From: Streptomyces flavofungini
Lineage (GTDB): Bacteria > Actinomycetota > Actinomycetes > Streptomycetales > Streptomycetaceae
Direction of reading: 5' to 3'
Assembly (NCBI RefSeq): GCF_030388665.1
Contig: NZ_CP128846.1
Coordinates: forward strand, 6,088,501-6,152,500
Length of the DNA: 64,000 bases
Shown one piece after another: positions 1-64,000 of the stretch. The notes under the pieces were generated by a model that had not been told where the DNA came from, made no database searches, and saw nothing but the letters and a program-made list of their open reading frames with translations. The position numbers were made by a program, and so were the translations under genes. Numbering within the stretch: position 1 is the first letter of the stretch; every line of letters starts with the position of its first letter.

Positions 1-1168
1 GGTAGCCGAACGGGTCCTGGCCGGGGCCGGGGGACTGCTGGCCGGTCGGGGAGGTGGTGCCGGGGCCGTTGGGACCACCGGGGCCGCCCGGGCCGCCGGG
101 AGCACTGGGAGCACCGGGACCGCCGCCCGGGCCACCGGGGCCCGGCGGGGGCGGGGGAGGACCCTGCTGGAACTGCTGGGAAGCGTTGGGGGCGCCAGGA
201 GCACCCGGGCCACCGGGACCGCCGGGACCGCTCGGGCCAGGCCCACCGGGGCCGTCGTACCCACCAGGGCCACCAGGGCCACCAGGGCCACCGGGACCGC
301 TCGGGCCGTTGGGACCACCGGGCCGGCTGGGACCCTGATGCGGGTAGCCGTACCCACCGGGCCCGTTGGGGCCACCGGCACCCGGACCGCCGGGCTGACC
401 AGGGCCACCGGGCTGACCGGGACCGCCGGGACCACTGGGCCCACCAGACTGGCCAGGCCCCTGAGGCGGGTACCCGTACCCACCAGGACCGGAACCGGGA
501 CCACCGGCACCGGGCCCGCCGGGCTGACCGGGACCACCAGGGCCGCCGGGCCCACCAGACTGACCGGGCCCCTGAGGCGGGTACCCGTACCCACCAGGAC
601 CGGAACCAGGGCCACCGGCACCGGGCCCACGCCCACCAAAGCCAGGACCACCAGGTCCACCGGCACCGGGCCCACCAGGCTGACCAGGACCACCCGGCCC
701 AGGCATCCCCGGAGCACCGGGCCCACCGGGCCCGTCCGGACCACCGGGCCTACCAGGCCCACCGGGCCCGCCCGGACCACCGGGCCGCCCCGTCCCGCTA
801 TGGGGCAGCGGCGGATTGGGCGCGGCAGGCGTGTACGACGTCGCCGTACCCGTCAGGAAGTTCCACCGGCACTCCTCGCAGAAGGGCGCGTTGGCCTCGC
901 GGGGCGTGCGGCACTGCGGGCAGAGCTCGGGCTCGGGGCCGAGGTCCGGCACCGCGGAAAGGTGCGCACGGCCGGGCTGGCCGGGGCCGCCCGGGCCGCC
1001 GGGCTGACCGGGGCCGCCGGGCTGGCCGGGACCCTGCGGCTGCTGGCCGTAGCCCGCGGCCGGGGGCGGTGGCGGAGGCGGCGGTGGTACGGCACCGGCC
1101 ATGCGGTGACCGCAGACCTCGCACCAGTCGTCGGAACCCGACTGGTGTCCGTTCGGGCAGGTCGGCAT
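1..1168 (-). CDS. Zinc-ribbon protein with long Gly/Pro repeat region (3' end outside window)
   Basis: Reading the minus strand from ATG at 1168 stays open to base 1, so the C-terminus is missing. It begins [11 protein letters not shown] and has two zinc ribbons: CPNGHQ/CEVCGH near residues 4-21 and CPQCR/CEECRW near residues 76-99. About 280 residues of Gly/Pro-rich sequence follow, with a repeated block containing [16 protein letters not shown]. The DNA of that block repeats at about 461-497 and 572-608. Similar Streptomyces proteins often end in an FHA (phosphothreonine-binding) domain. That would suit a kinase/phosphatase locus, but the end is not visible, so this is inference. It is the last visible gene of the pknG group. 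The reading frame is clear; function is uncertain. Confidence 0.8.
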
Positions 1169-1285
1169 GTCGGCGCTTCCCCCTCTCCTTCTCCGGCCCG
1201 TGGGCCGCGTGCACTGGCGTTCTTCCGGTACTGACAGGGCGTACGCGGGGCGTACCCGGCGTACGGGACGCCGTGGGACGCCCCG

Positions 1286-2629
1286 CTACTTCTTCACGCG
1301 GACCGTCTTCGTCGAGCGCGTCTCGAGTGTCATCTCGTCCGCCTCGGCGACCCGCGCCTTCAATCGAACAGTACCTGTCGCGGCGTCGACCACGTCCACC
1401 ACCTTGGAAAGGAGCTTGGCGGTGTCCGCGTTGCCGGACGCGCTCGCGAGCTGAACGGCCCGGCCCAGTTTGGCCGTTGCTCCGTCGTAATCGCCCGATT
1501 TGCGGGCGTCGAGGCCCTGCTGGATGACCTGAGCCAGTTCCGCCTGGCCCGTGTAGTGCGCGACCTGCGGATTGATGGACGTGGACGCCGCCATGTCGTC
1601 CGTCCAGACGGCCCGCACGAGGCCCTGGGACAGGGTCTGCACGGTGCCGTCGGCCGCCGGGACGACGAGCGAGACGCGGGCCGCGAGCATCTCCTGGCCC
1701 AGCTCGGCGCCGGGAACCCGTACACAGATGTGGTAGTCGCGGGACTCGTCGCCCCAGGAGCCGGTGGGGTAGTCACCCGCACGGGGTCCCGCCTCGGTGC
1801 GGCGGTCGGTCAACTCCTCGACCGTGGGTGCCACTTGCTTCACGAACATGATCTCCACGCCCATGGGCGTCCACAGGCGCAGGCTGACGTCGGCGACCTC
1901 CTTGCCCATCGCCGACTCCATCATCTGCGTGAAGTCGGCGGCGAGGCCCGCGGGGTCGGCCACGATGTCGGCGGTGCCGAGCAGCGCCGAGGCGATTCCT
2001 GTGACCTCTTTCACTTCCCAGTCGGTGCCGACGCCGCGCGCGTCGCAGGTGTACCGGCCCGCGCAGGCGTCGAGGGAGGCGCGCAGGTCCTCCGCCGACT
2101 CGTGTTCGTTGCGGCCGTCGGTGAGCAGGATGCCGTGTCTGATGGAGACGTCGGCGGAGGCGAGGAGGCGGTCGGCGAGGCGCAGCCAGGTGCCGATGGC
2201 GGTGCCGCCGCCCGCGCTGAGCTTGCGCAGGGCCTCCTTGGCCTGGGTGCGGGTCTGCGGGCCCGCGACGGCGAGGCGGCCGCCGCCGGGGTAGACCTCC
2301 GTGGCGACGTGGGTGCCGCCGATGACCGCGAAGTGCACGCCGTCGCGCAGGGCGTCGATCGCGGCGGCGGTGGCGTCGCGGGCGCCGCGCATCTTCGTCG
2401 GTGGGTAGTCCATGGAGCCCGAACAGTCGACCATGATCGCGACCGCCGCGTCGGGGCCGTCCCCCACCGCGTACAGATGGGGCGCGCCGACCGCGGAGCC
2501 GATGGTTCCGCCGCCCGTCGAGGTGACCGTGGCGATCGCGCTGACTTCGCGGCCGCCCTCGGGCAGGTACTCGTTCTGGTAGACGTCGACGGTGAACTGC
2601 GGGACGTTCGACTTGGAGAAATTGGCCAT
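1286..2629 (-). CDS. von Willebrand factor A (vWA) domain protein
   Basis: 447 residues starting MANFSKSNVPQFTVDVYQ. A vWA fold is indicated by the metal-ion-dependent adhesion site VDCSGSM (Asp68, Ser70, Ser72) and the later ILLTDGRNEH segment. There is no signal peptide or membrane helix, so the protein is probably cytoplasmic. The C-terminal ~80 residues (TGQAELAQVIQQGLDARKSG onward) look helical, like a short TPR-type repeat region. Such vWA proteins often sit beside bacterial Ser/Thr kinases and PP2C phosphatases. This one lies just downstream of the PP2C gene and upstream of the zinc-ribbon repeat gene, all on one strand. The family call is strong; its partner and role are unknown. Confidence 0.88.
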   Translation of the reverse strand: MANFSKSNVPQFTVDVYQNEYLPEGGREVSAIATVTSTGGGTIGSAVGAPHLYAVGDGPDAAVAIMVDCSGSMDYPPTKMRGARDATAAAIDALRDGVHFAVIGGTHVATEVYPGGGRLAVAGPQTRTQAKEALRKLSAGGGTAIGTWLRLADRLLASADVSIRHGILLTDGRNEHESAEDLRASLDACAGRYTCDARGVGTDWEVKEVTGIASALLGTADIVADPAGLAADFTQMMESAMGKEVADVSLRLWTPMGVEIMFVKQVAPTVEELTDRRTEAGPRAGDYPTGSWGDESRDYHICVRVPGAELGQEMLAARVSLVVPAADGTVQTLSQGLVRAVWTDDMAASTSINPQVAHYTGQAELAQVIQQGLDARKSGDYDGATAKLGRAVQLASASGNADTAKLLSKVVDVVDAATGTVRLKARVAEADEMTLETRSTKTVRVKK

Positions 2630-2777
2630 GGTTGGTGCTCCCCCCTAGGACTTCATTCCACAGAGCTCGGATCTGCTGCCCGCCGCGGTGCCCGCGCGTG
2701 CGGGTGGTGCCGGTGCGCGCGTGGGGCGAAGGCCACCGGGACAGCCGATCGGCCGCGTGGCGCGGCTCCCGCCCGCG

Positions 2778-4319
2778 CTAGGCCGATCCTGCCCCCTGCG
2801 GAGGGGCGGGGAACGGCAGGACCGCCACTGTTACGTTGTCGTGGCCCCCGCCGTCGAGCGCGTGGCCGACGAGGACCTGGGCGCTGTGCAACGGCCTTCG
2901 GGCGGCGTCGAGGGGGACGGCGCGGGCCATCTCCTCGGCTGCCTCCGCGTAGTTCCACAGGCCGTCCGTGCACACCACCACTACACCCGGGCGGTCCGGC
3001 TTGAAGGAAGCGGTGTGCGGCTCCAGTTCGTACGCGTCGGCGCCGAGCCAGCCCGTGATGGCGTGCGCGCGCTCGTCCGCGTACGCCTCGGCCTCGTTCA
3101 TCAGGCCCGCGGCGACCATCTGGGCGGCCCAGGAGTCGTCCTCGGTGAGGCGGGCGGCGGGGCCCGAGCGGTCGACCGGCACCCAGTAGACCCGGCTGTC
3201 GCCGACCCAGCCGATGACGAGCAGGCCGCCCGCGACGACGGCGCCGACGAGGGTGCAGGCGGGCGCGTTCTGGTGCGGGCTGTGCTCGCGGGCGCCGGTG
3301 GGTTCGTCGGCGAGGGCGTTCACGGCCTCGGCGGCGGCGAGGATCGCCTCGTGCATGGCCTGCTGCGGGTGGGCGCCGCGCGGCAGGGCGGCCCGGAGGG
3401 TGGCGTCGGCGGCGCGGGAGGCGGCCATGGAGGCCTCGTCGGGGCGGGTCGCCGAGGAGACGCCGTCGCAGACGACGGCGATGACGGCGGGCGAGCCGTC
3501 GGGCAGCGCCGCCGCGGAGATCGCGAACGCGTCCTCGTTGCGGTGGTGGCGCAGGCCCCGGTCGCTGACGGCGGCGACCGCGTCGAGCTCCTGCTCCATG
3601 TGGTCGCGCTCGCGCGGCTGGGCGTGCCCGCAGTTCTCGCAGTAGCCGTCGGGGGCGACGTGCCCGGAGCGGCAGGCGACACACAGTTTGGTTCCTGCGG
3701 ACGGGGTGGGGGCGACGGGTGCCGGGGCCTGGGGCGCCGGAGGGGCGGAAGGGGCCTGGGGCGCCGGAGAAGCCGACTGGTCGGGCGTGGGCGTGCCGGT
3801 GCGCGGGTCGGCGGCCGGGGCGGCGCCGGGCGTGGGGGCCGCGAGGGGGTAGCCGTCGGGCTCGGCGGCCGTGGCGGCCGGTCGGCCGGGGGCCCCGGGC
3901 CCGGTGGCCGAGGAGGCGCCAGGAACGCCCGCACCGCCGGAGTCCCCGAGCTCGGCGCCGGAGGAGTCCGTGCCGGGCAGGTCGGAGGAGCGGTGCGTCG
4001 GGACCGGGGTGTCGGAGCTGTCGACCTCAGGGGCCACGGGCCATTGGCCGGAGCCGGGAGCACGTCCCGCGGCCGCCGTGTCGGAGGCGCCGGGAGCCGG
4101 GCCGGAACCGGAGCCCGGCGCGCCCTGAGGCGCGGAGCCCGGCAGCGGCGGCAGGCCGTTGATCGCGAGCGTGGGCCGGTCCTCCGGCGGCGCCGGGACC
4201 GCCGAGAGGTCGTAGCCGCACGCGCCGCAGAACAAGTCGCCCGTATCCAGGGGCTCCTCGCAGCTCGGACACGTGGACAAGGCCGCCGGTTGGTGCATTT
4301 GCGCCATCTTCACACCCAC
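2778..4319 (-). CDS. PP2C-family Ser/Thr protein phosphatase with two zinc ribbons
   Basis: 513 residues from a GTG at 4319, overlapping the end of pknG by 10 bp; an in-frame ATG at 4307 (MAQMHQ) is an alternative start. An N-terminal zinc ribbon uses Cys17, 20, 31 and 34. A Pro/Ala-rich linker of about 170 residues follows, then a second ribbon (CVACRSG and CENCGH). The C-terminal ~260 residues are the PP2C domain, with RNEDAFAI, VVCDGVSS, GDSRVYW, VCTDGLWN and GHDNVTVAV supplying the metal-binding aspartates. It should dephosphorylate Ser/Thr residues. As the neighbour of a PknG-type kinase it is probably the opposing phosphatase of that pathway, which is inference from context. Confidence 0.92.
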   Translation of the reverse strand: MGVKMAQMHQPAALSTCPSCEEPLDTGDLFCGACGYDLSAVPAPPEDRPTLAINGLPPLPGSAPQGAPGSGSGPAPGASDTAAAGRAPGSGQWPVAPEVDSSDTPVPTHRSSDLPGTDSSGAELGDSGGAGVPGASSATGPGAPGRPAATAAEPDGYPLAAPTPGAAPAADPRTGTPTPDQSASPAPQAPSAPPAPQAPAPVAPTPSAGTKLCVACRSGHVAPDGYCENCGHAQPRERDHMEQELDAVAAVSDRGLRHHRNEDAFAISAAALPDGSPAVIAVVCDGVSSATRPDEASMAASRAADATLRAALPRGAHPQQAMHEAILAAAEAVNALADEPTGAREHSPHQNAPACTLVGAVVAGGLLVIGWVGDSRVYWVPVDRSGPAARLTEDDSWAAQMVAAGLMNEAEAYADERAHAITGWLGADAYELEPHTASFKPDRPGVVVVCTDGLWNYAEAAEEMARAVPLDAARRPLHSAQVLVGHALDGGGHDNVTVAVLPFPAPPQGAGSA

Positions 4320-6979
4320 GTCCGGGGGCGGAAACGGTTGGCCCGCTCCACCAGTTCGATCCTTTCCTCGCCACCCTGTGCGAGCCGGGCCAGGGTTCGG
4401 TACGAACGTTCCAGACCGAACCGGAGGCCCCGCTCGTCCAACTCGCTGCCGAGCAGTACGGTTCCCGCACGCCCGTCGCTCGCGGTCGCCGAGGGCCCTG
4501 AGGGCGCCGGGGCGGTACCGGAGTGGTGGCTACCGGAGAGTACCCAGTCGAGCGCCGTGCCGAGGACTTCCGTCGAGAGGCGCTCTCTGCGCACCGCGTC
4601 GAGGCCGAAGCCCGCGAGTGCCTCGACCTGCCCGGCGGCGGCCGTCAGGTCGTCCAGGAACCGGGCTCCGGGCCCGGCCGCCGTGTCGAACGTCATACGC
4701 CGCCGCAGCCGCGCCCGCACCGCGGCGACGCGGGCCGCCGTGTAGTGGATGGACGACTCCGGCACGGACTCCAGCGTACGCACCGCGCCGCTCCGGTCGC
4801 CCGTGGCGAGCTGCACCCGGGCGAGCCCGAAGGCGGCGCTGACGTAGCTCGGGTCGGTCGCCCACACCAGGCGGTAGTACTCGGCGGCGTTGTCGAGCTG
4901 GCCGAGCACCTCCGCGCAGACGCCGAGGGCGAGCTTGGGCGCGGGCTCGCCCGGGAACGCGTCGTACACCGCGTCGAAGGAGAGCGCGGCGATCTCGTGG
5001 TCGCCGTTGGTGAGCGAGGCGACCCCGCGGTACCAGATCACCCGCCAGTCGTCCGGGTGGTCGATCTCCAGGGACTCCAGGGCCTTGCCGGCGGCGACGG
5101 AGTCGCCCAGGGTGAGCAGCGCCCGCAGCTCGCGCAGCCGCAGCTCGGTGGAGGTCGCCGGGGCGGCCCCGAGCGCGGCGATCAGCTCGGCGCCCGACGA
5201 GTCCACGAGCCCGGCGAGGAAACCGGCGTTGGCGTCGCCGGGGTCGACCCGGGGCACGGGCAGGGCGAGCGACGTCGCGGGGGCGTCAAGGGCACGCACC
5301 AGCGAGGCGGACGCGGTGCCTTCCCCGGTGCCCGCACCTGCGCTCGCGTTCGCCCCGGCGCCACCATCGCCGGCCTCCCCGAACGCCTCCAGCCCCAGCG
5401 CGCCGGCGACCCCACCCCCGAGGCTCCCGTCGTCCCCGGCGCCACCGGAGGCCCGCCCCGCAGGCCCCCGGGCCCCGAGCACCGACACCTCCCCGGCCGG
5501 CTCCGCGAACAACTCCGTGTCCGTGACCTTCACTTCGGGCCCGAACAGCGTGGAGAGCGCGGGCCGGGGCCGCCCGCTCTGCACCGCCACGACCTCCCGC
5601 AGCACGCCGGTCAGCTGCTCGGCCATCTCCTGGGCGGAGCCGAAGCGGCGCGCCGGGTCGGGGTCGGTGGCCCGCACGAGCAGCCGGTAGAACGACTCGT
5701 ACGTCCGGAAGACCTCGATGTTGTCCGGGTCGGGCAGCGAGTCCACGAAGACGTTCGTGTAGCCCTGGAAGTCGAAGGTGAGCACGGCCAGCGTGCGCGC
5801 GACCGTGTACAGGTCGGACGCCACCGAGGGGCCGACCTCCGCGACCTCCGGGGCCTGGTAGCCCACGGTGCCGTAGATCGCCGACTCGTCGTCGTCCATG
5901 CGGCGGACCGCGCCCATGTCGATGAGCTTGAGCTGGTCCTCGGTCTGGATGGCGTTGTCGACCTTGAAGTCGCAGTACAGCAGGTTGCGGCTGTGCAGGT
6001 GGCCGAGCGCCTCCAGGGCCTCGATGCCGTACGCGCAGGCCTGCTCCACCGGCAGCGGATCGCGCTTGCCGGTGGGCGTGCGGCGGCTGTTGGCGATCTC
6101 CTTGAGGGACTTGCCGCCGACGTACTCCATGACGATGTAGCCGTCCATGGAGCCGGTGCGCTGGTCCAGGTGCTCGACGAAGTTGTAGATCCGCACGATG
6201 TTGGCGTGCTCGATCTCGGCGAGGAAGCGGCGCTCGGAGATCGCCGCGGCCATCGCGTCCTGGTCACCGGTGTCGAGCAGGCCCTTGAGGACCACCCAGC
6301 GGTCGGACACCGCGCGGTCCACGGCGAGATACACCCAGCCGAGGCCGCCGTGCGCGAGACACCCCACGACCTCGTACTGGCCGTGCACGATGTCGCCCTC
6401 GTTCAGCTTCGGCACGAACGAGTACGGGTGGCCGCACTTGGTGCAGAAGCCCTCCGTGCGCCCGGGGCGCTCCCCGCGGGCGCGGCCCACCGGCGCGCCG
6501 CAGTCGGAACGCGAGCAGAACCGCTTCCTCTCGGGCACCTCGGGGTTCTGCTGCACCGCGCCGCGCGGGTCGGGGCGCGGCACCTGCGGCACCGAGACCA
6601 GGCCGACGCCGAGCCTGCTGCGGGCGGAGGACGCCGTCGACGAGCCGGAGCTGCGCACCGACACCGACCGCGCCGACGTACCGCTCGACGTGGCGCGCGA
6701 GAGCCGGCCCGAGACCGAGCGGCGCGAGGAGGACGACCGGGAGGAGCGCGTGCTGCCGCGGGTGCCGCGCGAGCCGACGCTGGAGGAGGCCCGCGAGCCC
6801 CGCCCGCTGCGCCCGCCGACCGTGATGCCTGTGGCCGGGGAGCCCACCATGCCGCTCGCCGACACGACCGGGGCGAGGCCGCATGTGTCGCAGTACAGCT
6901 CGCCGCCGCCCACGTCCTCGTACGAACCCGTGCACTTGGGCCGCTGGCACGGCTGCTGCCCGCCGTTCTCCTCGCTCAT
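4310..6979 (-). CDS. pknG: PknG-type Ser/Thr protein kinase (rubredoxin-like domain, kinase, TPR)
   Basis: 889 residues from ATG at 6979; the start overlaps the previous stop as ATGA. It has an N-terminal zinc ribbon (Cys11, 16, 30, 33), then a Ser/Arg-rich disordered stretch (~45-120). A rubredoxin-like domain follows (Cys155, 160, 179, 182), as in mycobacterial PknG. The kinase domain spans ~200-470, with Lys232, the catalytic loop YCDFKVDN (Asp337; Cys replaces the Arg of HRD) and IDMGA in place of DFG (Asp354), also PknG-like. A low-complexity Gly/Ala linker leads to a TPR region (~600-760). In mycobacteria PknG controls glutamate metabolism by phosphorylating an FHA inhibitor of TCA enzymes. 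The extra N-terminal ribbon and the Ser/Arg tract are notable. Confidence 0.95.
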   Translation of the reverse strand: MSEENGGQQPCQRPKCTGSYEDVGGGELYCDTCGLAPVVSASGMVGSPATGITVGGRSGRGSRASSSVGSRGTRGSTRSSRSSSSRRSVSGRLSRATSSGTSARSVSVRSSGSSTASSARSRLGVGLVSVPQVPRPDPRGAVQQNPEVPERKRFCSRSDCGAPVGRARGERPGRTEGFCTKCGHPYSFVPKLNEGDIVHGQYEVVGCLAHGGLGWVYLAVDRAVSDRWVVLKGLLDTGDQDAMAAAISERRFLAEIEHANIVRIYNFVEHLDQRTGSMDGYIVMEYVGGKSLKEIANSRRTPTGKRDPLPVEQACAYGIEALEALGHLHSRNLLYCDFKVDNAIQTEDQLKLIDMGAVRRMDDDESAIYGTVGYQAPEVAEVGPSVASDLYTVARTLAVLTFDFQGYTNVFVDSLPDPDNIEVFRTYESFYRLLVRATDPDPARRFGSAQEMAEQLTGVLREVVAVQSGRPRPALSTLFGPEVKVTDTELFAEPAGEVSVLGARGPAGRASGGAGDDGSLGGGVAGALGLEAFGEAGDGGAGANASAGAGTGEGTASASLVRALDAPATSLALPVPRVDPGDANAGFLAGLVDSSGAELIAALGAAPATSTELRLRELRALLTLGDSVAAGKALESLEIDHPDDWRVIWYRGVASLTNGDHEIAALSFDAVYDAFPGEPAPKLALGVCAEVLGQLDNAAEYYRLVWATDPSYVSAAFGLARVQLATGDRSGAVRTLESVPESSIHYTAARVAAVRARLRRRMTFDTAAGPGARFLDDLTAAAGQVEALAGFGLDAVRRERLSTEVLGTALDWVLSGSHHSGTAPAPSGPSATASDGRAGTVLLGSELDERGLRFGLERSYRTLARLAQGGEERIELVERANRFRPRTWV

Positions 6980-8295
6980 GCTTCCCCCCTCCGATCGGTG
7001 GGCCCGCTCTGGTGCGGGACCCTCGGCGCCAGCGCGTCGGCCGCCGCCTGCTGATAGCGCAGCACCGCCTGCTCGGCCACGCGCAGGTCGCAGGGCGCGC
7101 TCCAGAGCATGCGGCGCGCCGCGTCGTACCGCTCGATGAGGACCGGGTCCTCCGCGAGGCCGTGCCGGGCGACCTTCGCCTTGTACGCGTCGAGGCGGCC
7201 GCGCAGCTCCGCGCGGACCGCGAGCGGCGCGGTGACGGCCGTCAACGACTCGCGGGCGCGCAGCAGTTCGTCCTCGGCCTTCTCCTCCAGGGACTCCAGG
7301 AGCGGCGAGAGGCGGTGCCACTGGGCGTTCCTGCGGTAGTCCGCGGCCATCGCCAGCTGCTCCTGGAGCGCCGTGGGCGGCCCGGACACCGCGGGCACCT
7401 CGGACGCGGCGATCTTCGCCAGCACCTCCCCGCGCGCGGAGCGGGCCTCGGCCAGGGTGCGGTCCGCGCGGGAGAGCACGTCGCGCAGCTTGCCGAGGCG
7501 GGCCTCGGCGTCCTGGCGGACCGTGAGCACGGCGTCGATCTCGCGGCGCACGTCCTCCAGGGCGCGGGCCGCGTGGTCGTAGCGGTCGGTGTGCGGGCGG
7601 CCACCGCCGGGGGCCGAACTGCCGCGCGTGGGCTGCCAGAAGGCGAGCGGGTCGGACACCACCTGCTCGCGCAGCGCCGTGAGCTCCTGGGTGATGCGCT
7701 CCAGGTCGTCGCCCGAGGGGTGCTCGCCGGGGCGGACGCCCACGGAGTGCGCGAGCTGACGGGTGCGCTGGAGTTCGGCGGCGAGCAGGTCGATGCGGGC
7801 GGGCAGCGCGGACCAGACGGCGTCGGCGGCGACGACCACGTCCAAGGAGTGCGCGTACAGGTCGTTCATGCGCGCGACCAGCTCTTCGAGGGTGAACTGC
7901 TCGGTGAGCTTCGCGGGCCCCGTGATCGACGGCGCGGCGCCGGAGGCGGAGCCGCCCGCGACGGTGACGCTCCGGCCGCGCAGCAGCCGGGTCAGTTCGA
8001 GCAGGTCGTCGCGGTTGGGCCAGCGCCTGCGCTCGCGCACCTCGCGGGCGGTGTTCAGGGCGCCCGCGTACGCGTCGAAGTACGTCCAGAGCAGCGTGAT
8101 CCGGGCTTCCGTGCCGAGCCAGCGTTCGTGCGTGGTGCCGGTGAGCCGCGCGCCTTCGAGGAGGCGGCGGCCCGCGTGGTCCTGGAGGGCGAGGAGCGAC
8201 GTCTCGATCGCCTCGTGCTCGGCGTCGAGCCGCACCAGCGCACGGTCCACCTCGTCCCGGTCCATGACGGGTCCGGGGGGTCCCGCGACGCTCAT
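6976..8295 (-). CDS. Alpha-helical hypothetical protein of the pknG locus
   Basis: 439 residues starting MSVAGPPGPVMDRDEVDRAL, ATG at 8295 preceded by GGAGAG. There is no signal peptide or membrane segment. The sequence is almost entirely Leu/Ala/Arg/Glu-rich helix with coiled-coil character, for example around LEDVRREIDAVLTVRQDAEA and LESLEEKAEDELLRARESL. I do not recognise a family. The stop overlaps the pknG start by 4 bp (ATGA), so the two are probably translated together. Lying between the GlnH-like sensor and the kinase, it could be a scaffold or adaptor that relays the signal; nothing in the sequence proves this. Confidence 0.82.
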   Translation of the reverse strand: MSVAGPPGPVMDRDEVDRALVRLDAEHEAIETSLLALQDHAGRRLLEGARLTGTTHERWLGTEARITLLWTYFDAYAGALNTAREVRERRRWPNRDDLLELTRLLRGRSVTVAGGSASGAAPSITGPAKLTEQFTLEELVARMNDLYAHSLDVVVAADAVWSALPARIDLLAAELQRTRQLAHSVGVRPGEHPSGDDLERITQELTALREQVVSDPLAFWQPTRGSSAPGGGRPHTDRYDHAARALEDVRREIDAVLTVRQDAEARLGKLRDVLSRADRTLAEARSARGEVLAKIAASEVPAVSGPPTALQEQLAMAADYRRNAQWHRLSPLLESLEEKAEDELLRARESLTAVTAPLAVRAELRGRLDAYKAKVARHGLAEDPVLIERYDAARRMLWSAPCDLRVAEQAVLRYQQAAADALAPRVPHQSGPTDRRGEA

Positions 8296-8343
8296 CGATC
8301 ACTCTCCGCTCTGCGTGTCGCGTGTGCTTCGGATCCTGCGCGT

Positions 8344-9426
8344 TCAGTCCTTGTACTTCGGCTTCGGCGGCCCCGCCGAGTCGCCGAGGTCGTCGGCGAG
8401 CCACTTGTCGTACGAGGCGCGCCAGCCGTCCTTGTCCTTGCGGAAGTCGTCCAGTACGTCGTTCACGCGCCGCACCAGGTCGTCCGCGTCCTTCTTCATC
8501 GCCACGCCGTAGTACTCGGTGGTGAACGGCTCGGCCCCCTTCAGCTCCACCGTCGGGTCCTGCGCGGCCTGGCCCGCGGCGAGCGCGCTGTCGGTGACCA
8601 CCGCGTCCACCTCGCCGAGCTGGAGCCTTACCAGGCAGTCGAGTTGGTTCGGCACCGTGGTCCTGATGTCGGCACCGAAGCTGTTCTCCTTGAGCGCCGT
8701 CTCCGCCGTGGAGCCCGCGGCGGAGCAGACCTTCTTGCCCTTCAGCGTGTCGTTGTAGCCCGTGATGTCGGAGGTCTTCGGGGCGAGGACCTGCTGGCCG
8801 GTCTCGAAGTACGCCGTGGAGAAGGCGACGTCCTTGATGCGGTCGCAGTTGATGGTCATCGTGCGCACGATCATGTCGACCTGGCCGCTCTGGATCGCGG
8901 GGACGCGCTGGTTGGTGGGGATCGCGCGGAACACCACGGCGTCGCGGTCGCCGAGCAGCCGCTCCGCGATCTCGTGCGCCAGGTCGATGTCGAAGCCCTC
9001 CAGTTTGCCGACGCCCTTGTTGGGGTCGCGATAGCCCCAGCGGTAGCTGTTCTGGTCGACGCCGACGACGAGCTTCTTGACCTTGCGCTGCTTGATCTTC
9101 TCCAGCGTCGGCCCGTCCTTGGTGTCGGGCCGCAGGCTGCGCTCGGGCGCTTCGCACTCGTCGGCGCGCGCGGGCGCGGCCTGCGTCAGCCGGTCCGCGT
9201 CGGCCGAACCGCCGCCGCTGCCCGCGCCGTTGCCGCCGCGCAGCTGCGGCAGTGCGAGGACCAGGGCGATCGCGAGCAGACAGGCGAGGGCCATCGAGGC
9301 GACCCCGCCCCAGCCGCGCAGGACCGCGAGGCCGCGGCGCGGGCGCCGTGCGTACCGGGTCGCCGCGGCCACGTGCTGTTCCTTCTCGCCAGGTCGCGTA
9401 CGCATCGTCCGCGCGCCCCCCATCAC
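8344..9426 (-). CDS. glnH: GlnH-like extracytoplasmic glutamate/aspartate-binding protein
   Basis: 360 residues from GTG at 9426, overlapping the glnX stop as GTGA. After a basic N-terminus a single hydrophobic segment (GVASMALACLLAIALVLALP, ~42-61) exports and anchors the protein. Its only Cys lies in the middle of the segment, so it looks like a signal anchor rather than a lipobox. The rest is a periplasmic-binding-protein type II fold of the polar amino acid family (KLVVGVDQNSYRWGY, EGFDIDLAHEIAERLLG, GQVDMIVRTMTINCDR). No permease or ATPase gene is nearby. This matches mycobacterial GlnH, which signals to PknG through GlnX rather than feeding a transporter. Confidence 0.88.
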   Translation of the reverse strand: MMGGARTMRTRPGEKEQHVAAATRYARRPRRGLAVLRGWGGVASMALACLLAIALVLALPQLRGGNGAGSGGGSADADRLTQAAPARADECEAPERSLRPDTKDGPTLEKIKQRKVKKLVVGVDQNSYRWGYRDPNKGVGKLEGFDIDLAHEIAERLLGDRDAVVFRAIPTNQRVPAIQSGQVDMIVRTMTINCDRIKDVAFSTAYFETGQQVLAPKTSDITGYNDTLKGKKVCSAAGSTAETALKENSFGADIRTTVPNQLDCLVRLQLGEVDAVVTDSALAAGQAAQDPTVELKGAEPFTTEYYGVAMKKDADDLVRRVNDVLDDFRKDKDGWRASYDKWLADDLGDSAGPPKPKYKD

Positions 9427-10868
9427 CGGTACTCCGAAAGCCTGCGGCCGATGCCGAGCACGGCGGCCGCCGCGCCGACGACCGCGAGCACGGCCGCGCC
9501 GATCGGCAGGCCCGTCATGGCGCCCTTGCCGTCCTCGGCGGCCTGCTTGAACTCCCGCTGCTCGTGCGCGAGTGCCGCGTCGAGGGCCGCGTCCACATTG
9601 TCGAAGGACTCGCCGGTCGGCTCGTCGCTCCTGGTGCCGATGACCTTGTCGAGCGCGCCCTCGTAGTCACCCGAGTCGTCGCTCGCGCGGGCCGACTTGT
9701 GGCGTTCCTTCCACTCGGCCACGTTCGCCGCGGCGGCCGCCACGGGACGCTTGCCCGACTCGTCGTCGGCCAGCTCGGCAGCCTTGCCGAGCAGTCCCTT
9801 CTCGCCCGCCTTCGCGCCCGCGAGGCGCGCCATCTGCCGCTGGTAGGCCACGTCGAACTTGTCCTTCGTGGCGTCGTCCACGGTGACGGTCTCGGCGCCC
9901 CGGCTGACCAGGGTCAGGTTCTCGTTGCCCCGGGCCTTCAGGGAGCTGATGCGGGCGTCGTTGAGGACGTTCAGGGACTTCACGCCGCGGTCGTAGGACT
10001 CGTTCAGGCCGGAGCGGGCGAAGGTGTGCCCGCCGAGCAGCCACAGCAGCGCCACGGACGCGGCGACCGTGGCCGCCAGCAGGCCCGTGTTGAACACCCT
10101 GTTCGTCCGCCGGTAGTTGCGGTGCTGGGCCCAGCCGAGGGCGGCCAGGGTCACCACCCCGAGGGCGATCGCGGGCCAGGGGTACGGCTTCGCGTCGGCG
10201 TAGTCGTCGGTCAGGCGCTCGTTCTCCGCCTTGTAGAGCTTCTCGGCGGCCGGGAGCATCCGGGTCTGCATCGTGTCGTTCGCGTACCGCAGATAGGCGC
10301 CGCCGAGCGGCAGGCCCTGGCGGTTGTTGGCGCGGGCCCGCTCGATCAGGGCCGTGTACTGGGGGAGGAGCTTGTTCAACCGGCTCACCGACGCCGCCGA
10401 CGAGGAGTCGGAGCCCGCGTTCGACGCGGCCGTCGCGAGCTTCTCGCCGGCCCGGTCGATGTCCCGCTGATACCGCTCGCGGACCTTCGCGGGCTCCTGG
10501 CCGCCCGCCAGGAAGCCGCTGGACGCGGCCGTGTTGGCGTCCGCGAGGGAGCGGTAGATCGCGGCGGCGTCGTTGCTCAGCGGCTGGCTGCGGTTCAGGA
10601 CGCGGTCCGCCGCGTCCGCCCGGGAGGTCGTCTGCCAGGCCGTGACCGCGCCGAACGCCAGGACCAGGGCCGCGAGGACCGCGCCGATGGCGCGCAGCCT
10701 GCCCGGCTCCGTCGTCGCCGCCGCGCGCAGGCGGTCCACTCCTTCCGCCCACGCCGTGCTTCTTCCTGGCGCGGGCGCCTGGTGCGGTGGGCTCGCTGTC
10801 TGCTGCTTCGGCAGTGGTGGACTCGTGGGTGCGGGCGCGTGCGGTGGTGCCTGTGGTGGGTGTGTCAC
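9423..10868 (-). CDS. glnX: GlnX-like four-helix membrane signalling protein
   Basis: The start is GTG at 10868, chosen because AAGGGGGAGG lies 8-10 nt upstream; a longer frame from 10949 lacks such a site. The 481 residues contain a Pro-rich cytoplasmic tail and four predicted membrane helices: AIGAVLAALVLAFGAVTAW, then PAIALGVVTLAALGW, GLLAATVAASVALLWLLGG and the C-terminal GAAVLAVVGAAAAVLGIG. Helix-rich extracytoplasmic loops of ~140 and ~150 residues separate helices 1-2 and 3-4. Order and overlap with glnH and pknG match the mycobacterial glnX-glnH-pknG operon, where GlnX passes ligand-bound GlnH status to PknG. Assignment rests on topology and synteny; sequence similarity was not computed. 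Confidence 0.82.
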   Translation of the reverse strand: MTHPPQAPPHAPAPTSPPLPKQQTASPPHQAPAPGRSTAWAEGVDRLRAAATTEPGRLRAIGAVLAALVLAFGAVTAWQTTSRADAADRVLNRSQPLSNDAAAIYRSLADANTAASSGFLAGGQEPAKVRERYQRDIDRAGEKLATAASNAGSDSSSAASVSRLNKLLPQYTALIERARANNRQGLPLGGAYLRYANDTMQTRMLPAAEKLYKAENERLTDDYADAKPYPWPAIALGVVTLAALGWAQHRNYRRTNRVFNTGLLAATVAASVALLWLLGGHTFARSGLNESYDRGVKSLNVLNDARISSLKARGNENLTLVSRGAETVTVDDATKDKFDVAYQRQMARLAGAKAGEKGLLGKAAELADDESGKRPVAAAAANVAEWKERHKSARASDDSGDYEGALDKVIGTRSDEPTGESFDNVDAALDAALAHEQREFKQAAEDGKGAMTGLPIGAAVLAVVGAAAAVLGIGRRLSEYR

Positions 10869-11120
10869 CTGACCTCGACCTCCCCCTTGGTCGTCGGACT
10901 GCCCTTCCTTCCGGGCCTTGGTGGCTGCGGAAGCAGTGCACGGCCGCAAGTATCGCCGCAGGGGGCGACATCCGCACAGGGCTTGACTCGATCTTGTGCG
11001 GATTGGTGGGCCACCGGGTGCCTTTGAACACGCGTCGGGGGCGTGTTCGGTTCCCGTACGGGCGCTGGCCGGGGGCCTTGGGGGGGCTTGGAGGGCTTGG
11101 GAGCTGTTCTCGCCGGTGTC
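10869..11120. other. Upstream region of the glnX-pknG locus
   Basis: No convincing gene. It should hold the promoter of the long minus-strand signalling operon. The minus strand has A/T-richer bases near 10983-11028, but I could not identify a clear -10/-35 pair. Confidence 0.5.
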
Positions 11121-11190
11121 CCCTTCGGGTGGGACAGCCTCCGCCGATCGGCGCTTCGCGCCTCGTCCTCAAGCGCCGGACGGGCTGATA
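11121..11190 (+). repeat. Dispersed Streptomyces intergenic repeat, copy A
   Basis: A 70-bp stretch built from CCCTTCGGGTGGGACAG, CCGATCGGCGCTTCGCG, CTCGTCCTCAAGCGC and CGGACGGGCTGA. The same order of blocks recurs at 23572-23640 and its last part at 35475-35510. The hairpin-like blocks (CGATCGGCG, GCGCTTCGCGC) suggest a REP-like intergenic element. Confidence 0.7.
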
Positions 11191-11204
11191 CTGCCTGGGC
11201 CAGG

Positions 11205-11245
11205 CCGGAATGCCCCCTCCGGCCAGCCCGGAATGCCCCCTCCGG
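11205..11245. repeat. Two 18-bp direct repeats
   Basis: CCGGAATGCCCCCTCCGG occurs twice, at 11205-11222 and 11228-11245, separated by 5 bp. Each copy has self-complementary ends (CCGGA/TCCGG) and could form a small hairpin downstream of the kinase gene. Confidence 0.75.
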
Positions 11246-11246
11246 T

Positions 11247-11310
11247 CGGGCTGAGATGTCCTCCGGCAGGTAGCTCGCTCCGCCCCCCGGCCGGAGGACG
11301 TCTCAGCCCG
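11247..11310 (-). terminator. Large hairpin after the sugar-kinase gene
   Basis: Two 21-bp inverted arms, 11247-11267 and 11290-11310, match at 20 of 21 positions and enclose a 22-nt loop. The hairpin begins ~20 nt past the kinase stop at 11331, so it is a probable transcription end for the minus-strand sugar operon. No long T-run follows it. Confidence 0.7.
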
Positions 11311-11330
11311 GCCGGGGAGCGGAGCGCGGG

Positions 11331-12347
11331 CTACCCGTCGGAGCTGTAGTGCGCCCGTGCCCGTGCGTGCGCCCCCGCTGGTGCGCCCAGTTCGTCCAGG
11401 CCCAGGAGGATCGCGCCCAGGACCGGGCTCTCCGTCACCACGCGGGGGGTCGCCTTGGGGGCGCGTTCGGCGAGGAGGGTGCGGATGGTGTCGTCGAGGC
11501 GGGGGTGGCGGGCCGCCAGGACGCTGCCGCCGAGGAGGACGGGGGCCGCCTCGTCGAGGAGGTCGAGGCGGGTGAGGGCCACGGTGGACATCGCCACGAC
11601 CTCCTCGGCCATGCGGTCGACCAGGGAGCAGGCGATCCGGTCGCCGGTGGCCGCCGTGGCGAACAGGACGGGGGTCAGCTCGTGCTGGCGGGCGGGCTTG
11701 ATGTGGCCGAGGTGCAGGGCCTCGATGAGGGCGTACATGGACGGCAGGCCGAAGTGCGCGGGCAGGGCGGTCATGAGGGCCGTGGGGCCGCCCCTGCCGT
11801 CCTCCGCGCGGGCCGCGTGCCACAGCGCCTCCTGGGCGAGGTGGCCGCCGCCGCCCCAGTCGCCGGAGATCTTGCCGATCGCGGGGAAGCGGGCCGTGCG
11901 GCCGTCCGGCAGCATGCCCACGCAGTTGATGCCCGCCCCGCACACCACCGCGACCCCGCGCGGCTCGGCGTCCTCGACCAGGCCCGCCCTGAGGATCGCG
12001 AAGGTGTCGTTGCGGACGTCCACGCTGGTGCTCCAGCCGCGCCGCCGCAGCGCGGCCGCCAACTCCCGTTCCTCCACCGGGAGATCGGCGTTGGCCAGAC
12101 ACGCGGAGACGTGCCCGACCGAGGTGGGACCGGCCGCGCCGAGGGCGGCGGTGACCGCCTCGGCGAGGGTGTCCACGGCGGTCTCCACGCCGACCAGCGG
12201 GGGCTGGAAGCCGCCCCCGCGGGCCGCGCCGACGACCTCGCCGGCCGCCGTGACCACCGCGACGTCGGTCTTGCTGTTGCCCGCGTCGATGGCGAGCAGG
12301 GACGCGGACGCCGAAGGGTCCGCGCCGTGCGGTCTGCTCAGGCCCAC
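11331..12347 (-). CDS. BadF/BcrA-family sugar kinase (N-acetylglucosamine kinase-like)
   Basis: 338 residues from GTG at 12347, overlapping the GH4 stop by 10 bp. Actin-like ATPase motifs are visible: LLAIDAGNSKTDVAVV (phosphate 1), DVRNDTFAIL, AVVCGAGINCVG (phosphate 2), GDWGGGGHL and LLGGSVL (adenosine). This is the BadF/BadG/BcrA ATPase family that includes N-acetylglucosamine kinases. The product probably phosphorylates the monosaccharide released by the neighbouring glycosidase. It is the last gene of the ROK/ABC/GH4 operon and is translationally coupled to GH4. The exact sugar (glucose, GlcNAc or another) cannot be read from sequence. Confidence 0.88.
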   Translation of the reverse strand: MGLSRPHGADPSASASLLAIDAGNSKTDVAVVTAAGEVVGAARGGGFQPPLVGVETAVDTLAEAVTAALGAAGPTSVGHVSACLANADLPVEERELAAALRRRGWSTSVDVRNDTFAILRAGLVEDAEPRGVAVVCGAGINCVGMLPDGRTARFPAIGKISGDWGGGGHLAQEALWHAARAEDGRGGPTALMTALPAHFGLPSMYALIEALHLGHIKPARQHELTPVLFATAATGDRIACSLVDRMAEEVVAMSTVALTRLDLLDEAAPVLLGGSVLAARHPRLDDTIRTLLAERAPKATPRVVTESPVLGAILLGLDELGAPAGAHARARAHYSSDG

Positions 12348-13603
12348 GCCAGGTGCTCCCGGTTGTGTGCGAGGAGGTCGTCCGTGAGCTTCTCCGCGTA
12401 CTCGTACTGACCCACCAGCGGGTGGGCGAGCAGCGCCTTGAAGACGCGGTCGCGGCCGCCGTGCAGGGCGGCGTGCAGCGCCAGGTCCTCGTAGGCGGTG
12501 ACGTTCGCGATCAGGCCGGAGAAGAGCGGGTCGAGGGTCGGGACGGGCAGGGGCTTCGCGCCGGATCCGTCCACGGACGCCTGGACCTCGATGACCGCGT
12601 CGTCGGGGAGGAAGGGCAGGGTGCCGTTGTTGTGGGTGTTGACCACCTGGTACGGGCTGCCGCTACCGCTGAGGAGAGAGGCGGCGAGGTCGACCGCCGC
12701 CTCCGAGTAGAAGGCGCCGCCGCGCTTGGCCAGCAGCTCCGGCTTCTCGTCGAGCGCCGGGTCGCCGTACATCTTCAGCAACTGCTCCTCCATCGCGGCC
12801 ACTTCGGCGGCGCGCGAGGGCTTGGTGCGCAGCTCCCGTACGACCGCGTCGTGCTGGTAGTAGTAGCGCAGGTAGTACGACGGGACGACGCCGAGGCGGT
12901 CGACGAGGGACTGCGGCATGTGCAGGTCCTCGGCGACGGCCTCGCCGTGCTCGGCGAGCAGCTTCGGCAGCACGTTCTCGCCGCCGGGGCCGCCGAGGCG
13001 CACGCCCAGCTCCCAGGTGAGGTGGTTGAGGCCGACGTGGTCCAGGTGCACCTGGCCGGGGTCGACGCCCAGGTGCGCGGCGAACTTCCGCTGGAAGCCG
13101 ATGGCGACGTTGCACAGGCCGACGGCCTTGTGCCCGGCCTGGAGCAGGGCGCGGGTGACGATGCCGACGGGGTTGGTGAAGTCGATGATCCACGCGTTCG
13201 GGTTGGTGCGGCGGACGCGTTCGGCGATGTCGAGGACGACGGGGACCGTGCGCAGCGCCTTGGCGAGGCCGCCCGCGCCGGTGGTCTCCTGGCCGACGCA
13301 GCCGCAGTCGAGGGGCCACGTCTCGTCCTGCTGCCGGGCCGCCTGGCCGCCGACGCGCAGCTGGAGCAGGACCGCGTCGGCGTCGGCGACGCCCGCGTCC
13401 ACGTCGGACGTGGTGACGATGCGGCCCGGGTGGTCCTGCTTGGCGAAGATGCGGCGGGCGAGGCCGCCGACCAGCTCCAGGCGGTCGGCCGCCGGGTCGA
13501 CGAGGACGAGCTCCTCGATCGGCAGGGTGTCCCTCAGCCGCGCGAATCCGTCGATGAGTTCGGGTGTGTAGGTCGAGCCTCCGCCGACCACTGCGAGCTT
13601 CAT
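12338..13603 (-). CDS. GH4 family 6-phospho-beta-glucosidase-type glycosidase
   Basis: 421 residues, ATG at 13603 with AAAGGG upstream. An N-terminal Rossmann motif (KLAVVGGGSTYTPEL) binds NAD. DFTNPVGIVTRAL, GLCNVAIGF (metal-binding Cys) and GLNHLTW (metal-binding His) are the GH4 signature. GH4 enzymes cleave glycosides by an oxidation-elimination mechanism using NAD and Mn2+. Bacterial members usually act on 6-phospho-glycosides, but Streptomyces homologues sit with ABC importers rather than PTS, so the substrate may be an unphosphorylated disaccharide. It lies between the second permease (8-bp gap) and the kinase (10-bp overlap), giving an import-cleave-phosphorylate route. Confidence 0.93.
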   Translation of the reverse strand: MKLAVVGGGSTYTPELIDGFARLRDTLPIEELVLVDPAADRLELVGGLARRIFAKQDHPGRIVTTSDVDAGVADADAVLLQLRVGGQAARQQDETWPLDCGCVGQETTGAGGLAKALRTVPVVLDIAERVRRTNPNAWIIDFTNPVGIVTRALLQAGHKAVGLCNVAIGFQRKFAAHLGVDPGQVHLDHVGLNHLTWELGVRLGGPGGENVLPKLLAEHGEAVAEDLHMPQSLVDRLGVVPSYYLRYYYQHDAVVRELRTKPSRAAEVAAMEEQLLKMYGDPALDEKPELLAKRGGAFYSEAAVDLAASLLSGSGSPYQVVNTHNNGTLPFLPDDAVIEVQASVDGSGAKPLPVPTLDPLFSGLIANVTAYEDLALHAALHGGRDRVFKALLAHPLVGQYEYAEKLTDDLLAHNREHLAWA

Positions 13604-13611
13604 GTGCTGAA

Positions 13612-14523
13612 TCAGCCCTTTACTCCGGTGAGGGTGACGCCTTCGACGAAGGCTTTCTGTGCGAAGAAGAAGATGACGATGACCGGAGCCATGACCAGGA
13701 GGGTTGCCGCCATGGTCATGTTCCAGTTCACCATGTGGGCGCTCTTGAAGGATTCGAGGCCGTAGCTGAGGGTCCAGGAGCCCGGGTCCTGCGCGGCGTA
13801 GATCTGCGGGCCGAAGTAGTCGTTCCAGCAGTAGAAGAACTGGAACAGGGCGATGGCCGCGATGCCGGGCTTGGCCATCGGCACGATGATCCTCAGCAGG
13901 GTCCTGACCTCGCCGCAGCCGTCGACGCGCGCCGACTCGATGTACTCCTTGGGAATCGTCAGGAGGAACTGGCGGAGCAGGAAGATCGAGTACGCGTCAC
14001 CGAACGCCATCGGGATGATCAGCGGCCACAGCGTGCCCGACAGGTGGAACTGCTGGGCCCACACCAGGTACATCGGGATCACGATGACCTGCGGCGGCAG
14101 CATCATCGTCGAGATGACCAGGAGCATCGCGGTGCGGCGGCCGCGGAAGCGGAACTTGGCGAGGGCGTACGCCACGGGGATCGCCGAGCAGACCGTGAAG
14201 AGGGTGCCGAGCCCCGCGTACATCAGGGAGTTGCGCCACCAGGTGAGGAAGCCGTCCGTCTCGAAGACGGCCTTGTAGTTCTCCCAGTGCCAGGAGGACG
14301 GCCACAGGTCGCCGCTCATCGCCTGCGAGTCGCTCATCACGGACGTCAGGAAGACGAACACGAAGGGCAGGATGAAGAGCAGGGCCACGGCGATGGCGAC
14401 GCTGTGCACGGCGATCCAGTGCAGGACGCGCTTGCGGCGGGCGCGGGCGGCCTCGGGGCCGCGCGAGCGCACGGGGGTGTCGGTGGCCTTCGGAGCGGGC
14501 GCGCTGAGTGTCGTGGAAGTCAT
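13612..14523 (-). CDS. Sugar ABC transporter permease (MalG/CUT1 type)
   Basis: 303 residues from ATG at 14523. Six predicted membrane helices begin with VALLFILPFVFVFLTSV, and the EAA cytoplasmic loop that contacts the ATPase is present (EYIESARVDGCGEVRTLLRI). The long N-terminal tail and the C-terminal VEGVTLTGVKG are typical of the MalG group. It pairs with the permease 6 bp upstream and with the lipoprotein at 15476-16816. No ATPase is encoded here, which is usual in Streptomyces, where the shared ATPase MsiK energises several CUT1 importers. Confidence 0.93.
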   Translation of the reverse strand: MTSTTLSAPAPKATDTPVRSRGPEAARARRKRVLHWIAVHSVAIAVALLFILPFVFVFLTSVMSDSQAMSGDLWPSSWHWENYKAVFETDGFLTWWRNSLMYAGLGTLFTVCSAIPVAYALAKFRFRGRRTAMLLVISTMMLPPQVIVIPMYLVWAQQFHLSGTLWPLIIPMAFGDAYSIFLLRQFLLTIPKEYIESARVDGCGEVRTLLRIIVPMAKPGIAAIALFQFFYCWNDYFGPQIYAAQDPGSWTLSYGLESFKSAHMVNWNMTMAATLLVMAPVIVIFFFAQKAFVEGVTLTGVKG

Positions 14524-14529
14524 CGGTGA

Positions 14530-15462
14530 TCAGTCCTCCGCCGAGAGCAGGCCGGAGCGCTTGCGCATCAGCAGCATCGTCACGGCCATGGCGATGGCGA
14601 AGAGCACGAGCGAGAGCACGCACGCCGCACCGGTGTTGAAGTTCTGGAAGCCCATCTGGTACACGAGCTGGGGGACCGTGAGGGTCGAGTGGTCGGGATA
14701 GCCGGGCTGGACCACCGAGCCGGGTCCGATGTTGACGCCGGAGGCGACCTTTCCGGCGACCAGGGCCTGGGTGTAGTACTGCATGGTCTGGACGACCCCG
14801 GTGACCACCGCGAACATCACGATCGGTGTGATGCTCGGCCAGGTCACGTACCGGAACTTCGCCCAGGGGCCCGCGCCGTCCAGCTCGGCCGCCTCGTACT
14901 GCTCCTTGGGGACGTCGAGCAGTGCCGCCATGAAGATCACCATCAGGTCGCCGATGCCCCACAGGGAGAGCATCACGAGCGACGGTTTGGCCCAGTTCGG
15001 GTCGTTGAACCAGGTCGGCGCGGAGATGCCGACCTTGGAGAGGATCTCGTTGACCGGGCCCGAGCCGGGGTTGAGGAGGAAGACGAAGGCGACCGTGGCC
15101 GCCACCGGCGGGGCCAGGTAGGGGATGTAGAAGGCGGTACGGAAGAAGCCGACGCCGCTCTTCAGCTTCGTCACGAGCAGCCCCAGCGAGAGCCCGAAGA
15201 CCACCCGCAGCGCCACCATCACCACGACCAGCCACAGCGTGTTCCACAGCGCGGGGCCGAACAGCGGCATCTGTTCGAACACGTACCGCCAGTTCTTCAG
15301 GCCCACGAACGTGGGCTCCTTGATCTGGTTGTAGTGCATGAACGAGAAGTAGACGGTGGCGATCAGCGGATACAGGAAGAAGACGCTGAAGCCGATCAGC
15401 CAGGGGGAGAGGAAGCCGAGCACGCGCAGTCTGTGGCGCGCCGGGGGTGAGAGTGTGGCCAT
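14530..15462 (-). CDS. Sugar ABC transporter permease (MalF/CUT1 type)
   Basis: 310 residues, ATG at 15462 after a strong GAGGAGGG site. Six predicted helices; the N-terminus LGFLSPWLIGFSVFFLYPLI and the EAA loop EQYEAAELDGAGPWAKFRYV identify the MalF-like partner. It lies 13 bp after the binding-protein gene, so the three transport genes are one transcript. Presumed substrate: an oligosaccharide or glycoside passed to the GH4 enzyme. Confidence 0.93.
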   Translation of the reverse strand: MATLSPPARHRLRVLGFLSPWLIGFSVFFLYPLIATVYFSFMHYNQIKEPTFVGLKNWRYVFEQMPLFGPALWNTLWLVVVMVALRVVFGLSLGLLVTKLKSGVGFFRTAFYIPYLAPPVAATVAFVFLLNPGSGPVNEILSKVGISAPTWFNDPNWAKPSLVMLSLWGIGDLMVIFMAALLDVPKEQYEAAELDGAGPWAKFRYVTWPSITPIVMFAVVTGVVQTMQYYTQALVAGKVASGVNIGPGSVVQPGYPDHSTLTVPQLVYQMGFQNFNTGAACVLSLVLFAIAMAVTMLLMRKRSGLLSAED

Positions 15463-15475
15463 GGCGGGGCCCTCC

Positions 15476-16816
15476 TCAGTTCTCTGACTGGAGGTTGTCG
15501 GCGTCGATCTGGTCGTCGAGTTTCTTCAGGCCCTCGCGCAGGTTCTTCTCGTGCCCGGCCTCGACGGAGTACCCGAAGTCCCCGAACGAGACGATGTAGG
15601 CGCCGCCGTTGGTGGACGGGGGCATGGCCTGGCTGTACTTGCTCTGCAGGATCCGGAAGAAGGTGCGGAACTTCGGATCGGCGTCCAGCTTCGGGGACTT
15701 GAGGGCCGCGAAGGTCGAAGGGACGTTGTGGATGGCGTTGGCGAAGTTCACGACCTGGTCGGTGTCGGCGGTCAGGAACCGCACCAGCTCCCACGCCGCG
15801 TTCTGGTGCCTGCTGCTGTGCGCGATGCCTGCGACGGTGCCGGTGATGAAGCCCCGGCCGTACGCCTCCGCCTGGTCGTCCGGCACCGGCAGCGGCGCCA
15901 CGCCCCAGTCGAACTTCGCCTTCGCGTCCTTCAGCATCAGCCCGCGCCACTCGCCGTCCAGGAGCATGGCGACCTTCTGGGTGAGGAAGGCGTTCTGGCT
16001 GGACATCTCGTCGCCGAAGGTCGAGCGGAACTTCTCCAGGTCCTTGAACCCGCCCTGGGCGTCGAGCAGTTCGTTCGTCGTCTTGAAGTAGTCGTAGGAG
16101 GCGGGTTCCTTCGCGAGCCGGGACTTGCCGTCGGCGTCGAAGTACCGCGGGCCCCACTGCGCGAAGAGGCGGTCGGCGGTGCCCTGGTAGAGCCGGAAGT
16201 TGGGCATGTAGCCGACCCGCTCGTACGAGTCCTTGCCGCTGCGCACGGTCAGCTTCTTCGCCGCCGCCTTCAGCTCCGACATGGTGCGCGGCGGGCGGGC
16301 GATGCCCGCCTCCTTGAAGGCGTCCTTGTTGTAGTACATGCCGTACGCGTCCGCGAGGAGCGGGAGCGCGCACTGGGTGCCCTCGTAACTCGTGTAGTCG
16401 AGGAGGGTCTTGGGGAACGTCTTCTTCTTGTCGAGTCCGGTCTTCTTCATGAAGGGGTCGAGGTCGACCCACATGCCGGAGTCGCAGTACTGGCCGACGT
16501 TGTTGGTGGTGAAGGAGACCACCACGTCGGGGGATTCGCCGCCGCCCGCCCTGAGGGCCTGGTTGATGGTGGAGTCGGGGACGTTGCCGGTCGCCTTGAC
16601 GTCGATGTTCGGGTGCAGCTTCTCGAATCGCTCGATGCTCTTGTTGATCGCCTCGACCTCGCCGGGCGCCGACCAGCCGTGCCAGAACTTCAGCGTCACG
16701 GGCTTGGTCGGATCGTCGTCGGCGCTGCCGGTGCTCGGGTTGGCACATCCGGCCAAGAGCAGTCCGGCCGCGGTCAGGGCGGCGGGCACGCGGGTGCGTA
16801 TGCGCCATCGCGGCAT
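15476..16816 (-). CDS. Sugar ABC transporter solute-binding lipoprotein
   Basis: 446 residues, ATG at 16816 with AAAGGA 9 nt upstream. The signal peptide ends in the lipobox LLLAGC, so the protein is lipid-anchored outside the membrane. The mature part begins TLKFWHGWSAPGEVEAINKS, characteristic of family 1 (maltose-type) binding proteins. Later segments such as SPDVVVSFTTNNVGQYC and LLDGEWRGLML also fit. It delivers its ligand to the two downstream permeases. Ligand identity is unknown; the operon suggests a disaccharide or chito-/cello-oligosaccharide. Confidence 0.93.
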   Translation of the reverse strand: MPRWRIRTRVPAALTAAGLLLAGCANPSTGSADDDPTKPVTLKFWHGWSAPGEVEAINKSIERFEKLHPNIDVKATGNVPDSTINQALRAGGGESPDVVVSFTTNNVGQYCDSGMWVDLDPFMKKTGLDKKKTFPKTLLDYTSYEGTQCALPLLADAYGMYYNKDAFKEAGIARPPRTMSELKAAAKKLTVRSGKDSYERVGYMPNFRLYQGTADRLFAQWGPRYFDADGKSRLAKEPASYDYFKTTNELLDAQGGFKDLEKFRSTFGDEMSSQNAFLTQKVAMLLDGEWRGLMLKDAKAKFDWGVAPLPVPDDQAEAYGRGFITGTVAGIAHSSRHQNAAWELVRFLTADTDQVVNFANAIHNVPSTFAALKSPKLDADPKFRTFFRILQSKYSQAMPPSTNGGAYIVSFGDFGYSVEAGHEKNLREGLKKLDDQIDADNLQSEN

Positions 16817-16837
16817 GGCGGACGTCCTTTGTGAGAG

Positions 16838-16921
16838 GCGGTGTCGGGGAAGGGAAGGGACGGGACGGGACGGGAGGCGAAGGGGAGGGGAGGCGAAGGG
16901 GAGGGGCGAAGGGGAGCGAGC
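16838..16921 (+). repeat. G-rich short tandem repeats upstream of the binding-protein gene
   Basis: Short purine repeats, first GGGAAGGGAAGGGACGGGAC units, then GAAGGGGAGGGGAGGC units. The tract lies in the spacer between the ROK gene and the lipoprotein gene, so the mRNA carries the C-rich complement. The + strand has many runs of 3-4 G and could form a G-quadruplex. Confidence 0.7.
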
Positions 16922-16982
16922 CAGAGGGTGACGAAGGAGGTGACGGAGGGGGCGTGCCGTGGCTCAGGCGGTGTGCCGGGGC

Positions 16983-18164
16983 TCAGGCGGTGTCGAAGAG
17001 CGTGTCGCGGGCCTGGGTGAGGGCGGTGCGCAGGGCGCCGGTGAGGATCGGGTCGCCGTCCAGCTCGCTGATCCGCAGGAGCGGGCGCGGCAGGGCGAGG
17101 CCGGTCATCTCCTCCTCGACGCGCAGGAGCAGCTCCTCGCCGCCCGACTTGGCCACCTGGCCGGACAGGACGACGAGTTCGGGGTCGACCACCGCGACGA
17201 CCGCGGCGAGACCGGTGGCGATGTGCCCGGCGAGCTCGTCGCGCATTACGGGGTCGGCGAGCGCCTCGTCGAGCGGCCTGCCGCCCGCGCGCTCGCGGAC
17301 CACGGCGCCGGAGACGAGGCTCTCGAAGCCGCCCCGGTACGCGTCGGGCGTCGCCTCCGGGCCGCCGCGCAGCAGCGGGGCGCCCGGCACCGGCATGTAG
17401 CCGATCTCGCCCGCGCCGCCGGTCGCGCCGCGCAGCAGCACGCCGCCGAGCACGATCGCCGCGCCCACGCCCTCGTCCAGCCAGGCGAGCACGAAGTTGT
17501 CGTTGTCCTGCGCCGCGCCCTCGTACTGCTCGGCGATGGCGGCGAGGTTCACGTCGTTCTCGATGGTCACCGGGGTGCCGAGGACCTCGGCGAGCTCGGC
17601 GCGCAGGGTGCGCGAGTGCCAGCCGGGCAGGTGCGGGGCGTAGCGCAGCCGGCCGTCGTGCGGGTCGATGGCGCCGGGGGTGCCGATGACGGTGGCGCGC
17701 AGGTCGTGGTGGCCGAGCCCGGCCTTGGCGAGGGCGCCGTCCACGGCCTCCACGACCAGCTGGGCGGTGCGGTGGCGGATGTCCTCGGCTACGGCTGCGG
17801 CCTCGATGCGCTGCCTGCCCACCTCGCGCCCGGTGACGTCGGCGACCAGGGCGGTGATGCCGGTGGGGTCGGCGGACAGGGCGGCGACGTGGCCGACGGC
17901 CGGGTCGATCTCGTACAGGACGGCGTTGGGGCCCGGGCGGCCGCTCTGGCGGCCGGTGGTGCGCACCAGGCCCGCGCTCTCCAGACGGCTCAGGAGCTGG
18001 GAGGTGGTGGGCTTGGACAGGCCCGTCAGCTCGCCGATGCGGGTGCGGGTGAGGGGGCCGTGGGCGGCGAGCAGGTCGAGCGCGGCGCGGTCGTTCATGG
18101 CGCGGAGCACGCGGGGCGTGCCCGGCACGCCGGGAGAACCATTGGATGGGGTGGTTCCAGCCAT
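16983..18164 (-). CDS. ROK-family transcriptional repressor
   Basis: The N-terminal winged helix-turn-helix (LDLLAAHGPLTRTRIGELTG, SKPTTSQLLSRLESAGLV) is followed by a ROK sugar-kinase-like domain (VIGTPGAIDP, IENDVNLAAIAEQ). I chose ATG 18164, which has AGGTG 9 nt upstream. An in-frame GTG at 18209 would put the start almost on the operator, and GTG 18176 is also possible. The ROK zinc-binding motif is not obvious. The gene precedes the sugar operon on the same strand and very likely represses it and itself, with the imported sugar as inducer. Family certain, start uncertain. Confidence 0.92.
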   Translation of the reverse strand: MAGTTPSNGSPGVPGTPRVLRAMNDRAALDLLAAHGPLTRTRIGELTGLSKPTTSQLLSRLESAGLVRTTGRQSGRPGPNAVLYEIDPAVGHVAALSADPTGITALVADVTGREVGRQRIEAAAVAEDIRHRTAQLVVEAVDGALAKAGLGHHDLRATVIGTPGAIDPHDGRLRYAPHLPGWHSRTLRAELAEVLGTPVTIENDVNLAAIAEQYEGAAQDNDNFVLAWLDEGVGAAIVLGGVLLRGATGGAGEIGYMPVPGAPLLRGGPEATPDAYRGGFESLVSGAVVRERAGGRPLDEALADPVMRDELAGHIATGLAAVVAVVDPELVVLSGQVAKSGGEELLLRVEEEMTGLALPRPLLRISELDGDPILTGALRTALTQARDTLFDTA

Positions 18165-18212
18165 CGCTGACGACACCTGCCCTTCGGCGACCCGCCTCCC
18201 CGAGTTCACTGT

Positions 18213-18227
18213 TAGGAAGGCTTCCTA
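18213..18227. promoter_or_regulatory. Probable ROK operator palindrome
   Basis: TAGGAAGGCTTCCTA is a perfect 7+1+7 palindrome immediately upstream of the ROK gene. It resembles the AGGAAA/TTTCCT operator described for the Streptomyces ROK repressor CsnR. It is the likely autoregulatory site. Confidence 0.7.
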
Positions 18228-18269
18228 TTTGATGCGAGGAACGTAAAGGCCCGTGAAGGGGTCGTCAAG

Positions 18270-18316
18270 ACCGAGCGCCCCCGAGGCAACCAACTCGTTA
18301 CCTACGGGGGCGCGGT
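18270..18316 (-). terminator. Hairpin between MscS and ROK genes
   Basis: ACCGAGCGCCCCCG (18270-18283) pairs with CGGGGGCGCGGT (18305-18316) apart from a 2-nt bulge, with a ~21-nt loop. It lies downstream of the minus-strand MscS gene and before the ROK promoter, so it probably ends MscS transcription. Confidence 0.6.
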
Positions 18317-18330
18317 CGTGCGCGGGGTGG

Positions 18331-18370
18331 TGAGGGGTGGTGAGGGGTGGTGAGGGGTGGTGAGGGGTGG
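18331..18370. repeat. 10-bp tandem repeat (TGAGGGGTGG x4)
   Basis: Four perfect TGAGGGGTGG units, preceded by one partial unit, abut the MscS stop codon at 18371. They lie in its 3' untranslated region. The + strand is G-rich. Confidence 0.9.
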
Positions 18371-19465
18371 TTACTTCGACAGATTCGGCGGCGGGGCGAT
18401 GGGCGACGCCGCCAGGGACTGCGGGGACGTCGACGACGCGTACGCGGACGGGGCCGCCATGCCCGCCGTCGGGTCCGGGGCCTGGGCCACGCCGCCGTCC
18501 GGGAGCATCGGCAGGCCGCCCACCAGGCGGATGTCCTCCGCGTCGAAGGCCCGCTTGATGCGCCAGCGCAGCTCCCGCTCCACGCCGAGCGACTTGCCCG
18601 GCATGGTCTTGGCGGAGACCCGCACCACCATCTGGTCGAGCAGCACGCTGTCCAGGCCGAGCACCTCGACCGGGCCCCACAGCTGCTCGTTCCACGGCTC
18701 TTCCTTGCCGAGCCGTTCGCCGACCTCGCCGAGCACCCGCTTGATCTTGTCCAGGTCCTCGTCCGGGCGCACCGTCACATCGACACCGGCCGTCGACCAG
18801 CCCTGGGAGAGGTTGCCGATGCGCTTGACCTCGCCGTTGCGGACGTACCAGATCTCGCCGTCGTCGCCGCGCAGCTTGGTCACGCGCAGGCCCACCTCGA
18901 TGACCTCGCCGGAGGCCACCCCGGCGTCGATGGAGTCACCGACCCCGTACTGGTCCTCCAGGATCATGAAGACGCCGGACAGGAAGTCCGTGACCAGGTT
19001 GCGGGCGCCGAAGCCGATCGCGACACCGGCGACACCCGCGGACGCGAGCAGCGGCGCCAGATTGATCTGGAACGTGCCGAGGATCATCAGCGCGGCCGTG
19101 CCGAGGATCAGGAACGACGCCACCGACCGCAGCACGGACCCGATGGCCTGCGAACGCTGCCGCCGCCGCTCCACATTGACGAGCAGCCCGCCGAGCGCGG
19201 TGCCGTCCACGGCCTGCGCCGTGCGGTTCATCCGCTCTATCAGCTTGGTGATGGAGCGCCGCACGATCACGCGCAGCACCATCGCGATCACGACGATCAG
19301 CAGGATGCGCAGACCGATGGCGAGCCAGGTCGACCAGTTCTCCTCCACCCAGCTGGCGGCGTTCGTCGCGCTCTCCTGGGCGTCGTCGAGCGTCACCGGC
19401 TTGCGCGTCGGCGTCGGTGTCGGGTCCGGGTCCGTTCCGGCGGCCGAAAGGACGGACAGGAACAC
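18371..19465 (-). CDS. MscS-family mechanosensitive ion channel
   Basis: 364 residues from GTG at 19465 (GGAGGT upstream). A short lumenal N-terminus leads to three predicted membrane helices (~46-66, ~106-130, ~133-155). The pore-lining helix contains GVAGVAIGFGARNLVTDFLS and is followed by the beta domain (YGVGDSIDAG, GEIWYVRNGEVKRIGNLSQG). These are the conserved MscS features; the channel releases solutes during hypo-osmotic shock. The C-terminal ~50 residues are a Pro/Ala/Ser-rich tail absent from the minimal E. coli protein. It stands alone, divergent from the HNH gene. Confidence 0.93.
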   Translation of the reverse strand: MFLSVLSAAGTDPDPTPTPTRKPVTLDDAQESATNAASWVEENWSTWLAIGLRILLIVVIAMVLRVIVRRSITKLIERMNRTAQAVDGTALGGLLVNVERRRQRSQAIGSVLRSVASFLILGTAALMILGTFQINLAPLLASAGVAGVAIGFGARNLVTDFLSGVFMILEDQYGVGDSIDAGVASGEVIEVGLRVTKLRGDDGEIWYVRNGEVKRIGNLSQGWSTAGVDVTVRPDEDLDKIKRVLGEVGERLGKEEPWNEQLWGPVEVLGLDSVLLDQMVVRVSAKTMPGKSLGVERELRWRIKRAFDAEDIRLVGGLPMLPDGGVAQAPDPTAGMAAPSAYASSTSPQSLAASPIAPPPNLSK

Positions 19466-19732
19466 GGCTGGTACCTCCAGGCATAGCGGCCTGCCCAGGA
19501 GATGCGCCGGGCAGACTCACCACACTAACGGGGCATTGTGTGGGGATCGTTGTCATGTTCGAAGGAGAGGCGGTGCTCACCAGCGCCGAAACGTGCCGCC
19601 ACCGGAACTGTGGTCGAAAACACTTCAGGGCCGTTACCGGCACATGCTGGCGCTACGACCAGGCATGAGGGGAGACTGGCTACAGATCGTCCCGGCGCGA
19701 GCCACGCGCCGCCGGCGTACAAGGAGGCATCC

Positions 19733-20269
19733 GTGCCGCATGTCCTGGTCCTCAACGCGTCGTACGAGCCGCTCGGCGTCGTACCGCTCCGCCGCGCGCT
19801 CGTCCTCGTCCTCGAGAACAAGGCACTCTGTCTCGAGGAGTCCGGCGCCTTCATGCACAGCGCGACCCGCACCATCCCCGCACCCAGCGTGGTCCGGCTC
19901 AAGCGCTTCGTGCGGGTCCCCTACAGGGGGCCCGTTCCACTGACCCGCCGTGCCCTGTTCGCCCGCGACGGCGGCCGGTGCATGTACTGCGGTGGCGTCG
20001 CAACCAGCGTCGACCACGTCATTCCGCGCAGCCGGGGCGGCCAGCACGCCTGGGACAACGTGGTGGCCTCGTGCCGCCGCTGCAATCACGTCAAAGCCGA
20101 CCGGCACCTGTTGGAGCTCGGCTGGCGCCTGCGGCACAAGCCCGCACCGCCCACGGGCCTCGCCTGGCGCATCATCGGCACCGGACATAGGGATCCGCGC
20201 TGGCTGCCGTACTTGCAGCCGTTCGGCGCGGACGACGCGATGGCCCGGATCGACGGCATTTCCGCCTAG
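19733..20269 (+). CDS. HNH endonuclease
   Basis: 178 residues from GTG 19733, chosen for AAGGAGG five bases upstream; a longer frame from 19538 has no such site. The C-terminal half has the HNH fold: CMYCGG, the catalytic HVIPRSRGGQHAWDNVV and CRRCNHVKADR, giving a zinc-binding four-Cys arrangement around the His-Asn-His core. The N-terminal ~70 residues (VLVLNASYEPLGVVPLRRAL) are typical of a widely conserved actinobacterial single-domain family. The cellular role is not established; no methylase or phage genes are adjacent, so it is not obviously a restriction enzyme. Confidence 0.92.
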   Translation: MPHVLVLNASYEPLGVVPLRRALVLVLENKALCLEESGAFMHSATRTIPAPSVVRLKRFVRVPYRGPVPLTRRALFARDGGRCMYCGGVATSVDHVIPRSRGGQHAWDNVVASCRRCNHVKADRHLLELGWRLRHKPAPPTGLAWRIIGTGHRDPRWLPYLQPFGADDAMARIDGISA

Positions 20270-20357
20270 GAATCGATCCGGGCCTTGTCGTACGTACGTG
20301 GTGCAGAGGGCCTTTCGTACGCGGTGCGGTGGACCTCCGTGCGCGGTGCGGGGGGCC

Positions 20358-23346
20358 TCAGTCCTCCGCCACCGCGTAGGCCGCGACCGACCACAGCGAG
20401 TAGCCGAAGCGGGTCGCCCGGCGCTCGCCGGACACCCGCACGAAGCGGGTGTCCGGGGCGTCCATGCGCACGGACTCGCGGCCGCCCGCGCCGTCGCGCA
20501 CGACGGCGGCGGTCCGCCAGGTCCTGCCGTCGGCCGACGTCTGGATCCGGTACGCGGCGGCGTACGCGTCCTGCCAGCGCAGCACCACCTGTCCCAGGCG
20601 CACCGGCTCGGCCAGCTCGGCCTGCCACCACGCGTCGTCCTCGGCGGGCGATGACCAGCGGGTCGTGGCGTCGCCGTCGGTCGCGGCCGACGCGGGGAAG
20701 TCCGCCGTCTCGTCGCCCGAGGACGTGGCCCGCGCGCCGCGCGCGAGATCGGGCCCGCCGGAGCGCGGGAACGCCCGCACCGACACGGTCCGCGTCTCGC
20801 CCGCGAACGTGACGGACACCTCGTACGTCCCGGCCGGCGTGCCCCTGGGCACGGTCACGTCGAGCGGCACCCCGACCCGCGTGCCGCGCGGCAGCGTCAC
20901 CGCCCGCGGGGCCCGCACCTCCACACCCCCCGGCGCCCGCACCGTCACCGCGCCGCGCACGTCACCGGGCCGCCCGGACAGCAGCTCCGCCGTGACCCGG
21001 CGCGGCCCGCCGCCGATCTCCAGGTCCGCCCCCGCCGGGGCCCGCCCGAAGCGCGCGACGGCCGTGTCCGCGAACCACGGCACGAGATGCCGCACCGCGC
21101 CGTGGTCGAGGACGACGCGGAGGGCGTCGGCGCGCAGCCCTTCCGGCAGCACCGGGCCGCCCGCGCGCGGGGCCCCGGGGCGCGTCAGCTCCGTGCAGCC
21201 CGACGCGAACAGGGACGTGAGGCGGCGCCAGCCCGCGCCGGGGACGTGGGCCTCCAGGGTGCCGCGGGTGCCGGGGTCGGCCAGGACCGTCACCCCGGCG
21301 AGCGGCCGGGCTCCCCGCCAGCGGGCGCCAGGGCCCGACCCGACGTGCTCCCCGGCGAGACCCGCCCACGCCTCGTACGCCTCCCGGGCACGCTCCACGA
21401 ACGGACCGAGAACGCCCTCCCCGACCGTGACCCGGCCGCCTTCCTCTCCGCTCTCCTCCGCTCGCCGATCAGCACGTTGCGCGTGCAGGGCGCGCGCGGC
21501 ACGCCACGCGCCCTCGCCGTCCCCGTGCGCCGCCGCGGTCAGCATGCGCACGGCCGTCCCGCCCGCCTCCCCGTAGCGTGCCAACCGCTCCGTCCACGGC
21601 CGCACTTCCGCCGCGAGGTCGCCGACGTCCGCCACCTCGCTCGCGGCCAGCCGCCCGGGCGTCTCCCGCATCACCCGGAAGGCGTCGCCCAGAGCGCGCG
21701 CGGCGGCGTCGAGGCGGCCCCGGTCGGCCGTCGTGCGCGCGTGCGCGAACTCCCGCAGCAGCGGCCGGAGATACGCCGACTCCCGCGCGCCGAGGACGGA
21801 CGACGCCTCGTTCCCGGCGAGCGCCGCCAGCGCGGCACGCGCCTTCGGATCACCGCCCGCCAGATCGTCGATCGCGGCGTTCCAGGACTTCCGGGGACGG
21901 TAACCCCGGGGATTCCAGGCGAAGTCGGCGACCGTGAACAGCGGGATCCGGGACGCCGTCGGCTGCGCCATCGCATTGCCGAGCAGTGCGGCCGACCCCT
22001 GCGCCACGGCGGGCTCACGGCCCCGGTAGGGGCCGAGGAAGACACGGTCCTGCGCGAAGTCGTTCACGGGGTAGTTGTCCGCCGTGACCAGCGGATGCTC
22101 CCCGAACGCCCGCCGCGCGCCCGCCAGTTCGCGGCCCGTGATGGTGCGCGGTACGACGCCGACTCCCGTCCACGTCACCTCGACGGAGTCGTGGAGCGCC
22201 TCGGACAGGGCCGCGCGGTAGTCCGTGGCGCCGTCCTGGAAGTACTCGGTGGGCATGAGGGACAACGGCGGCGCGCCCGGGTGGCGTGCCGCGAGGCGCC
22301 GCGCCACGGCGGTGGCGACCCGCGCCTGCGCCCGGGCCGCCGCGCGCGGCCCCGAGCCGAACGCGTCCGCGTCCCGCTCGCAGTGCCACTCGCTGTAACT
22401 CACGTCCTGGAACTGCAGTTGGAACGCCCGCACGCCCAGCGCCCACATCGCCTCGACCTTCCGCGTCAGGGCCCGCACGTCGGCGTCCGACGCCAGACAC
22501 ATCGCCTGGCCGGGGGCCACGGCCCAGGCGAGCGTCACGTGGTTGCGGGCCGCCCGCGCGGCGAGCGCGCGGAACTCGGCCCGCCGCGCCGCCGGGTACG
22601 GCTCGCGCCAGCGGGCCTGGCGGAACGGGTCGTCGCCCGGCGCGTACAGATAGCGGTTCTGTTTCGTGCGGCCCATGAAGTCGAGGTGCGCCAGGCGTTG
22701 GCGGTGCGTCCACGGGGTGCCGTAGAAGCCCTCGGTCACGCCGCGTACCGCCGTCGTCGGCCAGTCGCGGATGCGGACACCCGGGATCGTGCGGGTGCGC
22801 GGGTCGGTGAGCCCGCGCAGGGTCTGGACGGCGTGGAACAGGCCGTCCTCGCCCACGCCGTCCAGCGCCACCGCGTCCCGTCCTTCGACGCGGCCGACGG
22901 CGAGGCGGTAGCCGCCCGGGGGGAGGTCGGCGCGGGGCCGCGCGCCGAGCGCGCGCAGCGCCTTTCCGGCGCCTGCGCCTCCTGCGTGCACCACGAGGTG
23001 GGGGGTCGGGGGGGAGGGGACTGCCCTCGGGGACCTCGGTGATGCGGCGGGTGCCGGTCGTCCGGAGGAGGGCGCGCAGCGCCTCCGTGGCGTGCGGGTC
23101 GGTGGTCTCGCCCGGTGCTCCCGTGACGAGGACCACGTCGTCGCCGACCGTGGCCGTGTTCCCCCGGCCTGTGGCCTCCTGGGTCTGCGGCCTCGGCCAG
23201 ACCTCGGGCACAGGGGGTGACCGGTGGTCGTCCGGAGCCGTCGTCGGGGGCGCGGGGGTCGCCGCGGCGTGGGGTGCGGGGGCGAAGGCGCCTGCCAGGG
23301 CCGCCAGGGCGAGGGTGGCTGCGCCTCTTCCGCGTCGCCGGTGCAC
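20358..23346 (-). pseudogene. Secreted GH84 beta-N-acetylglucosaminidase, frameshifted
   Basis: The gene begins at GTG 23346 (AGGGAGAGG upstream) with a signal peptide (GAATLALAALAGAFAPAPHA) and continues to VPEGSPLPPDP. It then shifts frame inside the G-tracts at 23000-23019 and continues from ...HLVVHAGGAGAGKALRAL to the stop at 20358. The coding length (2989 nt) is one more than a multiple of three. Domains: GH20b-like N-terminus, a GH84 catalytic domain (RGVTEGFYGTPWTHRQRL, RYLYAPGDDP), and a C-terminal discoidin/CBM32-like module (ATSSGDETADFPASAATDGD). The position of the GH84 catalytic Asp pair reads FQDVS, not FDDI. The shift may be a sequencing error or a true mutation. An exported hexosaminidase is expected if it is intact. 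Confidence 0.85.
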
Positions 23347-23571
23347 GTGCCTCTCCCTTGCCGCTCGGCAGTGGTCCGGCGGGGGTCGCCTCGCCGCTTT
23401 CGTCACTGTGGCCACTCGCGTGATCACACAGGGTGCGGGAAGCCCATCACCGGGGTGGGGAGGGTGTCAATGCGGGGCGTCAACGCCGGGGCCCTGCGGG
23501 GGCGTTCCCCGATCCCGCCCCTTCCCGGAACCAGAGGCGCCGCGCCCCCTGGACCCCAGCCCTCGCCGATG
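23347..23571. other. Intergenic region before dispersed repeat copy B
   Basis: It holds the promoter side of the GH84 gene. No gene, clear promoter or tRNA was seen. Confidence 0.5.
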
Positions 23572-23640
23572 CCCCTGCGGGTGGGACGGTCCGGCCCCGA
23601 TCGGCCTTGCGGCCTCGCCCTCGAACGCCGGGCAGGCTGG
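23572..23640 (+). repeat. Dispersed intergenic repeat, copy B
   Basis: Block order matches copy A: GCGGGTGGGACGG, CCGATCGGC, CTTGCGGCCTCG, CCCTCGAACGCCGGG, CAGGCTGG. Orientation is the same as copy A. The copies are diverged but collinear. Confidence 0.65.
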
Positions 23641-23801
23641 GAACTTCGCCGGAGGCGCGGAGCCCCGATTCGGTGGAGGCCCGTCCCGCCCGAAGGTGCC
23701 GGGTGTGACCAGCGCCACGTTCCCGGACCGTATACGGATGCCCCTCACGGCAGTGGGTAGGGCTTCGGAACCGGCATCCGCGACCAAGGGAGCACCATTC
23801 C

Positions 23802-24038
23802 ATGCCCGCCTCCGCGAACCTCCTCCTCTCCGCCCTGTCCAAACAGGTCTCGCACCCCGACTCCGGCCTCGACGGCTCCTGCTCCTGCGGCTGCCTGGAG
23901 CCGCCCCTGACCAGCGAGCCCCCGCTGGCCGACGCCGCCCCCCTGACCAGCGAGCCGCCCCTGACGGACGCCGCCCCGCTGACGAGCGAGCCCACCTCGA
24001 CGGGCACGGCCGCGGGCCTGGACCCCATGGGCGTATAG
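23802..24038 (+). CDS. Small Cys-cluster repeat peptide of unknown function, upstream of malQ
   Basis: 78 residues from ATG 23802, with AAGGGAG 11 nt upstream. Codon use is fully Streptomyces-like, with G/C at nearly every third position. The Ser/Leu-rich leader (ANLLLSALSKQVSHPDSG) is followed by GSCSCGC, then a tandem acidic/Pro repeat: PPLTSE, PPLADAA, PLTSE, PPLTDAA, PLTSE. It ends LDPMGV. TAG is followed directly by the malQ ATG, so translation is probably coupled. There is no signal peptide or membrane helix. I do not recognise the family. Leader plus Cys-rich plus repeated segment resembles a modified-peptide precursor, but no modifying enzyme is adjacent; a metal- or cofactor-binding peptide is an alternative. 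Confidence 0.65.
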   Translation: MPASANLLLSALSKQVSHPDSGLDGSCSCGCLEPPLTSEPPLADAAPLTSEPPLTDAAPLTSEPTSTGTAAGLDPMGV

Positions 24039-26378
24039 ATGACCCTTGCCCGGCTGGCCGCCCTGCACGGCGTGGCCACCTCCTACACACCGTCCCCGGA
24101 CCGCACGGTCCAGGCCTCGGAGGCCGCGGTCGTCGCGGCCCTCGCCGCGCTCGACGTCGACGCGAGCACGCCGGAGGCGGTACGGGACGCGGTGGCAGCG
24201 CGCGAACGGGAGTTACGGGAGAGGCTGTTACCGCCCACGGTGGTGCTGTGGACGGACGAACGGCCCGAAGCCGAGGACGCGGCCCGTCGGCGTGATCCGG
24301 CAGTCGAGGACGCGGCCCACCCGCGTGCGGGCGACGCCAACGCCACCCCTGGAGAGCCCCCGCGCCCCCCGCGCCCTCCGCACCTCCCAGAAGCCCTCTC
24401 CTCCCTCCCCCCAGGCACCCGCCTCGTCGTGGAGACGGAGCCGGACGGCGACCTCATCGAGCTCGACGGCCCACCCGCGGCCCCCGCCGAACCTGTCGCC
24501 CTCACCACCCCCACGGCCCCCACACCCCTCACGGCCCCCACACCCCCCGCAGCACCCGAAACTCGCACAGCCGCCTCAGCCGCCTCAGCCGCCTCAGCCG
24601 CCTCAGCCACCTCAGCCACCCCCACCCCCCGCCTCCCCCCAGGCATCCACCGCCTCACCGCCACCACCCCCGACGGCCGAACCGCCGAGGCCCACCTCAT
24701 CGTCGCCCCGCGTCACGCCCCCGCGCCGTCGGCCCGCACCTATGGCTTCCTCGTGCAGCTGTACTCGCTGCTGAGCCGGCACTCGTGGGGCATGGGGGAC
24801 CTGGGGGACCTCGCGGAGCTCGCGGCGTGGGCGGGGCGGGCGCTGGGGGCGGGGTTCGTACAGGTGAATCCGTTGCACGCGGCCGTGCCGAGGGCGCCGG
24901 GCGGTGCCGGGGACCCCTCGCCGTACCGCCCCTCCTCCCGTCGCTTCCCGGACCCCGTGCACCTGCGGGTCGAGCACGTACCGGAGTTCGTCCATCTGCG
25001 GGGCGAGGCGCGCGAGAGGGCGGGCGTCTTCGCGGAGCGGGGGGAGGAGCTGCGCAGGGCGGTGGTGAGCGAGGGCGCCCTGATCGACCGGGACGCCGTG
25101 TGGGAACTCAAGGCGGCCGCGCTCGAGTTGATCCGGGACGTGCCGCTGGGGCCTGGCCGGTGCGCCGCCTACAGCGACTTCCTCGCCGAGCAGGGCGAGG
25201 ACCTGGAGGACCACGCGACCTGGTGCGCGCTCGCCGAGCGGCACGGGCCGAACTGGCGCGCCTGGCCGGAGCCGCTGCGGGACCCGTCCTCGCCCGAGAC
25301 CGCCCGCGCCCGCACCGAGTTGATGGACCGCGTCGACTTCCACGAACGCCTCGCCTGGCTCACGCACGAGCAGCTCGCCGCCGCGCAGCGGGCCGCACGC
25401 GACGCCGGGATGGCCGTCGGCCTCGTCCACGACCTGGCCGTCGGCGTGCATCCGGACGGCGCCGACGCCTGGGCCCGGCAGCGGTACTTCGCCGCGGGCA
25501 TGTCGGTGGGCGCGCCCCCGGACGCCTTCAACGCGCGCGGCCAGGACTGGGGCCTGCCGCCGTGGCGCCCGGACCGGCTCGCCGAGTCCGGCTACGCCCC
25601 GTTCCGCGCCCTGCTGCGCGCGACGCTGCGGCACGCGGGCGCCGTCCGCGTCGACCACGTCATGGGCCTCTTCCGGCTCTGGTGGGTACCGGACGGAGGG
25701 ACCCCCGCCGACGGGACGTACGTGCGGTACGACGCCGAGGCCATGCTCGCCGTCCTCGTCCTGGAGGCGCACCGCGCGGGCGCCCTCGTCATCGGCGAGG
25801 ACCTCGGCACGGTGGAGCCGGGCGTGCGTGAGGCGCTGCGCGCGCACGGGGTACTCGGCACGTCCGTGCTGTGGTTCGAGCGGGACTGGGACGGCACCGG
25901 CCAGCCGCTCCCGCCCGCAGACTGGCGCGCCGACTGCCTGGCCACCGCCACCACCCACGACCTGCCGTCCACGGCCGCCCGCGTCACCGGCGCGCACGTG
26001 CGCCTGCGGCACGACCTGGGCCTGCTCACCCGGCCGCTGGCCGCCGAGCGCGCCGAGGCCGCCGCCGACGTCCGCGACTGGCTCGGCCTGCTGGCCCGGC
26101 TCGGCCTGCTGCCGGGCGGCGCCGGGAACGAGGAGGACGAGGTCCGCGCCGTGCACCGGTTCCTGCTCGCGACCCCCGCCCGCATGGTCGGCGTCTGGCT
26201 GCCCGACACCGTCGGCGACCGCCGCCCGCAGAACCTGCCCGGCACCTGGGACCAGTACCCGAACTGGCGCCTGCCGATCGCCGACGCCGCGGGCCGCCCC
26301 GTCACCCTGGAGGACCTGGCCGCCGCACCCCGCCTGCACGCTCTCGTCGAGGTGTTCCGCGCGCTCCGGGCGCCGTGA
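24039..26378 (+). CDS. malQ: 4-alpha-glucanotransferase (amylomaltase, GH77)
   Basis: 779 residues. The GH77 catalytic residues are visible: nucleophile Asp539 in VRVDHVMGLFRLWW, acid/base Glu587 in GEDLGTV, and Asp641 in THDLPS. The N-terminal MalQ-specific region holds a ~100-residue low-complexity Pro/Thr/Ala linker, including a 9-bp DNA repeat GCCTCAGCC near 24570-24618 encoding Ala-Ala-Ser. The enzyme transfers 4-alpha-glucan segments between maltodextrins in glycogen/maltodextrin metabolism. No other maltose genes are adjacent. The start directly follows the upstream peptide's stop, and the peptide's coding end must supply any ribosome-binding site. Confidence 0.95.
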   Translation: MTLARLAALHGVATSYTPSPDRTVQASEAAVVAALAALDVDASTPEAVRDAVAARERELRERLLPPTVVLWTDERPEAEDAARRRDPAVEDAAHPRAGDANATPGEPPRPPRPPHLPEALSSLPPGTRLVVETEPDGDLIELDGPPAAPAEPVALTTPTAPTPLTAPTPPAAPETRTAASAASAASAASATSATPTPRLPPGIHRLTATTPDGRTAEAHLIVAPRHAPAPSARTYGFLVQLYSLLSRHSWGMGDLGDLAELAAWAGRALGAGFVQVNPLHAAVPRAPGGAGDPSPYRPSSRRFPDPVHLRVEHVPEFVHLRGEARERAGVFAERGEELRRAVVSEGALIDRDAVWELKAAALELIRDVPLGPGRCAAYSDFLAEQGEDLEDHATWCALAERHGPNWRAWPEPLRDPSSPETARARTELMDRVDFHERLAWLTHEQLAAAQRAARDAGMAVGLVHDLAVGVHPDGADAWARQRYFAAGMSVGAPPDAFNARGQDWGLPPWRPDRLAESGYAPFRALLRATLRHAGAVRVDHVMGLFRLWWVPDGGTPADGTYVRYDAEAMLAVLVLEAHRAGALVIGEDLGTVEPGVREALRAHGVLGTSVLWFERDWDGTGQPLPPADWRADCLATATTHDLPSTAARVTGAHVRLRHDLGLLTRPLAAERAEAAADVRDWLGLLARLGLLPGGAGNEEDEVRAVHRFLLATPARMVGVWLPDTVGDRRPQNLPGTWDQYPNWRLPIADAAGRPVTLEDLAAAPRLHALVEVFRALRAP

Positions 26379-26461
26379 CCGCGCCCGCGCGCGCACCGGG
26401 CGGGGCGCCCGTACGGCACCCCGGGCGCGCGGGCCGCGCGGCGGTTCGCTACGTTGGCACC

Positions 26462-26701
26462 GTGGACAAGAAGAACGCCCTGCGCGCCGGTGCACTGACG
26501 GCCGGTACGACGCTGATGATGCTGCTCATGTCGTCCCCCGCGCTCGCGCTCAACCGCGACGACGGCGACGACCCGGGCCCGGGCCTGAGCGTGATGGAGA
26601 CGCTCGGCCTCTATGTCGCCGCGCCGATCGTGCTGTTCCTGGTGATCGCCGGTCTGGTGATGGTCGGCGACAAGTCCCGCAAGCAGCAGAAGCAGAGCTG
26701 A
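26462..26701 (+). CDS. Small membrane protein
   Basis: 79 residues from GTG 26462. It reads as an N-terminal signal-like segment (ALTAGTTLMMLLMSSPALA), a short Asp/Gly-rich extracytoplasmic stretch (NRDDGDDPGPG), one membrane helix (YVAAPIVLFLVIAGLVMV) and a basic cytoplasmic tail (DKSRKQQKQS). Function unknown. It lies 83 bp downstream of malQ and is followed by terminator-like hairpins. Confidence 0.85.
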   Translation: MDKKNALRAGALTAGTTLMMLLMSSPALALNRDDGDDPGPGLSVMETLGLYVAAPIVLFLVIAGLVMVGDKSRKQQKQS

Positions 26702-26719
26702 CGACGCGGGTGGGCCCCA

Positions 26720-26737
26720 CGGCTGTTCCGGCAGCCG
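26720..26737 (+). terminator. Hairpin after the small membrane protein
   Basis: CGGCTG (26720-26725) and CAGCCG (26732-26737) form a stem with a 6-nt loop, 19 bp past the stop. A pyrimidine-rich stretch follows. Confidence 0.5.
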
Positions 26738-26757
26738 TCCGGCTTCCCCTTTCTGCG

Positions 26758-26826
26758 CCGAGGGCGCCCTCGGCCCCGTACACGGACGCCTGTTGACGTC
26801 TTCGTACGAGGCCCGAGGGCGCCCTT
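26758..26826. terminator. Bidirectional hairpin between converging genes
   Basis: The palindrome CCGAGGGCGCCCTCGG (26758-26773) is followed ~40 bp later by a near inverted copy (GGCCCGAGGGCGCCC). The combined imperfect arms lie between the converging small membrane protein and MarR genes. Confidence 0.55.
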
Positions 26827-26894
26827 GGTGTTTCACGCGCTCCCGGAGCCCGCGGACCTCCGGTGGTGTCACGCACTCCCGGAGGCGCCCGCCG

Positions 26895-27482
26895 TCATGA
26901 GCCGTCGCCGGGCTGCGAGCCCGCGAGCAGCTTGCGCAGCAGGGCCGAGAGCTGCGCCGTCTCCGCCTCGTCGAGCCCGGCGGCCCTGAGCGCCGCGCGC
27001 TGCACCTCGACGCCCGCCACCACGGCCCGGTCGACCAGTTCCCTGCCCTCCTCGGTCAGCGTCACCCGGAGCCCCCGCCGGTCGTGCGGGTCGGGGGAGC
27101 GGCGCAGCAGCCCGGCCCGCTCCAGCTTGTCCAGACGCCCCGTCATGCCGCCCGTCGTCAGCATCAGCGCCGAGGAGAGCTGGCGCGGCGAGAGCGTGTA
27201 CGGCTCGCCGTGCCGGCGCAGCGTCGCGAGCACGTCGAACTCGCCGCGCGTGGTGCCGAGGCGGCGGTACGCCTTCTCGATGCGGTCGCCCATGGCCTGC
27301 GTGGTGCGGTAGACGCGGCCGAAGACCTCCATGGGCGTGGTCTCCAGATCCGGCCGGACGACGGCCCACTGCTCGATGATCGCGTCGACGCCGTCGGGCG
27401 CGACGGCGGCCGCCGCGTCGTCGGAGGGCGCCGCGTTCTGGGAGGACCTCACGTTGCTCGCGTTCATGGGGGAAGTATCCAC
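26895..27482 (-). CDS. MarR-family transcriptional regulator
   Basis: Up to 195 residues; starts at GTG 27482 or ATG 27467 are both possible and neither has a good Shine-Dalgarno, so a leaderless message is conceivable. The winged-helix core is clear: TTRGEFDVLATLRRHGEPYT, LSPRQLSSALMLTTGGMTGR, LDKLERAGLLRR, DPHDRRGLRVTLTEEGRELV. MarR proteins usually repress their own gene and a divergent effector. Here the divergent gene is an EamA exporter, with nested palindromes between them. Confidence 0.93.
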   Translation of the reverse strand: MDTSPMNASNVRSSQNAAPSDDAAAAVAPDGVDAIIEQWAVVRPDLETTPMEVFGRVYRTTQAMGDRIEKAYRRLGTTRGEFDVLATLRRHGEPYTLSPRQLSSALMLTTGGMTGRLDKLERAGLLRRSPDPHDRRGLRVTLTEEGRELVDRAVVAGVEVQRAALRAAGLDEAETAQLSALLRKLLAGSQPGDGS

Positions 27483-27502
27483 GAGACATGGAAGCTTGCA
27501 AG

Positions 27503-27543
27503 TAAGTAGGTTGACGGTAAGTGGCTTACGGCTAAGCTACTTA
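27503..27543. promoter_or_regulatory. Nested palindromes in the MarR/EamA divergent promoter
   Basis: TAAGTAG (27503-27509) pairs with CTACTTA (27537-27543). Inside them GTAAG-TGG-CTTAC (27517-27529) is a perfect smaller palindrome. Likely MarR operator(s) covering both promoters; TTGACG at 27511 could be the EamA -35. Confidence 0.7.
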
Positions 27544-27608
27544 TGGCTCAGCTTCCTCCGTGAGTCGTTGCGCCCCCTTGAGCCCCGAGTACGTGGGAGA
27601 CGTCCGCC

Positions 27609-28556
27609 ATGAAGCGCGCCGCCGCCATCCTCCTCACCGCCTACGCCCCCTTCGTCTGGGGCTCCACCTACGCCGTCACCACCGAGTTCCTGCCCGCGGA
27701 CCGTCCCCTGTTCACGGCCTTGACGCGTGCCCTGCCCGCCGGGCTGCTGCTGCTCCTGCTCGCCAGACGCCTGCCCAAGGGGGAGTGGTGGTGGAAGTCG
27801 GCGGTCCTCGGCGCGCTCAACATCGGCGCCTTCTTCCCGCTGCTCTTCCTGTCCGCCTACCGCCTGCCCGGCGGCATGGCCGCGGTCGTCGGCTCCGTCG
27901 GCCCGCTCTTCGTCGCCGGACTCGCGGCCCTGCTCCTCGCCGACCGGCCGACCCCGCGCACCCTGCTCACCGGGGCCGCCGCGGCCCTCGGCGTCAGCCT
28001 GGTGGTCCTGAAGGCCACCGGGGCCCTGGACGCGGTCGGGCTGCTCGCCGCCGTGGGGTCGACGGCCTCGATGTCGACGGGCACGGTGCTCACCAAGCGC
28101 TGGGGGCGCCCGGACGGCGTCGGTCCGCTCGCGCTCACGGCCTGGCAGCTGACGGTCGGCGGTCTGCTCATCGCCCCCGTCGCGTTCCTGGTCGAGGGCG
28201 CGCCGCCCGCGCTCGACGGGCGGAACATCGCGGGCTACCTCTACCTCTCGCTCGCCGGTACGGCCGTCGCGTACTGGCTGTGGTTCCGCGGCATCGGCCG
28301 CCTCAGCGCCACCCAGGCCGGCCTTCTCGGCCCGCTCTCGCCGCTGACCGCGGCGGTCATCGGCTGGGCGGCGCTCGGCCAGTCGCTGACGGCGGTGCAG
28401 GTGGCGGGGATGGCGATCGCGTTCGGGGCGACGGTGTTCGGCCAGCTGCGCCCGAAGCCGCGACCGCAGGTGCTCACCACCGAATCGTTCAGCTCAGCTT
28501 CAAAGATCGGTCGAAAAGATTCGATGGACCTGAGCGGTCCCGGACTGCGACGGTAG
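27609..28556 (+). CDS. EamA/DMT-superfamily exporter
   Basis: 315 residues, ATG 27609 with GGGAGAC upstream. Ten predicted membrane helices form two EamA repeats, the first starting AAAILLTAYAPFVWGSTYAV and the second around STASMSTGTVLTKRWG. Family members export metabolites, amino acids or drugs. It is divergent from the MarR gene and probably under its control. The ~35-residue C-terminal tail (TTESFSSASKIGRKD onward) is hydrophilic and unusual for the family; it may reflect a shifted stop. Confidence 0.92.
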   Translation: MKRAAAILLTAYAPFVWGSTYAVTTEFLPADRPLFTALTRALPAGLLLLLLARRLPKGEWWWKSAVLGALNIGAFFPLLFLSAYRLPGGMAAVVGSVGPLFVAGLAALLLADRPTPRTLLTGAAAALGVSLVVLKATGALDAVGLLAAVGSTASMSTGTVLTKRWGRPDGVGPLALTAWQLTVGGLLIAPVAFLVEGAPPALDGRNIAGYLYLSLAGTAVAYWLWFRGIGRLSATQAGLLGPLSPLTAAVIGWAALGQSLTAVQVAGMAIAFGATVFGQLRPKPRPQVLTTESFSSASKIGRKDSMDLSGPGLRR

Positions 28557-28623
28557 CTCGGCCGACCCCGGGAGCGGGGCCGCGCGAGCGCCCCGTACCG
28601 GGGAGAGAGGCAGGGAGATACCA

Positions 28624-29583
28624 GTGGCGAGCGTCCTGGACCTGGACCGGAGCGACGGCGGCGGCGACACGAGCGTGCGGGCGCGGGGCGCGGGCGGCGG
28701 GCGTGGCGCCGCCGCGGGACTCGGCGTCGGACTCGCCCTCGCGGCGCTCGCCACCGTCGTCTGGTCGGGAAGCTTCGTCACCTCCCGCGCCCTCGCCGAC
28801 AGCGTCCCGCCGATCCAGCACGCGTTCTGGCGCTGGGTCATCGCCATCGCGGCCGTCGCGCCGTTCGCGGTCCGCCAGACCTGGCGCCAACGGGCCCTGC
28901 TCCGCCGCCACTTCCGCTTCCTGCTCGCCGCGTCCCTGCTGGGCGTCACCGTCTACAACACCCTCGTCAACCAGGCCGGAGTGACCACCACCGCGGGCAA
29001 CATGGGCATGATCATGGCCGCCTCGCCGGTCCTGATGGCGGTGTACGAACGCCTCGGCGGGGCCCGGCTCGGCGCCCGGCGCGTCACGGGCATGCTCGTC
29101 GCCTGCGTCGGCGTGCTGCTCCTGGTCAGCGGCGGCTCCCTCGCCATGGACCTGGCGGCGGGCGACCTGTGGGTGATCGGCGGCGCCGTCGCCTTCGGCT
29201 CGTACAGCGCGCTGCTTCGCCGCAGGCCCGCCGAGATCTCCCAACTGCCCTTCCTCTTCAGCACCTTCGTCCTGGGCGCGCTGATGCTGCTGCCCGTGTT
29301 CCTCGTCAGCCTCGCCGTGCAGGGCGGCTTCGAACCGACGGCCGCGACGGTCTCCCCGCTCCTGTACGTGGGCGTCGTCTCCTCCGCGGTCGCCTTCCTC
29401 GCCTGGAACAAGGCGATCTCCGCCATCGGCGCGGCCCGCGCGGGCGTCGTCTACTACCTCCAGCCGGTCTGCGTGGCCCTGCTGTCCTTCGCCGTGCTCG
29501 GCGAGGGCATGGGATGGCTCCAGGTGCTGTGCATGGGTCTGATCCTCGGCGGCGTGGTGCTCGGGTCGGCGGGCGGGAGGTAG
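28624..29583 (+). CDS. EamA/DMT-superfamily exporter (second copy)
   Basis: 319 residues from GTG 28624 with AGGGAG upstream. After a Gly-rich N-terminus come ten predicted helices (ALAALATVVWSGSFVTSRAL, YNTLVNQAGVTTTAGN, GVVYYLQPVCVALLSFAVLG). It is not a near-identical duplicate of the preceding exporter, so the two probably have different substrates. It lies 67 bp after the first exporter and 27 bp before a LysR gene that may regulate it. Confidence 0.92.
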   Translation: MASVLDLDRSDGGGDTSVRARGAGGGRGAAAGLGVGLALAALATVVWSGSFVTSRALADSVPPIQHAFWRWVIAIAAVAPFAVRQTWRQRALLRRHFRFLLAASLLGVTVYNTLVNQAGVTTTAGNMGMIMAASPVLMAVYERLGGARLGARRVTGMLVACVGVLLLVSGGSLAMDLAAGDLWVIGGAVAFGSYSALLRRRPAEISQLPFLFSTFVLGALMLLPVFLVSLAVQGGFEPTAATVSPLLYVGVVSSAVAFLAWNKAISAIGAARAGVVYYLQPVCVALLSFAVLGEGMGWLQVLCMGLILGGVVLGSAGGR

Positions 29584-29610
29584 CGGCCGGTGCGCGGGTA
29601 CGTTGACGCC

Positions 29611-30513
29611 ATGACCGAGTGGGACGTCAAGAAGCTGCAGATCCTGCGCACGCTGGCCGAGCGCGGGACCGTCACCGCGACCGCGCGGGCCCTCCTGATG
29701 ACCCCGTCCGCCGTGTCGCAGCAGCTCTCCAACCTCGCCAAGCAGGTCGGCGTGCCGCTCCTGGAGGCCCACGGCCGCCGGGTGCGGCTCACCGGCGCCG
29801 CCCGGCTCCTGCTCGTCCACGCCGACGCCGTCCTCGCCCAACTGGAGCGGGCCGACGCGGAGTTGGCCGCGTACGCCGAGGGGGAGGCCGGGGAGGTGCG
29901 GGTCGGGGCCTTCTCCACCGCCGTGCCCGCGCTCGTGGTGCCCGCCGTACGGGCCCTGCGGGTCGCCCACCCGGGGATCTCGGTGCGGGTGCGGGAGGCC
30001 GAGGCGGGCGCGGCCTACGAACTCCTCGCCGCCGGGGACGTCGACCTCGCCCTGTCCCTCGCCGCGCAGGCCCCGCGGGGGCGGGACGGACGCTTCACCC
30101 GCGTCACCCTCCTCGCCGACCCCCTCGACGTCGCCCTCGCCCTCGACCACCCGTACGCCCGCGCGGACGCCCTGCGCCTCGCCGACCTCGCCGACGAGCC
30201 GTGGATCTTCGGCGGCTCCGGGCCCTGGTCGGAGATCACGCGGGCCGCGTGCGAGGCCGCCGGGTTCGTGCCCGAGCAGGCGCACAGCGCGGCGGGCTGG
30301 GAGGCGATCCTCGCGATGGTGGAGGCGGGGATGGGGGTGGCTCTGGTGCCGCGGATGGCCGGGGCGGGGGCCTCCGGCCGGGGCGGGGTGGCGATGCGGG
30401 AGCCGGCGGACCGCCCGCACCGTCATGTGGTCGCCGCGGTACGCCGCGGGGCGGAGGCGTCCCTGACGGTGGGCCATGTCCTGGCGGCGCTGCGTGAGGC
30501 TGCCTCGCCCTGA
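29611..30513 (+). CDS. LysR-family transcriptional regulator
   Basis: 300 residues from ATG 29611 (MTEWDVKKLQILRTLAERGT). The N-terminal helix-turn-helix is clear (VTATARALLMTPSAVSQQLS), followed by the periplasmic-binding-like effector domain (GEVRVGAFSTAVPALVVPAV, DLALSLAAQ). It lies 27 bp downstream of the second EamA gene on the same strand, suggesting co-transcription. Confidence 0.92.
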   Translation: MTEWDVKKLQILRTLAERGTVTATARALLMTPSAVSQQLSNLAKQVGVPLLEAHGRRVRLTGAARLLLVHADAVLAQLERADAELAAYAEGEAGEVRVGAFSTAVPALVVPAVRALRVAHPGISVRVREAEAGAAYELLAAGDVDLALSLAAQAPRGRDGRFTRVTLLADPLDVALALDHPYARADALRLADLADEPWIFGGSGPWSEITRAACEAAGFVPEQAHSAAGWEAILAMVEAGMGVALVPRMAGAGASGRGGVAMREPADRPHRHVVAAVRRGAEASLTVGHVLAALREAASP

Positions 30514-30601
30514 CGCCGGACGGGCTCGGCCGCAGCGGCGGCCACGGGGTGGGTGGGCCGCCGCCCGGTGCGGTCGCATCCGTGGGGCGCAACAGGCGGG
30601 C

Positions 30602-30686
30602 GGGTGGGTGAAAAAGTGGGTGAAAAAGGTGGGTGAAAAAGACGGGGCCCGGTGCCGGGGGCGGGCGCGACCAGCCCGCCCCCGGC
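30602..30686 (-). terminator. Intrinsic-type terminator of pepN with triplicated T5 tail
   Basis: GCCGGGGGCGGGC (30654-30666) and its perfect complement (30674-30686) form a 13-bp stem with a 7-nt loop. In the pepN direction the stem is followed by GTC-TTTTT, then two further copies of TTTTTCACCCAC. This is one of the clearest terminators in the window, and the T-tracts are unusual at this G+C. Confidence 0.8.
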
Positions 30687-30709
30687 GTCCGTGAACCGCC
30701 CGGCCAGGG

Positions 30710-33283
30710 CTACGCGTCGGCGGCCTGCGCGCGCAGCGCCCGTTCGACGCCCGCACGGGACTCCGTGATCAGCCGGTGCAGCGCCGCCGTGGGCTCCGCG
30801 GAGGCGATCCACGCGTCCGTCGCGTCCAGCGTCTCCTGGGACACCTGGACGGCCGGGTACAGGCCGACCACGACCTGCTGGGCCATCTCGTGGGAGCGGG
30901 ACTCCCAGACGGTCTTCACGGCGTCGAAGTACTTCTGGGTGTAGGGCGCGAGCAACTCCCGCTGCTCGGTCTGGACGAAGCCGGAGATCACCGCCTCCTG
31001 CACGGCGTTGGGCAGCTTGTCGGACTCGACGACGGACGCCCACGCCTCGGCCTTGGCGGCGGCGGTCGGCCGCGCGGCCCGCGCAGCGGCGGCGTGCCGC
31101 TCACCCGCGGCGGTCTTGTCGCGCTCGAACTCCGCGGCGATCCCCGCCTCGTCGAGCCGCCCGGTCGCGGCGAGCCGCGCCACGAACGCCCACCGCAGCT
31201 CGGTGTCGACGGCCAGGCCCTCGATGGACTCCGAGCCGTCGAGCAGGCCCTCCAGGAGCGCCAGGTCGGACTCCGTGCGGGCGGTCGCCGCGAACGCGCG
31301 CGCCCACGCCAGCTGGTGGTCCCCGCCGGGCTCGGCCGCCCGCAGGTGCTCCAGGGTCGCCTCGGTCCACCGCGTGAGCGCGGCCTCGCGGCCCGCCGGG
31401 GCGGCGTACAGGTCGAGCGCCAGCTTCACCTGCCGGTGCAGCGACTGCACGACGCCGATGTCGGACTCCTTGCCGATGCCGGACAGGACGAGGGAGAGGT
31501 AGTCGCGCGTCGGCAGCTCCGCGTCGCGCGTCATGTCCCACGCCGAGGCCCAGCACAGCGCCCGCGGCAGCGAGGCCTCGAAGTCGCCCAGGTGCTCGGT
31601 GACGAAGGCCAGGGAGTCGGCGTCGAGCCGGACCTTGGCGTACGACAGGTCGTCGTCGTTGAGCAGGATCACGTCCGGCCGGGCCCGGCCCACCAGGGCC
31701 TCCACCGCCGTCAGCTCGCCGTCCACGTCCAGCTCGACGCGGTCGGTGCGCACCAGCTTGCCGGAGCCGCCCGCCGAGTCGTCCAGGTCGTACAGGCCGA
31801 TCGCGATGCGGTGCGGGCGCAGCGTCGGCTCGCCCTTGGCGCCCTCGGGCAGCGCCGGGGCCTCCTGCTTGATGGCGAAGGAGGTGATGTTCCCGGCGGA
31901 GTCGACGTCCACGACGGGGCGCAGCACGTTGATGCCGGCCGTCTCCAGCCACTTCTTCGACCAGGTCTTCAGGTCGCGCCCGCTGGTCTCCTCCAGGGCG
32001 CCGAGCAGGTCGCTCAGGCGCGTGTTGCCGAACGCGTGCTGCTTGAAGTACGCCTGCACGCCGCTGAAGAACTCGTCCATGCCGACGTAGGCGACGAGCT
32101 GCTTGAGCACGCTCGCGCCCTTGGCGTACGTGATGCCGTCGAAGTTGACGAGCACGTCGTCCAGGTCACGGATGTCCGCCATGATCGGGTGCGTGGACGG
32201 CAGCTGGTCCTGCCGGTACGCCCAGGTCTTCATGGAGTTCGCGAACGTGGTCCAGGAGTGCGGCCATTTCGACCCGGGCGCGTACGCCTGGCAGGCCGCC
32301 TCGGCGAACGTCGCGAACGACTCGTTCAGCCACAGGTCGTTCCACCACTCCATGGTCACGAGGTCGCCGAACCACATGTGCGCCAGCTCGTGCAGGATCG
32401 TCGCGGCCCGCACCTCGTACGCCGCGTCCGTCACCTTGGAGCGGAACACGTACTGGTCGCGGATCGTCACCGCGCCCGCGTTCTCCATCGCGCCCGCGTT
32501 GAACTCCGGCACGAACAACTGGTCGTACTTGGCGAAGGGGTAGGCGTAGTCGAACTTCTCCTGGAACCAGTCGAAGCCCTGCCGGGTGACGTCGAAGATC
32601 GCGTCCGCGTCCAGGAACTCGGCGAGCGAGGGGCGGCAGTAGATGCCGAGCGGGACCGACTGCCCGTCCTTCTCGTACACGCTGTGCACCGAGTGGTACG
32701 GACCGGCGATGAGCGCCGTGACGTACGTGGACAGGCGGGGCGTCGGCGCGAACGTCCAGACGTCGTCCTTGGGCTCCGGCGTCGGCGAGTTCGAGATGAC
32801 ACTCCAGCCGGAGGGTGCCTTCACGGTGAACTGGAAGGTGGCCTTCAGGTCGGGCTGCTCGAAGGAGGCGAACACGCGGCGCGCGTCCGGGACCTCGAAC
32901 TGGGTGTACAGGTAGGCCTGCTGGTCGACCGGGTCGACGAAGCGGTGCAGGCCCTCGCCGGTGTTGGTGTATTCGCAGTCCGCGACGACCTTCAGCTCGT
33001 TCGCGCCCTGCGGCAGGTGCCGCAGCGCGATGCGGGAGTCCCGGAAGACCGCGCCGATCTCGAGCGCGTGCCCGTTCAGGACGACCTCGTGGACGGCCGG
33101 GGCGATCAGATCGATGAAGGTCTCGGCGTTCGCCTCGGAGCAGTCGAAACGCACCGTGGTCACCGACCGGTACGTCCCGCCCTCCTGCGCTCCGGAGAGG
33201 TCGAGATCGATCTCGTACGAGTCAACGGTGAGCAGCTTCGCGCGCTGCTGCGCCTCTTCGCGGGTCAGATTGGTGCCGGGCAC
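30710..33283 (-). CDS. pepN: Aminopeptidase N (M1 family)
   Basis: 857 residues from GTG 33283, chosen for GAGGAG upstream; the longer frame from 33370 lacks a site. The M1 hallmarks are present: GAMEN exopeptidase motif, zinc site HELAH (His298, Glu299, His302) and Glu321 in WLNES. A C-terminal ERAP1-like helical domain fills the second half. No signal peptide, so it is cytoplasmic. It removes N-terminal amino acids from peptides. Transcribed alone and ended by a strong terminator. Confidence 0.96.
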   Translation of the reverse strand: MPGTNLTREEAQQRAKLLTVDSYEIDLDLSGAQEGGTYRSVTTVRFDCSEANAETFIDLIAPAVHEVVLNGHALEIGAVFRDSRIALRHLPQGANELKVVADCEYTNTGEGLHRFVDPVDQQAYLYTQFEVPDARRVFASFEQPDLKATFQFTVKAPSGWSVISNSPTPEPKDDVWTFAPTPRLSTYVTALIAGPYHSVHSVYEKDGQSVPLGIYCRPSLAEFLDADAIFDVTRQGFDWFQEKFDYAYPFAKYDQLFVPEFNAGAMENAGAVTIRDQYVFRSKVTDAAYEVRAATILHELAHMWFGDLVTMEWWNDLWLNESFATFAEAACQAYAPGSKWPHSWTTFANSMKTWAYRQDQLPSTHPIMADIRDLDDVLVNFDGITYAKGASVLKQLVAYVGMDEFFSGVQAYFKQHAFGNTRLSDLLGALEETSGRDLKTWSKKWLETAGINVLRPVVDVDSAGNITSFAIKQEAPALPEGAKGEPTLRPHRIAIGLYDLDDSAGGSGKLVRTDRVELDVDGELTAVEALVGRARPDVILLNDDDLSYAKVRLDADSLAFVTEHLGDFEASLPRALCWASAWDMTRDAELPTRDYLSLVLSGIGKESDIGVVQSLHRQVKLALDLYAAPAGREAALTRWTEATLEHLRAAEPGGDHQLAWARAFAATARTESDLALLEGLLDGSESIEGLAVDTELRWAFVARLAATGRLDEAGIAAEFERDKTAAGERHAAAARAARPTAAAKAEAWASVVESDKLPNAVQEAVISGFVQTEQRELLAPYTQKYFDAVKTVWESRSHEMAQQVVVGLYPAVQVSQETLDATDAWIASAEPTAALHRLITESRAGVERALRAQAADA

Positions 33284-33369
33284 GCGGTCATCTCCTCGGT
33301 ACGACTTGCGAACTTTCTGCGATGTTTCCCGCCATCCTTCCATGTGCGGTCGCCGCCCGCTCCGGGCCA

Positions 33370-33398
33370 TTGTTCTCAGGTCGCGCGGCCGTTAGCAT
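33370..33398 (+). promoter_or_regulatory. Candidate sigma-70-type promoter for the ABC operon
   Basis: TTGTTC (33370-33375), a 17-bp spacer and TAGCAT (33393-33398), about 80 bp before the binding-protein gene. Three tandem AAGCGGGCTG-like units follow at 33431-33460 in the leader. Confidence 0.5.
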
Positions 33399-33476
33399 CC
33401 GCGCGTCGGCTCAGGTCAAGGAGCGGCCCGAAGCGGGCTGAAGCGGGCCGAAGCGGGCTCGGACAGTCGGGAGCAG

Positions 33477-34523
33477 ATGCGTATGGCAAGGGGTGCACGC
33501 GGTGCGCAAGGGCCGCGCGGGCCGCGGCGGTCACGGAGCAGGGCACGGTTACGCGGCGCGCCCGCTCTCACCCTGCTCCTGCTGGCCGCCACCGCGGGCT
33601 GCGGCTCGTCCGGCGGCTCGGGCGACTCCGGCGGCGCCGACGGCAAGGGCCCGGAGAAGGGGCGGATCACCGTCGGCACCATGCCGGTCGCCGACACCGC
33701 GCCCCTGGAGATGGCCCAGCGCAAGGGCTTCTTCAAGGCGGAGGGGCTGACCGTGCGCACCTCCACGCTCAGCGGCGGCGCCGAGTCCGTCAGCCGGCTG
33801 CGCGCGGGCGCCCTCGACATCTCCTTCGGCAACTACGTCTCGTACTTCCTCGCGCACGCCAACAGGGCCATCGACGTCCGCATCGTCTCCGACGCCTTCC
33901 AGTCCGCGCCCCGCACGCACGCGGTCCTGGTCCCCAAGGACTCGCCGGTCAAGTCCCTGAAGGACCTCCAGGACAAGAAGATCGGCGTCAACACCAAGCG
34001 GAACATCAGCGCCCTGCTCGTCAAGAAGGCCGGCAAGGCGGAGGGCGCCGCCTTCGACGACGACAAGAACTTCGCCGAGGTCGACATGCCGAACATGGAG
34101 ACCGCCCTGAAGTCCGGCAGCGTCGACGCCGTGCAGGCCGTCGAGCCGTTCGTCTCCGCGATCGAGCGGTCCGGCTCCGGCCGGGTCGTCGCCGACCTCG
34201 GCAAGCCGCCGACCGGGGGCTTCCCCATCGCCGGGTACGCGACCACGGCGTCCTTCGCCGAGGACAACCCGAAGACGGTCGCCGCCTTCCAGCGGGCCAT
34301 GGCCCGCGCCCAGCGCCAGGCCGCCAACCGTTCGGCCGTCGTCGACACGCTCCCGGAGTACACGAAGATCACCGCCGACCAGGCCGCCCAGCTGAACCTC
34401 GGCGGCTACCCCGCGGCACTCGACCCGGCCCGCCTCGGCCGGGTGGTCACCCTGATGAGGGAATTCGGCTACCTGAAGCGGGACCTCGACGTGGCACCGC
34501 TGCTCGTGCGCGCGGGGCCATGA
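33477..34523 (+). CDS. ABC transporter substrate-binding lipoprotein (NMT1/SsuA type)
   Basis: 348 residues from ATG 33477; the second ATG at 33483 has better spacing from GGGAG. The signal peptide ends in the lipobox AATAGC. The mature domain (ITVGTMPVADTAPLEMAQRK, FFKAEGLTVR, DISFGNYVSYFLAHA) belongs to the NMT1/THI5-like group that binds sulfonates, nitrate, thiamine precursors or aromatic acids. It heads an operon with two permeases, an ATPase and a flavin monooxygenase, so the ligand may be a compound that the oxygenase then attacks. Ligand unknown. Confidence 0.9.
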   Translation: MRMARGARGAQGPRGPRRSRSRARLRGAPALTLLLLAATAGCGSSGGSGDSGGADGKGPEKGRITVGTMPVADTAPLEMAQRKGFFKAEGLTVRTSTLSGGAESVSRLRAGALDISFGNYVSYFLAHANRAIDVRIVSDAFQSAPRTHAVLVPKDSPVKSLKDLQDKKIGVNTKRNISALLVKKAGKAEGAAFDDDKNFAEVDMPNMETALKSGSVDAVQAVEPFVSAIERSGSGRVVADLGKPPTGGFPIAGYATTASFAEDNPKTVAAFQRAMARAQRQAANRSAVVDTLPEYTKITADQAAQLNLGGYPAALDPARLGRVVTLMREFGYLKRDLDVAPLLVRAGP

Positions 34524-34553
34524 GGGTGGCGACGGGGTGAGGCGGGCGATGCG

Positions 34554-35534
34554 ATGAAGGGGGACGCGCGCTCCGGACCGGGCCTCGGCCCGGGATTCGG
34601 GGCGCGCGCTCGCATACGAGCCGGTGCGCGCTCCGGGGGCCTTGTCGAGCGCAGGTCGGTGCGGGTCCTGCTGGGGGCGCTCGGCCTCTGCGGCGCCTTC
34701 CTGGTCGTCGAACTCGTCGCCCGCAGCGGGGTGTTCGACGACCAGGCCCTGCCGCCCGCCTCCGCCGTCCTCGCCCGCGCCGCCGAGATGGCCGTCGACG
34801 ACGGCTTCCTCGACGACCTCCGCACCACCGTCTCCGCCTGGCTCGGCGGCCTCGCCCTCGCCGTCGCCCTCGCCGTGCCCGCCGGGCTCCTGCTCGGCTC
34901 GCTGCCCCGGCTGCGCGCCGCCGCCCTCGCCGTCGTCGAGCTGGCCCGCCCCATCCCCTCCGTCGCCCTCATCCCCCTCGCGATCCTCGTCTTCGTCGAG
35001 CCCGACCGGGTGGAGCGGTCCCTCGTCTGCTACGCCGCGCTGTGGCCCGTCCTCCTCAACACCCTGTACGGGCTCCGCGACGTCGACCCCGTGGCCAAGG
35101 AGACCCTGCGGTCCTTCGGGTTCGGGCCGCTCGCCGTGATGTGGCGGGTGTCGCTGCCGAGCGCGGGGCCCTTCGTCGTCACGGGGGTGCGGATCGCGGC
35201 GTCCGTGGGCCTGATCGTGGCCGTCAGCGCGGAGTTGCGGGCGGGCGGGGACGGCGGGCTCGGCGTCTACCTGCTCGACTCGCAGTCCGGGGGCGGGCGG
35301 CCCGATCTGATGGTGGCGGGGGCGTGTTGGGCGGGGGTGCTGGGGGTCGCGGCCAACGCGGGGCTTGTGGGGGTGGGCAGGCTGTTGTTTCCCCACAGTG
35401 TTCGATCCGCGCGCTCCGGGCGCGGGCGTCCCTTCCCGGGGACGGGCGGCTCCGCCACCCGTCCCCCCAGGGGTGCGCCGCGCGCTCGTCCTCACACGCC
35501 GGACGGGCTCAACAGGTCCGGAGCGGGGCGATGA
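34554..35534 (+). CDS. ABC transporter permease (SsuC/TauC type)
   Basis: 326 residues. A basic disordered N-terminus is followed by about six helices and the binding-protein-dependent transport loop (DPVAKETLRSFGFGPLAVMW). The last ~40 residues (RSGRGRPFPGTGGSATRPPR onward) are not permease-like. They are translated from a copy of the dispersed intergenic repeat, so the natural C-terminus was probably replaced. The stop overlaps the next start (ATGA). Confidence 0.88.
   Translation: MKGDARSGPGLGPGFGARARIRAGARSGGLVERRSVRVLLGALGLCGAFLVVELVARSGVFDDQALPPASAVLARAAEMAVDDGFLDDLRTTVSAWLGGLALAVALAVPAGLLLGSLPRLRAAALAVVELARPIPSVALIPLAILVFVEPDRVERSLVCYAALWPVLLNTLYGLRDVDPVAKETLRSFGFGPLAVMWRVSLPSAGPFVVTGVRIAASVGLIVAVSAELRAGGDGGLGVYLLDSQSGGGRPDLMVAGACWAGVLGVAANAGLVGVGRLLFPHSVRSARSGRGRPFPGTGGSATRPPRGAPRARPHTPDGLNRSGAGR
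35475..35510 (+). repeat. Dispersed intergenic repeat, partial copy C, inside a gene
   Basis: GTGCGCCGCGCGCTCGTCCT then CACACGCCGGACGGGCTCAA matches the end of copy A (CTCGTCCTCAAGCGCCGGAC). It lies within the 3' end of the first permease gene and supplies its last codons. Confidence 0.55.
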
Positions 35535-36433
35535 GCGGGGGCGGGGAGCGGCCGCGGGCGGAGGGCGCGGTGGACCCGGTGGACCCGGTGGACCCGGTGG
35601 ACCCGGTGGACCCGGTGGACGCTGTCGGCGGGCGGGTCCGGCGGGCCGTCGTCGGAGTGCTCGCCCGCGGCTGGCTGCTCGTCCTCCTCGTCGTCCTCTG
35701 GGAGTCGGCCGCCCGGCGGGCCGAGGATCTGTATTTTCCGCCGCCCACGCGGATCGTCGGGACCATGCGGGAGCTGTGGTGGTCGGGGCCGCCGTCCCGG
35801 CTGTGGCTGAGTGACCTCGCGGTCGACGACTTCGTGCCGAGCCTGAGTCATCTGCTGCTCGGCTGGGCCGTCGCGGGTGCCGTCGGGGTCGCCGTGGGGG
35901 TCGGGATCGGGCTCTCCCGGGTGGCCTTCCACGTGCTCGATCCGGTGCTGCAGTTCGGGCGTGCCGTGCCGCCGCCCACGCTCATCCCGTTCTTCATGGT
36001 CGCCTTCGGGCTCGGCACGTCCATGCAACTGGCGGCCATCGTCTTCGGCGTCGTCTGGCCGGTGCTGCTCAACACCGCCGACGGCGTGCGCTCCGTGGAG
36101 CCGCTCCAGCTCGACACCGCCCGCGTGCTCGGGCTCGGCCGCCTCGCACGGCTCCGGTACGTCGTCCTGCCGGGGGCCGCGCCGAAGATCTTCGCGGGGC
36201 TGCGGGTGGCGCTCGGGTTCGCGCTGATCCTCATGGTCGTCGCCGAGCTGATGGGGTCGGGCGAGGGCATCGGGTCCCGGCTCAACGCCGCCGAGCGGGA
36301 GTTCAGGCCGGACCGGCTGTGGGCGGGGATCGTGCTGCTGGGTGCCGTCGGCTGCGTACTGAACGGACTGTTCCTGCTCGTCGAGCGAAAAGTCCTGGCC
36401 TGGCACCGGGGAGCGCGGCGGGCGGACACCTAG
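35531..36433 (+). CDS. ABC transporter permease (second subunit)
   Basis: 300 residues from ATG 35531, overlapping the previous stop (ATGA). The cytoplasmic N-terminus contains five perfect Val-Asp-Pro triplets plus Val-Asp-Ala. About six helices follow, with the transport loop EPLQLDTARVLGLGRLARLR. Two distinct permeases imply a heterodimeric channel, whereas many SsuC-type systems use a homodimer. Confidence 0.9.
   Translation: MSGGGERPRAEGAVDPVDPVDPVDPVDPVDAVGGRVRRAVVGVLARGWLLVLLVVLWESAARRAEDLYFPPPTRIVGTMRELWWSGPPSRLWLSDLAVDDFVPSLSHLLLGWAVAGAVGVAVGVGIGLSRVAFHVLDPVLQFGRAVPPPTLIPFFMVAFGLGTSMQLAAIVFGVVWPVLLNTADGVRSVEPLQLDTARVLGLGRLARLRYVVLPGAAPKIFAGLRVALGFALILMVVAELMGSGEGIGSRLNAAEREFRPDRLWAGIVLLGAVGCVLNGLFLLVERKVLAWHRGARRADT
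35570..35620 (+). repeat. 9-bp in-frame minisatellite (GTGGACCCG)
   Basis: Five perfect GTGGACCCG units encode Val-Asp-Pro and a sixth ends GCT (Ala). The unit length keeps the frame, so copy number could vary between strains without breaking the permease. Confidence 0.95.
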
Positions 36434-36564
36434 ACCACCCGGCCCCACGGGGCGGCGGACCGGCCGCGATCCACGGGGCGCACGGGGAACGCGAGGGCCC
36501 TACGGACCCTCACCTCACTTAGACCGCAAGGCAGTTGGCAGCAGGGGTACAGGGGGAACAGGGG

Positions 36565-37359
36565 ATGCTGGAGATCGCTGGGCTCAGTCATCGCTACGCC
36601 GACGGGCACCGAGCCGTCGAAGAGGTCGAACTGCACGTCGCGCGCGGCGAGTTGGTGAGCATCGTCGGGCCGTCCGGCTGCGGCAAGTCCACGCTCCTCC
36701 GGTGCGTGGCGGGACTGCAGCGGCCGAGCGAGGGCCGCGTCGCCGTCGACGGCCGGGACGTCGACGGCGTACCCGACGACATCGCCGTCGTCTTCCAGGA
36801 CTACACCCGCTCGCTCTTCCCGTGGCTGACCGTCCGCGACAACGTCGCCCTGCCGCTGCGCCGCCGCGGCCTCGCCCGCGCCGAGCGCCGCGCCCGCGCG
36901 GAGGAAGCCCTCGCACAGGTCGGCCTCCACGGCACCGCGGGCAGATACCCGTGGCAGCTCTCCGGCGGCATGCAGCAGCGCGTCGCCATCGCCCGCGCGC
37001 TCGCCTACCGGCCCGCGCTGCTCCTGATGGACGAGCCGTTCGGCTCCGTGGACGCGCAGACCAGGGAGGACCTGGAGGACCTGCTGCTCGCGGTGCGCGG
37101 GGGCGGGGGCGGAGGATCGGGCGGGGGGACGGGCGGCGATCACGACGGCGACGGCATGACGATTCTGCTGGTCACCCACGACATCGACGAGAGCGTGTAC
37201 GTCGGTGACCGCGTCGTCGTCCTCACCGGCGCCCCCGGCCGCGTCCACAGCGAACTGCGCGTCGAACTGCCCGCGCCCCGCGACCAGATCGGCACCCGCG
37301 GCCTGCCGGAGTTCGTGAAGCTGCGCGCCGAGGTCGGGCGGGCGGTGCGGCGGCCGTGA
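36565..37359 (+). CDS. ABC transporter ATP-binding protein (SsuB/TauB type)
   Basis: 264 residues from ATG 36565, preceded by AGGGGG; an in-frame TTG at 36535 is weaker. Motifs in order: Walker [11 protein letters not shown]-loop VFQDY, signature LSGGMQQR, Walker [10 protein letters not shown] and H-loop VTHDIDE. A Gly-rich insertion ([19 protein letters not shown]) interrupts the region before the H-loop. It energises the two upstream permeases. Stop overlaps the next start as GTGA. Confidence 0.95.
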
Positions 37360-38651
37360 GCGCCATGAACGCCGCGAACGCCGATGTGCTCGTCGCGGGC
37401 GCGGGCATCGGTGGGCTCACGGCGGCCCTGAGCCTGCACGCGGCGGGCATCGGCGTGCGGGTCGTCGACCCCGTGCCGGTGCTGCGGCCCGTCGGCGTCG
37501 GCATCAACCTGCTGCCGCACGCCGTCCGCGAACTCACCGAGCTCGGCCTCGGCGAGCAGCTCGCCGCGACCGGCGTGGCGACCGCCGAGATGGTCCACTA
37601 CGACCGGCACGGCAACCGCATCTGGGGCGAGCCGCGCGGGCACGCCCTCGGCTACCACTGGCCGCAGTACTCCATCCACCGCGGCGCCCTCCAGATGATC
37701 CTGCTCGACGCCGTGCGCGAACGCCTCGGCGAGCGGGCCGTCGTCACCGGAACCTCGTTCGTGCGGTGCGCCGAGACGGAGGGGCAGCTCCTTCGGGTCA
37801 TCCTGCGGGACATGGCGCGCGGGCGTGAGCACGCCGTGCGGGTGCGGGCGCTGGTCGGGGCCGACGGGCTCTACTCGACCGTGCGCGCGCGGCTGCACCC
37901 CGGGGAGGGGCCGCCGCTGTGGAACGGCATCCGGATGTGGCGCGGCGTCACCGAGTGGGAGCCCGTGCTCGGCGGGCGCACCGTCGCCATCGCGGGCAGC
38001 AACGCGCACGCCAAGCTCGTCGTCTACCCCATCTCCGGCGAGGCCGAGCGGCGGGGGCGGGCGCTGCTCAACTGGGTCGCGGAGGTGCGCTTCCCCGTCG
38101 AGCACGGGGCCATCTCCGGGGCCGCCGACTGGAACCGCAGCGGGCGGCTCTCCGACGTCCTGCCGTACTTCGCCGGGTGGCGGATCGGGGATCTGGACGT
38201 GCCCGCGCTGTTCGCCGCGACCCGGCGCATCCTGGAGTACCCGATGGTCGACCGGGAGCCGCTGCCCCGCTGGGGGCGCGGGCCCGTCACCCTCCTCGGC
38301 GACGCCGCCCACCCGATGTACCCCGTCGGCTCCAACGGCGGCTCCCAGGCCGTCCTCGACGCCCGGGTCCTCGCGCGCAGCCTCGCCGTCAACGACCCCG
38401 ACCGGGTCGCCGGGCTGCGGGCGTACGAGGAGGTGCGGCGGGAGGCCACGGCCGCGCTCGTCCTCGCCAACCGGCGCATGCCCGCCGACCGGCTCCTCCA
38501 GGTCGTCGCCGAGCGCGCGCCCGACGGGTTCGACCGGGTCGAGGACGTGCTCACCTCGGAGGAGCTGGCCGAGCTGGACGCGGCGTATCGGTGGACGACG
38601 GGCACGGATGTGGCGGAGCTGAACGGAAGGGGGAGCTGGGGGGTGGGGTAG
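37356..38651 (+). CDS. FAD-dependent monooxygenase (PhzS/salicylate-hydroxylase-like)
   Basis: 431 residues from GTG 37356; ATG 37365 is an alternative. FAD motifs: GXGXXG (VLVAGAGIGGLTAALSLHAA), the DG motif (ALVGADGLYSTVRARL) and GD motif (VTLLGDAAHPMYPVGSNGGS). These define group A flavoprotein hydroxylases that use NAD(P)H and O2 on aromatic rings. It is translationally coupled to the ABC importer genes, suggesting an uptake-then-hydroxylate pathway for an aromatic or heteroaromatic compound. The substrate is not identifiable here. Confidence 0.9.
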   Translation: MSAMNAANADVLVAGAGIGGLTAALSLHAAGIGVRVVDPVPVLRPVGVGINLLPHAVRELTELGLGEQLAATGVATAEMVHYDRHGNRIWGEPRGHALGYHWPQYSIHRGALQMILLDAVRERLGERAVVTGTSFVRCAETEGQLLRVILRDMARGREHAVRVRALVGADGLYSTVRARLHPGEGPPLWNGIRMWRGVTEWEPVLGGRTVAIAGSNAHAKLVVYPISGEAERRGRALLNWVAEVRFPVEHGAISGAADWNRSGRLSDVLPYFAGWRIGDLDVPALFAATRRILEYPMVDREPLPRWGRGPVTLLGDAAHPMYPVGSNGGSQAVLDARVLARSLAVNDPDRVAGLRAYEEVRREATAALVLANRRMPADRLLQVVAERAPDGFDRVEDVLTSEELAELDAAYRWTTGTDVAELNGRGSWGVG

Positions 38652-38771
38652 GGCGCCCCAGGGGGCTCCGCCGGGCTCCCCTTTGCGGCCGTAGCCGGGC
38701 CACGCGTGGTGGGTGCGCTGGACTTCGTGGAGCAGCTGGAAGCCCTCGGGTGAGCGAGCGTGTTCCTTTGC

Positions 38772-38787
38772 GCTGAGCGCGCTCAGC
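38772..38787. terminator. 16-nt palindrome between converging genes
   Basis: GCTGAGCGCGCTCAGC overlaps the DUF397 stop codon. The spacer before it also carries a short open stretch reading VVGALDFVEQLEALG-stop at about 38707-38754, possibly the tail of a lost gene. Confidence 0.45.
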
Positions 38788-38971
38788 CCTCGGTGGTGCG
38801 GAGGTGGTGGAGGAGGCGGGCGAGGGAGGCCGGGGTGGTGGTGAGTTGTATGGAGGGGTCGTCGCTTTCGCGGAGGTGGATGGTGCCGGGGGATGTGGCC
38901 ACCTCGACGCAGTGATCGCCGTCGCTGCCGTCGGAGAAGGTGGACTTCTGCCAGTGCGTTACCTGAGCCAT
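38783..38971 (-). CDS. DUF397 domain protein
   Basis: 62 residues, MAQVTHWQKSTFSDGSDGDH, with the DUF397 pattern W-x-K-S-x(6)-G followed by CVEVA and RESDDP. DUF397 proteins are small actinobacterial partners of Scr1-type helix-turn-helix/DUF5753 regulators. The expected partner should lie just upstream; only a decayed C-terminal piece of one is visible there (38982-39128). Confidence 0.92.
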   Translation of the reverse strand: MAQVTHWQKSTFSDGSDGDHCVEVATSPGTIHLRESDDPSIQLTTTPASLARLLHHLRTTEG

Positions 38972-38981
38972 GCGGGGTGCC

Positions 38982-39128
38982 TCACAGTTCCTTCGTCATC
39001 CGGTGAATCAAGTCCCGTGACTGCGCGGGGGAGAGTGACGCTTCCTTCACCTTATGGAGCAGGGTGCGAAGCCGTTGCAGTTGAGCCTCCGCGTCGATGG
39101 GCCCCTTGTTGATGGGCGCATCCCTCCG
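38982..39128 (-). pseudogene. Remnant of a helix-turn-helix/DUF5753 regulator C-terminus
   Basis: The minus strand, read in the frame of the stop at 38982-38984, gives QLQRLRTLLHKVKEASLSPA followed by QSRDLIHRMTKEL. This matches the usual end of Scr1-type DUF5753 proteins (L-S-P-x-x-S-R-x-L-I-x(3)-A/T-x-E-L). No upstream part with a helix-turn-helix exists; the DNA beyond 39128 belongs to the opposite-strand ATPase gene. Read by eye; moderate confidence. Confidence 0.5.
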
Positions 39129-39170
39129 CCGCGCATCCCCGACTCCTCACATCCCCATGGGGGTTCACCC

Positions 39171-39581
39171 ATGCCCAACGACGCTGCCCAGCCCTGGGAG
39201 TACGTCGTCCACATCCCGCACGACCCGCGCGCGGTCACCGTGTGTCGCCACACGCTCCGAGTGGTGCTCACCCTGCATGGCCTGGCCCGTGTCACGGACA
39301 TCGCCGAACTCCTGGCGACGGAGCTGGTCGCCAACGCCGTACGCCACACGAAGGGCCCCGTCGCCTTCCGCCTCCTCTGGGCCGACGGGGTGCTGCGGAT
39401 CGGGACATGGGACGCGGACCCCACCCCGCCCGCACCCCCGCTGCGTCCGGCCCTGGACCTGGAGGAGCAGGGGCGCGGGCTCGACCTCGTCCGGGCGTGC
39501 GCGGACACCTGGGGCTGGCACCCGCTGCCCGGGTGCGGCGACGCCGGGAAATACGTCTGGTGCGAACTCGGTGCCGCCTAG
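39171..39581 (+). CDS. Anti-sigma-factor-like histidine-kinase-type ATPase
   Basis: 136 residues from ATG 39171 (GGGGG 7 nt upstream). The GHKL fold is indicated by the N box LLATELVANAVRH and the G box GRGLDLVRACADTWGW. Streptomyces encode many such single-domain RsbW/SpoIIAB-like proteins; no sigma factor or antagonist is adjacent, so its target is unknown. It may be linked to the DUF397/DUF5753 neighbourhood, as often seen in this genus. Confidence 0.88.
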   Translation: MPNDAAQPWEYVVHIPHDPRAVTVCRHTLRVVLTLHGLARVTDIAELLATELVANAVRHTKGPVAFRLLWADGVLRIGTWDADPTPPAPPLRPALDLEEQGRGLDLVRACADTWGWHPLPGCGDAGKYVWCELGAA

Positions 39582-39613
39582 CTCGTTGTGCACCCCGACA
39601 GAAAGGAGAACCG

Positions 39614-40528
39614 ATGGTCGGCTCGTCACATGAGGCGCAACACCGGATCTTCCAGAAGGACACGGAGCTCATGCTCCGCAACTTCCAGCGCCTCTTCCAC
39701 GTCCCGTTCCCCGAGGCGCGGGACATCGCGGTCCTGAACGCGGACCTCACGGAGATCGAACCCATCGAGCGCCGGGTGGACACCCTGTTACGGGTCGACA
39801 CCGATGATGGGAGCTACCTGCTGGTCCTGGAAGCGCAGGGTAAGAAGGACGAGGCCAAGCGCAGCAGTTGGCCGTACTACCTCTCGTACTTGCACGCGAA
39901 GTACCGCTGCGAGCCGGTGCTGATCGTCATGACGCAGAGCAAGTCCACCGCCGACTGGGCGGCGCGGCGCATCACGCTCGGCGTTCCGGGCCGCCCCTCG
40001 CTCATTGTCCAGCCCTTCGTCCTCGGTCCGGAGAACGTACCGGTGGTCTCGGACGAGAAGGAGGCCGCGAGGGATGTCTCCCTCGCCGTCTTCTCGGCGA
40101 TTACGCATGGTAGGGGGCGGGGTGCCGCTGCGATACTGAAACCGCTGGCGTCCGTCCTGGAGACAGTCGAACCCGAGAGCGCGGCGATGTTCGCGCAGCT
40201 CGTCGAGGCAGGCCTGGTCGATCCCCAGGCGAAGGAGATCTGGAGGGACTTGATGGCACCGGTGAACTACTTCTTCCGCCACTCCGTGGCCGAGAAGGTG
40301 CGTGAGGAAGGCCGCGAGGAAGGCCGCGAGGAAGGCCGCGAGGAAGGCCGGGCGGAGAGTGCCCGAGCCATGGTGTTGCGCATGCTGCGCTGGCGCGACA
40401 TCGAGGTGCCGGAGTCGGTGCGGGAACGCGTACTGGCCTGTACAGACCTTGAGCAGCTGAACGTGTGGGCCGAGCGTGCGATGCACGTGTCCGACGCGGA
40501 GAGTCTGTTCCAGGGCGACAAGGGCTGA
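39614..40528 (+). CDS. Rpn/YhgA-like PD-(D/E)XK nuclease-family protein
   Basis: 304 residues from ATG 39614 with a perfect AAAGGAG site. The PD-(D/E)XK-type core is RRVDTLLRVD then SYLLVLEAQGKKDE, with Asp and Glu-x-Gln in the positions typical of Rpn proteins. A charged repeat REEGREEGREEGREEG (about 232-247) precedes a C-terminal ~50-residue domain (VLRMLRWRDIEVPESVRERV). Rpn proteins promote RecA-independent recombination, and some are toxins restrained by a small protein started internally. A frameshifted copy of its middle part lies at 43981-44180. Confidence 0.85.
   Translation: MVGSSHEAQHRIFQKDTELMLRNFQRLFHVPFPEARDIAVLNADLTEIEPIERRVDTLLRVDTDDGSYLLVLEAQGKKDEAKRSSWPYYLSYLHAKYRCEPVLIVMTQSKSTADWAARRITLGVPGRPSLIVQPFVLGPENVPVVSDEKEAARDVSLAVFSAITHGRGRGAAAILKPLASVLETVEPESAAMFAQLVEAGLVDPQAKEIWRDLMAPVNYFFRHSVAEKVREEGREEGREEGREEGRAESARAMVLRMLRWRDIEVPESVRERVLACTDLEQLNVWAERAMHVSDAESLFQGDKG
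40307..40352 (+). repeat. 12-bp in-frame tandem repeat in the Rpn-like gene
   Basis: Four GAAGGCCGCGAG-type units encode Glu-Gly-Arg-Glu repeats. Units are nearly perfect and keep the frame, so copy number could vary. Confidence 0.85.
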
Positions 40529-40616
40529 GCCCTCGGTCTCGGGACGGGTGGGGTTGGTGGGGTCCACGTCCGGAATCCGCCAGCCCGGGGTGGGGTGGGC
40601 AGGTCAAGGTGGGGCC

Positions 40617-40703
40617 ATGAGTACAGCCTTCGCCCCGCGTGCCCTCGGCCCCGACACCCTCGCGCGGCTCCGCGTCACGGAACGCGGGCACCTCCGCCGC
40701 TGA
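40617..40703 (+). pseudogene. Truncated 5' end of a DUF1203 gene
   Basis: ATG 40617 encodes MSTAFAPRALGPDTLARLR, which matches the start of the intact DUF1203 protein at 44282 (MSTAFTPRAITPDALKQLR), then runs to a stop after 28 codons. The upstream DNA (GTCCACGTCCGGAA, CCGCCAGCC) also matches. It is the left half of a duplicated gene pair. Confidence 0.8.
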
Positions 40704-40722
40704 GGGGTTACCCGGGTGCGCG

Positions 40723-41091
40723 GTGGAGGACTTCGGTCACCCGCAGGCCGACAAGATCCAGATGGAGAAGGGCATTCTCCTCAAGCACGGCGCCGGGCGC
40801 ATCGTGCTGGCCGGGTGCGGTAGCCGGGACGGACTGCTGGAGGTCTGGGTCCGCGGCAAAGGCAAGGTCTGCTTGCGTGTCACCGGCAACAGCGGCTACC
40901 TGAGCCTGGAGATTCCCGCGGTCTCCGGCATCAAGGGCAACGACTACGGCACCGACGTGACGATGACCGTGGGCGACGAGGAGAAGAACGTCTCCGACGC
41001 CGCCGACGCAGGACGGGCCGTCACCGTGCGCACCACCGCCAGCGGCGCCATGACCCAACTCGCCGATATCCACCAAGGGCCCCGAACGTGA
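40723..41091 (+). CDS. Fragment or small protein, beta-rich, unknown
   Basis: From GTG 40723 the frame gives EDFGHPQADKIQMEKGILLK then IVLAGCGSRDGLLEVWVRGK and a beta-rich remainder to HQGPRT. No signal peptide and no good ribosome site. The stop overlaps the next start as GTGA. It is probably a piece of a larger secreted beta protein whose beginning was lost at the junction with the truncated DUF1203 gene. Confidence 0.45.
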   Translation: MEDFGHPQADKIQMEKGILLKHGAGRIVLAGCGSRDGLLEVWVRGKGKVCLRVTGNSGYLSLEIPAVSGIKGNDYGTDVTMTVGDEEKNVSDAADAGRAVTVRTTASGAMTQLADIHQGPRT

Positions 41092-41531
41092 CCGGCGTCC
41101 TCGAAGCCGGTGACAACTTCGGCGCGCAGGTTCCGGCTGCCAACGCCGCCCCCGGCGCGGTGTCCTCCGCCAACAACACCCTGGTGGTCATCGGTATCCC
41201 CGGCGAGGGTATTGGTACCGCCGCTGACGCCGGCTCCGTGGAGGTCTTCTCCCTGCTCGGCGCCCCCGGTGACGGCGCCGTCGTGGTCGAACCGGGCAAG
41301 GTCGGTCTCCCCGGGACCTCCGGCGCGAAGCAGAAGCCGGGTGCCAGCATGTACGCAGCGGGTGCGCACCTGTACCTGGGCCGACCCGGCGGCCCCGCAC
41401 CGTACGGCTCCGTGCACACCGTGCCGTGGGGCAACATCGCCGATGCCGCCAACGGTTCCGTGGCCACGTACGAACCCGGCAAGGGCGGGCTGCCCGCAGC
41501 CGGCGCCACCTTCGGTGCTGTCATCCGCTAG
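41088..41531 (+). CDS. FG-GAP repeat fragment
   Basis: 147 residues. VLEAGDNFGAQV is an FG-GAP (integrin alpha-type beta-propeller) blade motif, and KQKPGASMYAAGAHLYLG is a degenerate second one. Whole FG-GAP proteins are secreted and far longer; this lacks a signal peptide. With the preceding open frame it is likely the broken end of one gene (reading ...KGPNVTGVLEAGDNFG if the frames were joined). Confidence 0.55.
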   Translation: MTGVLEAGDNFGAQVPAANAAPGAVSSANNTLVVIGIPGEGIGTAADAGSVEVFSLLGAPGDGAVVVEPGKVGLPGTSGAKQKPGASMYAAGAHLYLGRPGGPAPYGSVHTVPWGNIADAANGSVATYEPGKGGLPAAGATFGAVIR

Positions 41532-41815
41532 CGCAGAGGCGCAGTCGCGTCAGTGGTTCACCGGCGCGTGACGGATCTGGTCCCGGAGCGTCTTCCGCGA
41601 CGCTCCGAGACGAGAGGGCGAGGCGCCGTACCGGGCGCAGGACCTCGACGCTCTCGTGCGGCAAGGCCGCGAGGCGCCGACCGCACGTAATCCGTGCATG
41701 TGGCACGTAGGTAGAGTGTGCTTGGTCTAGACCTTCTCTCTCTGGTCTTGACACTCTCACGCAAGACGGACAGCGCGCCCCTCTGACCAGGGTGGCCGCG
41801 CGGGGGAAATGAGTA
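41532..41815. other. Upstream region of the glycosyltransferase gene
   Basis: No gene seen. It is less G+C-rich than the surroundings near 41690-41765 (TAGGTAGAGTGTGCTTGG, TTCTCTCTCTGGTCTTGACA), as expected for a promoter. No confident -10/-35 pair was assigned. Confidence 0.5.
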
Positions 41816-43972
41816 ATGAAGATCGCGTTTCTGATCAACAACGCCTACGGCATCGGCGGCACGATCCGCTCGACGGCGAACCTCTCGCGGGCGTTCGCGG
41901 CCCGGCACGACGTCGAGGTGGTCAGCGTCCACCAGGTGAAGGACGCACCCGAGTTGCCCTTCGACGAGCGGGTGGGACTGTCCTCGCTCATCGATATGCG
42001 CGAGGACAGCTCCACCTACGAAGGCGACCACCCGCTGACCCGCCAGCCGTGCACGATGTTCCCCGACACAGGCGCCGCGGCGAACTCCGCACGGCTGCCC
42101 TACTCGGCACTTCAGGACGAACGTATCGGCCGGTGGCTGAGCGAGACGAACGCCGACGTGGTGATCGCCACGCGCCCCGACCTCAACGGCTACCTCGCCC
42201 GTGACGGTCAGGCGCGCCATCTGCGCATCGGCCAGGAACACTTGAGCCTGGACGCTCACAATCCCACCTTGCGCGGGCACCAGAACAAGGCGGTCGCCGG
42301 ACTGGACGCGTTCGTGACCGTGTCCGAGGCTGACGCCGTGCAGTACCGCCGAGCCCTGCCGAACGTGGCGGCCCGGATCCTGTGCATCCCCAACAGTGTG
42401 CCCGCGCCCGCCGTCGAGCCCTCCGACCACCACTCCCAGATCATCATCGCCGCGGGCCGCCTCGCCACCGTCAAGCGGTACGACCGGCTGATCGACGCCT
42501 TCGCGAAGCTGGCCGACGCCCATCCCGCCTGGACATTGCGCCTCTACGGGCGCGGCCCCGAGCGGCCGAACCTGCGCCGCCAGATCGACGAACTCGGCCT
42601 GTACGACCGCATATCCCTCATGGGGCCGGTCTCTCCCATCGAGACCGAATGGGCCAAGGGCGCCATCGCCGCCGTCTCCTCCGACATGGAGTCCTTCGGC
42701 ATGACCATCGTCGAGGCCATGCACTGCGGTGTCCCCGTCGTTTCCACCGACTGCCCCCACGGCCCCGCGGAGATCATCGACGAGACCAACGGCATGCTGG
42801 TGCCCCTGGAAGCCGGGGTGGACGGATACGCCGCGGCCCTTGACCGCCTCATGGCCGACGCGCAACTCCGCGCCCGGCTGGGCGCCACCGCCCGCGAGCG
42901 CGCCCGCGCCTACACGCCGTCGGTCATCGCCCGCCGCTACGAGGCCCTCTTCGAGGAACTGTCCGCCCCGCGCAACCGCCGCCGCCCCGCAGGCGCCCGA
43001 GGCGCGCTGTGGACCCGACTGCGATCCGCACTGCCGACAAGACTCACCCCGCGGGCCGACCCGTCCCCCGCGCCGGCACCGCGCCCCGCCACCCCGGAGC
43101 CCATCGCCCGCCCGGTCGCCTTCGCCCAGGCCACCGCCGACGGCGGCATCAGCATCCGCCTCGACGCGGCGTCCCTGCCACCCGGCCCTCTCGACTTCCT
43201 GGCCCGCCTGCGCCGCGACCCCAAGAAGCGGCACATCCGTGTCCCTCTACCCCCCGTGGCCACCACACCGGACCCGGACGACCCCCGCATCACCCTCGAC
43301 CCGACCGAGCACACACTGGCCGAGGGCCGCTGGGACTGCTATGTCGTCCCTCAGCACACCGCCGACGACAAGGCACGCCTCCTCTGCGCCTTGGCGGAAC
43401 AGGTCCACAGCGTCGGCCGGGCACCGAACCTCGCCGACGGCAACGTATCCGCGTGGCTCCCCTACACCACCACCGACGGATACCTCGCACTGCGCACCTG
43501 GCAGCGCCCCGCACACGCCGAAGTCACAGCCATCGCCATCGGCGACCACCACGCCACCGTCACCGCCCAGCTCTACGCGACCGATGCCCCCCGCATTCCA
43601 CACACCGCCACGATCGTCGCCGTCTCACGCCAGGGAGAGCCGTACGACTTCACGCTCCCCCTCACCCAACCAGCCACCGCGCCAGGGCACTTCACCTTCA
43701 CGCTGCCCTACTCCCGTGCGCTGTCCCTGCGATGCAGTGCGCACGACATATGGGACCTGCGCCTCCGCCTGGAGCACACCAGCGCTCCCATCCCTCTCGG
43801 CCGCATCGGCGGCGACATCGTCGACCGCAAGAAGACCGACGCCGTCCCGGCCGTGGACCTGAGACATGAGGCACGCGGCGAGACACGCGCCAAGCCTTTC
43901 TTCACCGTCACCAACGACTTGGCGTTGAGCCTGCGAGACACGGAAGATCAAGCCCAGAGGACCGCAACGTGA
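41816..43972 (+). CDS. Large GT4-family glycosyltransferase with C-terminal beta domain
   Basis: 718 residues from ATG 41816 (GGGGAAA upstream). Residues ~1-385 form a GT-B glycosyltransferase: MKIAFLINNAYGIGGTIRST, IIIAAGRLATVKRYDRLIDA, LYGRGPERPNLRRQI, and the GT4 E-x7-E motif ESFGMTIVE (Glu292, Glu300). After a Pro/Arg-rich linker (~390-440) comes ~280 residues of predicted beta structure with no recognised family. Such bimodular transferases occur in actinobacterial cell-wall glycopolymer synthesis, but no teichoic-acid genes are nearby. It lies inside the duplicated Rpn-DUF1203 bracket, so it may be acquired. Confidence 0.88.
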   Translation: MKIAFLINNAYGIGGTIRSTANLSRAFAARHDVEVVSVHQVKDAPELPFDERVGLSSLIDMREDSSTYEGDHPLTRQPCTMFPDTGAAANSARLPYSALQDERIGRWLSETNADVVIATRPDLNGYLARDGQARHLRIGQEHLSLDAHNPTLRGHQNKAVAGLDAFVTVSEADAVQYRRALPNVAARILCIPNSVPAPAVEPSDHHSQIIIAAGRLATVKRYDRLIDAFAKLADAHPAWTLRLYGRGPERPNLRRQIDELGLYDRISLMGPVSPIETEWAKGAIAAVSSDMESFGMTIVEAMHCGVPVVSTDCPHGPAEIIDETNGMLVPLEAGVDGYAAALDRLMADAQLRARLGATARERARAYTPSVIARRYEALFEELSAPRNRRRPAGARGALWTRLRSALPTRLTPRADPSPAPAPRPATPEPIARPVAFAQATADGGISIRLDAASLPPGPLDFLARLRRDPKKRHIRVPLPPVATTPDPDDPRITLDPTEHTLAEGRWDCYVVPQHTADDKARLLCALAEQVHSVGRAPNLADGNVSAWLPYTTTDGYLALRTWQRPAHAEVTAIAIGDHHATVTAQLYATDAPRIPHTATIVAVSRQGEPYDFTLPLTQPATAPGHFTFTLPYSRALSLRCSAHDIWDLRLRLEHTSAPIPLGRIGGDIVDRKKTDAVPAVDLRHEARGETRAKPFFTVTNDLALSLRDTEDQAQRTAT

Positions 43973-43980
43973 CCTCCACG

Positions 43981-44180
43981 ACGCAGAGCAAGCCCACCGC
44001 CGACTGGGCGGCGCGGCGCAGCACGCTCGGACTTCCGAGCCGATTCTCGCTCATGGCGCGGTCCTTCGTCCTCGGCCCGGAGAGCGCACCGGCGAAGCGC
44101 GGACGAGAAGGAGGTGGCGCGGGATGTCTCCGTCGCGGTGTTCTCGACGATTGCGTCTGGTGAGGGCCGGGGCGGGGCGC
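43981..44180 (+). pseudogene. Frameshifted fragment of a second Rpn-like gene
   Basis: The frame at 43981 encodes TQSKPTADWAARRSTLGLPS, matching TQSKSTADWAARRITLGVPG of the intact gene. Homology continues in another frame as ARDVSVAVFSTIASGEG after a 1-nt insertion near 44092-44100. DNA similarity to 39932-40130 is high by eye. The N-terminal and C-terminal parts are missing. It is the right-hand partner of the duplication ending in the intact DUF1203 gene. Confidence 0.85.
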
Positions 44181-44281
44181 CCCGCCCCTCAGCGCAGTGG
44201 CGTTCGCCCCTGGACGCAGCAGGGAAGTCCACGTCCGGAAACCGCCAGCCGGAACCCCCGCGCCCGCGTGAACCTGGCCCC

Positions 44282-44797
44282 ATGAGCACCGCATTCACTC
44301 CACGAGCCATCACCCCCGACGCCCTCAAACAGCTCCGCGACACCGACGACGCGGGCCGCCCCTGCGTACCGTTCACCGACCCGGAGGGCGGCGACCCGCT
44401 GCGCTGCTGTCTGCGCCCCGCCCGCGCGGGCGAACGCATCGCCCTGGTCTCGTACGCCCCCCTGCGCCGCTGGGCGGCCGAGACCGGCGCCGAGCCGGGG
44501 GCGTACGACGAGCAGGGCCCCGTCTTCATCCACGCGGACCCGTGCGAAGGCCCGGAACTGGCGGCAACGCGCACGGAGTACCCGTACGCCAGAGCGGGCG
44601 CCCTGCGCGCGTTCCGCCGTTACGACGCGGGCGGCACCATCGTCGGCGGCCGACTCCTGGAGGTCCCCGAGGACACCACGGCGGGCTTCGACGAGGCCCT
44701 CACCGAGGCGTTCGCCGACCCGCGGGTCGCCCTCGTGCACGTCCGCGCCGTGGAGTACGGCTGCTTCCACTTCGAGGTCCGCCGCCCGACGGCCTGA
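44282..44797 (+). CDS. DUF1203 family protein
   Basis: 171 residues from ATG 44282. Recognisable DUF1203 features: GDPLRCCLRPARAGERIALV, YAPLRRW, GPVFIHADPCEG, and the C-terminal HVRAVEYGCFHFEVRR. Function unknown. A truncated paralogous start lies at 40617-40703. It converges with the LysR gene, 19 bp away. Confidence 0.93.
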   Translation: MSTAFTPRAITPDALKQLRDTDDAGRPCVPFTDPEGGDPLRCCLRPARAGERIALVSYAPLRRWAAETGAEPGAYDEQGPVFIHADPCEGPELAATRTEYPYARAGALRAFRRYDAGGTIVGGRLLEVPEDTTAGFDEALTEAFADPRVALVHVRAVEYGCFHFEVRRPTA

Positions 44798-44816
44798 GCC
44801 ACAGGCAGCCGGACGG

Positions 44817-45707
44817 TCAGGCGGCCGGCGCCTCGTCGACCGCCCCCGCCTCGGCCACCGCCCGCGCGAACGCCCGCACCCGCGCCGTCTCCCCGTCCCG
44901 GTGCCACACCAGGCCGAGCACCGAGTCCGGCACCCCCTCCACCGGCACGAACACCACGTCCCGCCGCCCGTGGTACTCCGCCGTCGGACGGCAGAGCAGC
45001 ATCGCGCCCCGGTCGGCCGCCACCAGCGTCAGCCCCTCCTGGAGCGTGCGCACGGCGGGCGCGGGCACGGCGGAGGGGGCCTGCGCCTCGCGCCAGTACG
45101 CGGGCGCGGGCGCCGCCGCCGAGATCAGCGGGACGTCCGCGAGCTCGGCCGCGGCGAGGGACGTACGGGACGCGAACGGATGCCGTACCGACACCGCCAC
45201 CGTCTGCTGCTGGCGCGAGAACAGCGGACCGAGCACCAGCTCGGGCTCCGCCACCGGAAGCAGCACGATCGCCGCGTCCACGTCCCCCTGCCGCACCGCC
45301 CCGAACGGGTCCGCGAACGGCACCTCCACGATCTCCGTCACACACCCCGGATGCCGCTTCTGGAACGTCGTGATCGCCTCCATCAGACGCGCGTCCGCCG
45401 TCCCCTGGAACCCGAGCCTGATCCGGCCCGCCACGCCCCGCGCCGACTCCCGCGCCCGCCCCACCACATCCGCCAACTCCGCGTACGCGGGCCGCAGTTC
45501 CGCGTGGAACCGCTCGCCGAGCGGGGTCAGCCGCACCCGTCGGCTAGTACGCTCCACGAGGCGCGCGCCGATGCGCTGTTCCAGCGCGGCGAGCAGCTGG
45601 CTGACCCGGCTCTGCGAGATGTAGAGCCGCTCACCCGCGCGACCGAAATGCAGTTCCTCGGCCAGTGCGAGGAAACACTCCAGCTCCCGGACCTCGAGCC
45701 CACTCAT
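44817..45707 (-). CDS. LysR-family transcriptional regulator
   Basis: 296 residues. N-terminal helix-turn-helix LHFGRAGERLYISQSRVSQL, followed by an effector domain (GRIRLGFQGTADARLMEAIT, VDAAIVLLPV). It is divergent from an MFS exporter, with a LysR-box palindrome between them, so it probably controls that exporter. Confidence 0.94.
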   Translation of the reverse strand: MSGLEVRELECFLALAEELHFGRAGERLYISQSRVSQLLAALEQRIGARLVERTSRRVRLTPLGERFHAELRPAYAELADVVGRARESARGVAGRIRLGFQGTADARLMEAITTFQKRHPGCVTEIVEVPFADPFGAVRQGDVDAAIVLLPVAEPELVLGPLFSRQQQTVAVSVRHPFASRTSLAAAELADVPLISAAAPAPAYWREAQAPSAVPAPAVRTLQEGLTLVAADRGAMLLCRPTAEYHGRRDVVFVPVEGVPDSVLGLVWHRDGETARVRAFARAVAEAGAVDEAPAA

Positions 45708-45732
45708 ACGCGTTCGCCCCGTCCCTCGATCG

Positions 45733-45747
45733 ATGAGCCTCGCTCAT
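45733..45747. promoter_or_regulatory. LysR-box palindrome (T-N11-A)
   Basis: ATGAGCCTCGCTCAT is a perfect palindrome with a 3-nt centre and fits the T-N11-A LysR consensus. It lies 26 bp upstream of the LysR start and 58 bp upstream of the MFS start. Confidence 0.75.
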
Positions 45748-45805
45748 TCAAGGATGAGAGGTTCGACGTTGTTCCCGGTGTCCGCTCGGGCGTTGGCTTG
45801 AGCCC

Positions 45806-46990
45806 ATGAAAACCGTGACCGAAACCGCGCCGGCCCCCACCCGACGGCGGTCCCTGCCGCTGTCCGTCGTCGCCGTCGCGGCCGCCACCTTCTCCGTCGT
45901 CACCACGGAAATGCTGCCCGTGGGACTGCTCACCTCCCTGTCCGGCGGGCTGCACGTCAGCGACGGCACCGCCGGGCTCACCGTCACCCTGCCCGGCCTC
46001 GTCGCGGCCCTCGCCGCGCTCCTGCTCCCTGTCGCCGTCCGGCGCGCGGACCGCCGCGCCGTGCTGTGCGGCCTGATGCTGCTGCTCGGCGCCGTGAACC
46101 TGCTGTCCGCGCTCGCGCCGTCCTTCGCGGTGCTCCTCGGCGCCCGCATCGTCGTCGGCCTGTGCATCGGCGGCGTCTGGGCCGTCGCCGCCTCCCTCGC
46201 GGTCCGCCTGGTGCGGACCGAGTCCGTCGGGCGGGCCACCGCCGTGATCTTCAGCGGCATAGCCGTGGCGTCGGTGCTCGGCGTGCCCGCGGGCACGTTC
46301 CTCGGCGAACTCGCCGGCTGGCGCTGGGCGTTCGCGGCCGTCGCCGTGCTCGGCGTCGGCGTCGCCGTGCTGCTCGCCGCCGTCCTGCCCCCGCTCCCGC
46401 CCACCGAGCCGGTGCGGCTCGGCGTCTTCCCCGAGCTGCTGCGCGTGCCCCGGCTGCGGGTCGGCCTGATCGCCGTGGCGCTGCTCGTCGTCGGCCACTT
46501 CACCGCGTACACCTATGTGCGCCCCGTCCTGGAGCGGGTGCCCGACCTCGGCGCGGGCCTCGTCAGCGGGCTGCTCCTCGTCTACGGCGTCGCCGGGATC
46601 GCCGGCAACTTCCTCGGCGGCTCCCTCGCCGCCCGTGACCCGCGCCGCGCGCTCCTGCTGATCTCGGCGGCGCTCGGCGGCGTGATGCTCCTGCTGGTCC
46701 CGGCCGGGGGTTCGCTCGCCGTCTCGGTGCTGCTCCTGATCGCGTGGGGCCTGTCCTACGGCGGCGTGTCCGTGTCCTCGCAGAACTGGGTGATGGCGGC
46801 CGCGCCGGGCGCGAAGGAGGCGGCGTCCGCGCTGTTCGCGGGGGTGTTCAACGTGGCCATCGCGGTGGGCGCGCTGGCCGGGGGCCGGGTCGCCGACGGG
46901 ATCGGCGTGACCGAGGTCCTGCTGGTCGGCGGCGGGCTCGCGGTGGTGGCGCTGGGGGTGGTGGCGGTGGCCCGGAGCGGCGAGGAGTGA
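45806..46990 (+). CDS. MFS transporter (drug:H+ antiporter-1, arabinose-efflux type)
   Basis: 394 residues, twelve predicted membrane helices. MTETAPAP-like N-terminus, then VVTTEMLPVGLLTSLSGGLH and motif A-like RRADRRAVLCGLMLLLGA. GVWAVAASLAVRLVRTESVG and GVPAGTFLGELAGWRWAFAA are typical of DHA1 efflux pumps such as YdhP/AraJ. Probably exports a small organic compound; induced through the divergent LysR. Confidence 0.93.
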   Translation: MKTVTETAPAPTRRRSLPLSVVAVAAATFSVVTTEMLPVGLLTSLSGGLHVSDGTAGLTVTLPGLVAALAALLLPVAVRRADRRAVLCGLMLLLGAVNLLSALAPSFAVLLGARIVVGLCIGGVWAVAASLAVRLVRTESVGRATAVIFSGIAVASVLGVPAGTFLGELAGWRWAFAAVAVLGVGVAVLLAAVLPPLPPTEPVRLGVFPELLRVPRLRVGLIAVALLVVGHFTAYTYVRPVLERVPDLGAGLVSGLLLVYGVAGIAGNFLGGSLAARDPRRALLLISAALGGVMLLLVPAGGSLAVSVLLLIAWGLSYGGVSVSSQNWVMAAAPGAKEAASALFAGVFNVAIAVGALAGGRVADGIGVTEVLLVGGGLAVVALGVVAVARSGEE

Positions 46991-47103
46991 CGCGATAGCG
47001 AGGAGTCACGTCGCAGCGGGCGTGGCGCGACGACACCGCGCCCGTACGGACCTGGTCGGGGTCCGTACGGGCGCGGTGGTGTCCCGGGCCTGAGATCGTC
47101 AGG

Positions 47104-47301
47104 TCACGGGGCCAGGCAACCCGTGGCGGGGACCTCGGCGGGCACGCCGGGGCTGGCGACGTCGACGAGGCCGGTGACCTCCTGGACGGCGCAGTCGACG
47201 GTGGCTACGGGGTCCGGTACGGCGCTCGCCGGGGCGGCGAGCGCTCCGGCGAGGGCGAGGGTTCCGACGGCCATGGCGGCCACGGCGGTGATACGGCGCA
47301 T
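47104..47301 (-). CDS. Small secreted peptide
   Basis: 65 residues, ATG 47301 with AGGGAAG upstream. A signal peptide (AVAAMAVGTLALAGALAAPASA) leaves a ~38-residue mature part, AVPDPVATVDCAVQEVTGLV then DVASPGVPAEVPATGCLAP, with two Cys that could form one disulfide. Streptomyces secrete many such peptides; this one is not a chaplin. Function unknown. Confidence 0.8.
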   Translation of the reverse strand: MRRITAVAAMAVGTLALAGALAAPASAVPDPVATVDCAVQEVTGLVDVASPGVPAEVPATGCLAP

Positions 47302-47469
47302 GAACTTCCCTTGTGTGGTGCGGTTTGGTGCACCGGGGTACTGCCCGGACCCGCCCGGGCGGCATGCGCCGTTTCACTCATCCGTGGGCGATGAAACGAT
47401 CCCCCGTGACCAGCGGGTTTCCCCGCAGTGGCCGTAACCGCGGCCGTGGCCGCGACGGAGGGCCGGGCC

Positions 47470-48672
<1,203 letters not shown>

Positions 48673-48714
48673 CTAGGGGAAACGCGGGAACGCGCGGGAG
48701 GACGGGGAGGGCCA

Positions 48715-49284
48715 TTGCTGCGCAGAATCACGCGCCGCGGACCACGCGGACCACGCGGTCAGGGGGGACCGGGGGGTCAGGAAGGACCTGAGGCCGCCGA
48801 CCCGCTCGACCCGGCCCAGGAGGACCGGGTGCGGGCCGTCCTGTCCCTGGGCGGGGTGCCGCACGGGGAGCTGCAGGACGGCGTGCAGCAGGTCAGGCTG
48901 CGGCTCCTGGAGCGGGCCGCGAAGGGGGAGGGGGCGCCGCGGGACGTGTCCGCGTGGGCCGCGGTGGTCGCGTCGAACTGGGCGATGGACTTCCACCGCG
49001 CCCGCCGCCGCCAGGAGCGGCTCGGCGAACGGCTCGCCGCGCTGCGTCCCGCGGAGGCCGGTGCGGACGGCGCCGAGTCGCGGGTCCTCGCGCTGGCCGT
49101 GGCGCAGGGGCTCGACGCGCTGCCGGACAGCCAGCGCCAGGTCGTCGTGCTGCGCTTCTACGCCGACCTGCCGGTCCGGGACATCGCCGCCGAGCTGGGC
49201 ATCCCGGAGGGCACGGTCAAGAGCAGGCTGCACGCGGCCGTACGGATGCTGCGGACGCGGCTGCACGAAGGAGAGGTGGTGTGA
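48715..49284 (+). CDS. ECF-type RNA polymerase sigma factor
   Basis: About 189 residues from TTG 48715 (GGGGAGGG just upstream). A Gly/Arg-rich N-terminal extension precedes region 2 (QDGVQQVRLRLLERAAK, AWAAVVASNWAMDFHRARR). Region 4 is LPDSQRQVVVLRFYADLPVR, DIAAELGIPEGTVKSRLHAA. The next gene encodes a membrane protein overlapping by 4 bp, as for ECF sigma/anti-sigma pairs. Confidence 0.85.
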   Translation: MLRRITRRGPRGPRGQGGPGGQEGPEAADPLDPAQEDRVRAVLSLGGVPHGELQDGVQQVRLRLLERAAKGEGAPRDVSAWAAVVASNWAMDFHRARRRQERLGERLAALRPAEAGADGAESRVLALAVAQGLDALPDSQRQVVVLRFYADLPVRDIAAELGIPEGTVKSRLHAAVRMLRTRLHEGEVV

Positions 49285-50144
49285 CCGTGGCGCACGAGGA
49301 GAGTTACGACGCCGTCGACGCGCTGACGCTGGCGGTCACGGACACACCGGTGCCCGAGGGCGTGCGCGCCGACGAGCGGTTCATGGCCGAGCACGCGGCG
49401 GCGGTCGCCGATGTCGCGGTGCTGCGCGAACAGTTGCGGATCGTGGGGGAGACCCTGGCCCGGGGGCCGGGGACGCCGGGGACGCCGGGGACGCCGGGGG
49501 AGACGCTGGCGCGGGGGCCGGGGGAGACGCGAGCCCGTCCGGCCGCCCTCCCGTCGTCCGGCCCGCCCCCGGCCGCCCCCTTCCGCGAGCCCGGCGCCGC
49601 CCGCCGCCGCGCCGTGCTCGCCCTGGCCGCCGCGCTCGCCGCCGGAATGCTCGGCGGCCTCGTCTGGCTCGGGGCGAACGCCGGGACGGGGGACGGCGAC
49701 ATGGCCGGCGGCGACGGCGCGAAGCACGCGGCGCCGCACCTCTCCGAGGGGCCGGAGTCGGCCCCGGACGCCTCGAAGGCCCCGGACGAGGCTCAGGACG
49801 ACTCGCACGGCAGCGGGGACAGCCGGTCGCGCGAGGGCTACGTCGCCTGCGCGCGGCTCATCGTCGAGGGCACCGTGCGCCGCGTCGACGCGCTGCCCGG
49901 CGGCACCCAGGACCGGATCACGCTCGACGTGTCCCGCTACCACAAGCCCGCCGAGGGCGAGCCGAGGATCACCTTCGTGATGGACGTGGACGTGGAGCCG
50001 CGGCTGCGGGCGGGTGACCGCGTGCTGATCGGGATCCCCAAGGGCGAGGCCATGCCCGACCTCTGGACGACGGGCGAGCGCATCGCCGAGGACCGGGCGT
50101 GGATCGAGAAGGCGCTGCCCGGAGCGCGCGGCACGAAGTGCTGA
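49281..50144 (+). CDS. Membrane protein, putative anti-sigma factor
   Basis: 287 residues from GTG 49281, overlapping the sigma gene as GTGA; GTG 49287 is an alternative. A ~115-residue cytoplasmic part contains a Gly-Thr-Pro repeat. One helix follows (AVLALAAALAAGMLGGLVWL), then a disordered acidic stretch and a ~95-residue outer domain (ACARLIVEGTVRRVDALPGG, ITFVMDVDVEPRLRAGDRVL). No His-x3-Cys-x2-Cys zinc motif is seen, so it is not a ZAS-type anti-sigma. Role inferred from coupling. Confidence 0.75.
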   Translation: MTVAHEESYDAVDALTLAVTDTPVPEGVRADERFMAEHAAAVADVAVLREQLRIVGETLARGPGTPGTPGTPGETLARGPGETRARPAALPSSGPPPAAPFREPGAARRRAVLALAAALAAGMLGGLVWLGANAGTGDGDMAGGDGAKHAAPHLSEGPESAPDASKAPDEAQDDSHGSGDSRSREGYVACARLIVEGTVRRVDALPGGTQDRITLDVSRYHKPAEGEPRITFVMDVDVEPRLRAGDRVLIGIPKGEAMPDLWTTGERIAEDRAWIEKALPGARGTKC

Positions 50145-50280
50145 GCGACACGTTCCGGTGACGGAGCGGGCTGCCGGGGCGGAGGCCGGGGGGAGGAGGG
50201 AGGGCGGAAAGCCGTATTCCGGGTGGCCGTATCTGGAGTACTGAGTTCCGGTGACAACTGCGTGAAGGCGCGGTTGCGAA

Positions 50281-50314
50281 CCCGGCGAATCCCCTGAACT
50301 GCGGTTTCGCCGGG
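50281..50314. promoter_or_regulatory. Inverted repeat upstream of the M28 peptidase
   Basis: CCCGGCGAA (50281-50289) and TTCGCCGGG (50306-50314) form perfect 9-bp arms with a 16-nt spacer, about 130 bp before the peptidase start. It could be an operator or the terminator of the anti-sigma gene. Nothing else was seen in 50145-50440. Confidence 0.45.
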
Positions 50315-50440
50315 CTAACGTCCTTCCACCGCTCGCCGTTGATCACCGCGGCACGCGGGCCGCGTACCCGACCAGTACCGCTCGCGTGCCCGACCACGGA
50401 GGTCACCGGCGCCGAATCGACCACGCAAGGAAGGACCTCC

Positions 50441-51940
50441 GTGCGCGCACCCCGCAGCCGGACCACGGCCGCTCTCGTCTCCGCGGCCGTCGCCGCCCCC
50501 CTCCTGCTCGCCGCCGCCCCGGCGGGAGCCCAGGACGCGCCCCGCGCCGCCGGGCACCACTCGACGCAGTCCGCGCAGGCGAAGAAGCTCGCCAAGAAGC
50601 TGGTGAAGAAGTCCACCGGCAAGGGCGCCTACCGCCACCTGGAGAAGTTCCAGGAGATAGCCGACGCCAACGGCGGCAACCGCGCCGCGGGCACCAAGGG
50701 CCACAAGGCGTCCACGAAGTACGTCCACGACCGCCTGAAGAAGGCCGGGTACAAGGTCTCGTACCAGGACTTCACGTTCTACGAGTCGAAGACGCTGCGC
50801 GAGAGCGCCGCGGTGCTCACGCCCGACGCGCGCAAGCTCGACGCCCTGGCGTTCGACTTCAGCAAGTCCACGCCCGAGGGCGGCATCCAGGCCCCCCTCG
50901 CCGCCGCCCGCGTCGACGACACCCCCGGCTGCGAGGCCGACGACTACACGTCCGACACCTTCACCGGCAAGATCGCTCTGGTGAAGCGCGGCACCTGCAC
51001 CTTCGCCGAGAAGGAGGCCGCCGCGGCCAAGGCGGGCGCCATCGGCCTCGTCCTGTACAACCACTCCGGCGACCAGCCCGTGAAGGGCAACCTGGAGGTC
51101 CCGGCGAACGCGCACATCCCGGCCGTCGGCATCACCAAGGCCGAGGGCGAGAAGCTGGCCGCCGACCTCGCCAAGGGCGAGGTCAAGGTCTCCGTGGACG
51201 TCGCCACCCAGGCCGTACCGCACAAGACCCGCAACGTCATCGCCGAGACCCGCGGCGGCCGCGCCGACCGCGTCGTCGGCCTCGGCGCGCACCTGGACTC
51301 CGTGCACGAGGGCCCCGGCATCAACGACAACGGCTCCGGCTCGGCCGGTCTCATCGAGGTCGCCGAGAAGCTCGCCAAGGAGACCAAGGGCGGCAAGAAG
51401 CTGACCAACAAGGTCCGCTTCGCCTGGTGGTCGGCCGAGGAGCTGGGCCTGCTCGGCTCGGACCACTACGTCAAGTCGCTGTCGGCGAAGCAGAAGAAGA
51501 ACATCAAGCTGTACCTGAACTTCGACATGATCGCCTCGCCGAACGGGGCGGAGCTCGTCTACGACGGCGACGACTCCGACAAGGTCGGCGAGGGCGCGGG
51601 CCCGGCCGGATCCGCCCAGATCGAGAAGCTGATCAACGACTTCCTCGACAAGAAGAAGGTCCCGCACTGGGGCACCGACTTCGACGGCCGCTCCGACTAC
51701 GGGGCGTTCATCGCGAACGGCATCCCGGCCGGCGGCACCTTCACCGGCGCCGAGGGCCTCAAGACCGAGGAGCAGGCGGCGAAGGCGGGCGGCAAGGCCG
51801 GCCAGCCGTACGACCCGAACTACCACGGCGCGGGCGACACGCTGAAGAACATCGACCGCAAGATCTTCGCGACGAACATCGACGTCATCGCGCACGCGGT
51901 GGGCACCTACGCCCACGACCTCAGCTCCCTGAAGAAGTGA
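50441..51940 (+). CDS. Secreted M28 zinc aminopeptidase with PA domain
   Basis: 499 residues from GTG 50441 (AAGGAAGGA upstream). Signal peptide ends near AAAPAGAQD. A PA (protease-associated) insertion spans ~140-250 (GKIALVKRGTCTFAEKEAAA). The M28 metal ligands and catalytic residue are His284, Asp296, Glu333/Glu334, Asp362 and His462 (GAHLDSV, GINDNGSG, SAEELGLLGS, NFDMIA, NYHGAGDT). It resembles the Streptomyces griseus leucine aminopeptidase family but with an extra PA domain. It releases N-terminal residues outside the cell. Confidence 0.95.
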   Translation: MRAPRSRTTAALVSAAVAAPLLLAAAPAGAQDAPRAAGHHSTQSAQAKKLAKKLVKKSTGKGAYRHLEKFQEIADANGGNRAAGTKGHKASTKYVHDRLKKAGYKVSYQDFTFYESKTLRESAAVLTPDARKLDALAFDFSKSTPEGGIQAPLAAARVDDTPGCEADDYTSDTFTGKIALVKRGTCTFAEKEAAAAKAGAIGLVLYNHSGDQPVKGNLEVPANAHIPAVGITKAEGEKLAADLAKGEVKVSVDVATQAVPHKTRNVIAETRGGRADRVVGLGAHLDSVHEGPGINDNGSGSAGLIEVAEKLAKETKGGKKLTNKVRFAWWSAEELGLLGSDHYVKSLSAKQKKNIKLYLNFDMIASPNGAELVYDGDDSDKVGEGAGPAGSAQIEKLINDFLDKKKVPHWGTDFDGRSDYGAFIANGIPAGGTFTGAEGLKTEEQAAKAGGKAGQPYDPNYHGAGDTLKNIDRKIFATNIDVIAHAVGTYAHDLSSLKK

Positions 51941-51982
51941 ACCCGGCTTCTTGAAGGCCTGAGCGCGGGCCGGAACGACCGA

Positions 51983-52013
51983 ACGGGGGCGGGCACCGAG
52001 TGCCCGCCCCCGT
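51983..52013. terminator. Strong bidirectional hairpin between M28 and S8 genes
   Basis: ACGGGGGCGGGCA (51983-51995) and its perfect complement (52001-52013) form a 13-bp stem with a 5-nt loop. A second inverted pair, CCCTGAC/GTCAGGG, follows at 52021-52048. The genes converge here. Confidence 0.75.
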
Positions 52014-52056
52014 CCTCATGCCCTGACAGCGCGCCGGCGCCGTCAGGGCATCGGTG

Positions 52057-55000
52057 TCACGGCGTGACCTTCTCCACCGTCACGCTGCCCGTGCCGGCCA
52101 CGGTCCCGCGCGCGTTCAGGAGGTTGACCTCGCCGAACAGGACGCGGCCCGCGGCGGCGGGCCCGCTCGCGACGACCTCCGCGGAGACGTCCGCGGACGC
52201 CCCGTGCGCGAGCTTGACCGTCTTCGACTCGTCGACCTTGATCTGGCCGAGCGAGTCGGAGAAGAACACGTCGCGGTAGTCGTACGCGGTCGACCCGGAC
52301 GGGATCGAGTAGCCCACGACCTCGATGGTGTACTTGCCCGCGGCGGGCTTGGGCAGGCTCACCGACTCCTCGGAGTCGCCGTCCGCCGAACTGCCCACGG
52401 GCACGCCGTCCTTGAGGACCGTCAGGTCCAGGTCGGCGGCGGCGTCGGCGGTGGCGCCGATCGCCACGTCGAGCCGCTCGGTGCCCGCGGGCACGTCGAC
52501 CGTCGTGGTCTGCTTCTCACCCTGCTTGATGGTGGGACGCGCGGTCGCGGCCGAGCCCAGCGTGCCGCCCTTCAGCTTGCCGTCGACGGCGGCGTAGTTG
52601 TTCGTCGCCTTCCAGGTGACGGGCGCGGCCTGGCCGGACTTGGCCTCCGCGAGCTTCTGCGGCGCCGGCGCGAAGGACACGCCGAGCGCGGCGACCTGAA
52701 GCTTGTACGGGTTGTCGAGCAGCGGCGACGTACGGCGCGACTCGACCTCGATCTCCCAGACGCCCGGCGTCGGGTTCGCGTACGAACGCAGGTCGGGGCG
52801 GCAGGTGTTGTCCGGGTTCGGGAAGTTCGGGTAGCAGACGAGCGAGGACGTCGACTCGGCCGGGACGCCGTACGGGTGGACGGAGATGAACCGCGTCTGG
52901 CTCTTGTCCTTCAGACCGCCGAGCGCGACCTCCAGGGTCTTCGCGCCCTTCGGCACCGTCACGAAGAGGGACTTGGTGCCGTTGCGCTGCACCGAACTGG
53001 TCGACGAGGTGGTGAAGGACGGCTTGGCGAGGTCCTTGGCCACGACGACCGTCGTCATGATCTGGTGGTCGATGCCGCGGGTGCGCTTGTCGTTCACGGT
53101 GAGCACGGCGCTGGAGACGCCGTAGGACTTCGGCTTGGCCTGCACCTTCACCGTCACGGCCGTGTTCAGGGGCAGCAGCACGTCGTCGTCGCCGACCAGG
53201 CGGAAGGTCTTGCCGTGGTTGCCCGCGAAGGCGAGCTTGTGCATGACCGGACGGGCCGGGCCCGTGGTCCGCTTGATGGTGACCTTGTAGGTCTTCTTCT
53301 GGCCCTTCTTCAGGCCGCCCTCACGGTCGTACAGGCCGGTGCCGGGCTTCTTCAGCTCCTGCTCCAGGGCCGTGTCGACGGGCGCCTTGACCGTGTACTG
53401 GTGGGCCTTGGCGCCGCCCTTGATGGCGCGCCAGGCGTCCACGACGTCGATCAGGCCGGTGCCCTGCGCGTAGGCCTGCACGCCCGGGATGCGGTGGGCG
53501 GTCGAGGTGAGCGCGGTGCGCAGCTTCGCCGGGGTGAGGTCGACGCGCTGCTGCTTGGCGGCGCTGAGCAGGAGCGCGGAGGCGCCCGCGGCCTGCGGCG
53601 ACGACATCGACGTGCCGTTCAGCATCGAGTAGCCGGCCGGGAGCTGGTAGCCCGCCTCGGCGACCGGGGAGCCCGGCAGCCAGGTCTGCGTGGTGTTGAT
53701 GGCCGAGCCCGGTGCGGTCACCAGGGGCTGGAAGCCGCCGTCCTCACGCGGGCCGCGCGAGGAGAAGTTGAACATGTCGTACTTCTTCTTCACCGCGGAG
53801 CCGTAGTTGGCGGCCCAGGTCTCCTTGGAGACCGAGGCGCCCACGGAGACGACGTGGTCGGCGAGGGAGGGGTCACCGATGGTGTTGGCGCCGGGGCCGG
53901 AGTTGCCCGCGGAGATCACCAGCTGCACGCCGTAGGTGTCGATGAGGCGCTTGTACAGCTCGGCGCGCGCGTTGTTGCCGTCGTTGAGCGCGGGCAGGCC
54001 GCCGATCGACATGTTGACGATGTCGACGCCGCGCTTCGTCACGAGGTCGATCATGCCCTCGGTGAGCGCGACGTTGGTGCAGCCGCCGGTCCAGGTGCAG
54101 GCGCGCGAGGACACCAGCTTGGCGCCGGGGGCGGCGCCGTTCATCCTGCCGCCGAACAGCTTGTTGGCGGCCGTGATGCCCGCGACGTGCGTGCCGTGCT
54201 CGGACTCGATGAGGCCGATGTTCACGAAGTCGGCCTTCTTGCCGACCCAGTCGCCGCCGTACGGGTCCGTCGGCACGTCCTTGCGGATCTCCACGACGAA
54301 CGGCACGCGCTCGGCGACGTCGGTCGCCGGGTCGTCCTTGCCGAAGTAGCCGACCTGGTGGTTCTTGCCGTAGGGCTTCATCGGCTTGTCGTCCGAGAAG
54401 TCCTTGTTGTCGTTCAGGTCGACGCGGACGGTCCCGGCGGCCGGGTCGTACAGGACGCCCCAGGTGTCGGTGGTGTCGCCGTCCCGGTTGAGGTCGCCCT
54501 TGGCGTCGCCGCCGGTCGTGGCGGCTTCGCGGAAGCGGCTGATCTGGTACGAGCCCGCGGGGGCCTTCCAGGAGTCGCCGTCGAACGTGAACGTGGGCCC
54601 GGACACCGGATTCGTCATCCGGCGCCAGGTCGCGTCCGCGTCCACGATCGGGTCGGTCGCCGTCACCCAGTCGGTGATCTTGCGCTCGCCGGTGGTGGTC
54701 TTCTGCAGCGCCGGGTGGCCGAGGTCGACGCCCGAGTCGAGGATGCCGATGGTGATGCCGCGGCCGTCCGCCTTCGGGTTCTTCTTCACGAAGTCGACGG
54801 CGCCCGTCTCGAAGGACGGGTTGTACGGGTTCTTGGCGGGCGTTTTCTTGTCCGGCGCCGGGTAGGCGGCCCGGCCCGCTGCGGACTTGGCGCCCTTGGG
54901 GCTCTGCGGCTTCGGGTCGTCGAGCTCGATCTCGTGCCGCAGGTCGATGGCGTGCACGGAGCTGAGCTTCGCCGCGGCCTTGATCGCGGCGTCGGCGCGC

Positions 55001-55380
55001 GCGGTCGGGACGGTGGCGCGGACGTAGCCGAGCTTGTCGTAGGTGCGGCCGACGGAGCCGCCCTTGACGGCGTCCAGCTCCTTGGCGGCCTGCTCGGTCG
55101 CGCCGGGCGCGGTGGCGACCATCATCGTGACGGTCTTCTCGCCCTCCGCCTTGGCGTCGGCGAGCAGTTCGGCGTCCTGGGCGCCGAGCTTCGCGGCGGC
55201 GTCCTTGGGCGCGGGGGCGGCCGGGACGGGGGAGGGGCCGTCGGCGGCGAAGGCGAGCGGGAGCGGGGCCGCCGCGCAGAGAGCGGCGGCCACGCCTATC
55301 GCGGTGGCGAGGCGGGCGGTCCGTCTGGCGCGGTCGCCGCGTCTCGCGCCCTGGGGCGCGTGGTGTGGATCGAGGGTCAT
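52057..55380 (-). CDS. Secreted S8 subtilisin-family serine protease (large)
   Basis: 1107 residues from ATG 55380 (AGGG 6 nt upstream). Signal peptide ends near APLPLAFAADG, followed by an inhibitor-I9-like propeptide. Catalytic triad: Asp215 (GILDSGVDLGHP), His398 (SEHGTHVAG), Ser591 (NGTSMSSPQAAG). The region between Asp and His is longer than in simple subtilisins and carries inserts (DLNRDGDTTDTWG). The C-terminal ~500 residues are beta-rich P/PPC-type domains. It is an extracellular protease of the kind that acts during mycelial protein recycling; a substrate cannot be assigned. Confidence 0.95.
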   Translation of the reverse strand: MTLDPHHAPQGARRGDRARRTARLATAIGVAAALCAAAPLPLAFAADGPSPVPAAPAPKDAAAKLGAQDAELLADAKAEGEKTVTMMVATAPGATEQAAKELDAVKGGSVGRTYDKLGYVRATVPTARADAAIKAAAKLSSVHAIDLRHEIELDDPKPQSPKGAKSAAGRAAYPAPDKKTPAKNPYNPSFETGAVDFVKKNPKADGRGITIGILDSGVDLGHPALQKTTTGERKITDWVTATDPIVDADATWRRMTNPVSGPTFTFDGDSWKAPAGSYQISRFREAATTGGDAKGDLNRDGDTTDTWGVLYDPAAGTVRVDLNDNKDFSDDKPMKPYGKNHQVGYFGKDDPATDVAERVPFVVEIRKDVPTDPYGGDWVGKKADFVNIGLIESEHGTHVAGITAANKLFGGRMNGAAPGAKLVSSRACTWTGGCTNVALTEGMIDLVTKRGVDIVNMSIGGLPALNDGNNARAELYKRLIDTYGVQLVISAGNSGPGANTIGDPSLADHVVSVGASVSKETWAANYGSAVKKKYDMFNFSSRGPREDGGFQPLVTAPGSAINTTQTWLPGSPVAEAGYQLPAGYSMLNGTSMSSPQAAGASALLLSAAKQQRVDLTPAKLRTALTSTAHRIPGVQAYAQGTGLIDVVDAWRAIKGGAKAHQYTVKAPVDTALEQELKKPGTGLYDREGGLKKGQKKTYKVTIKRTTGPARPVMHKLAFAGNHGKTFRLVGDDDVLLPLNTAVTVKVQAKPKSYGVSSAVLTVNDKRTRGIDHQIMTTVVVAKDLAKPSFTTSSTSSVQRNGTKSLFVTVPKGAKTLEVALGGLKDKSQTRFISVHPYGVPAESTSSLVCYPNFPNPDNTCRPDLRSYANPTPGVWEIEVESRRTSPLLDNPYKLQVAALGVSFAPAPQKLAEAKSGQAAPVTWKATNNYAAVDGKLKGGTLGSAATARPTIKQGEKQTTTVDVPAGTERLDVAIGATADAAADLDLTVLKDGVPVGSSADGDSEESVSLPKPAAGKYTIEVVGYSIPSGSTAYDYRDVFFSDSLGQIKVDESKTVKLAHGASADVSAEVVASGPAAAGRVLFGEVNLLNARGTVAGTGSVTVEKVTP

Positions 55381-55499
55381 CAGCATCCCTGTACGTGAAG
55401 ATCGGCTGGTCGAGCCGATGCAGCTATGGCGTCTCCCCAGCTCGAACGAAGTCGCGAGCTCGGAGAGGGTCCGGAATACGGGGCCGGATGACCGCTCAG

Positions 55500-55511
55500 C
55501 CTTACGTAAGG
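55500..55511. promoter_or_regulatory. 12-nt palindrome upstream of the S8 protease
   Basis: CCTTACGTAAGG is a perfect palindrome about 120 bp before the protease start, in an A/T-richer stretch. Possible operator. The rest of 55381-55639 holds no gene that I can support. Confidence 0.4.
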
Positions 55512-55639
55512 GGTGCCTGTTTGGGGAGAGTTGCCCGGGGCCGGAATGGCCCGGTGGCGTACTTCCGCCATACGCCATCGGGAACAAGGTGCACCATAAC
55601 GGGACTTGACGCCCCGCGCCGCGCCCGGCTGCCCCGTGA

Positions 55640-56203
55640 CTAGCTGTCCCGCGACCGCGCGTAGTGACGGGACGCCTTCGCGCGGTTGCCGCACACGGCC
55701 ATCGAGCACCAGCGCCGGGTGCCGTTCCGCGAGGTGTCGAAGAAGTGCAGGACGCACGCCTCGTGGGCGCAGCCGCGGATCCGGTCGGGGGCCGTGGTGA
55801 GCAGCTCCAGGTAGTTGCGCGCGGCCAGCCACGCCGGCCCCCACGAGGGATCCGCGAACTCGGCCTCCTCGCCCGGCCCCTCCGGCGTCAGCGTCGCCCG
55901 GACCCTGCCGTGCGCGAGGACCGCGTCGACGCGGGCCACGGCGTCCGGGGCGCCGCCCGGCTTCCCCGGCAGGTCGACGAGCCCGGCGAGGGCGTCGCGG
56001 GCCCGCAGCAGCCGCTCCAGGGTGCGCCCGTCGGCGGTGAACCGCCCGTCGAGTCCGTTCGCCCCGAGCCAGACGGCGAGCCCTTCGCTGTCCGTGAGCA
56101 GGTCGGCGCGCACTCCGTCCTGGACCCAGCGGGTGTTGAGGAGGTCCAGGGAGAGGGGTTCGCCGGTGAGGGGGCGGGGGTCGGGCGGGGTGGTGGCGGG
56201 CAT
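55640..56203 (-). CDS. CGNR zinc-finger transcriptional regulator (ABATE domain)
   Basis: 187 residues. N-terminal ABATE (stress-induced) domain with GEPLSLDLLNTRWVQDG. The C-terminal CGNR zinc finger has CAHEACVLHFFD, RNGTRRWCSMAVCGNRAKAS. Divergent from a VOC protein gene, with a palindrome between them. Such proteins are predicted DNA-binding regulators; the divergent gene is the probable target. Confidence 0.92.
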   Translation of the reverse strand: MPATTPPDPRPLTGEPLSLDLLNTRWVQDGVRADLLTDSEGLAVWLGANGLDGRFTADGRTLERLLRARDALAGLVDLPGKPGGAPDAVARVDAVLAHGRVRATLTPEGPGEEAEFADPSWGPAWLAARNYLELLTTAPDRIRGCAHEACVLHFFDTSRNGTRRWCSMAVCGNRAKASRHYARSRDS

Positions 56204-56269
56204 GGGGGCTCCCTTCAGCGCTAACCAGTCAAGAGTAAGTGACCGGTTGACCTCTCTGATCTATAACCT

Positions 56270-56292
56270 CTAACCTGAATTTAGAAGGTTAG
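56270..56292. promoter_or_regulatory. Palindrome in the CGNR/VOC divergent promoter
   Basis: CTAACCT (56270-56276) and AGGTTAG (56286-56292) are perfect arms with a 9-bp spacer, 38 bp before the VOC start. A further CTAACC half-site lies at 56221. Probable binding site of the CGNR regulator. Confidence 0.6.
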
Positions 56293-56330
56293 CCCCCACG
56301 GGTGGGCCACCCCTGTCGAAAGGCGGCACG

Positions 56331-56783
56331 ATGCCTCCGCACGCCCCGCGCACGGGCCACATCGGCCTGAGCGTCACCGACCTCGACCGCTCCCTCGCCT
56401 TCTACCGCGATGTGATCGGCCTCGAAGTGATCACCGAAGGCAAGGAGGAGGGCCGCCGATTCGCCTTCCTCGGCCACGCAGGGGCGATCGCCTTCACGCT
56501 CTGGCAGCAGGCGCAAGCCCCCTTCGAGCGCGGCCCCGCGGGCCTGCACCACCTCGCCTTCGAGGTCGACACGATCGACCGGGTCCGGGCGTGCGAGGCG
56601 GAGCTGCGGGCGTACGGAGTGGAGTTCGCCTACGACGGCGTCGTGCCGCACGGCGAGGGCGCCGGATCCGGCGGGATCTTCTTCCACGACCCGGACGGCA
56701 TCCGCCTGGAGATCTACGCTCCGACCGGCGCCGAGTCCGCGCAGGCGCCCGTGGCGGCGGCGCCGACCTGCGGCTTCTTCTAG
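56331..56783 (+). CDS. VOC (glyoxalase/dioxygenase superfamily) protein
   Basis: 150 residues with the vicinal oxygen chelate fold: GHIGLSVTDLDRSLAFYRDV, FAFLGHAGAIAFTLWQQ, HHLAFEVDTIDRV, GIFFHDPDGIRLEIYAPTGA. Metal ligands of glyoxalase-like enzymes (His10, a central His, C-terminal Glu) are present. It ends CGFF. Reaction unknown; it may act in detoxification under control of the divergent CGNR regulator. Confidence 0.92.
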   Translation: MPPHAPRTGHIGLSVTDLDRSLAFYRDVIGLEVITEGKEEGRRFAFLGHAGAIAFTLWQQAQAPFERGPAGLHHLAFEVDTIDRVRACEAELRAYGVEFAYDGVVPHGEGAGSGGIFFHDPDGIRLEIYAPTGAESAQAPVAAAPTCGFF

Positions 56784-56830
56784 ACCGACCCGCTAGACCG
56801 ACCCGCGGCTTCTTCGAGGAGGACGGCCCT

Positions 56831-57739
56831 GTGGACACCACGTACACCCCGCCCGATCCCTACCACCCGGGCTCGCGCGCCGTGCAGGACCGCGTCGGCG
56901 TCCGCGAACTCGCCGACCACGTCGGCAGATCCATCGGCCCCGGCATCCGTCCGGTGGCCGCCGCGTTCCTCGAACTCCAGCCGATGCTGGTGATCGGCGC
57001 GGCGGATCCGGTGACCGGGCGGGTGTGGGCGTCGCTGCTCACCGGCGAGCCCGGATTCCTGCGGGCCACGGGGCCGCGTCAGCTGTCGGTGGCGGGCGGC
57101 CCCGTGCCGGGGGACCCGCTCGCCGCCGCCCTGGCGGTGCCCGCCACCCCCGTCGGCACCCTCGCCCTCGACCCGCGCACCCGGCGCCGGATGCGGCTCA
57201 ACGGCCGGTCCCGGCCGACCCCGCGCGGCCTGGCCGTCGAGGCCGACCAGGTCTTCTCGAACTGCCCCAAGTACCTGGTGCAGCGCAGCCTCCTGGGCGC
57301 CGCCCGCCCTCCCGCGACCCGCCCCCGCACCACCCGGGGCACCGCGCTCACCCCCGCGCAGCAGGACGCGGTCGCGGCCGCCGACACCTTCTTCCTCGCC
57401 ACCGTCCACGAGCGCGGCGCCGACGCGAGCCACCGGGGCGGCAACCCCGGCTTCGTGCGCGTCCTCTCCGCCCACGAGCTGGAATGGCCCGACTACCCGG
57501 GCAACGCGATGTTCCTGACGCTCGGCAACCTCGCCCGGGACCCCCGCGCGGGCCTGCTCTTCCTGAACTGGACGACGGGCACCGCGCTCCACCTCACGGG
57601 CACCGCCCGCACCCACTACGCCCCCGACGGCCCCCGCACCGTCCGCCTCACCCTCACCGAAACCCACGAGACCACCGCCGCCTCCCCGTGGACCTGGTCC
57701 GCCCCTGTTCCCTCACCCGCCAACCCACCACTCCGGTAA
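56831..57739 (+). CDS. Pyridoxamine 5'-phosphate oxidase-family flavin-binding protein
   Basis: 302 residues from GTG 56831 (GAGGAGGA upstream). The flavin-binding split-barrel fold is indicated by GAADPVTGRVWASLLTGEPG, ADTFFLATVHE, HRGGNPGFVRVL and DYPGNAMFLTLGNL. SNCPKYLVQR fits the subgroup with a conserved Cys. It is 47 bp after the VOC gene and probably co-transcribed. A short duplicated segment (TAGACCGACCCG twice, 56781-56806) separates them. Confidence 0.88.
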   Translation: MDTTYTPPDPYHPGSRAVQDRVGVRELADHVGRSIGPGIRPVAAAFLELQPMLVIGAADPVTGRVWASLLTGEPGFLRATGPRQLSVAGGPVPGDPLAAALAVPATPVGTLALDPRTRRRMRLNGRSRPTPRGLAVEADQVFSNCPKYLVQRSLLGAARPPATRPRTTRGTALTPAQQDAVAAADTFFLATVHERGADASHRGGNPGFVRVLSAHELEWPDYPGNAMFLTLGNLARDPRAGLLFLNWTTGTALHLTGTARTHYAPDGPRTVRLTLTETHETTAASPWTWSAPVPSPANPPLR

Positions 57740-57780
57740 CAGGACGTGCCTAACCCCTGAACGCGGTCTAACGTCGGCCC

Positions 57781-58227
57781 GTGCACAAGGAACTGCGGGT
57801 GGCGGCCTACGCCGTATGCGTACGCGACGGGTCCGTGCTGCTCGCCCGCTGGATCGCGGGCGACGGCAGCAAACGCTGGACGCTGCCCGGGGGCGGCATG
57901 GACCACGGCGAGGATCCGTACGACACGGTGATCAGAGAGGCCGACGAGGAGACCGGCTACACCGTCGAACCCGTCGCGCTCCTCGGCGTGGACTCGCTGC
58001 GCCGCCGCTACCCGAGACGCCTCGGCGCGGTGGCGGACTTCCACGGCGTGCGCATCGTGTACGAGGCCCGGATCACCGGCGGCGCCCTCCGCCACGAGAC
58101 GTCGGGCTCGACGGACCTGGCGGCGTGGCACCCACTCGACGCCGTCGCCGCGCTGGACCGCGTGAGCCTGGTCGACGTCGGCCTCACGCTCTGGCGGGAC
58201 CGCCCGGTTGCCGGGCACGTGTCGTAG
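57781..58227 (+). CDS. NUDIX hydrolase
   Basis: 148 residues from GTG 57781. The Nudix box is intact: GGGMDHGEDPYDTVIREADE followed by ETGY, giving G-x5-E-x7-REx2EE. These enzymes hydrolyse nucleoside diphosphate-linked substrates, often as house-cleaning. Substrate not identifiable. Confidence 0.94.
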   Translation: MHKELRVAAYAVCVRDGSVLLARWIAGDGSKRWTLPGGGMDHGEDPYDTVIREADEETGYTVEPVALLGVDSLRRRYPRRLGAVADFHGVRIVYEARITGGALRHETSGSTDLAAWHPLDAVAALDRVSLVDVGLTLWRDRPVAGHVS

Positions 58228-58423
58228 CGCCACGGACCCCACTTCCTTCCGCGGTGGCGCTCCGTGCCCCGGTGCCGCCGTCGCGGGGGTGGTGAGTGCA
58301 GGCGCAGCGGCGAACGAGCGGAATCCCGCCGCCGTGCGGCAGTGACGCGCCCTTGGTCCGGCGGCACTCGCGAGGGAGGTCCCTGTAGCCCGGACGCCGG
58401 GCGAGCGCGCATGCAGCGGACAT

Positions 58424-58600
58424 GGTCGATACCGGCCTGGACGCAAGCTGCATGCGCTCCTGTGGGAACCCTCCTTGCGATCGCTGATCCGCCCGCCATC
58501 CGTGCTGGTCGCCCGGCTCGACCGCCTCACGGGCATGCTCGGTACGGACACGGTCGAGCTGGGCGTCGTCCCCTTCACCGCGTCCGTGAAGATCGTGCCC
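58424..58600 (+). pseudogene. Remnant of a DUF5753 (Scr1-type) regulator
   Basis: The frame reads GRYRPGRKLHALLWEPSLRS, LIRPPSVLVARLDRLTGMLG, TDTVELGVVPFTASVKIVP, which matches the core of DUF5753 domains. No start codon with a helix-turn-helix precedes it and the frame degenerates beyond 58600. The surrounding 58228-58868 contains no other supported gene. A second Scr1-type remnant lies at 38982-39128. Confidence 0.7.
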
Positions 58601-58868
58601 GCCCATGCTCCGGGGCCTTGCTGCCCGCCCCCTTCCCCGGCAGGTGAACGCAGAGCAACCACCACCCCACCCCCCAACGAGCACCGCGTGCACACGCAAA
58701 GTGGGCCCAGATCCACTTACGGTGATCGGCGCCACCCGTTGTGGCGACGTTAACGCGCAGGCCACCCCCGCTGCCAACGATCCAGTACGAGCGGGAAGTC
58801 CGCGGGCGAAGCACCGCCCGGACCCCCGCGACCACTGCCGACGCGTTCGCACTCGGGGAGACCGCGCC

Positions 58869-60656
58869 ATGTCGCGCATACGCTCTGTCGCCACCACGGC
58901 CGCCACCGCCACCACGTCCGTCGTCTCCACAGTGAACCGCCGCGCGTTCCTCGCGGCGACCGGCGCCGTCTCCCTGTCCGCGGGCGTCGGATACGCCCTG
59001 GGCCCGGGAGCGGGCTCGGGCAAGGCCGCCCCCGCGGCGGCGGCCGCACCGGTCCCGATGTCCCGCAGGGCCCCCTCCGCCCCGCTGGCCCCGTACCGCT
59101 CGGGCACCACCCTGGCCACGGTGTCCGCGCCCCGGGGCACCTCCGGGTACCGCCGCCTCGGCGACGGCCCGGCCTGGGACCGCGTGGTCCGCTCGGACCT
59201 GGCCCCGGCCGAGCCGGGCCGGGAGTCCCGCCGCACCCCGCTTGCCGCGTTCGTCCAGTTCACCGACCTGCACCTGGTGGACGTACAGCACCCGCTGCGC
59301 TACGAGTACCTGCGCGCCCGGACCGCCAGCGCCTGGCGCCCGCAGGAGTCGCTGTCCGTCGCCGGGGCCGTCTCGCTGGTCGAGCAGGTCAACGGCCTGC
59401 GCGGGGCGCCCGCGACCGGCGCGCCGCTGCACTTCGTGATGACGACGGGCGACAACACGGACAACAACTCCCGCAACGAGCTCGACTGGTTCCTGAAGGT
59501 GATGAGCGGGGGCCGCGTCACCCCGAACTCCGGCGACCCGCGCCGCTACGAGGGCGTACAGGACAGCGGCCTCAAGCTCTACTGGCACCCGGACACCGCC
59601 CTGCGCGACGCCGACAAGGGCGCCGGCTTCCCCCGCCTGCACGGCTTCCTGGACGCCGCGATCCGCGAGGTCAACAGCCCGGGCCTGAACCTGCCGTGGT
59701 ACTCCACGGTCGGCAACCACGACGGCCTGCCCGGCGGCTGCTACGCCCCCGGCGACGCGTACTTCACCGAGTTCGCCGTCGGCGGCAAGAAGCTGATGTC
59801 CCTCGACGAGGCGCGCGGCGCGGCCCTGTGGAAGAACGTCAGGAAGGGCAACGACCCCAAGGGCGCCGTCTTCAAGGAAGTCATGAAGTCCGAGGCCCGA
59901 CGCATGCGTTCGGTCACCCCGGACGAGGCCCGCGCCCCCTTCACCCCCGCCGAGTACGTCAAGGCCCACCTGGACCCCGCGCACGCGGGCCGCGGCCCCG
60001 TCGGCCACGGCTACACCCAGCGGAACCTGGCGGAGCGCACCCAGTACTACACCTTCCGCATCACCGACGACGTCCTCGGCATCAGCCTGGACACCACCGA
60101 CCCCGGCGGTCACTACGAGGGCTCCCTCGGCACCACCCAACTGCGATGGCTGGAGCGGCAGCTGAAGGAGGTGGAGAAGAGCGGCGACGCCTCGTACGTC
60201 ATCGTCTTCAGCCACCACACCAGCAAGTCCATGCGGAACCTGCGCACCGACCCGGGCCGCCCGCGCGAGTCCCGGCACGGCGGTGACGAGGTCGCGGCGC
60301 TGCTCGGGCGGCACCGCTCGGTCCTCGCCTGGGTGAACGGCCACAGCCACAAGAACGCCATCACCCCGCACCACTCGGAGCACGGCTCGTTCTGGGAGGT
60401 GTCGACGGCCTCGCACATCGACTTCCCGCAGCTCGCCCGGGTGATCGAGCTGGTCGACAACCACGACGGGACGCTCTCGCTGTTCACCACCCTCATCGAG
60501 TCCGCCGCCCCGCACCGCACCGACTTCGCCGACCTCTCGCAGACGGGCCTCGCCGCCCTGTACCGGGAGCTCGCGTTCAACGCCCCCGGCGCCAGGCCCA
60601 CGCTCGGCGGCGACCCCGGCGACCGCAACACGGAACTCGTCCTGCGCAAGGGCTGA
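58869..60656 (+). CDS. Tat-exported metallophosphoesterase (TIGR03767-like)
   Basis: 595 residues from ATG 58869 (GGGGAG upstream). Twin-arginine signal VNRRAFLAATGAVSLSAG. Metal-binding motifs: TDLHLVD (Asp133, His135), GDNTDNN (Asp195), GNHDG (Asn283, His284), SHHTSK, and GHSHKN (His492, His494). It matches a family of secreted actinobacterial phosphoesterases of unknown exact substrate. Tat export agrees with cytoplasmic metal loading. Confidence 0.93.
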   Translation: MSRIRSVATTAATATTSVVSTVNRRAFLAATGAVSLSAGVGYALGPGAGSGKAAPAAAAAPVPMSRRAPSAPLAPYRSGTTLATVSAPRGTSGYRRLGDGPAWDRVVRSDLAPAEPGRESRRTPLAAFVQFTDLHLVDVQHPLRYEYLRARTASAWRPQESLSVAGAVSLVEQVNGLRGAPATGAPLHFVMTTGDNTDNNSRNELDWFLKVMSGGRVTPNSGDPRRYEGVQDSGLKLYWHPDTALRDADKGAGFPRLHGFLDAAIREVNSPGLNLPWYSTVGNHDGLPGGCYAPGDAYFTEFAVGGKKLMSLDEARGAALWKNVRKGNDPKGAVFKEVMKSEARRMRSVTPDEARAPFTPAEYVKAHLDPAHAGRGPVGHGYTQRNLAERTQYYTFRITDDVLGISLDTTDPGGHYEGSLGTTQLRWLERQLKEVEKSGDASYVIVFSHHTSKSMRNLRTDPGRPRESRHGGDEVAALLGRHRSVLAWVNGHSHKNAITPHHSEHGSFWEVSTASHIDFPQLARVIELVDNHDGTLSLFTTLIESAAPHRTDFADLSQTGLAALYRELAFNAPGARPTLGGDPGDRNTELVLRKG

Positions 60657-60764
60657 CCCCCGCGGGCGCCGGGCCCGCGCCTTCTCGGTCCGAAGACCGC
60701 GCCTTCGGCGGCACGCGCCACGCCCCCGCTGCGCTACGGTCTCCGCCTGGAGAAGGGACGACGC

Positions 60765-61934
60765 ATGCCAGTACGCGAGCGGCTGTTGGGGCTGGCCGCG
60801 GTGATGACGGCTGCGGGCGTCCTCGCGGCCCCCGCCGCGTCCGCCGCACCCGTCGGGTCCCCGCGGCCCGGCGCGGACCACGGCCACCGCGCCACCCAGC
60901 GCGCCATGGACCGCGCCGTCGAGGCGGGCGTCCCGGGCGTCACCGGCCAGGCCGTCGACCCGCACGGGACGTGGACCGGCACCGCGGGCCTCGGCGACCT
61001 GCGCACGCGGGCCCCGCGCGGCGCGCAGGACCACTTCCGCGTCGGCAGCATCACGAAGACGTTCACCGCCGTGGTGCTGCTCCAGCTCGCGGCGGAGGGC
61101 GGGGTCGACCTCGACGACACCGTGGGGGAGTGGCTGCCGGGCCTGGTCGAGGGCAACGGCCACGACGGCGACGCAATCACCGTGCGCCGACTCCTCAACC
61201 ACACGAGCGGAATCCACGACTACGTCGCCGACCCCCGCTTCCGGCGTCTCCGCTTCACCCCGGAGTTCATGAAGCACCGCTTCGAGACCCGGTCCGCCGA
61301 GGCCTGGGTACGGATGGCGATGAGCCACCGGCCGCAGTTCCGCCCCGGCACGGGCTGGGGCTACTCCAACACCAACTACCTGCTCGCCGGAATGATCGTC
61401 GAGCGGGCGACGGGCCGCCCCTACGGCGAGGAGATCCGCGCCCGCGTCATCGACCCCCTCGGCCTGCGCCACACCGTCGTACCCGGCACCAGGACGACCC
61501 TGCCCCGGCCCAGCTCCCGGGCGTACTCCAAGCTGTCCGTCGAGTCGCGCGCACCGTCCACGACGTACGACGTGACCGAGCTGAACCCGTCCGAGGCGGG
61601 CGCCGCGGGCGAGATGATCTCCAGCTCGGCGGACCTCAACCGCTTCTACCGTGCGCTCCTCGGCGGCCGGCTCCTGCCGGACGAGCAGCTCGCCCAGATG
61701 AAGGAGACGGTCCCGGCCAAGGAGCTCGGCCCCGACGTCGGCTACGGCCTGGGCCTGATGCGCGTGCGCCTTCCGTGCGGGACGGCCGTGTGGGGGCACG
61801 GCGGCGGCATCCAGGGCTCGCAGTCCGAGGCGATGGCCACCGGCGACGGGCGCCGTGCGCTCGCGGTCAACTTCAACGGCGACTGGACGGGCGGCCTGAG
61901 GCCGATCGTCGCGGCGGAGTTCTGTCGCCGGTAG
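60765..61934 (+). CDS. Secreted serine hydrolase (beta-lactamase/D-Ala-D-Ala carboxypeptidase family)
   Basis: 389 residues with a signal peptide (AAVMTAAGVLAAPAASAAPV). Class C-like motifs: SITK (Ser95, Lys98), YSN (Tyr200), HGGG (His345). This fits D-alanyl-D-alanine carboxypeptidases or esterase EstB-type hydrolases. It acts outside the cell, possibly on peptidoglycan. Not obviously a resistance beta-lactamase. Confidence 0.93.
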   Translation: MPVRERLLGLAAVMTAAGVLAAPAASAAPVGSPRPGADHGHRATQRAMDRAVEAGVPGVTGQAVDPHGTWTGTAGLGDLRTRAPRGAQDHFRVGSITKTFTAVVLLQLAAEGGVDLDDTVGEWLPGLVEGNGHDGDAITVRRLLNHTSGIHDYVADPRFRRLRFTPEFMKHRFETRSAEAWVRMAMSHRPQFRPGTGWGYSNTNYLLAGMIVERATGRPYGEEIRARVIDPLGLRHTVVPGTRTTLPRPSSRAYSKLSVESRAPSTTYDVTELNPSEAGAAGEMISSSADLNRFYRALLGGRLLPDEQLAQMKETVPAKELGPDVGYGLGLMRVRLPCGTAVWGHGGGIQGSQSEAMATGDGRRALAVNFNGDWTGGLRPIVAAEFCRR

Positions 61935-61953
61935 GCGGCGGAGTTCCACGCCG

Positions 61954-62031
61954 GGCACGTGTACGGGGGCGATCCCCCGCACGTCGAATCGCGCGTCACG
62001 CAGGGGCGTCGGGCACGCGTACGGGGGCGAA
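61954..62031. repeat. Two 20-bp direct repeats in the 3' region of the hydrolase
   Basis: GGGCACGTGTACGGGGGCGA (61954-61973) and GGGCACGCGTACGGGGGCGA (62012-62031) differ at one base. Each is followed by a C-run (CCCCC, CCCC), so each could form a small hairpin. They lie between converging genes and may act as terminators. Confidence 0.75.
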
Positions 62032-62101
62032 ACCCCGCCGTCCAGGATTCCGCCCCCGCACTCCCCTCCTGCGGGCACGCCGTGGCGCGCTCTGCCGGGC
62101 C

Positions 62102-63178
62102 CTATCTGGGCAGCACCACGACATAGGCCGCAGGATCCCGGTCGGCCGCCGCCATCAGCGCCGTGCGCACGACCGTGGCCTGCTGCTCCGCCGTGTCCCG
62201 CAGCTTCTTCGGGGTGACGTGGACGACGGTGATGCCGAGGCGCTCCAAGTGCTCGCGCTTTTGCGCGTACTCGGACCACTCCCCGGCCTCCCGGCTCCGG
62301 TCCGCCTGGCCGAGGCCGTCCTCGCCCTGGCGGGGCGCCCGGGTGTCCAGCTCCACGGCGACGGAGTGCTCGGGCCAGTAGGCGTCGACACCGCCCAGAT
62401 GGGGGCCGCCCGGCAGTCGCAGGTCGACGTTCCACAGCGGCTCGGGCAGGGCGAAGTCCCGTACCAGCGCGTACAGGCGGTCCTCCGCGATGGCCCGGCC
62501 CTCGGCGAGGAGCGAGTCCACCGCGTCCACCACGTGCGGTCGGGTGAGCAGCCGCGCGTTGTTCAACTCCCGTACCACCGCCGCCGGTTCGCAGTGCCCG
62601 CCGCGCACCGCCTCGGTGAGCAGGCGCCGCACCGCGCCCGCCTCGGCGAGCTGCGCCACGGCGTCGGCGAGCGCGCGCGGCACGGGGGCGACGGGAAGTC
62701 CGGTGATCTGCTGGGGAGTCGGCAGGCTGTTGCTGCGGACCAGGCGGGCGCAGCCGGTGGAGCGCAGGCGCCGGGTGCGGGGCACGAGGACGTCGATGCG
62801 GTCCAGGGAGAGCAGCGGCGGCGCGGAGGAGAAGCGGTGCAGGGCGAGCGCGGCGAGGCCGGTGATCATCGCGTCCGCGTACGCGGCGTGCGGCTCGCCC
62901 GCGCCGGGCTGCGCGGGCACGGACCTGGCCTCCTTGGCCGGCGGGCGGCCGCAGTACAGGAGCACGCCGTGCAGCCGCTCCTCGCTGGTGGGCGGTCCGG
63001 GGTGGAGCAGGAAGACGCCGGGCAGGAACTGCTGCCAGGGGCCGCCGGGGCGGCAGTGCGCGCTGGTGTCGGCGCCGGAGACGCCGTGCTCGCGCAGTTG
63101 CGCGCTGCTCATGACGCGGCGCTGGACGGCGGTGAGGTGGCGCAGGGGGCGGGGGGAGAGCGGGGTGTTGTGGTTCAT
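62102..63178 (-). CDS. AbiEi/DUF559-like protein with a PD-(D/E)XK-type C-terminus
   Basis: 358 residues from ATG 63178 (GGAAAGG upstream); a longer frame from 63247 lacks support. The N-terminal half resembles AbiEi-type proteins (LTAVQRRVMSSAQLREHGVS, FLPGVFLLHPGPPTSEERLH). The C-terminal ~100 residues are a DUF559/Vsr-like fold: LGGVDAYWPEHSVAVELDTR, with Asp and Glu-x-Asp as candidate metal ligands, then YAQKREHLERLGITVVHVTP. This architecture is common and usually single-copy beside housekeeping genes in actinobacteria. No AbiEii toxin partner is adjacent. Confidence 0.8.
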   Translation of the reverse strand: MNHNTPLSPRPLRHLTAVQRRVMSSAQLREHGVSGADTSAHCRPGGPWQQFLPGVFLLHPGPPTSEERLHGVLLYCGRPPAKEARSVPAQPGAGEPHAAYADAMITGLAALALHRFSSAPPLLSLDRIDVLVPRTRRLRSTGCARLVRSNSLPTPQQITGLPVAPVPRALADAVAQLAEAGAVRRLLTEAVRGGHCEPAAVVRELNNARLLTRPHVVDAVDSLLAEGRAIAEDRLYALVRDFALPEPLWNVDLRLPGGPHLGGVDAYWPEHSVAVELDTRAPRQGEDGLGQADRSREAGEWSEYAQKREHLERLGITVVHVTPKKLRDTAEQQATVVRTALMAAADRDPAAYVVVLPR

Positions 63179-63497
63179 GACGGGGCCTTTCCCGTGCCCG
63201 GAGGGCCCGCTAACCGCTGTTACAGTCCCGTCGACAAAACCGGACAACCCCGTCCTAAAGTACGGGCGTTCGAGAGCCGAAAAGGCCTGGTTCGAGGTGG
63301 GCGCCGGTGAATCGGGGGTGTCCTGGGCGGGGTGAGGCCCTCTTGTGGGCGGCGGACACCGTTGTCATACTCGGCGCGATGTTTGGCATGGACGCGACGT
63401 AATCCGGGCGAACCCCGAGGCGCGCCCGCGCCAGGCACCGGTAACTCCCGATGACCGCCCCCCACTTGAGCGGTCCATCCCCCCATGGAGGTACTGC
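63179..63497. promoter_or_regulatory. Divergent promoter region before the S1 protease
   Basis: No gene. A candidate promoter for the protease is TTGTGG (63343-63348), 17 bp, CATACT (63366-63371), about 125 bp before its start. Confidence 0.45.
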
Positions 63498-64000
63498 GTG
63501 AACACCCAACGAGCGAGCAGGCGACGCCTGACCATCACCGGAGTCGGGGTCGCCGCGCTGGTCGCCGGCACCCTGACGATGGCGAACACCAGCGCCGCGG
63601 CGCCCGCCCCCACCCCGGACACCCTGACCGCGACCGCGGCGGGCAAGCTCGCGAACTCCCTCTCCGCCGACCTGAAGGGCGACCTGGCGGGCACCCACTA
63701 CGACGCCGCCGCCAAGAAGCTCGTCGCCGGCGTGCTCGACGGCGCGGCCGCCGACAAGGCCCGCGCGGCCGGCGCCGAGGCCCGGATCGTCAAGAACTCC
63801 CGGGCCGAGCTGAACTCCGTGCAGCAGACCCTGGGCGAGCGCGCCGTCCCCGGCACGTCCCGCGCCGTCGACCCGGTCGCCAACAAGGTCGTCGTCACCG
63901 CCGACAGCACGGTCAAGGGCGCGGCCCTGGCCAAGCTCCGCGCGGACGTCGCCGCCCAGGACGGCAAGGCCGTGCTCAAGCGCACCGCGGGCACGTTCCA
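63498..64000 (+). CDS. Streptogrisin-type S1 serine protease, 5' part (continues past window)
   Basis: GTG 63498 with GGAGGT six bases upstream. 167 codons are visible: a signal peptide (LTITGVGVAALVAGTLTMAN, TSAAA) and most of an alpha-lytic/streptogrisin prodomain (LSADLKGDLAGTHYDAAAKK, ELNSVQQTLGERAVPGTSRA, VAAQDGKAVLKRTAG). The mature chymotrypsin-like domain must lie beyond 64000. The prodomain folds the protease and is then cleaved. Confidence 0.9.
   Translation, partial: MNTQRASRRRLTITGVGVAALVAGTLTMANTSAAAPAPTPDTLTATAAGKLANSLSADLKGDLAGTHYDAAAKKLVAGVLDGAAADKARAAGAEARIVKNSRAELNSVQQTLGERAVPGTSRAVDPVANKVVVTADSTVKGAALAKLRADVAAQDGKAVLKRTAGTF

Follow-up and report, generated by a model that had tools for sequence, protein, structure and literature searches.

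The GlnX-GlnH-PknG-GarA/OdhI pathway has been described in Mycobacterium and Corynebacterium, and its three-gene core is already published as conserved in other Actinobacteria, including Streptomyces (PMC6069109, PMC9769921 and PMC8546545 for the pathway, PMC6069109 for the conservation). In Streptomyces flavofungini this core lies within a run of seven genes, which raises the question of whether the four further genes are recent additions or part of an older and fuller form of the pathway, and of what they might do. We read the locus as the full actinobacterial GlnH-GlnX-PknG amino-acid signalling operon, comprising a sensor pair, a helical scaffold, a kinase, a phosphatase and a vWA/FHA pair; the mechanism is predicted, and we give this reading a probability of about 0.55. 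A first-pass annotation of the same DNA had regarded the module as not described in that form. For the extra genes this agrees with the body texts of open-licence papers (supplements and figures aside), in which no mention of PP2C, vWA or FHA genes at pknG was found; for the three-gene core it does not, given the published conservation.

Layout of the locus

The window analysed is a single stretch of 64,000 nucleotides. Open reading frames and profile searches place the seven genes on the minus strand of positions 1-10868, in the order GlnX, GlnH, Hel, PknG, PP2C, vWA and a double-ribbon/FHA gene. The features are as follows.

9423..10868, minus strand: GlnX-family membrane transducer, 481 aa (NCBIfam NF058618)
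8344..9426, minus strand: GlnH-like solute-binding protein, 360 aa, with N-terminal hydrophobic anchor (SBP_bac_3; 6h1u)
6976..8295, minus strand: Hel, helical protein, 439 aa, with a conserved motif, ELRGRLDAYxAKAxxxGxAE...APCDL, in its C-terminal part
4310..6979, minus strand: PknG-type kinase, 889 aa, with N-terminal ribbon, S/T/R/G-rich linker, rubredoxin, kinase and TPR parts (PF16919, PF00069, PF16918)
6881..6949, minus strand: extra N-terminal zinc ribbon of PknG, CQRPKC...CDTCG (from the sequence)
6404..6625, minus strand: PknG rubredoxin domain (PF16919, 106 bits)
5774..6376, minus strand: PknG kinase domain (PF00069, 88.9 bits)
4319..5299, minus strand: PknG TPR domain (PF16918, 277 bits)
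2778..4307, minus strand: PP2C-type phosphatase with two N-terminal zinc ribbons (PF13672), from ATG 4307; GTG 4319 is possible
1286..2629, minus strand: vWA protein, 447 aa, with MIDAS-like DCSGSM and VWA_3_C (PF13768, VWA_3; PF18571, VWA_3_C)
1289..1330, minus strand: C-terminal tail of the vWA protein, TLETRSTKTVRVKK, a candidate phospho-Thr ligand (from relatives' sequences and the FHA neighbour)
1..1168, minus strand: double zinc ribbon, Gly/Pro linker and FHA protein (PF00498); whole gene L009:11129-13168, 679 aa

The seven-gene minus-strand order of the first-pass annotation is thus borne out by the reading-frame coordinates and by Pfam and NCBIfam domain matches. Its overlaps at four or more junctions are not found: only two of the six junctions overlap, GlnX/GlnH and Hel/PknG, by 4 nt each. 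The PP2C ATG, shared by the 8 relatives compared, lies 2 nt past the PknG stop, while a start at GTG 4319 would create a 10-nt overlap with PknG; the remaining three intergenic gaps measure 48, 148 and 117 nt. No Rfam match was obtained in window positions 1-16000. The seventh gene is cut by the window edge, so that its most telling part lay out of view: the zinc ribbons earlier ascribed to a Gly/Pro protein are there, and the description was incomplete, as the whole protein ends in an FHA domain.

The sensor pair

Similarity of the 9423-10868 product to GlnX is strong. It matches NF058618, 'GlnX family signal transduction membrane protein', at 503 bits (cut-off 250), with no match in Pfam; against the stricter equivalog NF041460 it reaches 187 bits (cut-off 780), so it is not the studied subtype itself. 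GlnH (SBP_bac_3, 95.6 bits) likewise proved comparable with the mycobacterial protein, 6h1u being its closest solved relative (E 2.9e-49). Four pocket residues of mycobacterial GlnH are retained (R147, T162, R169 and D250) and three are exchanged (S164 to T, K161 to R and W232 to Q). Where the mycobacterial protein has a Trp in contact with the side chain of the ligand, 98 of 99 Streptomyces-group rows have Gln; judging from sequence, the ligand of Streptomyces GlnH may therefore differ from the mycobacterial one. Streptomyces GlnH also has no clear lipobox.

The kinase, GarA and their zinc ribbons

PknG aligns with the solved structure 2pzi (E 4.1e-165) across candidate active-site residues, which we take to be the catalytic Lys and Asp and the metal-binding Asp. 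An N-terminal PknG ribbon upstream of the anchor is present in 97/97 Streptomyces-group rows vs 0/9 rows of family f6 (L222 excluded), counts dominated, like the others given here for ribbons and vWA tails, by related genomes. Extra ribbons occur on PknG, PP2C, the FHA protein and GarA, and on neither the PknG nor the GarA of f6 and f48.

GarA, with its ETTS motif and FHA domain, is encoded away from the pknG locus (L191). A close GarA was found in all 31 genomes searched, and is also retained where PknG is missing; its ribbon is present in 28 of 30 rows. Among 24 f6 genomes no GarA aligned across the ribbon: 21 alignments begin at residue 27 at the least, and the other 3 begin at residues 6-8 only by crossing a stop codon. 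The ribbon was rejected as a strict marker for seven-gene operons: it is absent also from G270 (f29), despite PknG, PP2C, vWA and FHA matches, and from several PknG-less families, and it is present in G442 and G358, at whose loci neither vWA nor FHA is seen.

The phosphatase

The phosphatase matches PF13672 (56.6 bits), and its best solved relative by sequence is PstP 1txo (E 2.4e-9). The metal-binding motifs CDG, GDSR, TDGL and GGHDN are present in the window protein and in most relatives shown; the N-terminal motif is HRNED in the window protein, while the pattern used for it in the relatives was too strict and missed nearly all rows. Its likeness to PstP/Ppp-type phosphatases lies in the PP2C domain; it differs from them by its two N-terminal zinc ribbons and its place in a pknG operon. 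The ribbons are also found in relatives.

The vWA tail and the FHA protein

The vWA protein is the sole VWA_3_C match in the genome. Among 87 Streptomyces-group rows, 81 share its ETRSTKTVRVKK ending, with variants in other families, and STxT or SVxT holds across rows; an ETTS-like first Thr was rejected as an invariant site, since some rows of f20 and f3 have Ala, Met or Val in its place. The STxT tail is found in 112/117 vWA proteins with an FHA neighbour vs 0/5 without one, where 11 cut-off cases are kept apart and the second class is called only where the stretch is long enough; the five FHA-adjacent proteins without the tail are all weak or partial vWA matches. A structure model of the vWA protein (mean pLDDT 48, shallow alignment) was set aside, low confidence at the tail being uninformative there.

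The FHA protein carries ribbons at 1112-1159 and 869-922, which are seen in relatives too, and beyond the window a C-terminal FHA domain (PF00498, 57.3 bits, residues 591-669) with motifs GRRRH, VSHQH and STNGT. The putative phospho-threonine-binding Arg, Ser and Asn, whose roles we assume, look intact. Similarity to GarA 6i2q is weak (E 0.00067). In a class sample of 296 genomes, PknG_TPR was found in 67 of 71 genomes with VWA_3_C, and 60 of 87 VWA_3_C places lie at most 8 kb from PknG_TPR.

A predicted pathway

An amino acid would bind GlnH outside the membrane, and GlnX would relay the signal to PknG at its TPR part; for this route a genetic link has been shown in mycobacteria and Corynebacterium, where the route itself is proposed, and here it is extended by analogy. 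PknG would phosphorylate GarA, which sets flux at 2-oxoglutarate, and also the threonines of the vWA tail. The phosphorylated tail would then be bound by the FHA protein, and PP2C would remove the phosphates. These soluble partners probably hold together through the ribbons that PknG, PP2C, the FHA protein and GarA carry. Our best guess is that the vWA/FHA pair forms a second, GarA-independent output. PknG has been much studied. To its signalling the locus adds a candidate phosphatase, one more FHA reader besides GarA and a candidate phosphosite of known position, all of them present in Streptomyces that are harmless laboratory organisms.

Hel and the genomes that lost the kinase

Pfam and NCBIfam gave no family above cut-off for Hel, for which an AF2 model has a pLDDT of 89.3. 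Gene-order labelling assigned one best label per stop-to-stop frame and can thereby hide a further gene that shares the frame, as in L248, where Hel was visible only by a separate genome search; in L085, Hel is divided between two frames.

In two Streptomyces genomes that lie far apart in the Hel tree, G040 (L322) and G022 (L214), GlnX, GlnH, PknG and vWA are lost or broken (PknG of G022 is reduced to a fragment), and Hel, PP2C and FHA are intact. Part of the operon is thus independent of PknG. With GarA encoded elsewhere as well, the earlier description of a complete sensor-to-output module is too strong. These genomes speak for a different reading, in which one operon holds two modules: a sensor-kinase unit of GlnX, GlnH, PknG and vWA, and a general phospho-handling unit of Hel, PP2C and FHA that would also serve other kinases, for instance those of PknA/PknB type. 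Exactly the first four genes went, twice, the retained genes have pairwise dN/dS of 0.23-0.59, and GarA is kept in PknG-less genomes. Paralogue modules of PknG, vWA and GlnX, which show no PP2C or FHA match in the gene-order labelling, fit the same division. Two genomes of the genus (G207 and G231) show only such a divergent module.

Other observations count against the division. In f20, the vWA accompanies PP2C and FHA as cassettes in stretches without a PknG match, and in the three-gene loci of f6 and f48 all of Hel, PP2C, vWA and FHA are missing together while PknG stays. Strong Hel matches almost always accompany PknG_TPR (68/69 genomes in the class sample, with 6 candidates per genome scored, which leaves absences soft). 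Only two cases of loss are readable, and constraint in them may be slackening, to judge from the end branch of G022 Hel (0.15 vs a median of 0.045) and the dN/dS of G040 PP2C (0.39-0.54 vs 0.34-0.38 in an intact deep relative). Against a single amino-acid signalling operon stand G040 and G022, the f20 cassettes, G207 and G231, the Trp exchange in GlnH, the loss of the GarA ribbon in PknG-less families and in G270, and f19 and f20 loci with GlnX, GlnH and PknG only. We regard two modules as less probable than this single operon.

Distribution and origin of the operon

The gene order extends well beyond this strain. All seven genes are present in 17/17 same-genus stretches picked from stronger PknG matches. 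Of 80 named Streptomyces loci seeded with Hel, 64 show the complete order, and 15 of the remainder stop at contig ends. The set occurs in all four genera sampled from the host family and in six other families; seven-gene loci are found in f1, f3, f13, f20, f28 and f44, the same genes stand in a different order in f19, and outside the class L210 has the set as two halves on opposite strands. GlnX, GlnH and PknG without the other four genes are found in family f6 and in one f48 genome (L110). Some f19 and f20 loci likewise have only these three (L232 and L103), so that the reduction is not peculiar to f6.

Two quick PknG trees were computed, without bootstrap and with the root not inferred. In the PknG tree the 13 f6 rows without PP2C, vWA and FHA form one clade (support 100), which adjoins L222 (99), an extra seven-gene copy within one f6 genome. 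Paralogue rows (L088-L090, L209, L212, L220 and L238) served as outgroup of the first tree, where they did not fall on one side of a branch; the second tree left them out together with L103 and L239. L110 shifted position between the two trees, and no claim is drawn from it.

The first-pass annotation had the pathway gaining its phosphatase, vWA and ribbon effectors here, the three-gene mycobacterial form coming first. The three-gene state of L110 would suit this, and counts alone, with no root inferred, cannot separate gain from loss. The breadth of the seven-gene set argues the other way, since the same four genes would have had to be assembled repeatedly in the same order, and so does L222, within f6 and sister to its rows without them; a gain in this lineage is accordingly improbable. 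The state with GlnX, GlnH and PknG only is most simply a reduction, which suggests that the seven-gene operon was pared down to the three-gene version known from mycobacteria. Going by distribution and tree, the mycobacterial-type operon would have arisen by reduction, shedding Hel, PP2C, vWA and FHA as well as the ribbons of PknG and GarA.

A bolder proposal, offered tentatively and less likely than not, is that the mycobacterial PknG operon is the relic of a ribbon-built complex. The ribbons would be a shared docking code; PknG would write phospho-threonine on the vWA tail and GarA, a second FHA protein would read it and PP2C would erase it, so that in most PknG-bearing actinobacterial families amino-acid sensing would have another output in addition to the TCA cycle.

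Relation to known systems

The least credible reading, that a triad like TerY-P (TerY, kinase and PP2C; PMC4978471 and PMC7699616) for stress or phage defence sits at pknG by chance, takes up the adjacency of vWA, PP2C and Ser/Thr kinase, with zinc ribbons. Against it stand the sensor pair, FHA protein and Hel that the locus adds, its one constant, non-island-like place across the genus, the lack of a TerY-specific Pfam match, and a PADLOC search (E 0.001) without a match for vWA, PP2C, Hel, GlnH, GlnX or FHA; the kinase did match there, but to kinase models from several different defence systems, and was read as generic.

In the T6SS PpkA-PppA-Fha switch, the PP2C phosphatase PppA reverses phosphorylation. 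There the kinase phosphorylates a partner, whose phospho-threonine is then read by an FHA protein (PMC3953482). The likeness is one of logic only, and kinase, sensor and organisms differ. No secretion genes were recognised by eye among the frames of window positions 1-16000 and L009.

With the GlnX-GlnH-PknG-GarA/OdhI pathway of the papers cited at the outset, the locus has in common a GlnX-family protein, an SBP3 sensor, a PknG of rubredoxin-kinase-TPR build, gene linkage and an ETTS GarA. It differs by Hel, PP2C, vWA and FHA and by the ribbons on PknG and GarA; its GlnH lacks the Trp that touches the ligand, and a clear lipobox is missing from it in Streptomyces. Rules derived from the three-gene form may not apply to many PknG-bearing actinobacteria, including antibiotic producers, where engineering already targets GarA (PMC12321487).

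Organisation of the locus

The stretch lies at G000:C1:6088501-6152500 in a genome of 9.36 Mb. As the first-pass annotation had claimed, seven genes follow one another on the minus strand, from GlnX to a ribbon protein, with a helical protein (Hel) in third place.

Genes of the locus, in order of transcription
9423-10868, minus strand: GlnX, first
8344-9426, minus strand: GlnH, second
6976-8295, minus strand: Hel, third
4310-6979, minus strand: PknG, fourth
2778-4307, minus strand: PP2C, fifth
1286-2629, minus strand: vWA, sixth
from 1168 to beyond the window edge, minus strand: ribbon protein, seventh

The GlnX/GlnH and Hel/PknG junctions are 4-nt overlaps, PknG and PP2C are separated by a 2-nt gap if PP2C is taken to start at its ATG (the same ATG is found in eight printed relatives), and the remaining junctions are gaps of 48, 148 and 117 nt. 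The seventh product had been described as a Gly/Pro zinc-ribbon protein. Its ribbons and linker stand, but the description was incomplete: with the adjoining DNA, the whole protein (hereafter FHA protein) has 679 aa and runs from a double ribbon through a Gly/Pro linker to an FHA domain at its C-terminus. The convergent gene downstream was read by eye as a methyltransferase. Hel of Streptomyces alboflavus NRRL B-2373 is 98% identical to the window Hel.

Sensor, kinase and GarA

The proposed resemblance of the 9423-10868 product to GlnX is borne out by 503 bits to the NCBIfam GlnX family model (cut-off 250); it reaches 187 bits to a narrower equivalog (cut-off 780). Since the first cut-off is passed and the second missed, the protein is, judged from its sequence, a relative that does not belong to the studied subtype. 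PknG aligns with the solved mycobacterial kinase across the rubredoxin, kinase and TPR domains (E 4.1e-165), retaining the positions that we take to be catalytic.

The best solved relative of GlnH is mycobacterial GlnH. Of the ligand-contact residues named in PMC6069109, R147, R169 and D250 are conserved in 99/99 Streptomyces-group rows and T162 in 98; W232, also among them, is replaced by Gln in 98/99 and retained in 11/11 rows of family f6. That paper predicts that GlnH proteins linked to PknG in the order Actinomycetales are specific for Asp/Glu, a prediction that may not hold for the Streptomyces group. Compared N-termini (window 8344-9426; L071, L074, L079, L083, L112, L121, L132, L145, L150) show a hydrophobic segment, approximately xGWGGVxxMAxxCAL, without a clear lipobox; a lipobox-like LxxC occurs in printed rows of f6, f20, f28, f13, f81 and L222. 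Instead of being a lipoprotein, Streptomyces GlnH may be anchored in the membrane.

GarA, the known PknG substrate, is encoded away from the locus (L191, G000:C1:7975014), with ETTS, an FHA domain and an N-terminal zinc ribbon, beside a gene that we read as MerR-type. A close GarA was found in 31/31 genomes of one search and 64/65 of another. Elsewhere in the genome, G000:C1:3720068-3730903 holds six Ser/Thr kinase matches in ~11 kb, one under the family cut-off.

Conservation across genomes

PknG_TPR matches occur in 234/245 genomes of the order and, with six candidates per genome scored, in 101/296 of the class sample and 36/296 of the phylum sample (20 of these 36 passing the family cut-off). 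All ten PknG-negative genomes of the same genus were searched for GlnX: it is absent from nine, and in the tenth (G140) a contig end falls inside pknG.

The gene order had been expected to extend beyond this strain, and it does. When stop-to-stop frames were searched with phmmer and profiles, all seven genes were recovered in 17/17 same-genus main-copy stretches (L071-L087, picked among the stronger PknG matches) and in L204. Within this set, Hel of L085 (G001) is split across two frames, and the other six genes match well. The full order is present in 64/80 named Streptomyces loci, a set seeded with Hel and hence uninformative on the rate of Hel absence; 15/80 are cut at a contig end, and GlnX is undetectable in L156. 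Counter-cases in the genus are G022 (decayed), G040 (without four genes), and G207 and G231 (L212, L213), whose sole PknG_TPR match belongs to a divergent module of PknG, vWA and GlnX.

Loci with the seven genes in this order
f1, other genera: L201-L203 (vWA of L203 weak)
f3: L205-L208
f20: L101, L102, L218, L219
f28: L105, L106, L217
f13: L107
f44: L109
f6: L222, an extra copy in one genome

Family f19 shows the order Hel-PknG-PP2C-vWA-FHA-GlnX-GlnH, with variants: Hel undetected (L097, L098, L240), vWA very weak (L228), weak (L098) or absent (L230, L231), vWA and FHA both missing (L229, which begins at a contig edge), and PknG, GlnX and GlnH with nothing more of the set (L232). Outside the class, L210 carries both operon halves on opposite strands. 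Smaller loci comprise GlnX-GlnH-PknG alone (f6 L091-L094, L224, L225, L233-L237; f48 L110), second f6 PknG copies without neighbours (L223, L226), f20 L104, where vWA and FHA were not seen, and L103, a second f20 copy with just PknG, GlnH and GlnX.

Conservation of this three-gene core across Actinobacteria is described in PMC6069109, where the words 'phosphatase' and 'von Willebrand' are absent from the main text. We consider the locus to be real and conserved over a wide range of genomes, as an extended version of this known pathway.

Paralogous modules were also encountered. L209, L212, L213 and L238 combine PknG-like, vWA and GlnX-like genes without a PP2C or FHA match, their vWAs ending zinc-ribbon-like in place of the STxT tail, and L088-L090 match PknG-like and GlnX-like genes alone. 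Seven f3 genomes searched hold two to five GlnX-family genes each and one PknG (two in G017). Near eight of the nine extra GlnX copies fetched (L313-L320 from f3 G003, G009 and G017; L321 from G166) a PknG/GlnH match is lacking; GlnH lies beside L313.

Probable loss of the additional genes

A PknG tree built from 64 rows groups the 13 f6 rows whose loci are without PP2C, vWA and FHA into a single clade (support 100), adjoined by the seven-gene f6 copy L222 (support 99); a second tree, with paralogues left out, gives the same grouping. The minimum number of state changes for the set is five in the first tree (paralogues uncounted) and four in the second, both trees being unrooted, with no root inferred. 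Because L222 and most other families carry the set, the simplest reading of these trees is its loss on the f6 branch. The earlier suggestion that the pathway had gained these genes should be reversed: with the f6 clade beside L222 and the set in most families, the opposite direction is favoured. L222 belongs to G501, which has three PknG_TPR places, one being the complete locus with the PknG ribbon.

One module or two

Two Streptomyces genomes have lost PknG and kept part of the operon. In G040 (L322), beside a family 4 glycosidase gene, Hel, FHA and a PP2C whose catalytic motifs can still be read are retained, and three distinct gaps mark the loss of GlnX, GlnH, PknG (of which a trace of 18 bits is left) and vWA. 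In G022 (L214) the same four genes are fragments and the same three intact. The two genomes are widely separated in the Hel tree, where G022 has a longish end branch. From these cases, vWA shares the fate of sensor and kinase, and the three retained genes (Hel, PP2C, FHA) seem to have functions besides those tied to PknG. Pairwise dN/dS of the retained genes against four relatives is 0.23-0.56 (G022) and 0.27-0.59 (G040), and 0.29-0.54 for an intact deep relative; for PP2C, G040 (0.39-0.54) exceeds the deep relative (0.34-0.38). Constraint on the three genes may be slackening to some degree.

This pattern therefore raises the alternative of two units sharing one operon, a sensor-kinase unit (GlnX, GlnH, PknG, vWA) and a general phospho-handling unit (Hel, PP2C, FHA). 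Of all the findings that speak against one closed module, these losses weigh most; we hold the division to be possible, if rather doubtful.

As to coupling with PknG, VWA_3_C (PF18571) has a single match in the genome, at this locus, and occurs in 0/14 control genomes. In the class sample it occurs in 71 genomes, some weakly, 67 of them with PknG_TPR; 60/87 VWA_3_C places have PknG_TPR within 8 kb, four lie far off on the same contig and 23 are on contigs without it. With six candidates per genome scored, Hel matches 82/296 genomes, 69 strongly (E 1.1e-10 or better); by hand count, PknG is matched as well in 68 of these 69 and lacks a match in G040. The predicted Hel structure is all-helical and confident; family-model searches returned no known family, and a structural search with the model no convincing relative.

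The vWA tail and the FHA domain

The vWA C-terminus is ETRSTKTVRVKK in 81/87 Streptomyces-group rows, and LDTxST[KR]T-like ends occur in f13, f28, f44, f81 and parts of f3, f19 and f20. Among 133 loci with a vWA match, mostly close relatives, tail and FHA domain coincide in 112, the stretch ends too soon after a tail in 11, and a tail without FHA where >2.5 kb remained was found in none. Five have neither (L209, L212, L213, L220, L238), these being divergent paralogues, and five have FHA without the tail (the decayed L214; L098, L203, L108, L252), all with weak or partial vWA matches. In another system, according to PMC3953482, an FHA protein reads a kinase-written phospho-threonine on its partner. 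We infer a scheme in which the vWA tail would be phosphorylated (write), bound by FHA (read) and dephosphorylated (erase).

L242-L252 (f20) are PP2C-vWA-FHA cassettes apart from the main pknG. The tail is retained in ten (L242-L251), eight of which lack a PknG match; L248 and L249 are short contigs, L248 extending just to the start of the FHA gene. PknG and Hel matches lie beside L246 and L247, and Hel alone beside L243 and L248.

Zinc ribbons in PknG and GarA

In the printed rows PP2C mostly has two ribbons, as does the FHA protein. In addition to rubredoxin, PknG carries a further ribbon at its N-terminus, ahead of a conserved anchor. Leaving out 18 anchor-less rows (four f6, seven paralogues), it is present in 97/97 Streptomyces rows, 3/3 of other f1, 4/4 of f3, 3/3 of f28, 14/15 of f19, 2/4 of f20 and 1/1 each of f13, f44, f81 and L222, and in 0/9 of f6 minus L222 and 0/1 of f48. 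A GarA ribbon was found in 28/30 rows read and is missing in one f48 and one f6 row; 0/24 f6 GarAs align over it without crossing a stop, and for 16/16 f19 GarAs the alignment begins at residue 1-2. The pattern is broken by G270 and by PknG-less families, among which both kinds occur. Because the correlation may go back to a joint loss that happened just once or twice, it is suggestive rather than statistical proof. The GarA ribbon, as in L191, is widespread outside f6 and unseen in f6 genomes. Saccharopolyspora erythraea GarA, given as 154 residues in PMC12321487, is on account of this length taken to be of the short kind.
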